Below are positions 1-24,461 of a DNA stretch of 24,461 nucleotides, piece after piece. The position numbers were made by a program, and so were the translations under genes. Within the stretch, counting starts at the first letter, position 1. Each line of letters starts with the position of its first letter. The notes under the pieces are model-generated. The model worked only from the letters and a program-made list of their open reading frames with translations. It was not told the origin of the DNA and made no database searches. Source of the DNA: a virus; the IMG/VR virus record IMGVR_UViG_3300017917_001197, positions 1-24,461 of that record. One strand, written 5' to 3'.

Positions 1-153
1 GGAGCAGTAACAGCCTATGCTGGTGGCGGCGGAGGAGTGGCTGGTGGCGGTGGTGGCGGAGGCGGCGGAGGAACCTGGTTTATGCAAGGTTTTAATGCTG
101 CAGCAGGTGGCGGAGCTGGAGGATCTGGTCAAGTATTAGTATATGTTAGATAA
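1..153 (+). CDS. Glycine-rich tail adhesin, C-terminal fragment (partial)
   Basis: This is the last 50 codons of a gene that begins before the window, read in frame 1 and ending at a TAA. It is dominated by runs of glycine with interspersed Ala, Val and Ser and closes with a short beta-type tail ending in QVLVYVR. The glycine-rich proteins at 5433-7307 and 12615-13535 end in the same way (IVVIRYIK and VVIIRYLK). This is the usual C-terminus of glycine-rich receptor-binding domains on phage tail fibres, where glycine-rich loops contact the host surface. The role is inferred from composition, the shared terminus and position beside other fibre genes. Nothing can be said about its N-terminal part. 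Confidence 0.75.
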   Translation, partial: GAVTAYAGGGGGVAGGGGGGGGGGTWFMQGFNAAAGGGAGGSGQVLVYVR

Positions 154-157
154 CCTA

Positions 158-186
158 TATACAAAGCTATTTTAATATAGTACAAT
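158..186 (+). promoter_or_regulatory. Candidate promoter of cassette 1, leaderless
   Basis: A -35-like TATACA (158-163) and a -10-like TACAAT (181-186) are separated by 17 bases. The ATG of the next gene at 193 lies 6 bases after the -10 box and has no Shine-Dalgarno site, so transcription would begin at or next to the start codon. The same layout recurs at four other genes in the window, which supports it. The -35 match is weak and AT-rich DNA yields chance matches. Confidence 0.45.
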
Positions 187-192
187 GTATAT

Positions 193-900
193 ATGTCAAA
201 AATTATAACATTTACAAATATGACAGATGCCAAATTAGAGCATCCAGAACCAGCTCATAAAAATATTCCGCAATGGTATAAAGATACCCCAACATACTTT
301 GGCGATGGCGAAAAAAAACCAATAAAACCAGATTTAACAACTTCAACAATTAAAAAATGTATACCAGTTTTTGACGCAATTACTGCTGGGTATATTATAA
401 AACTAGCAACAGATGTTTATGTAGAACCTAGAATTGAAGATGGTGAATCTCATCCATATTTTCAATGGCCTACATTAGACATAATAGCATTTCATCCAAT
501 AGAACAAGCAAAAATTCACCCATACAATACTGGACATATAGCATCTTATCCTAAATTTATTAATTTTTGGTCAATAAAAACAGCCCCAGGATATTCTTCT
601 CTATTTATAAATCCATTACATAGAGATTTGCCATTTGAAATATTACCAGGAATAGTGGACACTGATATATATACCGAACCAGTAAACTTCCCATTTGTTT
701 TAAAGGATATAAATTTTAAAGGAATTATACCAGCGGGAACACCAATTGCACAAGTAATTCCAATAAAAAGAGACTCTTGGAAAATGAAAACAGGAAATGA
801 TATAGATAGAATTAATGCTAGGTCAACTTTTACTAAAGTAAGATCAAAATTTTTTGAAGGATACAAGTCCTTCTATTGGAATAAAAAAGAATATAGGTAA
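193..900 (+). CDS. IPxWYK-family protein, copy 1 (unknown function)
   Basis: This 235-aa soluble protein has no signal peptide or membrane segment and belongs to a family with four copies in this window (also 903, 4189 and 8442). Shared blocks, in order, are an N-terminal IPQWYK, a Cys-Ile-Pro-x-x-Asp-Ala block followed by Ala-Gly-Tyr, PGYSSL, a GIVDTD motif, GTPIAQVIPIKR and a C-terminal W-x-KK-x-Y. The last third resembles a DUF6065-like protein at 9151 and, more distantly, the dUTPase-type beta fold. It differs from the other copies in having Asn rather than Thr-His before the Pro of the middle block (FINPLHRD). It is the first gene of a coupled cassette leading to a halogenase. The start is ATG 193, just downstream of a -10-like box. 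I do not know its function; a binding, carrier or partner role for the halogenase is only inference. Confidence 0.8.
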   Translation: MSKIITFTNMTDAKLEHPEPAHKNIPQWYKDTPTYFGDGEKKPIKPDLTTSTIKKCIPVFDAITAGYIIKLATDVYVEPRIEDGESHPYFQWPTLDIIAFHPIEQAKIHPYNTGHIASYPKFINFWSIKTAPGYSSLFINPLHRDLPFEILPGIVDTDIYTEPVNFPFVLKDINFKGIIPAGTPIAQVIPIKRDSWKMKTGNDIDRINARSTFTKVRSKFFEGYKSFYWNKKEYR

Positions 901-902
901 AA

Positions 903-1601
903 ATGAAAAAACAAAAAATTCAATTTACAATGAGCGGAGATTTTTTAGAACCAGTAAAATTAGCAAAAAATTTTATTCCACAATGGTATAAGGATATAAA
1001 ACCGTACGGTTATTCCAAGGTAGAGTTTGCTGGTCCTACTGGAAATGAATTAAAAAGAAATATTAAAAATTGCGTACCGTTTTTAGATGCTATGACATCT
1101 GGATATATGATAACATCAATAGTTGATATTTATGTTGAATCGGCTCCAGAAAATACAAAATTAGTAAAATGGACAAGCCCACTTGAGCCAGTATCAGATA
1201 GAGATGAAAATACCAACCCCTTGCCAATAGGAACAGAATTTGCAAAAAATCATTTTGTTTGGAGAAATAAAACTGTATTAAAAACTCCACCAGGGTATAG
1301 TTCAATATTAACACATCCCTTTAATAGATTTGATTTGCCATTTTTAACATTAAGCGGAATAGTAGACACGGACTCTATTATGCATAATGGCAACGTTCCA
1401 TTTTTTATTAAAAAGGATTTTGAAGGTGTTATACCAGCTGGAACTCCAATTATTCAAGTAATTCCATTTAAAAGGGAGCCGTGGGTATTAGAAGAAAACA
1501 AAGAATTATTAAAAGATAATGAAAGAATATCTTGGAACGTAACATCTTCATTTTTTAATTATTATAGAAATAATATGTGGCACAAGAAAGATTATCAGTG
1601 A
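903..1601 (+). CDS. IPxWYK-family protein, copy 2 (unknown function)
   Basis: This 232-aa protein is a clear paralogue of the gene just upstream, from which it is separated by 2 bases. It has the full motif set: IPQWYKD near residue 25, a Cys-Val-Pro-Phe-x-Asp-Ala block, PPGYSSIL, THPFNRFDLPF, GIVDTD, IPAGTPIIQVIPFKRE and a C-terminal W-H-KK-x-Y. The HP-x-x-R-x-DLPF block is shared with copies 3 and 4 and is the strongest common signature. No catalytic motif of a known enzyme is evident. Its stop codon overlaps the GTG start of the next gene (GTGA at 1598-1601), which indicates translational coupling. Function is unknown. The tandem position suggests gene duplication followed by divergence. 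Confidence 0.8.
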   Translation: MKKQKIQFTMSGDFLEPVKLAKNFIPQWYKDIKPYGYSKVEFAGPTGNELKRNIKNCVPFLDAMTSGYMITSIVDIYVESAPENTKLVKWTSPLEPVSDRDENTNPLPIGTEFAKNHFVWRNKTVLKTPPGYSSILTHPFNRFDLPFLTLSGIVDTDSIMHNGNVPFFIKKDFEGVIPAGTPIIQVIPFKREPWVLEENKELLKDNERISWNVTSSFFNYYRNNMWHKKDYQ

Positions 1602-2329
1602 TAAATAAGGAAAAGATAGTTTATTGGGCCCCAGCATTTGGATCTGAAACAGATAAAACAAACTGGAACATGTTATATTCAGAACCAGTTCAATTGTTTA
1701 AAGATTTAAATGAAAAAAGAGACAGTAATGTTTTATCTCAAGATAATTATTTAAGTTGCCCAGCATCAAATATCAGATTAAGAAATACTTATATTTTTAA
1801 AAATCAATTAAAAACCCATATTAAAATTGAAAACGGATTACCAGTTCCTCAATCAGAACATTATATTAAAACAGATATAATTAGAGGGCCATCTTTAAAA
1901 AATAATACAATGATCAACCTATCATTAAATTGGATATTTTTTACAGAGGAAGAGTCTTTACAAATTCACGCTAATCCCCCATTTTTTAGTAATGCAAATC
2001 ATCTTAGATATGGCGCTTTTTGTCCAGGTGGGTTTGATATTGGAAAATGGTTTAGACCAATAGCTACAGAAATTAATTTATGGGAAAATATAAATGAATT
2101 TGTTTTAGAAGAAGACGAACCAATTTTTTATATAGAGTTTTTAACAAACGAACCGATAGTATTGAAAAGATTTGTATATAATGATAGACTAAGATCACTA
2201 GCAGAAGCTTCTATGAAAAGTTCATCTATAATGGGAAAATGGCTTCCATTAAATAAAAGATATGAACATTTAAAAAAAACAAGAGGAAAAGAAATAATAT
2301 TAAAAGAGATAAAGGAAAATTTATTATGA
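1598..2329 (+). CDS. YWAP-family protein, copy 1 (unknown function)
   Basis: This 243-aa protein is paralogous to the one at 7720. Both begin with a short stretch leading to VYWAP, carry a Tyr-x-Ser-Cys block, a segment with EE(P/S)L followed by PP(F/Y)F, an aromatic block (FDI, then WFR), EPxxYxxF, and end in IILKEIKENL. I chose the GTG at 1598 rather than the in-frame GTG at 1577 because it overlaps the upstream stop as GTGA and gives an N-terminus matching the paralogue. It ends in an ATGA overlap with the halogenase gene. No signal peptide or membrane segment is seen. The order of its C-terminal blocks faintly recalls the IPxWYK proteins, so it may be a very divergent relative. Function is unknown. 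Confidence 0.75.
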   Translation: MINKEKIVYWAPAFGSETDKTNWNMLYSEPVQLFKDLNEKRDSNVLSQDNYLSCPASNIRLRNTYIFKNQLKTHIKIENGLPVPQSEHYIKTDIIRGPSLKNNTMINLSLNWIFFTEEESLQIHANPPFFSNANHLRYGAFCPGGFDIGKWFRPIATEINLWENINEFVLEEDEPIFYIEFLTNEPIVLKRFVYNDRLRSLAEASMKSSSIMGKWLPLNKRYEHLKKTRGKEIILKEIKENLL

Positions 2330-3915
2330 GCAAAAAAATTAATAAAGTTGTTATTGTTGGTGGAGGCTCTGCTGGTTGGATGAGCGCCGCATCTTTTATA
2401 AAAGCTTTTCCAAATAAAGAAATTATTGTTATAGAGTCTCCAGATTATGCAACAGTTGGCGTTGGAGAATCAACATTAGGTGGAATTAAAAGGTGGACAA
2501 ACTGGATTGGCATAGACGAAAAAGACTTTATGCCATATACAGACGCTGTATATAAGATGAGTATTAAATTTACGGATTTTTATGAAAAAGATGCTGGCGG
2601 ATTTCATTACCCATTTGGCCTGCCATTTTTAGATGAAACTATAAATGGTTTAAATGACTGGTATGTTAAAAAGGCAAAATTTCCAGAAACGCCAGTTTCT
2701 GACTACGCAAAATGTTTTTTCCCAGCACTAACATTAGTTGAGCAAAATAAAATTAGTTTTAATGAATCTGGAAGATTAAATAATTTTAATTTTAAAAAAG
2801 ATGTAGCATATCATTTCGACGCTACAAAATTTGGTTTATGGCTAAAAGAAAGATATTGCATTCCCCGTGGTGTTAAAGTTATATCTGATACTGTAATCGA
2901 TATTGTAAAAAATGAAGACGGAATTAAAGACTTAATTATTTCTTCTGGAGAAAAAATAAATGGAGATCTTTTTATAGATTGTACTGGTTGGAAGAGTCTT
3001 CTTTTAGCACAGGCCCTAGAAGAGCCATTTGATGATTTTTCTCATATGCTTCCAAATAATCGTGCATGGGCAACAAGAATACCATATACAGATATTGAAA
3101 AAGAAATGGAACCTTTTACAAATTGTACGGCTATATCAAATGGTTGGGTATGGAATATTCCTTCGTGGGAAAGAATAGGCACTGGATATGTATATAGTGA
3201 TAAGTATATATCTCCAGAAGACGCATTGCAAGAGTTTAAAGATTATTTAAAATCTGAAAAAATGACCGTATTTGATCCAAATAGGGATGTGGACTCATTT
3301 GAGTATAAAGATATAAAGTTTAGAGTTGGAATTCATAAAAGAACATGGGTAAAAAATGTTGTTGCAATTGGTCTTTCAGCTGGCTTTATAGAACCACTAG
3401 AAAGCAATGGGTTATTTACTGTCCATGAATTTTTAACAAAATTAATAAAGTCTTTAAATAGAGAAACAATAAGTCAGTGGGATAGAGATGCTTATAACAT
3501 GACAACAAGAAATCTTTATCTAACCTTTAAGGAATTTGTAGCAATGCATTATGCATTATCTAATAGAGATGATTCTGAGTATTGGAAAGATATTAATAAA
3601 AAAGAATTTCAACCAATGGTAGCAAATTGTACTCCGCATCAACATTTGGGTTTTGCCGAGCTTGCAGAAAGAAAAATTAATATTTCAAGATATGAGCCCA
3701 ATGCAGGAATCAACTGCATTGCAACTGGAATGAATTATTTTCCAGTAGATTCAAATTTAATAGAAGACTGGGCCTTTTTTGACAATATAGATTATTATGA
3801 ACAAACAAAATCAGTTTTTTATAAATGGGATGTTTTAAAATCAATATGGCAACAAGAAGCAGATACTTCTCCTACAATGTATCAATATTTAAAAGAAAAT
3901 ATTTATAATGATTAA
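2326..3915 (+). CDS. Flavin-dependent tryptophan-halogenase-family protein
   Basis: This 529-aa protein has the typical length and landmarks of flavin-dependent halogenases. An FAD-binding GGGSAGW motif lies at residues 11-18, the family-specific WVWNIP (WxWxIP) at 274-279 and EPLES near 356-360. Lys77 in the YKMSIKF segment corresponds to the catalytic lysine that forms the haloamine in PrnA (Lys79). Glu359 matches the conserved active-site glutamate region. The family uses FADH2, oxygen and halide to make HOX, which halogenates an electron-rich substrate. A flavin reductase is needed, none is visible here, and the host may supply it. A viral member, VirX1 from a cyanophage, is known to iodinate diverse substrates. 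The gene is coupled to its neighbours (ATGA at 2326, overlap at 3908). The natural substrate and halide cannot be read from the sequence. All key residues appear intact. Confidence 0.93.
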   Translation: MSKKINKVVIVGGGSAGWMSAASFIKAFPNKEIIVIESPDYATVGVGESTLGGIKRWTNWIGIDEKDFMPYTDAVYKMSIKFTDFYEKDAGGFHYPFGLPFLDETINGLNDWYVKKAKFPETPVSDYAKCFFPALTLVEQNKISFNESGRLNNFNFKKDVAYHFDATKFGLWLKERYCIPRGVKVISDTVIDIVKNEDGIKDLIISSGEKINGDLFIDCTGWKSLLLAQALEEPFDDFSHMLPNNRAWATRIPYTDIEKEMEPFTNCTAISNGWVWNIPSWERIGTGYVYSDKYISPEDALQEFKDYLKSEKMTVFDPNRDVDSFEYKDIKFRVGIHKRTWVKNVVAIGLSAGFIEPLESNGLFTVHEFLTKLIKSLNRETISQWDRDAYNMTTRNLYLTFKEFVAMHYALSNRDDSEYWKDINKKEFQPMVANCTPHQHLGFAELAERKINISRYEPNAGINCIATGMNYFPVDSNLIEDWAFFDNIDYYEQTKSVFYKWDVLKSIWQQEADTSPTMYQYLKENIYND

Positions 3916-4192
3916 AGCTAAAGAGATATTAGAAGTTTCTAAAAATCTTTTTAAAAAAGAGTATTGGAATAAAACAAATACCATAGAATTTTGGGCATTT
4001 TCTACCAAGTTAATTATTATATTCCCAGGCTTACTGTTTGGAATTCAAATTTGGTGGCTATATATATTTGCACTTTTATCAAGCCTAACATTGGTGTTAA
4101 CATCTACTATAAAAACTTTACCAACAATTATATACTTTAATATTGGATGGTCAATATTAGCATCAATAGCATTATTGAAATATTTTTTATGA
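3908..4192 (+). CDS. Small integral membrane protein (unknown function)
   Basis: This is a 94-aa protein with a Lys-rich N-terminus (about residues 1-25) and then two or three hydrophobic segments at roughly 31-48, 50-68 and 73-93. It starts inside the end of the halogenase gene (8-base overlap) and its stop overlaps the next gene as ATGA, so it is translated as part of the same coupled cassette. No signal peptidase site or holin-like dual start is evident. Its place directly after a halogenase suggests a membrane anchor or a transport or protection role, but this is inference. A holin is an alternative because holins are similarly small, although no endolysin is nearby. Confidence 0.7.
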   Translation: MIKAKEILEVSKNLFKKEYWNKTNTIEFWAFSTKLIIIFPGLLFGIQIWWLYIFALLSSLTLVLTSTIKTLPTIIYFNIGWSILASIALLKYFL

Positions 4193-4872
4193 AAAATATA
4201 ATTAAATTTTATCCAATAGATAAAAAGACATATGAAATAAAACCAGAACCAAAATCTTCTTCTATGTTCATTCCTCAATGGTATAAAAATTTTCCACATA
4301 GATCTAATAATGACGCAAGGCCAAACGAAAATCCAAAAGCATGCGTTCCATTTACAGATTCTTTAACTTCTGGATACATGATATTATCTTCTGCCGCAAT
4401 AGGTTGTTTTAATAATGAAGATGGTTCAAAATATATAGATTGGAAAACAAGTTGGCCAGTAGTAGATATTCAAAATAGTTCTACATATGATGGATATCCA
4501 ATTCCAGAGGGATACCATAATCAAATGTTTAGGTGGTTAAACCCATGGAATATAACTACGCCAAAAGGCTATAGCATAATGGTTACTCATCCACACCATA
4601 GGTTTGATCTTCCATTTTTAACATTGCCAGCCGTTATAGATACAGATACCCTACCAAACACTATAGTATTTCCGTTTTTAATAAAAAAGGACTTTGAGGG
4701 AATAATACCAGAATCTACCCCCATAGCTCAAATTTTGCCATTTAAAAGAGAGTCGTGGTTATCTAAAAAAGAACCATACAATTCGTATATAGAAAATGGA
4801 ACTGATATAATAAAGCAAGGGTACGTTAAGACTTACAAAAATAAGTTTTGGCATAAAAAAACATACCAATAA
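4189..4872 (+). CDS. IPxWYK-family protein, copy 3 (unknown function)
   Basis: This 227-aa paralogue of the proteins at 193, 903 and 8442 has the same ordered blocks: IPQWYK, a Cys-Val-Pro-Phe-x-Asp-Ser block followed by Ser-Gly-Tyr, PKGYSIMVTHP, HRFDLPFLTLP, VIDTD, STPIAQILPFKRESW and a C-terminal W-HKK-x-Y. The ATG at 4189 was preferred over the in-frame ATG at 4147. It overlaps the upstream stop as ATGA, and it gives a start (MKNIIKFYP) matching the paralogue at 8442 (MKKIKFIP). The usual Gly-Thr-Pro of the C-terminal block is Ser-Thr-Pro here. It is the last gene of cassette 1. Function is unknown. Confidence 0.8.
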   Translation: MKNIIKFYPIDKKTYEIKPEPKSSSMFIPQWYKNFPHRSNNDARPNENPKACVPFTDSLTSGYMILSSAAIGCFNNEDGSKYIDWKTSWPVVDIQNSSTYDGYPIPEGYHNQMFRWLNPWNITTPKGYSIMVTHPHHRFDLPFLTLPAVIDTDTLPNTIVFPFLIKKDFEGIIPESTPIAQILPFKRESWLSKKEPYNSYIENGTDIIKQGYVKTYKNKFWHKKTYQ

Positions 4873-4874
4873 TT

Positions 4875-4903
4875 TTGCTTTTTTAGCTATTTAGATTTAT
4901 AAT
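4875..4903 (+). promoter_or_regulatory. Promoter of the fibre gene at 4927
   Basis: TTGCTT (4875-4880) and a perfect TATAAT (4898-4903) are separated by exactly 17 bases. Transcription would begin near 4910, giving a short leader of about 17 bases that contains the GGAGGT at 4918-4923. This placement decides the start of the next gene: the in-frame TTG at 4906 lies upstream of the expected transcript start, so ATG 4927 is used. Confidence 0.7.
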
Positions 4904-4926
4904 TATTGAGTATTTGTGGAGGTAAA

Positions 4927-5433
4927 ATGGCTAGTAAAAATTTTAAAGTTAAAGAAAAAGTTGTTTTGAATGGTTTAACAAATACAACTGGCCCACTAAT
5001 TGCAACTACAAATGAGGTTGATTCTTTAACTCATTTAACTCCAGTATATGGTGGCACTGGAACACAGACAGCTCCAACTTCTGGACAGTTTTTATATAGC
5101 TCTAGCGGAACTTCATATGCGCCAACAACATTATCTTCAACAGTACCTTTATGGACAGCGGTTTCAGTAAATTCAAATATTACACTGGCAAAATGGAATA
5201 ACTATTTTGTGGATAGTTCATCTGCAAGAACTTTAACCCTTCCAGCTTCTCCAAGTACAGGAGATGAGATACACATATTTGATCAAACTGGAACAGCAGC
5301 AACAAATAAAATTACAATAAATTCAAATTCAAATAAAATAAATGGATCAGTTCAAAATTTAGAAATAGATGTAAATAATGCGGCGGTAGTATTAATTTAT
5401 ACTGGTTCATCTTATGGATGGAGAGTAGGATAA
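4927..5433 (+). CDS. Short tail-fibre / fibre-tip protein
   Basis: This 168-aa beta-rich protein has the phage fibre signature YGGTGTQTAPTSGQ near residues 39-52, a repeat-like unit common in distal fibre shafts. It ends in a Ser/Thr/Asn-rich beta segment with TGDEI, KITIN and YGWRVG, typical of fibre C-termini. It is soluble, with no signal peptide. The ATG at 4927 follows GGAGGT at 4918-4923 and a promoter at 4875-4903. Its stop overlaps the next ATG (TAATG at 5431-5435), so the two are co-translated. The role in host recognition is inferred from the motif and from neighbouring adhesins. Confidence 0.75.
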   Translation: MASKNFKVKEKVVLNGLTNTTGPLIATTNEVDSLTHLTPVYGGTGTQTAPTSGQFLYSSSGTSYAPTTLSSTVPLWTAVSVNSNITLAKWNNYFVDSSSARTLTLPASPSTGDEIHIFDQTGTAATNKITINSNSNKINGSVQNLEIDVNNAAVVLIYTGSSYGWRVG

Positions 5434-7307
5434 TGGCACTAAGTTATAATTCAATTTCAAGCGGTGGTGCAACTGGCGCAGATTTTACAATAAATGTAGG
5501 CACAAGCGGTTATACAAAATCAGATCTAGCTAAAAACTTTGGGGCAGGAAATTATATATGTACATCAACGCTTTCTGATTCAACCCTAGATATTTATTTG
5601 TTAAATGAAGACGGAACTGTTGCTGGATATGCTAATGCCGCTACTTCAACAACAACAATTTCTGCTTCAAAAGAATTTAGATATGTAGTAGTTTATGGCT
5701 CAACTTCAAATGATACTTTAACATTTCAATATAAAACCGTTGTTGCACCAACAGCAAATAGCACAGCAGACCTAGTTATTGGTCCTAGACTAATTTCAGT
5801 AGTAACCTCAGCTTTGCCAAATATAAATGATACTACAGTTGTTACTGGGCACAATTTTGCAACAGACGTATCAATTACATTTTCTTCTTCAACACCTGGA
5901 TATACAGATACACCAGCAAAATCAATTGTAAGATCTAGCTCAACATCTTTAATTATAACAAGACCAGATAATCTTTCTACTGCCTATTCTCCATACACTA
6001 TTACAGCTTTAAATCCTGGAACTGTGGCTCCAACATCATCAAATGTACACAAACTTACAAATGCTATAACAGCTGGATCGTCTCCTGTTTGGGTCACTTC
6101 TGCAACATTGCCTACATTTTCAAGAAACGTTTCGTATTCAACAACATTGTCTGCAACAGATGCTGATGGAGGATCTTCTGTTACATATTCTTATGTATCG
6201 GGATCTTTGCCTACAGGGATATCATTTAATGCAGCAACAGCAACAATAAGTGGAACTGCAACAACTGCATTAACTACTACTTATACAGTACGTGCAACAG
6301 ATTCAGGTGGAAACTATGTAGATAGAACATTTACTTTAACAAATGCCACACCAGTTTGGAGCACAACTTCACCACTTTCTACAGCAACAGTTGGATCAGC
6401 TTACTCTGTAACATTGAGCGCCCCAGATGATTCTGGAGTAACACCAACATTTACATTAATTAGTGGATCACTTCCTTCTGGATTGTCTTTATCTTCTGCA
6501 GGAGTTATATCTGGAACACCATCTTCAGCATGGGCAGAGGGATCAACAGCAACTATCAGAGCAACAGATGCTAACGGATACTATACGGATAGAGTTTTTG
6601 AAATACCATTTCCAAGAACAGCAACATTTACATCAAGTGGTAGTTGGACTGCTCCATCTGGTGTAACATCGGTATCTAATCTACTCGTTGTAGCTGGTGG
6701 TGGCGGAGCTGGAGGAATGGAAACCAACTGGGGTCCTGGAGCTGGAGGCGCTGGTGGACTATTACAGCCATCAAACGTAGCAGTAACTCCTGGCACAACA
6801 TATACAATTACAGTAGGTGGAAGACCTGGAAATAGTTCAGCGTTAGGATATACAGCAATAGCTGGTGGAAACGGAGCAAACGATGCACAATATTCAAGTG
6901 CACCATATCCAAATAGATTAGGTGGAAATGGTGGCTCTGGTGGTGGTGGCGGAGGAACAACTGGTTATGGTGGAAGCGGAACTTCTGGCCAAGGTCATGG
7001 AGGAGGATCAGCTGTAGGCTTTGGTGGCGGAGGTGGCGGCGGATCTTCTAGCGGAGGAGGCAGTGGAACTTCTAACTCAGGTGGCGGTTATGGTGGAGGA
7101 ACAACAAGTAATATCACTGGATCTTCTTACGAATACTCTAGAGGAGGCGGTGGCGGAACAGCTTACTACTATGGAACTCAATATGATAATCCACATTACA
7201 CAAGTTATGGTTGGGGTGGAACAAGAATGTACTCTGGCTCTGGAGGAACACATTTAGGAAATACCCAAGGTGGGCCAGGAATTGTTGTTATTAGGTATAT
7301 TAAATAA
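5433..7307 (+). CDS. Multidomain tail adhesin: Ig-like domains plus glycine-rich tip
   Basis: This 624-aa protein starts at ATG 5433, which overlaps the upstream stop, with GGAGAG at 5420-5425 as a ribosome site. It has an N-terminal beta domain (about 1-105), an IPT/TIG-like region (about 115-205), and two cadherin-like 'putative Ig' (He_PIG) repeats at about 217-308 and 310-395. These repeats are marked by SGSLPTGISF...ISGT and SGSLPSGLSL...ISGTP. The C-terminus (about 400-624) is glycine-rich, opening with TFTSSGSWTAPSGV and LLVVAGGGGAGG and closing with IVVIRYIK. That C-terminal type is found on phage receptor-binding proteins. It probably sits at a fibre tip and binds the host surface. 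A small partner-like protein follows immediately at 7319. Confidence 0.85.
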   Translation: MALSYNSISSGGATGADFTINVGTSGYTKSDLAKNFGAGNYICTSTLSDSTLDIYLLNEDGTVAGYANAATSTTTISASKEFRYVVVYGSTSNDTLTFQYKTVVAPTANSTADLVIGPRLISVVTSALPNINDTTVVTGHNFATDVSITFSSSTPGYTDTPAKSIVRSSSTSLIITRPDNLSTAYSPYTITALNPGTVAPTSSNVHKLTNAITAGSSPVWVTSATLPTFSRNVSYSTTLSATDADGGSSVTYSYVSGSLPTGISFNAATATISGTATTALTTTYTVRATDSGGNYVDRTFTLTNATPVWSTTSPLSTATVGSAYSVTLSAPDDSGVTPTFTLISGSLPSGLSLSSAGVISGTPSSAWAEGSTATIRATDANGYYTDRVFEIPFPRTATFTSSGSWTAPSGVTSVSNLLVVAGGGGAGGMETNWGPGAGGAGGLLQPSNVAVTPGTTYTITVGGRPGNSSALGYTAIAGGNGANDAQYSSAPYPNRLGGNGGSGGGGGGTTGYGGSGTSGQGHGGGSAVGFGGGGGGGSSSGGGSGTSNSGGGYGGGTTSNITGSSYEYSRGGGGGTAYYYGTQYDNPHYTSYGWGGTRMYSGSGGTHLGNTQGGPGIVVIRYIK

Positions 7308-7318
7308 TGGAGGATACA

Positions 7319-7678
7319 ATGTCTACTGAAAATTCAAAAACATATGCAGTAATTGACAATGGTTTAGTTGAAAATTTTATTATTGCGGACTCTTTAGATT
7401 TAGCTGAAGAAATTTCTGGCAAACAATGCGTTGAAGTGCCACTTGAAGTCTCGTCAACAAGAGAAATGAGTATTGGCATGGTATGGAATGGACAACATTT
7501 TGTAGCAAGAAAGCCAGCAGATTCATGGATATGGGAAGACTCTATTGGAAATTGGATTCCACCTATTCCAAGACCTTCTGATCATGAAACTATTGTTGAC
7601 GGAGAATTTATTCACTATATTTGGTTAGAATCTGAACAAAGATGGATTTCTAATAAAGAAGCAGCCTCAGCATCTTAA
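7319..7678 (+). CDS. Small fibre-associated protein with SWxW...PPIPxP motif, copy 1
   Basis: This 119-aa protein starts at ATG 7319, five bases after a clear GGAGG (7309-7313). The in-frame ATG at 7307 overlaps the upstream stop and would place that ribosome site inside the gene, so I consider it less likely. It shares with the protein at 12274 an N-terminal A-x-ID-x-N block and a C-terminal KPADSWIWEDS...NWIPPIPRP block. Proteins with this layout are common in aquatic phages beside tail-fibre genes, but their role is not established to my knowledge. Both copies adjoin glycine-rich or collagen-like adhesins, which suggests a fibre subunit, adaptor or chaperone. That is inference. Confidence 0.7.
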   Translation: MSTENSKTYAVIDNGLVENFIIADSLDLAEEISGKQCVEVPLEVSSTREMSIGMVWNGQHFVARKPADSWIWEDSIGNWIPPIPRPSDHETIVDGEFIHYIWLESEQRWISNKEAASAS

Positions 7679-7704
7679 TAACTATTTACAATTATTAAAT
7701 AAAA

Positions 7705-7720
7705 TGATATAGTTATATCA
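7705..7720 (+). promoter_or_regulatory. Leaderless promoter of cassette 2 within an inverted repeat
   Basis: An extended -10 (TG at 7705-7706, then TATAGT at 7708-7713) lies 6 bases before the ATG at 7720, and that gene has no Shine-Dalgarno site. The -10 also lies inside a perfect inverted repeat, TGATATA-GT-TATATCA (7705-7720), reaching the A of the start codon. The repeat could be an operator or a chance result of AT-rich sequence. No good -35 is visible. Confidence 0.5.
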
Positions 7721-8442
7721 TGGATAATGAAATTATAGTTTATTGGGCTCCCTCAGCATATTCACATTTACAGGGGACATTTGCATTATTAAACTTAAAA
7801 CCAAAACCATTAATAAATTATATGGTTAAAAATAAAAAAAATGATTCTTCTGCAGAAAATTTATATCAATCATGTACTGCTTTTAGAGAAGAGTTTTCAA
7901 ATACATTTTATATTGAATACCCAGTAACTACAAAAGTTTATTTTGATGAAAATGGTAAAGTTATAAGGAATGATGAAGTGTCTGATTGGTACTTAGATAG
8001 AAGATCATCATTTGAAAATGCAAATGCGGTTGACTTAGATGTTGGAGTAATATTTTTTTGCGAAGAGCCTTTAAAAATGAAAATTACTCCACCATATTTT
8101 CATAAAACAAAAACATCAGAAACTGCATTTTTTACCGCAGGCGCTTACGACATATCTTCTTGGTTTAGGGCAATAATATTTACACATCAAACTTTTCCAA
8201 ACTTTAATTATATGGAGACAGTTTCTGGAGAACCAGCGATGTACGTTTCTTTTGAAACAGATAAAAAAATAATTTTTAAACAATTTGTTTTAACAGATAG
8301 TTTATTTAAATATGGTAAAAATTGTGTAGATTTTAAAAAAATAAAACCATTTTTATCTTTTAAAGAAATGTATGAGCGATTTAATAGTGGCAATTTAAAT
8401 AAAATTATTTTAAAAGAAATTAAAGAAAATTTGGTAGAATAA
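7720..8442 (+). CDS. YWAP-family protein, copy 2 (unknown function)
   Basis: This 240-aa paralogue of the protein at 1598 shares IVYWAP at residues 6-11, a Tyr-x-Ser-Cys block, FCEEPLKMKITPPYF, a GAYDISSWFRAI block, EPAMYVSF and the C-terminal NKIILKEIKENL. It opens cassette 2, probably from a leaderless promoter. Its stop overlaps the ATG of the next gene (TAATG), which encodes an IPxWYK protein. Cassette 1 likewise puts a YWAP gene next to an IPxWYK gene, though in the opposite order, so the two families appear to work together. No enzyme motif, signal peptide or membrane segment is seen. Function is unknown. Confidence 0.75.
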   Translation: MDNEIIVYWAPSAYSHLQGTFALLNLKPKPLINYMVKNKKNDSSAENLYQSCTAFREEFSNTFYIEYPVTTKVYFDENGKVIRNDEVSDWYLDRRSSFENANAVDLDVGVIFFCEEPLKMKITPPYFHKTKTSETAFFTAGAYDISSWFRAIIFTHQTFPNFNYMETVSGEPAMYVSFETDKKIIFKQFVLTDSLFKYGKNCVDFKKIKPFLSFKEMYERFNSGNLNKIILKEIKENLVE

Positions 8443-9158
8443 TGAAAAAAATTAAATTTATTCCAGTTAGCTTAACAAATGATCCAATAGAACATCCTGT
8501 AGAAAAATTTTTAGAACCACCATCATCTACTAAAAAGCACATACCAGATTGGTATAAAAAGGGAGAATCTTTTACTGGTGGTAAACCATTTGTAGAAAAT
8601 TATTCTTCTAATGCAGACATGAAAACTTGTATGCCATTTTTAGATGCTTTTACAACTGGATATGTTGTTACATTATGGACTGATATTACTGTTGAAAAAG
8701 ATGAAAATGGTCAAACGTTAAAATGGTTAAGAGTTCCAAATCCAATTGGAAGAAGACCAGAAGGTTTTGGGAAAAATTTAAGTGTTCCTTTTGGACATTC
8801 TCCAATTCAATACTCATGGAATATTCCATGGGCTTTTAAAACACCAAAAGAATATAGTTTGTTGTTTACCCATCCGTTAAATAGAAGTGATTTGCCATTT
8901 ATAAGCTTAAGTGGAATAGTTGATACAGATAAATTTTTTTCTGGAGGACAATATCCATTTTTCTTAAGAGAAGATTTTGAAGGCATTATTCCAGTCGGAA
9001 CCCCACTAATTCAAATTATTCCAATAAAAAGAGATAACTGGAAATCTGAGGTTGACGCATCTTTACGAGATGAAGCACAAAAAAATGGATGGGTTACCAG
9101 AAGTTTTGTTTCTGGGTATTATAAAAAAACTAGATGGCAGAAAAAATTGTATGAATGA
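8442..9158 (+). CDS. IPxWYK-family protein, copy 4 (unknown function)
   Basis: This 238-aa protein contains IPDWYKK near residue 35, a Cys-Met-Pro-Phe-x-Asp-Ala block followed by Thr-Gly-Tyr, PKEYSLLFTHP, a Leu-Asn-Arg-Ser-Asp-Leu-Pro-Phe block, GIVDTD, FEGIIPVGTPLIQIIPIKRD and a C-terminal W-Q-KK-x-Y. It is the only member of the family in cassette 2 and is coupled on both sides: TAATG at its start, and overlap of its end with the ATG at 9151. The next gene encodes a DUF6065-like protein with the same C-terminal layout. This supports a distant relationship between the two families. Function is unknown. Confidence 0.8.
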   Translation: MKKIKFIPVSLTNDPIEHPVEKFLEPPSSTKKHIPDWYKKGESFTGGKPFVENYSSNADMKTCMPFLDAFTTGYVVTLWTDITVEKDENGQTLKWLRVPNPIGRRPEGFGKNLSVPFGHSPIQYSWNIPWAFKTPKEYSLLFTHPLNRSDLPFISLSGIVDTDKFFSGGQYPFFLREDFEGIIPVGTPLIQIIPIKRDNWKSEVDASLRDEAQKNGWVTRSFVSGYYKKTRWQKKLYE

Positions 9159-9903
9159 TATTAAAGATTATAATGTTCCAGAAAATAAAATTTTAGTAAT
9201 CCCATTGTATGATTTTGATATAAAAGAATTAAATACTTTTTTTAGAACATTAAAAGATAATAAAAAAAGAGAATGGTTTAAACCAAATTTTTATAGATGT
9301 CTTCCACTAACAATAGGAAACCAGTACGGATTTGGAGTGTATGCACCCTACTCATTTGGATTTAATTGGAATGGCGGAACAGAGCCAGAAGATATTACTT
9401 TCTTTTTTAATGAAGAAGAAATGTCTAAATTTAATAAAACCTCACATTTCAAGGTTGAATCCCATTTTGGAGAAGGCATTATTACTCTTTCTATGCCAGT
9501 TTTATTAAGAAGTCCAAATGGTGTAAATTTAATGACAATTGCTCCACCAAATTCACCATTGCCAAACCTTAGTCCAATGACAGGGGTTGTTGAGGCTGAT
9601 AATTTAAGAACGCTTTTTACAATTAATTTAAAAATAGATATACCAGATATAAGTGTTCATATTCCATCTGGAACACCGTTAGCTGGAATACTACCAGTAC
9701 CGAGATATTTTTGCGACTCATTCGAAATATTAGAATCTCAAAATTTTTTACCAGAAAATATAATTAATCAAGAAAAAAAATTACAAGAAGATTTTGCAAG
9801 GTTCCGTGCAGAAAAAAATAAAAGCAATCAACCATTTGATAGACTTTATATGAAAGGGTTGGATTTTTATGGAAAAGAATTTGGAGATCATCAAAGACCA
9901 TGA
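9151..9903 (+). CDS. DUF6065-like protein
   Basis: This 250-aa protein starts at ATG 9151, overlapping the upstream stop by 8 bases. The longer reading from 9052 would run through the conserved C-terminus of the upstream gene in another frame and is rejected. It contains FYRCLPLTIGNQYGFGV followed by FNWNGG, the hallmark of the DUF6065 family as I remember it. It then has NLMTIAPPNSPLP, TGVVEAD and IPSGTPLAGILPVPRYF. The last block parallels GIVDTD...IPAGTPI.QVIPFKR of the IPxWYK proteins. The family has no established function that I know of. It ends in an ATGA overlap with a glycosyltransferase gene, so the two products are probably made together. Confidence 0.75.
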   Translation: MNDIKDYNVPENKILVIPLYDFDIKELNTFFRTLKDNKKREWFKPNFYRCLPLTIGNQYGFGVYAPYSFGFNWNGGTEPEDITFFFNEEEMSKFNKTSHFKVESHFGEGIITLSMPVLLRSPNGVNLMTIAPPNSPLPNLSPMTGVVEADNLRTLFTINLKIDIPDISVHIPSGTPLAGILPVPRYFCDSFEILESQNFLPENIINQEKKLQEDFARFRAEKNKSNQPFDRLYMKGLDFYGKEFGDHQRP

Positions 9904-10958
9904 TATTTCATGTAATAAATTTACCTCACACCCAAACAACAAAAGAATTTGTTAATTGCGCCTATACTGAAAAAGTCAGGCGTTTTTGCAACATGATGAA
10001 ATCTTTAGGCCATACAGTTTATTTATATGCTGGAGATAAAAATGAAGCAGATGTAGACGAACTCATTACCTGTATTACAGAAGAAGAAAGACTAGAAAGT
10101 TTGGGCGGAAAACATTACGTAGAAGGTTCATTTGACTGCAGTCTTCCACACTGGCAAAAATTTTTAACAAATGCAATTGAAGCAATTCATCAAAGAATTG
10201 GACAAAAAGACTTTATTTGTATAATTGGCGGAACAGCACAAAAACCAATTGCAGATGCTTTTCCAAATCATATGTCAGTTGAGTATGGAATTGGGTATGG
10301 CGGAACATTTTCTAGATATCGTGTATTTGAATCATATGCATGGATGCATAGTATGTATGGAGGATGGACAAATCCAACATCTGTAAATGGTAATTTTTTT
10401 GATGCTGTAATTAATGGATATTTAGAACCTGAAATGTTTCCACTTCAAACGAAAAAAGAAGATTATTATTTATATGTTGGGAGAATGATTGATCGTAAAG
10501 GCGTAGATATTGCTTCTGAAGTTTGTAAAGAACTTGGTGTTAAATTAATTATGGCTGGTCCAGGAAATGAAATTCCATCTTATGGAGAATATATTGGGCC
10601 AATAGGACCAGAAGAAAGAGCAAAATTAATGGGCGGAGCAATTGCCACATTTGCGCCTACTAAGTATATTGAGCCATTTGGTAATGTAGTTATAGAAGCG
10701 CAGTCATGTGGAACTCCCACAATTACTACTGATTGGGGAGCTTTTACAGAAACTAATATTAATGGGCTTACAGGATATAGATGCCGCACATTAGATGAAT
10801 TTTGTAAGGCGGCAGAAAATGTAAAAATGCTTGACCCTGAAACTATACATAAGAAAGCAATTGCGCTATACTCTGTAGATGTTATTAGGTATGAGTACGA
10901 TAAGTATTTTCGCCGACTTTTAACCTTATGGGATAAGGGTTGGTATCAAAGATCTTAA
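9900..10958 (+). CDS. GT-B glycosyltransferase, group 1 (GT4-like)
   Basis: This 352-aa protein is about the usual length for a GT-B enzyme. The N-terminal half begins with a beta strand (IFHVINLPH) and a helix leading to GHTVYLYAG. The C-terminal nucleotide-sugar half has LYVGRMIDRKGVD (about residues 191-203, with Arg195 and Lys200 in the donor-phosphate position), LIMAGPG, and EPFGNVVIEAQSCGTP. The last contains the EX7E motif (Glu258, Glu266). Such enzymes transfer a sugar from a nucleotide donor in the cytoplasm. It is coupled to the DUF6065-like gene and lies just before a collagen-like fibre gene, so glycosylation of the fibre, or of host or phage glycans, is plausible. Arginine is often CGT/CGC here, unlike the AGA-rich neighbours, which could mean a different origin. 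Confidence 0.9.
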   Translation: MIFHVINLPHTQTTKEFVNCAYTEKVRRFCNMMKSLGHTVYLYAGDKNEADVDELITCITEEERLESLGGKHYVEGSFDCSLPHWQKFLTNAIEAIHQRIGQKDFICIIGGTAQKPIADAFPNHMSVEYGIGYGGTFSRYRVFESYAWMHSMYGGWTNPTSVNGNFFDAVINGYLEPEMFPLQTKKEDYYLYVGRMIDRKGVDIASEVCKELGVKLIMAGPGNEIPSYGEYIGPIGPEERAKLMGGAIATFAPTKYIEPFGNVVIEAQSCGTPTITTDWGAFTETNINGLTGYRCRTLDEFCKAAENVKMLDPETIHKKAIALYSVDVIRYEYDKYFRRLLTLWDKGWYQRS

Positions 10959-10967
10959 TTCATAGGA

Positions 10968-10976
10968 TGGTATAAT
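10968..10976 (+). promoter_or_regulatory. Extended -10 promoter of the collagen-like fibre gene
   Basis: TGG followed by a perfect TATAAT (10971-10976) lies 8 bases before ATG 10985. No Shine-Dalgarno site is present and no good -35 is seen at the expected distance. This fits an extended -10 promoter producing a nearly leaderless mRNA. Confidence 0.55.
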
Positions 10977-10984
10977 ACAAATAT

Positions 10985-12265
10985 ATGGGAACAACAGGCA
11001 AGGGATTTAGATACCCTCAATATTCAGACACTCCAGATGTGCCAAGAGATTTATCTTATTTGGCAGATGATGTTGACACATATTTAAGTTCTCATCCAGG
11101 TCCAACAGGCCCAACGGGATCAACTGGACCTCAAGGAGTAACTGGTCCATCTGGTGCAACGGGCGCAACTGGTGCAACGGGCCCAACAGGTGCAACTGGA
11201 GCAACAGGTCCAACAGGTGCAACTGGAGCAACAGGTACACAGGGAGTAACTGGTGCAACGGGTCCAGTAGGTGCAACTGGATCTCAAGGAAGCGGAGTTG
11301 TAATTTTAGGAACTTATGCAACCTTAAATGCTTTACAAACGGCTCATCCAACAGGTTCTGCTGGCGACGGCTATACTATTGGATCAGATTTATATGTATG
11401 GTCTACAAATACTTCTAGTTGGATAAGTGTTGGACAAATAGTTGGACCAAGTGGTGCATCTGGAGCAACTGGACCAACTGGAGCAACAGGACCTGTAGGC
11501 GCAACAGGACCAACTGGACCACAAGGCGCAACAGGCGCAACAGGTTTAACTGGACCAACTGGATCTAAAGCTACATTTTCAATTTCTTCAAGTACGCCTC
11601 CATCAAACCCAGTAGAAGGCCAAGCCTGGTTTAATTCATCAAATGGTAGTGAATATATATATTATAATACATCATGGATTGAAGTTGGAAGTTCATTAGC
11701 TGGATCTACAGGAGCAACAGGACCTCAAGGATCTACTGGACCAACTGGAGCAACAGGACCTGTAGGCGCAACAGGACCAACTGGACCACAAGGCGCAACA
11801 GGCGCAACAGGTTTAACTGGACCAACTGGAGCAACTGGTGCAACAGGAGTAATTGGAACTAATACTGCGGTAACTGGATTGCTAGAAACAGTAAATGTAG
11901 TATCATCTTCAACTAGTGGTACTGTAAACATGGATGTTGTTACATCATCAGTTTGGTATTATACATCTGCATCATCAAGTGCTTTTACACTAAACATAAG
12001 AGGAAATTCTTCAACCACTTTAAATTCATTGCTATCAAATAATCAATCAATAACAATAGCATTTTTAAATACAACTGGTGCATCTACAGCATCTATTCCA
12101 ACCTTAAATATTGATGGTACTGCTTCTGGTATATCTACAAAATGGATATTGGGATCAGCCCCAACTGTAGCAAATTCATCATCAATAGATGCATACACAT
12201 ATACTATTATTAAAACAGCAAGTTCCACATACACAGTGCTTGCTTCACAAACAAAGTATGCGTGA
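10985..12265 (+). CDS. Collagen-like tail fibre protein
   Basis: This 426-aa protein has a short N-terminal domain ([28 protein letters not shown]), three Gly-X-Y collagen-like stretches rich in GATGPTG, two small globular inserts and a C-terminal beta domain of about 120 residues. The first insert is [25 protein letters not shown]...LYVW; the second is [22 protein letters not shown]...W. This matches phage fibres in which collagen-like segments form trimeric shafts and the ends attach to the virion and bind the host. The second and third collagen stretches carry an identical 96-base DNA repeat. The gene probably has its own leaderless promoter. No signal peptide is present, as expected for a virion protein. 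Confidence 0.9.
11468..11563 (+). repeat. 96-base perfect direct repeat, copy 1
   Basis: By eye these 96 bases (32 codons) are identical to 11735-11830. Both lie in frame in the collagen-like fibre gene and encode the same Gly-X-Y segment. The offset of 267 bases equals 89 codons, so recombination between the copies would keep the reading frame and remove or duplicate the globular insert between them. Confidence 0.9.
11735..11830 (+). repeat. 96-base perfect direct repeat, copy 2
   Basis: This is the second copy of the repeat at 11468-11563, in the third collagen-like stretch of the fibre gene. Identity at synonymous positions indicates a recent duplication or gene conversion, because nearby Gly-X-Y codons vary freely. 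Confidence 0.9.
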
Positions 12266-12273
12266 GGATAAAA

Positions 12274-12615
12274 ATGTCTCATTGGGCAGAAATAGATGAA
12301 AATAATATTGTAAAAAGAGTATTAGTTGGCGACAATGAAGATCCAAATGGCGATGAAGGATATCAGTGGTTAATAGATAATTTAGGTGGTAATTGGATTA
12401 AGACATCTTATAATAACAATATAAGAAAAAATTTTGCTGGGATAGGATTTTTTTATGATATAAATAGAGATGCTTTTATTCCACCAAAACCTCATGAATC
12501 TTGGATCTTTAATGAAGATACTTGTAATTGGGATCCACCAATACCTTTTCCAAATAACGGAACTCAGCTAACATTCTGGAATGAAAATAATTTAAATTGG
12601 GAGACACCTGGATAA
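12274..12615 (+). CDS. Small fibre-associated protein with SWxF...PPIPxP motif, copy 2
   Basis: This 113-aa protein starts at ATG 12274 after GAGG (12264-12267). The upstream in-frame ATG at 12262 lies within the preceding gene's end and leaves no room for the ribosome site. It has the pattern SHWAEIDENNIVKRVLVGDN, a central GGNWIKTSYNNNIRKNFAGIG, then IPPKPHESWIFNEDTCNWD and PPIPFP. This pattern is frequent in fibre regions of aquatic phages, including cyanophages. It is related to the protein at 7319. The ATG of the next gene overlaps its stop (TAATG), so it is co-translated with a glycine-rich adhesin. Its role as a virion component or fibre accessory is inferred. Confidence 0.8.
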   Translation: MSHWAEIDENNIVKRVLVGDNEDPNGDEGYQWLIDNLGGNWIKTSYNNNIRKNFAGIGFFYDINRDAFIPPKPHESWIFNEDTCNWDPPIPFPNNGTQLTFWNENNLNWETPG

Positions 12616-13535
12616 TGCCTCTTATAGAATCTTTGGGTAATAACTCTGCAAAAGGTTATGGTTATAGCAAAAATGCTTTTATGATTATAAGCGGTGGAAC
12701 ACTTTATTCAGACTCTACATATTATTATAGAAAATTTTCTGCTAATGGAAATTTTTCAGTAATCAATGGTACTTTATCTGCTGATATTTTAATTGTTGCT
12801 GGCGGTGGCGGCGGCGGAGTTGGTTTTGGTGGCGGTGGGGGTGCTGGAGGATTAAAACTTTTAACTTCTCAATCTTTATCTGGAACAACATCAGTTGTAA
12901 TAGGCGCAGGCGGCGCATCAATAAATAATACAAATAATTTAGCAAACCCAGGAAATACTTCATCATTTGGAGCAACATCTTCAACTGGCGGTGGAGGTGG
13001 AGCAACAGCAGCAAGTGCTGGTGAAGCTGGTCAATCTGGAGGTTCTGGAGGAGGAGGAGCTGCCTCTTCAACAAATGGATATAGTAATGGCGGTGCTGGT
13101 TCATCTGGTCAAGGAAATACTGGAGGTCGTGGATATAGAAATGGGTCTGCACCAACAACTTTAGGAATAGGTTCTGGTGGAGGTGGAGGTGCTGGAACAA
13201 CTGGTGGAGACGGCCCAACTGGCTCTGGAGGAACTGGTTCTGGATCGTATTCTTCTTGGGCATCTGCAACATCCACTGGTACAGATAATTATTTTGCAGG
13301 TGGTGGAGGAGGATCTGGAGGATATTCAACATCTGGTTCTGCAATTACTACAACTACTGGAGGATTAGGGGGCGGAGGAAATTCAGATTATAATAGCGGA
13401 TTTGGAAACTCTGGAGTACAAAATACTGGAGGCGGCGGAGCTGGTGTTGCATATTATACTGGAACTTCTGGCAGCGGTGGTTCTGGAGTAGTAATTATTA
13501 GATATTTAAAAACAGTAACAGCTCTTAATCAATGA
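12615..13535 (+). CDS. Glycine-rich tail adhesin
   Basis: This 306-aa protein starts at ATG 12615, overlapping the upstream stop, with GGAG around 12599-12602. After about 60 residues of beta-type sequence it reaches [22 protein letters not shown] and continues as a glycine/serine/threonine-rich domain to the end, closing in VVIIRYLK. The start of this domain and its terminus are the same as in the adhesin at 5433 and the fragment at 1. Glycine-rich tips of this kind are known in phage receptor-binding proteins, where variable loops determine host range. That role is inferred here. Confidence 0.85.
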
Positions 13536-13539
13536 TTAA

Positions 13540-13548
13540 TGATATAAT
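13540..13548 (+). promoter_or_regulatory. Possible extended -10 before the second collagen-like gene
   Basis: TGA followed by TATAAT (13543-13548) forms an extended -10. A start near 13555 would truncate the Shine-Dalgarno site (GGAG at 13552-13555) of the gene at 13560, so either the promoter is weak or both routes are used. The AT-rich context makes a chance match quite possible. Confidence 0.3.
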
Positions 13549-13559
13549 AAAGGAGAATT

Positions 13560-13976
13560 ATGCCACTAACATTTCCATCTAATCCAACCATAGGAGATAC
13601 GTATTCATCTTCTGGGAATACATGGTCGTGGGACGGAACATCTTGGAACCTAGTTAGAGTTCCAGCAGGACCAACAGGCGCAACAGGACCAGCAGGACCG
13701 ACAGGTGCAACTGGGCCAGCAGGATCAACAGGGCCAGCAGGATCAACAGGTGCAACAGGACCAGCAGGAGGACCAACAGGTGCAACTGGGCCTTCTGGTG
13801 CAACTGGACCAGCGGGACCAACAGGTGCAACAGGACCAACGGGAGCTTCTGGGCCATCTGGACCAACTTACTCAAATGGTTCCACTGGAGCAGTTAGTGC
13901 AAATAAAATTTTTTATAACACAACTGGGGTTGCACCGACTGGAACTGCAGCAGGCGATTTATATATACAGTATTAG
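13560..13976 (+). CDS. Short collagen-like fibre protein
   Basis: This 138-aa protein starts at ATG 13560 with an AAGGAG ribosome site. The N-terminus reads [19 protein letters not shown] followed by WDGTSW, a module common at the start of aquatic phage fibre proteins. About 60 residues of Gly-X-Y ([10 protein letters not shown]) follow, with one break of register at GPAGGPTG. The C-terminus ([16 protein letters not shown]) is typical of fibre ends. It is probably a trimeric shaft or connector that works with the larger fibres. The next gene follows after 8 bases with its own GGAG site. Confidence 0.85.
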
Positions 13977-13984
13977 GAGAAATT

Positions 13985-14944
13985 ATGACAATAAAATTAT
14001 ATAACTCCTCTGTATGGAATACACAAAAAAAATTACAGATATTTAACGGCTCTTCTTGGCAAGATGCAAAAAAAGCATGGACATATCAAAGTGGTTCATG
14101 GCAAATTATTTATCCAGAGTATCCTCAAAATACAACAGCTCCTTCAGTAAGCGGTTTAACCGTACAAGGAAATACTCTTTCAACAACAAATGGTTCATGG
14201 AATTCAGATTCCGCATATGCGCCAACATCATATTCATATCAATGGACAAGGGCTGGTTCAGATATATCTAGTGCAACAAGCTCTACTTATACTACAACCT
14301 CATCAGATACTGGAAATGCAATAGCTTGTAAAGTTACTGCTACTAATGGAAGAGGTAATACAACAGTATCAAGTAGTAATTCTATAACAGTTACTGCGCC
14401 TATGCCAAGTCCACCACCAAGTTTAACATTATCCAACGGAACCCCAACACCTGGAGCTCCAGCATCAGCAACAACTACCTATAGTGGCGGAACAACAGCA
14501 TCTTTTTCATTTACCGCTGGAAGTGGGTCTATTACAAAATATATGGTTTTAACATCAGATAATAGAGATATAATTTCAAATGTGTATCCGACATCACCAA
14601 CAACTGTTACAATTACAAAGGGTAGTGATACTGGTCCAAGAACTTTATACGTTGGGGTGTCTGCGTTATATAATACAACAACATTATCTATGAGCTGGAC
14701 ATCTGGAGCAAACGCTACATCTTATGATATTTATGTAAATAGCGTATATGTTGGAAATACTTCATCAACCTCTTATTCTTATTCTGCTGGGTCAATACAA
14801 TGGCCATCAACATCATCTTTTACTGTAAATGTAAGATCTAAAAATTCTACAGGTACAGAATCAACTGGGGTAACCAGTACAATAAGTATTGGTGGAACAA
14901 ATAGTTCTATAACTCCAGGACAACAAAACAATATAACTTGGTAA
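13985..14944 (+). CDS. Ig/fibronectin-like fibre or tail-decoration protein
   Basis: This 319-aa protein starts at ATG 13985 with GGAG nine bases upstream. The N-terminal 40 residues contain repeated aromatic units (SSVWNTQKKLQIFNGSSWQDAKKAW), a pattern seen in virion-attachment segments. An Ig-like domain follows (about 50-135, with NGSWN, YSYQW, CKVTATNGRG), then a Ser/Thr/Pro-rich linker. A fibronectin type III-like domain (about 235-310, with SMSWTSGANATSYDIYVN and FTVNVRSKN) ends the protein. Such domains decorate phage virions and bind carbohydrate or host surfaces. The assignment rests on visible domain patterns only. Confidence 0.75.
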   Translation: MTIKLYNSSVWNTQKKLQIFNGSSWQDAKKAWTYQSGSWQIIYPEYPQNTTAPSVSGLTVQGNTLSTTNGSWNSDSAYAPTSYSYQWTRAGSDISSATSSTYTTTSSDTGNAIACKVTATNGRGNTTVSSSNSITVTAPMPSPPPSLTLSNGTPTPGAPASATTTYSGGTTASFSFTAGSGSITKYMVLTSDNRDIISNVYPTSPTTVTITKGSDTGPRTLYVGVSALYNTTTLSMSWTSGANATSYDIYVNSVYVGNTSSTSYSYSAGSIQWPSTSSFTVNVRSKNSTGTESTGVTSTISIGGTNSSITPGQQNNITW

Positions 14945-14953
14945 GGAGAAAAA

Positions 14954-15151
14954 ATGGCAAACTATACAGTGTTAACTGAAGATGAAAAAGCTCAAATTAG
15001 AATTGCAACAATTCGTAATTTTGAATATCAAATGTATTCATTTGAATTACAAAAACAAGCAGAGCTTTCAAAAACTAATCCAAACATGGACCATGTAGCA
15101 TTTTTAAATACACAAATTTTAGGGTTTGAAGAACAAATAGCATCACTATAA
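14954..15151 (+). CDS. Small helical protein (unknown function)
   Basis: This 65-aa protein starts at ATG 14954 after a strong AAGGAG site. It looks almost entirely helical, with heptad-like spacing in IATIRNFEYQMYSFELQKQAEL and a second helix near FLNTQILGFEEQIASL, so a short coiled coil is plausible. It lies between two likely fibre proteins and is followed by the LamG-like gene after one base. It could be a small structural or assembly partner. I do not recognise the family. Confidence 0.65.
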   Translation: MANYTVLTEDEKAQIRIATIRNFEYQMYSFELQKQAELSKTNPNMDHVAFLNTQILGFEEQIASL

Positions 15152-15152
15152 A

Positions 15153-17027
15153 ATGTCTTATAAGTCTTTAATACTATCAGATTATCCGTTGTCGTACTAT
15201 CCACTAGATGACCTAACAACGGTTGATCAGGTATTAAATTTTTCAGACCTGGTGGCTCAGTTTGATACATATCAAGATGTATTAGATTATTTTAGTTCTT
15301 ATGCAAATATTTCTGGAGATATTATTTATGATTATTCTGGGTGTAACAATAATGGAAATTATATTGGAGATCCAGAATCAAATATTCTTCCAATTGTTAT
15401 TGGAAATAGTAGATCTACTAAAATATCGTCTTCTAACAGTTTATCATTTAATATAATAAATGATTACGCTGGAAATGAGTACGGAAGCAATTTTGGAACA
15501 AAATATTCATCTGGATCAGATTTTACCTTGGAAGCTTGGATATATCCAAAAATATCTTCAAATAATTCTATTCCAATTTTTGCAGACTCTTCAAACAATA
15601 TAGGACTGTTTTATGAAAATGGCAATATAACATTTAAACTTGATTCAAAATCTTTAACACACACACTAATAAATTTTAATGAAGTAATTCATGTTGTAGG
15701 CGTTTATTCTGTGACTTCTGCATGTATTTATATTAATGGAGAAATTGTAACATCATTATCTTTATCAGATTTTGAATTTACAAATACAGAATGTAATTTG
15801 CGTTCTGGCCCGTCCCCATCAGGAGATTATTTTTTATTAAATAGCCTAGCTATATATAGATACTCTTTGCCTGGAAACAGAGTGCTTGCACATTATGAAG
15901 AAGCAAAAGGATTACCCCCAATTCAAATAGCTTTTCCAAGTAATGGAGATATTTTTAAAGTCTATGACAATTCGCCATCGTTGGTATATAAATATTCTTA
16001 TCCAGGAAATAAAACATGGGATTATTTTACAACAACAGATTTATATTATGATCAGTCAAAAAATACTTTATCTGTAAAATATGATTCTGTTGGAGGATCA
16101 AAAAATATAACCATTGACGACTATATTACTTTGCCAATATCTATGACTATGGATTCTTCTAAAATAGAATGGCGGGCATCAGAAGGAATTACAATATCAA
16201 CTTCTTTAGATGGATTAACATATACACAATGTGATAACGGATACCCTATTCCTGGATATGAAATAAGCAATTTTAGTTCTAGCGCAAATCTTTATATTAG
16301 AATAAATATGTCAACAACTGATGCATCTAAGTATTTGCCAAAAATTGAAGATTTAATAATTACATTTTATAATAATCAAATATTGTATGCAGAAAATAGT
16401 TCTAGTTATATTTCAACTTTAGAAGGAGTTTCTGGAGTAAGCGTCTACGATGTTATGTTTGGGAATGGCTACTCTGAAATTTTATGGAGAAATCCAAAAA
16501 ATGGAATTAGAACTGTACAAGATTCTGGCTTTTATGTAAATACAACAAATGGGGTTTCTACTTTAGAGTTTTTTTATACCCCCTCAGCTCTTACTGATAG
16601 TGGATTAATTAATGTGACATCAACAGGAGACTATTCGGCGGCAACATATTATTGGCATAATTCTGGAACAATATCTAAAAGCAATATATCAGATATTTAT
16701 GTAAATGGTGTAAATAAGACATCCCAAACAAATGTTTCAAATGTATTTAAATCAGACGAGCTAAACCATGTAATAATAGTCTTTGGATCAGCAGTATCTG
16801 GTCAAATTAAATTTGCTGACTCTACATATGGGTCGCCATCATCATTATTCCAGAATATAACACTATATTCAAATGCTTTTACATCAGACGAGTCCGTTGC
16901 TAATTATGAACTTTACATATATAAAGAATATTCAATAATAAATAGTAGCTCTACTGCGTCAATCAACATGACAGAAAACTCTGTAAATTACTATAATAAT
17001 GACTGGCTGGTAGTACAAAACTCATAA
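15153..17027 (+). CDS. LamG/concanavalin-like tail protein
   Basis: This 624-aa protein opens with SDYPLSYYPLDD and DYSGCNNNGNYIG, then FTLEAWIYPK near residue 125 and a CIYINGEIV strand. This is the pattern of laminin-G-3/concanavalin-like jelly rolls, which often bind glycans. A second, divergent LamG-like region lies near the C-terminus (about 440-610, with TLEFFYTPSAL and ITLYSNAFTSDE), with other beta-rich sequence between. It is soluble and probably part of the tail tip or fibre complex. The start ATG lies one base after the upstream stop and lacks a clear Shine-Dalgarno site, so it may depend on coupling. It is the last gene of the adhesin region. Confidence 0.75.
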   Translation: MSYKSLILSDYPLSYYPLDDLTTVDQVLNFSDLVAQFDTYQDVLDYFSSYANISGDIIYDYSGCNNNGNYIGDPESNILPIVIGNSRSTKISSSNSLSFNIINDYAGNEYGSNFGTKYSSGSDFTLEAWIYPKISSNNSIPIFADSSNNIGLFYENGNITFKLDSKSLTHTLINFNEVIHVVGVYSVTSACIYINGEIVTSLSLSDFEFTNTECNLRSGPSPSGDYFLLNSLAIYRYSLPGNRVLAHYEEAKGLPPIQIAFPSNGDIFKVYDNSPSLVYKYSYPGNKTWDYFTTTDLYYDQSKNTLSVKYDSVGGSKNITIDDYITLPISMTMDSSKIEWRASEGITISTSLDGLTYTQCDNGYPIPGYEISNFSSSANLYIRINMSTTDASKYLPKIEDLIITFYNNQILYAENSSSYISTLEGVSGVSVYDVMFGNGYSEILWRNPKNGIRTVQDSGFYVNTTNGVSTLEFFYTPSALTDSGLINVTSTGDYSAATYYWHNSGTISKSNISDIYVNGVNKTSQTNVSNVFKSDELNHVIIVFGSAVSGQIKFADSTYGSPSSLFQNITLYSNAFTSDESVANYELYIYKEYSIINSSSTASINMTENSVNYYNNDWLVVQNS

Positions 17028-17050
17028 TTTTGTCATTCCGCTTGACAAAA
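17028..17050. repeat. Perfect inverted repeat between the fibre and head modules
   Basis: TTTTGTCA (17028-17035) and TGACAAAA (17043-17050) form an 8-bp stem with a 7-base loop, directly after the stop of the LamG-like gene. No T-run follows on the + strand, so a standard intrinsic terminator is not evident. It may be an operator, a weak terminator or an mRNA-stabilising hairpin. Confidence 0.6.
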
Positions 17051-17053
17051 CTC

Positions 17054-17082
17054 TGGACTTTGACCTAAAAGAGTGGTAAAAT
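17054..17082 (+). promoter_or_regulatory. Promoter of the head module, leaderless
   Basis: TGGACT (17054-17059) and TAAAAT (17077-17082) are 17 bases apart, and a TG at 17074-17075 makes an extended -10. The ATG at 17091 is 8 bases further and has no Shine-Dalgarno site. A TTGACA at 17042-17047 lies too far upstream for this -10. Confidence 0.5.
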
Positions 17083-17090
17083 AATAACCT

Positions 17091-17432
17091 ATGGATATAA
17101 ATAAGATAAATAGTAAAGTTCTTGAAGAAGAGACAAGGCTTGGAATTTATGTGTGGGAAATGCCAGATGGTCGTTGGATAGGCGATGATGATGGCAACTT
17201 TTTATCCATAACAGCAACAAAGGGTAATAGATCAAGAATTGCTGCCTTGGCAGATGCTGTAAGGGGTTATGGTATTTATGAAGGTCAGCCAAAATTTTTA
17301 TCAGGCCGCAGAAAAATTGATGATGAAGAATTTGAATATCAGCAACAGAGATTGAATTGGGGATTAGTCCCAGATCCGCTAGATATTGGAAACTATAAAG
17401 ATGAGATGAAGAATCTCAGGGGTGGTAAATAA
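17091..17432 (+). CDS. Unknown protein preceding the portal gene
   Basis: This 113-aa hydrophilic protein contains GIYVWEMPDGRWIGDDDGNFLSI, followed by a basic/helical segment (RSRIAALADAVRGYG) and a polar C-terminus ending in LRGGK. Its stop overlaps the portal start (TAATG at 17430-17434), so it is made with the portal. Its place and coupling suggest a head-assembly or DNA-packaging accessory, but I do not recognise a family. It lacks the Walker and nuclease motifs of a large terminase and the clear DNA-binding domain of a small one. The start is ATG 17091, just behind a leaderless-type promoter. Confidence 0.75.
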   Translation: MDINKINSKVLEEETRLGIYVWEMPDGRWIGDDDGNFLSITATKGNRSRIAALADAVRGYGIYEGQPKFLSGRRKIDDEEFEYQQQRLNWGLVPDPLDIGNYKDEMKNLRGGK

Positions 17433-19021
17433 TGGAACACATTGAAGATTTAGAGCTAGAAGATCAAGACGTTAGAGTAATGAACTCTGATGATTATTTT
17501 AGATTTTCAAAGTCTCAAGCTCAGTCATTAGATAATGATCCATTTAATTCAAGTGGCGAAGAAATATTAAAATTTAAAGGACTTGGTCCATCTTTTAGAC
17601 GTAAAGTTGGAAGAGATCTTCAAAAGCGTTTTGAGGGCGTAGATGGCGCAAAGACGCAACAGAATTTATTGCAGCAAGCAATTACTGGCTATGCAATGTT
17701 TGACTTGGTTCAACCATCATACAATATGGAATACCTTGCTCGTATTTATGAGATTTCACCATACAATTATGCAGCAATCAATGCTAAAGTTTCTAATATT
17801 GTAGGCCTAGGATATAATTTTGTAGAAACAAGAAAAACAAATGAAGCATTAGATAATATTGATAATGATGTTCAATTAGAACGTGCTCGTAGAAAGTTAA
17901 ATAAACTTCGTCAAGATCTGGATTCTTGGTTAGAAGATTGCAATGATGAAGAAACATTTATTGAAACTTTAGTTAAAGTTTATACAGACGTAGAGGCAAC
18001 AGGAAATGGATTCCTTGAAATAGGTCGCACAACAAATGGAAAGATTGGTTATATTGGCCATATTCCGTCTAAGACTATGCGTGTTCGTCGCCTTCGTGAC
18101 GGATTTATTCAATTGCTATATGGTAAGGCTGTATTCTTCCGTAATTATGGAGATCAGGAAACACCTAATCCAATTACGGGCGGAGAAGATAGACCTAATG
18201 AAATTATTCATTTAAAGAAATATACACCAATGAATAATTATTATGGAATTCCAGATATTATTGCAGCACAAAATGCTATGGCTGGAAATGAATTTGCAGC
18301 CAGATATAATTTAGATTATTTTGAGAACAAAGCGGTCCCTAGATACATTATTACAGTCAAGGGTGCAAAGTTATCACCTGAGTCAGAAAGAAAGCTTCTA
18401 GAGTTCTTCCAGGTAGGTTTAAAGGGCAAGAATCACCGCTCCTTATACGTTCCACTTCCAGCAGATTCACCAGATCAAAAGGTTGAATTTAAAATGGAGC
18501 CAGTTGAGGCGGATGCTCAAGATTCATCATTTAATACTTATAGAAAAATGAATCGTGATGAAATTCTTTTGGCGCATAGAGTTCCTATTAATAAAATTGG
18601 AATTCCTGAAGGAGTTAATTTAGGTGCTGCCCGTGACGCAGATAAAACATTTAGAGAGCAAGTTTGTCGTCCAGCACAGGATATATTTGAGAAGAAATTA
18701 AATAAATTAATCTCTGAAATGACTGATGCCCTAGTTCTTAAATTCAATGAATTAACCCTTACAGACGAGGATACTATGTCCAAGATTGATGAGCGTTATT
18801 TAAGAATGCAAGTAATTACTCCAAATGAAGTTCGTATTAGAAGAGGCATGGTTCCACTAGAAGGCGGGGACGAAGTAGTTCAATTAAAGCCACAGCAACA
18901 GGCAGAAATTAGAACTGAAGCTTCTGGAAATAGATTAAGAGATCAACAAAGAACTGCAAATCAAACTGATTTAGCAGGGGAAGCCAGAAATCCTCAAGGC
19001 GAGGGTAGAACGACTCCCTAA
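17432..19021 (+). CDS. Portal protein (PBSX/XkdE-like family)
   Basis: This 529-aa protein has the pattern of PBSX-family portals. YLARIYEISPYNYAAINAKV and NIVGLGYNF lie near residues 101-130, followed by a segment with EATGNGFLEI. Next comes EIIHLKKYTPMNNYYGIPDI, a helix-rich stem region with FENKAVPRYIITV, and a GLKGKNHRSLYVPLP block. Portals form the dodecameric ring at the capsid vertex through which DNA is packaged and to which the tail attaches. The C-terminal 40 residues are Gln/Arg-rich and likely disordered. It overlaps the upstream gene by one base and is followed by a terminator and a separately promoted protease/scaffold gene. Arginine codons include many CGT, unlike the AGA-rich adhesin region. 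Confidence 0.92.
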   Translation: MEHIEDLELEDQDVRVMNSDDYFRFSKSQAQSLDNDPFNSSGEEILKFKGLGPSFRRKVGRDLQKRFEGVDGAKTQQNLLQQAITGYAMFDLVQPSYNMEYLARIYEISPYNYAAINAKVSNIVGLGYNFVETRKTNEALDNIDNDVQLERARRKLNKLRQDLDSWLEDCNDEETFIETLVKVYTDVEATGNGFLEIGRTTNGKIGYIGHIPSKTMRVRRLRDGFIQLLYGKAVFFRNYGDQETPNPITGGEDRPNEIIHLKKYTPMNNYYGIPDIIAAQNAMAGNEFAARYNLDYFENKAVPRYIITVKGAKLSPESERKLLEFFQVGLKGKNHRSLYVPLPADSPDQKVEFKMEPVEADAQDSSFNTYRKMNRDEILLAHRVPINKIGIPEGVNLGAARDADKTFREQVCRPAQDIFEKKLNKLISEMTDALVLKFNELTLTDEDTMSKIDERYLRMQVITPNEVRIRRGMVPLEGGDEVVQLKPQQQAEIRTEASGNRLRDQQRTANQTDLAGEARNPQGEGRTTP

Positions 19022-19026
19022 TTATT

Positions 19027-19050
19027 AGGCAACTAGTTATTTGCCTTTTT
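19027..19050 (+). terminator. Intrinsic terminator after the portal gene
   Basis: AGGCAA (19027-19032) pairs with TTGCCT (19041-19046) around an 8-base loop, followed by TTTT. The stem is short but perfect and sits 6 bases after the portal stop. Its 3' arm also serves as the best -35 box of the next promoter. Confidence 0.6.
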
Positions 19051-19069
19051 ATATATAGCATAATAAAAT
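19041..19069 (+). promoter_or_regulatory. Promoter of the protease/scaffold gene, leaderless
   Basis: TTGCCT (19041-19046) and TAAAAT (19064-19069) are separated by 17 bases, and the ATG at 19077 comes 7 bases after the -10 with no Shine-Dalgarno site. The -35 coincides with the 3' arm of the preceding terminator. Confidence 0.55.
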
Positions 19070-19076
19070 AAAGCAT

Positions 19077-20378
19077 ATGAATATTGAAAAATCATATTGG
19101 TCTTCCAATGGCGAAAATATCAATTTATCGGTTCCTTTTACTAAGGTAAATCGTGAGAAGCGCACAGTTTCAGGTTGGGCAACTTTAGATAACCTTGATC
19201 AAACTGGTGATGTTGTAACATCAGAAGCTTCATTAAAAGCATTTGAAAATTTCCGTGGAAACATTCGTGAGATGCACGGACCTTCTGCAGTTGGTAAGAT
19301 GCTTTCATTTAAGCCAGAGACTTTTTATGATTCAACAAGTGGAGATTTCTATAACGGAATTTATGTAGATGTTTATGTATCCAAAGGCGCACAGGATGCA
19401 TGGGAAAAATGTTTAGATGGAACATACACAGGATTTTCAATCGGCGGAAAGATTAAAGATTCAGAAAACGTAGTTAATAAGTCAACAGGAAAAGCTACAC
19501 GTTTTATTAAAGAATATGACTTGATGGAACTTTCAATTGTTGATTCACCAGCAAACGAACTTTGCAATGTTTTATCTATTCAGAAGATGAATGGTCAATT
19601 AGTATTTAAGGGTATGGCGGCAGAAACAACAATGGAAAACATCTTCTATTGCGAAGATAGTGACACAGTATTTATGTCAACAGAATCATCTTATGATTCA
19701 CCAGTTACAGGAAAGCCAGCGGCTTTAATTGGATGGGTTGAAAAGTCAGATGTTAACAAAGCAAAAGAGATAGAAAAGTTTCTTGCTTCATTTAAGAAGT
19801 CAAGACTACCTTTGCCTGAAAGAAATACAATCGCAAAACAGGCAAATGCAGAAGGAGGTAATGAAGTGTCAGAGAACACCGAAACAACAACTGTTGAAGA
19901 AACACCAGTTGTAGAAGAAACACCAGCTGTTGAAGAAACAGCAGCTCCTGCAGAAGATGCAGCAGCAGAAGACGCTTCTGCCGAAACTGTAGAGAAAGCA
20001 GCCGACGTATCAGAGGTCGAAACAATCGAACCTGATTTTTCAAAGATGCTCGGAGATCTAAAAGGCTTTTTCTCAGAAACATTGAATAAGGCATCTGAGG
20101 CAAATGCTGCACAGGTTTCAGCAATTAAAGATACGGTTGAGACTTTCAGCAAGAGCGTAGATACTAGAATTTCAGAATTGGCAGAACAACATGCAGTCCT
20201 ATCAAAGACTGTAGAAGACATCAGAAACACGATCAATGGCGTAGAAAAGCGTGTCGAGGCAGTAGAATCAGATACTGCAATTAAGAAGTCCTCAGACCTT
20301 GGCGGGTCTCAGGAAGTAATTAAAAAATCAAAATGGAACGGCACTTTCCTCGGTTCCGTATCAGATTTAATCCGATAA
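19077..20378 (+). CDS. Prohead protease (XkdF-like) fused to a scaffolding domain
   Basis: This 433-aa protein has an N-terminal protease domain (about 1-170) and a C-terminal scaffold-type region. The protease shows RTVSGWATLDNLDQTGDVV, then REMHG (His67), DGTYTGFSIGG (Ser121) and LMELSIVDSPANE. These match the His-Ser arrangement and the terminal motif of S78-type/XkdF-like prohead proteases. From about residue 264 the protein is Glu/Ala/Thr/Val-rich with TPVVEETPAVEET repeats. Coiled-coil-like helices follow, then a basic C-terminus (KWNGTFLGSVSDLIR), typical of a scaffold that contacts the capsid protein. The enzyme would cleave head proteins during maturation. A strong internal ribosome site suggests the scaffold is also made alone. 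The gene lies between portal and capsid genes, as expected. Confidence 0.88.
   Translation: MNIEKSYWSSNGENINLSVPFTKVNREKRTVSGWATLDNLDQTGDVVTSEASLKAFENFRGNIREMHGPSAVGKMLSFKPETFYDSTSGDFYNGIYVDVYVSKGAQDAWEKCLDGTYTGFSIGGKIKDSENVVNKSTGKATRFIKEYDLMELSIVDSPANELCNVLSIQKMNGQLVFKGMAAETTMENIFYCEDSDTVFMSTESSYDSPVTGKPAALIGWVEKSDVNKAKEIEKFLASFKKSRLPLPERNTIAKQANAEGGNEVSENTETTTVEETPVVEETPAVEETAAPAEDAAAEDASAETVEKAADVSEVETIEPDFSKMLGDLKGFFSETLNKASEANAAQVSAIKDTVETFSKSVDTRISELAEQHAVLSKTVEDIRNTINGVEKRVEAVESDTAIKKSSDLGGSQEVIKKSKWNGTFLGSVSDLIR
19852..19859 (+). promoter_or_regulatory. Internal Shine-Dalgarno site for a nested scaffold
   Basis: AAGGAGGT at 19852-19859 is the strongest Shine-Dalgarno match I noticed in the window. 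It lies inside the protease gene, 6 bases before an in-frame GTG (19866-19868), exactly at the boundary between the protease and the scaffold-like region. Confidence 0.7.
19866..20378 (+). CDS. Probable nested scaffolding protein (internal start)
   Basis: An in-frame GTG at 19866 (codon 264 of the protease gene) follows a near-perfect Shine-Dalgarno site. It would yield a 170-aa protein consisting only of the acidic, coiled-coil C-terminal region. The product would begin VSENTETTTVEE, contain helices such as LGDLKGFFSETLNKASEAN and VEDIRNTINGVEKRVEAVE, and end in the basic KWNGTFLGSVSDLIR. A nested scaffold sharing the end of the protease gene is known from lambda (Nu3 in gene C). The ATG at 19861 is out of frame and too close to the ribosome site. 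Expression is inferred, not shown. Confidence 0.65.
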   Translation: MSENTETTTVEETPVVEETPAVEETAAPAEDAAAEDASAETVEKAADVSEVETIEPDFSKMLGDLKGFFSETLNKASEANAAQVSAIKDTVETFSKSVDTRISELAEQHAVLSKTVEDIRNTINGVEKRVEAVESDTAIKKSSDLGGSQEVIKKSKWNGTFLGSVSDLIR

Positions 20379-20404
20379 ATAAAAAGGTAGGTGAAAAATA
20401 AAAA

Positions 20405-21454
20405 ATGAGTAACGAATTGTTAGAAAAAGCAATCGCATCAGACACAGTAGCAACTGCAGGTTTCGCATCCACATCAGGTGGATCTGGAATTCACGTAGCA
20501 TCTGAAAATGGTAATGGCGGTTTGCTTAACCCAGAACAATCTGCCCGCTTCTTGGATTATATGTTCGATGCAACCGTAATTGGTAAGGTCGCACGTACAG
20601 TCCGCATGAAGGCAGACACAACTGAGATTGATCGTATTGGAGTCGGCGAGAAGCTTATGAAGCTTGCAACCGAAGGTGATAACGACGCTACAAATAGCGC
20701 AGTTACATTCTCTAAGATCTCTCTTACAACAAAGAAGCTTCGCTTGGATTGGGAGCTTTCAACTGAGTCTCTAGAAGACAATATTGAAGGTCCAGATCTA
20801 GAAGATCACATTGCCCGCATGATGGCAACACAGGCAGGAAATGACATTGAAGATGTTCTTCTTAATGGAGATACATCTCTATCTTCTGATGCACTATACA
20901 AGGCATTCGATGGCGTTGTCAAGAAGTCAAAGGCTTATGGACACGTAGTTGATGCAGGTGGTGCAGCAGTATCACGTGCTGTATTTAATTCAGCACTTAA
21001 GGCTCTTCCACGTAAGTACAAGCAGCGTCGTACAGACCTCCGCTTCCTTGCTGGTTCAAACTTAATCCAAGACTTCCTATATGCTAACAGCATTGGAACA
21101 AATATGACAATCCCACAGGATGTTGCTTCAAGCATCATTCGTGGAGATGTACAACCTCTATCTGGTCCAGCTGGTTATGTAGCACCTTACGCATTCGGTA
21201 TTCCGATTGTTGAAGTTCCACTACTTCCAGAGACACAGACAGGTACATATTCAGGAGCATCAGGTTCACACGGTGACATCCACTTGACATTCCCAAATAA
21301 CGTAGTTATTGGTATCAAGCGTGATGTAACAGTTTACCGCTTCTTCTGGCCTCGTAAGGACTCAATCGAATATACCATGTATACTCGTGTTGGTGTTCAG
21401 ATCGAGCAAGCAGACGCTTGGGTAGTTGTCAAGAACGTTAAGGTAGCTTCTTAA
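20405..21454 (+). CDS. Major capsid protein (HK97-fold)
   Basis: This 349-aa protein follows the protease/scaffold gene and is followed by the strongest terminator of the window. It carries LLNPEQSARFLDYMFDATVIGKVARTVRM near the start, and a SLTTKKLRLDWELSTESLEDN segment. Later it has MMATQAGNDIEDVLLNGD, and a C-terminal GIKRDVTVYRFFWPRKDSIEYTMYTRVGVQI. These are landmarks of HK97-fold capsid proteins of the PBSX/XkdG type (N-arm, spine helix, P-domain and A-domain strands). Codon use differs sharply from the fibre genes, with Arg as CGT/CGC and many C-ending codons, as expected for the most abundant virion protein. AGGTAGGTG (20385-20393) is an imperfect, distant ribosome site. Confidence 0.93.
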   Translation: MSNELLEKAIASDTVATAGFASTSGGSGIHVASENGNGGLLNPEQSARFLDYMFDATVIGKVARTVRMKADTTEIDRIGVGEKLMKLATEGDNDATNSAVTFSKISLTTKKLRLDWELSTESLEDNIEGPDLEDHIARMMATQAGNDIEDVLLNGDTSLSSDALYKAFDGVVKKSKAYGHVVDAGGAAVSRAVFNSALKALPRKYKQRRTDLRFLAGSNLIQDFLYANSIGTNMTIPQDVASSIIRGDVQPLSGPAGYVAPYAFGIPIVEVPLLPETQTGTYSGASGSHGDIHLTFPNNVVIGIKRDVTVYRFFWPRKDSIEYTMYTRVGVQIEQADAWVVVKNVKVAS

Positions 21455-21483
21455 TTAATTTAAGAATTAATCCTGTAAGAATT

Positions 21484-21511
21484 GCCCCCCAATTAATTTT
21501 GGGGGGCTTTT
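21484..21511 (+). terminator. Strong intrinsic terminator after the capsid gene
   Basis: GCCCCCCAA (21484-21492) pairs with TTGGGGGGC (21499-21507) around the loop TTAATT, followed by TTTT. It is a GC-rich perfect stem in an AT-rich genome, 30 bases after the capsid stop, and separates capsid expression from the connector genes. Confidence 0.92.
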
Positions 21512-21527
21512 CATTTAAATTTAACAA

Positions 21528-21536
21528 TGCTATAAT
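21528..21536 (+). promoter_or_regulatory. Extended -10 promoter of the connector genes
   Basis: TGC followed by TATAAT (21531-21536) lies directly after the capsid terminator. The start would be near 21543, giving a leader of about 20 bases with AAAGGAG (21551-21557) before ATG 21563. No convincing -35 is seen (TTTTCA at 21508-21513). Confidence 0.55.
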
Positions 21537-21562
21537 TAATTGACCTAGAAAAAGGAGAAATT

Positions 21563-21958
21563 ATGTCATTTGAGACATTAAAGATATCTGAACTAAAAAA
21601 AATAGCTGAAGATTTCGGCGTTGACGTAGAAGAACTAAAAGCGAAGAAAGATGTTATTGCAGCCCTTTCAGAAGAAGGCGTGACTTGGGCAGTATATGAA
21701 AAAACCATCAAAGACATTGATGATAATAAAGAAGAGGTAGAGGCACTACCTAAGTTTGATCACAAGAAAGAATTAGATAAAGATTCTGTCTTGGTTAGAA
21801 TGGACAGAGCAAATTTCCGATATGACATTATGGGATATACTTTTACAAAAGAGCACCCATTTGTTGCAATGAAAGAAGAAGATGCTCAGGAAATTTTTGA
21901 TAAGGAGGAAGGTTTTAGGTTAGCAACTCCTAGAGAAGTTCAGGAATATTATAACTAA
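21563..21958 (+). CDS. Head-associated protein with SAP/HeH-like N-terminus
   Basis: This 131-aa protein starts at ATG 21563 with an AAAGGAG site. Residues about 3-42 (FETLKISELKKIAEDFGVDV followed by ELKAKKDVIAALSEEG) match the helix-extended loop-helix pattern of SAP, HeH and Rho N-terminal domains. These often occur in small phage proteins encoded just after the capsid gene. The C-terminal half contains VLVRMDRANFRYDIMGYTFTK and FRLATPREVQEYY, suggesting a second small domain. A role in head completion or as a capsid accessory protein is inferred from position. Confidence 0.75.
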   Translation: MSFETLKISELKKIAEDFGVDVEELKAKKDVIAALSEEGVTWAVYEKTIKDIDDNKEEVEALPKFDHKKELDKDSVLVRMDRANFRYDIMGYTFTKEHPFVAMKEEDAQEIFDKEEGFRLATPREVQEYYN

Positions 21959-21968
21959 AGCCTAATAA

Positions 21969-22958
21969 ATGGCAGAGATATATAAGGATCAAACCGCACC
22001 GATTAAGACAAAAATCTTTTGGGCGGGAGAAATAGTTAATGCAGATAACGATCAGGTAACTGCAAAAATTTATGACATTACAGAAGATAATACTGTTAAC
22101 CCAACAATTGATCCTAACACTATTCTTTTAACTCTTAGTGCCACTAAAATTGAAACTGACGATGGAACATATCAAGTAGTTATTCCATTAAGTTATTGCC
22201 GTAGAAATAGAAAATTTAAAATTGTATGGGAATATGAAATTGATGGAAATGAGGCATCTCATTCTTATTATACAGATGTTGTAACCCCGTATGCTAATTT
22301 AGCAGATGTTTGGGATGATTTAAATCTTGGTACAGATCAGTCAGATCCTAATTATAAAACATATCATGAAATTCAAATGGCAGAAAAATATGCTCGTAAG
22401 CTTATTGAATCATTTACAGCACAATTTTTTTATGAATATGATGATACTCAAATAGTTTATGGTCATGGCTCAGACATTCTTCCATTACCTTTTAGAATTA
22501 CAGAAATTCATGAACTATATGAAAATGACGTATTGCTAGTAGACAATATTAATGAAGTTAACAATTGGCTATATTCTCCACAAATTTCTGAGTCAGGTTT
22601 TGGCGTACGTGTTAATAGACAAAACCTTATAGATAATACTGTTTATACAGCAAATGGTTTAGTTCCACCAACAATTAATGATTTAGATTATCGTGGAGCA
22701 TTCAAGAAAGATGCTCGTTATACAGTACAAGGCCGCTTTGGCTGGACATCCGTTCCAGATAACGTAGAAGAAGCATGTATCATCCTTATTAAACAATTTT
22801 TTGAAAAAGACACAGCATGGCGCAATAAGTATGTTAAGAACATCAGCGCATTTGACTGGCAATTCGAATATATGGAGGATGCTCACAGAGGAACTGGAAA
22901 TCTGTATGCAGATCAGTTATTGCTTCCATATGTTATTACTGGAATGGTGGCCTTTTAA
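21969..22958 (+). CDS. Head-tail connector (adaptor) with N-terminal beta domain
   Basis: This 329-aa protein is longer than the usual 100-200 aa adaptor because of an N-terminal beta-sandwich-like region of about 108 residues (VTAKIYDITED, TYQVVIPLS, FKIVWEYEID). From about residue 110 it follows the connector pattern. It has a helical NLADVWDDLNLG and YHEIQMAEKYARKLIESFT, a middle beta region, and a C-terminal helix after WTSVPDNVEEACIILIKQFF. Similar gp6-type connectors join the portal to the tail. The order after the capsid gene supports this. No good ribosome site precedes ATG 21969, 10 bases after the previous stop. Confidence 0.7.
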   Translation: MAEIYKDQTAPIKTKIFWAGEIVNADNDQVTAKIYDITEDNTVNPTIDPNTILLTLSATKIETDDGTYQVVIPLSYCRRNRKFKIVWEYEIDGNEASHSYYTDVVTPYANLADVWDDLNLGTDQSDPNYKTYHEIQMAEKYARKLIESFTAQFFYEYDDTQIVYGHGSDILPLPFRITEIHELYENDVLLVDNINEVNNWLYSPQISESGFGVRVNRQNLIDNTVYTANGLVPPTINDLDYRGAFKKDARYTVQGRFGWTSVPDNVEEACIILIKQFFEKDTAWRNKYVKNISAFDWQFEYMEDAHRGTGNLYADQLLLPYVITGMVAF

Positions 22959-23383
22959 TGGATATATTAGAATCACTATTACCTTATCAAGTAGACCTTT
23001 ATGTTCAGTATGATTTACAAGATCCTGAAACTGGTTCTATAAATAAAGAATGGCAATATTTTAAAACAATAGATTGTTCTGCAAAAGGTGTTGTAAGCAA
23101 TTCAACATCTACTAGAGCAAATGATCGTCAGCAATTAAGTAACAGATATACTCTTGAGCAATTTATCCAAATGAGAACTATAGAAAAAATTACAGTTCGT
23201 CATAAACTTACAAATATAAGAAATAAAGATGGCGAATACATTTGGACAGAATTAAACTATCCAACAGAAACACCAACAGTGTTTGAAGTGGTAGGAGTTA
23301 CTCCAATTAATGATCCATTTGGAACCAATATTGGATATAACATAACCGCAAAGAGATCGGAGAACCAGGGCATTGGAATCTAA
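22958..23383 (+). CDS. Likely head-closure (stopper) protein
   Basis: This 141-aa beta-rich protein begins at an ATG overlapping the previous stop (TAATG). It contains PYQVDLYVQYDLQDPETGSI and KEWQYFKTIDCSAKGV, then IEKITVRHKLTNIRNKDGEY and FEVVGVTPINDPFGTNIGYN. This resembles the head-closure/head-tail adaptor family, in which a small barrel seals the portal channel after packaging. Position (third after the capsid gene) is the main support, and the sequence match is only approximate. Confidence 0.6.
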   Translation: MDILESLLPYQVDLYVQYDLQDPETGSINKEWQYFKTIDCSAKGVVSNSTSTRANDRQQLSNRYTLEQFIQMRTIEKITVRHKLTNIRNKDGEYIWTELNYPTETPTVFEVVGVTPINDPFGTNIGYNITAKRSENQGIGI

Positions 23384-24161
23384 TGTAGCTCTTTTACGTG
23401 CAGCCAGCGGATTAGAAAGAACAATGATCGGCGGGCCAAGAGATGGTGTTTTAAAAGACTCAACAGTTGCTCAAGTTTCTGCTGCATTATATTATCAAGC
23501 TAACGTACTAGCACAGCTTGTAGAAAATCAAGGTTTTAAAAAAGTTTTTAAGGATACAATATCTTCTCAAATCATTAAAGATTTTGGACTATATGTAGAT
23601 GCAAAAGCTAGAACAAGTCCTAAATCTTTACATCATGTATATGAATGGAAAAAGGTTGGATCTCCATCTTCAAGACTTTTTACTTTAAAAGTAATAGATA
23701 CTCCTGGAATTTCATTTAAAATGACATATGAATTTAAGCCATCTAAATCTTTTGTTCCAAATAAAAATTCTAAAAGAAAGCACGTATTTACAAATAAAGC
23801 TTCAATTATGGAATCTGGACAATCTCTTACAATTAGACCAAGACATGCCGACAGGTTGGTATTTGAATCAGACGGAGTTGTTGTTTTTATGCCAAAAGGA
23901 AAATCAGTATTTGTTAAAAACCCTGGCGGTAAGGCTGCAAAGAATCAATTTGGATTAGCGTATGCAAGATTTTTTAATAGCAATCTTGTAAACGAATCAA
24001 TTAAAAAATCTGGATTTCAAAAAATATTTAATACAGCTTCAGCAAAGGCATTAAAAATTCCAGCAAGCATTAGAAAGATTAAATACTCATTTACGCCTAA
24101 TACAGTTAGAAATGAGGCTGATGCGGCAGTAATGGCGGCATGGGGAGGTGCAATACTGTGA
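23373..24161 (+). CDS. Likely neck/tail-completion protein
   Basis: This 262-aa protein starts at TTG 23373 within the end of the upstream gene, preceded by GGAGA (23360-23364). It has a helical N-terminal half (VAQVSAALYYQANVLAQLVE) and a central beta region with HHVYEWKKVGSPSSRLF. Basic segments follow, such as SKSFVPNKNSKRKHVF and KSGFQKIFNTASAKALK. Gene order fits an HK97 gp10-like or similar tail-completion protein, though it is longer than usual. The ESGQSLTIRPRHADRLVFES and VVFMPKGKSVFV stretches resemble beta hairpins seen in such proteins. The exact role is uncertain. Confidence 0.55.
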   Translation: MESNVALLRAASGLERTMIGGPRDGVLKDSTVAQVSAALYYQANVLAQLVENQGFKKVFKDTISSQIIKDFGLYVDAKARTSPKSLHHVYEWKKVGSPSSRLFTLKVIDTPGISFKMTYEFKPSKSFVPNKNSKRKHVFTNKASIMESGQSLTIRPRHADRLVFESDGVVVFMPKGKSVFVKNPGGKAAKNQFGLAYARFFNSNLVNESIKKSGFQKIFNTASAKALKIPASIRKIKYSFTPNTVRNEADAAVMAAWGGAIL

Positions 24162-24461
24162 CAGTAAACTACAAACTTGATGTTAGTATAGAGCTTAGAA
24201 AATACCTATGGCAAAAAATGCTAGACGCTAATATATTTATTCCAGAAGATTATTATAGCGATAATATGGGTGAGACATTAATTCCAATTATCCCAGTCCA
24301 GCAATCCCCTGAAATGAATCAATTTTTAAATGGTAAAAAGCATTTGGTTTATGATAAGATTGGCACATCCTATGACGAGATGTGGACAATTTGTAACGAT
24401 CAAATATTATTCACAGTATATTCAACTGAGATATTGGATATCCATGAAATTAGAAATTTTA
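24158..24461 (+). CDS. Partial gene, likely tail-terminator-type protein
   Basis: A GTG at 24158 overlaps the upstream stop (GTGA) and follows GGAGGT (24144-24149). The frame stays open to the window end, giving at least 101 residues beginning VTVNYKLDVSIELRKYLWQK. It includes IPVQQSPEMNQFLNGKKHLVY and DQILFTVYSTEILDIHEI. The mix of an N-terminal helix and a strand-rich core ending in a self-consistent 'FTVYS' strand is compatible with tail-terminator/tail-tube-joining proteins, which come next in the usual order. The assignment is based mostly on order. Confidence 0.6.
   Translation, partial: MTVNYKLDVSIELRKYLWQKMLDANIFIPEDYYSDNMGETLIPIIPVQQSPEMNQFLNGKKHLVYDKIGTSYDEMWTICNDQILFTVYSTEILDIHEIRNF

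Follow-up and report, generated by a model that had tools for sequence, protein, structure and literature searches.

A VirX1-type phage halogenase encoded beside a small putative membrane protein as a candidate functional unit

Introduction

Flavin-dependent halogenases (FDHs) use FADH2, O2 and halide to form hypohalite inside the enzyme, where a lysine relays it to an aromatic ring. For VirX1, the halogenase of cyanophage Syn10, the role of this lysine (K79) has been described (PMC8407142). Earlier papers counted prnA among the accessory genes of cyanophages (PMC2984593, PMC3037559), a 2023 review counted 20 carriers among 153 cyanophages (PMC10452541), and a small-molecule role has been the usual suggestion for the cyanophage enzyme (PMC2984593, PMC9964418). 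Phage halogenases are widespread, and the papers covered here name a natural substrate for none of them.

In this study, we analysed a stretch of viral DNA of 24,461 nucleotides (hereafter the window; positions 1 to 24,461 of IMG/VR record IMGVR_UViG_3300017917_001197) that encodes an FDH. A preliminary description of the window had called phage halogenases rare. This is contradicted by the review count given above, by 65 isolate phage records that matched FDH in tblastn searches (Synechococcus and Prochlorococcus phages for the most part, with pelagiphages and a few further phages), and by at least 597 IMG/VR stretches carrying FDH relatives in a profile-guided, confirmed scan. Viral FDHs of this kind are thus familiar from many aquatic phages, and the novelty lies in the pairing with a small putative membrane protein without a known family, which we term TM94. 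The literature and family databases that we covered held no description of such an FDH-membrane-protein arrangement, although one may exist elsewhere.

Identity of the halogenase

We found that the open reading frame at 2326-3915 matched Pfam Trp_halogenase PF04820 (3.6e-102; 343 bits against a curated cut-off of 21) and phrog_2928, a tryptophan halogenase family (7.8e-150). Its closest relative in the PDB was VirX1 (6QGM, 1.4e-107), the precedent already named in the preliminary description, which aligned over residues 4-528, including the C-terminal region. With PrnA, RebH and Thal, the phmmer alignment broke off at about query residue 421-424; the region after about residue 425 aligned with VirX1 but with none of these three. 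The gene and its motifs are as follows.

2326..3915, plus strand: flavin-dependent halogenase (FDH), VirX1-like, 529 aa (Pfam, PHROG and VirX1 matches, motifs, selection)
2359..2376, plus strand: FAD-binding GxGxxG motif, residues 12-17 (G12-G17), read as GGGSAG (direct reading; conserved in the alignment)
2554..2556, plus strand: catalytic lysine K77, which corresponds to K79 in both PrnA and VirX1 (invariant in 16 phage FDHs)
3145..3162, plus strand: WxWxIP signature, W274-V-W-N-I-P279 (direct reading and alignment)
3391..3405, plus strand: EPLES, residues 356-360 (E356-S360), with the catalytic glutamate E359 (direct reading and alignment)

The catalytic lysine and glutamate of PrnA (K79 and E346) thus have their counterparts in K77 and E359. 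Both residues, together with W274, W276 and P279, were invariant in an alignment of 16 phage FDHs, and no catalytic residue had been lost. Pairwise dN/dS among the window gene and its relatives was about 0.04-0.22 where dS was estimable, pointing to purifying selection on the FDH. The preliminary description had reported an intact FDH at exactly these gene coordinates, with all four motifs and likely activity. Each of these points was borne out, the last as a probability: the motifs, the selection and the full-length homology to VirX1 show an intact FDH of VirX1 type that is probably active.

Gene row around the halogenase

The FDH gene lies in a tight same-strand row (window 193-4872) consisting of two phrog_7084 genes, one phrog_17480 gene, the FDH gene, the TM94 gene and a further phrog_7084 gene. 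This row and the genes downstream of it are listed below.

193..900, plus strand: phrog_7084 protein (4e-51)
903..1601, plus strand: phrog_7084 protein (4.3e-40)
1577..2329, plus strand: phrog_17480 protein with a predicted dUTPase-like fold, sharing 4 nt (ATGA) with the FDH start (phrog_17480, 1e-18)
3908..4192, plus strand: TM94, 94 aa, three hydrophobic segments, family-less (ORF, hydropathy, 59 loci)
4189..4872, plus strand: phrog_7084 protein (DUF6065-like), overlapping the TM94 stop by 4 nt (phrog_7084, 3e-36)
4906..7678, plus strand: fibre and glycine-rich adhesin genes with a fibre-associated small gene (He_PIG, Gly_rich_2)
7720..8442, plus strand: phrog_17480 protein, model pLDDT 89.9, predicted dUTPase-like fold (PHROG match, model)
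8442..9158, plus strand: phrog_7084 protein, model pLDDT 90.5, predicted dUTPase-like fold, best Z 9.5 (PHROG match, model)
9130..9903, plus strand: DUF6065 protein, above the Pfam cut-off (PF19541, 3.6e-35)
9900..10958, plus strand: glycosyltransferase (group 1), kept near FDH-TM94 in L003 and L054 (Pfam and PHROG)
10985..17027, plus strand: second fibre block with collagen-like, glycine-rich and LamG-domain proteins (domain matches)

The dUTPase-like fold of the protein at 1577-2329 is taken from the model of its paralogue at 7720-8442. Promoter and terminator signals around the cassette were no more frequent than in shuffled sequence, so the operon structure is read from the gene overlaps only. 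The cassette had been described as bracketed by adhesins, which is correct on the downstream side, where fibre genes begin at 4906; upstream lie the two phrog_7084 genes and the phrog_17480 gene, with no adhesin among them. In the relatives L003 and L005, fibre genes flank the FDH on both sides.

TM94 is repeatedly paired with divergent halogenases

In the window, the final 8 nt of the FDH gene also belong to the TM94 reading frame, which the preliminary description had not mentioned. By hydropathy, the predicted protein has a polar N-terminal stretch followed by three hydrophobic segments, and four of its tryptophans (W20, W49, W50 and W81) are invariant. Searches against Pfam, PHROG and PDB sequences returned nothing useful, and weak matches to haemagglutinin stalk, Asp5 and GPCR models were taken as chance.

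Using conserved peptides, we located TM94 at 59 loci in IMG/VR, a search that under-samples divergent relatives because it relied on those peptides; the isolate phages searched gave no match. TM94 lay directly 3' of the FDH on the same strand at 42 of the 59 loci, and the two genes overlapped by 14 nt at 28 of these. One gene separated the pair at 4 loci, an opposite-strand FDH lay close by at 6, and no FDH was present within four genes at the remaining 7, one of which has TM94 first on a contig fragment. Three loci with TM94 lacking an adjacent FDH (L101, L104 and L119) have several phrog_7084 and phrog_17480 genes nearby, and in G004, the record that contains L104, FDH and TM94 are about 30 kb apart.

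The TM94 copies were 60-83% identical to that of the window, and their partner FDHs ranged from 74% down to 26% identity to the window FDH. When TM94 linkage was placed as a label on the FDH tree, it changed 10 times among the viral rows compared with a shuffled mean of 21, indicating a clustered linkage with many gains, losses or exchanges. These identities and label changes together suggest that the pairing arose or was exchanged repeatedly. The dN/dS of TM94 was 0.03-0.15 where dS was estimable, again pointing to purifying selection. The repeated pairing of TM94 with divergent FDHs is the strongest evidence here, at the level of sequence, for joint action. Most viral FDHs lack TM94, so the enzyme has no general need for it; many of these FDHs adjoin 2-oxoglutarate (2OG)-Fe oxygenases.

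We consider it somewhat probable that the catalytically intact VirX1-type FDH forms a working unit with TM94, a small putative membrane protein whose gene lies immediately 3'. Reduced flavin, O2 and halide would react in the FDH, and the hypohalite would be passed by K77 to an aromatic substrate. We searched 15 FDH phage records, several of them possibly incomplete, for Flavin_Reduct (PF01613) and found none, while 13 of 14 control genomes have such a gene; the host therefore probably supplies FADH2. TM94 may tether the reaction to the membrane, supply halide or substrate, or itself be the acceptor. Because TM94 pairs with the FDH, the membrane would be the most likely setting, and an aromatic group associated with the membrane or envelope would be a likelier target than free tryptophan. 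The FDH-TM94 pair would be a mobile accessory (moron-like) module, which in the phage lineage of the window sits in the fibre cassette. A more specific version is that the three-segment TM94 is the halogenated substrate or a membrane coupler, which would let phages modify the host envelope or a membrane protein during infection; this is tentative, and we rate its chance as somewhat below even.

Neighbourhoods of viral halogenases and the fibre hypothesis

To describe the neighbourhoods, FDH-fetched loci were clustered at 80% identity into 61 clusters, 53-55 of them with enough neighbours, and the background consisted of 846-852 other genes from six large FDH-bearing phage records, processed alike. 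2OG-Fe(II) oxygenases occurred within three genes of 71% of viral FDHs (background 8%), and dUTPase-fold families within three genes of 25% (background 2%). At least two fibre-like genes occurred within five genes at 51% of 53 distinct loci compared with 19% in the background, the former figure being approximate because fibre-like genes were called mainly by composition. Binomial P values for such comparisons are indicative only, since the background records carry these cassettes and the phages are related. The oxygenase linkage is far stronger than the fibre linkage, which is real but moderate.

The TM94-linked FDHs differ from this overall pattern. A 2OG gene lay within five genes in only 1 of 23 TM94-linked FDH groups, and 11 of the 23 had no fibre-like gene within that distance. 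FDH-TM94 lies beside fibres in L003, L005 and L108. In L144 it follows a queuine tRNA-ribosyltransferase gene and a ribonucleotide reductase gene and faces an integrase gene; in G003, whose portal resembles that of the window, the FDH (at 91 kb) lies far from the head genes (portal near 36 kb). Given the varied contexts in L144 and G003, the fibre position is one of several for FDH-TM94. In T4-like cyanophages, fibre genes and a small gene are followed by the FDH and then by rows of 2OG-Fe oxygenase genes. The row downstream of the S-CREM1 FDH (L008:9625-15115) has eight genes annotated as 2OG-Fe(II) oxygenase and one as JmjC, and other T4-like cyanophages have comparable rows after the FDH.

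These data bear on the main rival to a joint action of FDH and TM94, namely that the substrate of the FDH is Trp or Tyr in tail-fibre or adhesin proteins and that the enzyme belongs to a fibre-modifying set with 2OG-Fe(II) hydroxylases and a glycosyltransferase. It agrees with the fibre linkage across loci, with the gene order of the T4-like cyanophages, and with the window itself, where fibre genes lie downstream of the FDH and genes for a glycosyltransferase and a collagen-like fibre are close by; FDHs that act on Trp in peptides or proteins also exist, such as ChlH, MibH and SrpI (PMC12518702). However, nearly half of the TM94-linked groups have no fibre-like gene nearby, the FDH of S-B64 lies among replication genes, that of L144 adjoins ribonucleotide reductase and integrase genes, and no single fibre protein recurs as a partner across loci. 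The small Trp-containing gene that precedes many FDHs was set aside as a candidate substrate, because such genes generally follow phage fibre genes. We regard modification of the fibres as less likely for the window than joint action with TM94, though as a serious rival, and the 2OG-linked cyanophage FDHs give it more support than FDH-TM94 does. The suggestion in the preliminary description that a fibre residue could be the target accordingly keeps the fibre linkage on its side but is not favoured, given the stronger oxygenase linkage and the TM94 groups that lie away from fibres.

Relationships of the halogenase and further alternatives

In the FDH tree, one branch (SH-aLRT 99) unites the window FDH, VirX1 and 88 other rows. 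Its only cellular member is L157, the other 27 sampled cellular FDHs being excluded, and more distant viral FDHs fall outside it; deep placements are tentative because the tree was built quickly and has some long branches. The L157 gene (L157:8995-10596, on an 84-kb contig of a Myxococcota/Deltaproteobacteria MAG) encodes an FDH 56% identical to that of the window and nested among viral FDHs. Its neighbours look chromosomal, and a transfer from phage to bacterium is possible. TM94, phrog_7084 and phrog_17480 were absent from all 80 cellular FDH loci, among which there were only 2 2OG-Fe seed matches.

Halogenation of a small molecule, either free tryptophan or a host metabolite such as an antibiotic (as PrnA acts for pyrrolnitrin), would fit the annotation of the family as tryptophan halogenase and the wide range of small molecules that VirX1 accepts in vitro (PMC8407142). 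Other pathway genes are absent nearby, however, PrnA, RebH and Thal do not align in their C-terminal region, and viral FDHs cluster apart from the sampled cellular biosynthetic FDHs in the tree. We judge this reading improbable, and free tryptophan in particular appears disfavoured because similarity to the three enzymes stops near residue 425.

Slightly less probable still is that FDH and TM94 are unrelated accessory genes which merely share common insertion hot spots. Both genes do occur in variable cassettes, and some TM94 genes have no FDH nearby, but most pairs keep their gene order and overlapping reading frames, and TM94 is repeatedly paired with FDHs only 26-31% identical to that of the window. 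Finally, a flavoprotein that no longer halogenates is very improbable in view of the fully conserved catalytic residues, the purifying selection and the full-length relationship to the active VirX1.

dUTPase-fold families

Besides the FDH and TM94, the window encodes five proteins of phrog_7084/DUF6065 type and two of phrog_17480, that is, seven divergent paralogues from two related families (hhalign probability 95 between the profiles). AlphaFold models of both families (mean pLDDT about 90) had dUTPases as their top Foldseek and VIA matches, the best structural match having Z 9.5 over 126 aligned residues at rmsd 3.1. On these models, both families are assigned a dUTPase-like fold. Like dUTPases, most phrog_7084 members have a GIVDTD...GTPxxQ stretch that resembles motifs III and IV (D161 in 49 of 62 members, Q191 in 48 of 62). 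Unlike dUTPases, each family has an invariant Cys (62 of 62 aligned phrog_7084 and 22 of 22 aligned phrog_17480 members). TPxGYS stands where dUTPases have a PRS-type motif II, and the Pfam dUTPase family was matched by only 1 of 62 phrog_7084 members (E 0.014).

In several T4-like cyanophages, phrog_7084 genes directly follow the FDH. Homologues about 28-34% identical were present in L015 and 49 other records, nearly all of them haloarchaeal tailed viruses. The gene of Halorubrum phage HF2 (L015, 6857-7741) lies near a ribonucleotide reductase gene and that of cyanophage S-RIM4 a few genes from ribonucleotide reductase genes, neighbours that hint at a nucleotide-related role of phrog_7084 outside FDH cassettes. 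In Caulobacterales and their relatives, DUF6065 occurred as single genes, with no FDH within the 3.7-kb loci examined.

Phage background

The portal of the window is 57% identical to that of Streptomyces phage Comrade, and the head protease is 45-46% identical to those of Streptomyces phages such as Francob and Sham, the latter classed in Stanwilliamsviridae. The head is therefore not cyanophage-like, as the preliminary description had noted; its further label of PBSX-like fits only loosely, since the closest relatives are Streptomyces phages and the XkdF (Peptidase_S78_2) match in the head genes is below its curated cut-off. The head module (17091-24460) is closest to Streptomyces phages, yet the G+C content of the stretch is a mere 33-43% or so, which makes a low-G+C host possible.

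Comparison with known halogenases

Two FDH arrangements can be distinguished among phages: a large one with TM94 as the constant partner gene, and a second, nearly separate one marked by 2OG-Fe oxygenases. With these partners named, the substrate can be approached through defined pairwise tests. The dUTPase-fold families occur with both arrangements and form a second set of candidate partners.

VirX1 of cyanophage Syn10 resembles the window FDH in its full-length homology, catalytic motifs and phage origin, and its gene comes after a row of structural-region genes. It differs in sharing only about 39% identity with the window FDH; Syn10 has no TM94, its head genes are unrelated, and downstream of its FDH comes a row of small genes that includes several 2OG-Fe oxygenases. 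The prnA genes of cyanophages S-CREM1, Sf-CH11, S-RIM44 and S-WAM1 encode enzymes 35-52% identical to the window FDH, often lie beside fibres and in several cases have a phrog_7084 neighbour. Unlike the window gene, they are accompanied by 2OG-Fe oxygenases, and TM94 had no match in isolate phages.

PrnA, RebH and Thal have the FAD domain, WxWxIP and the catalytic Lys and Glu in common with the window FDH, but their sequence similarity to it ends near residue 425, and they belong with the cellular biosynthetic enzymes. ChlH, MibH and SrpI set a precedent as FDHs whose target is a Trp within a ribosomal peptide or protein. They belong to RiPP clusters with a precursor peptide, whereas none was seen at the window, unless TM94 is the substrate. 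TM94 adjoins the FDH as a RiPP precursor would and has four invariant Trp, but it is a conserved membrane-like protein.
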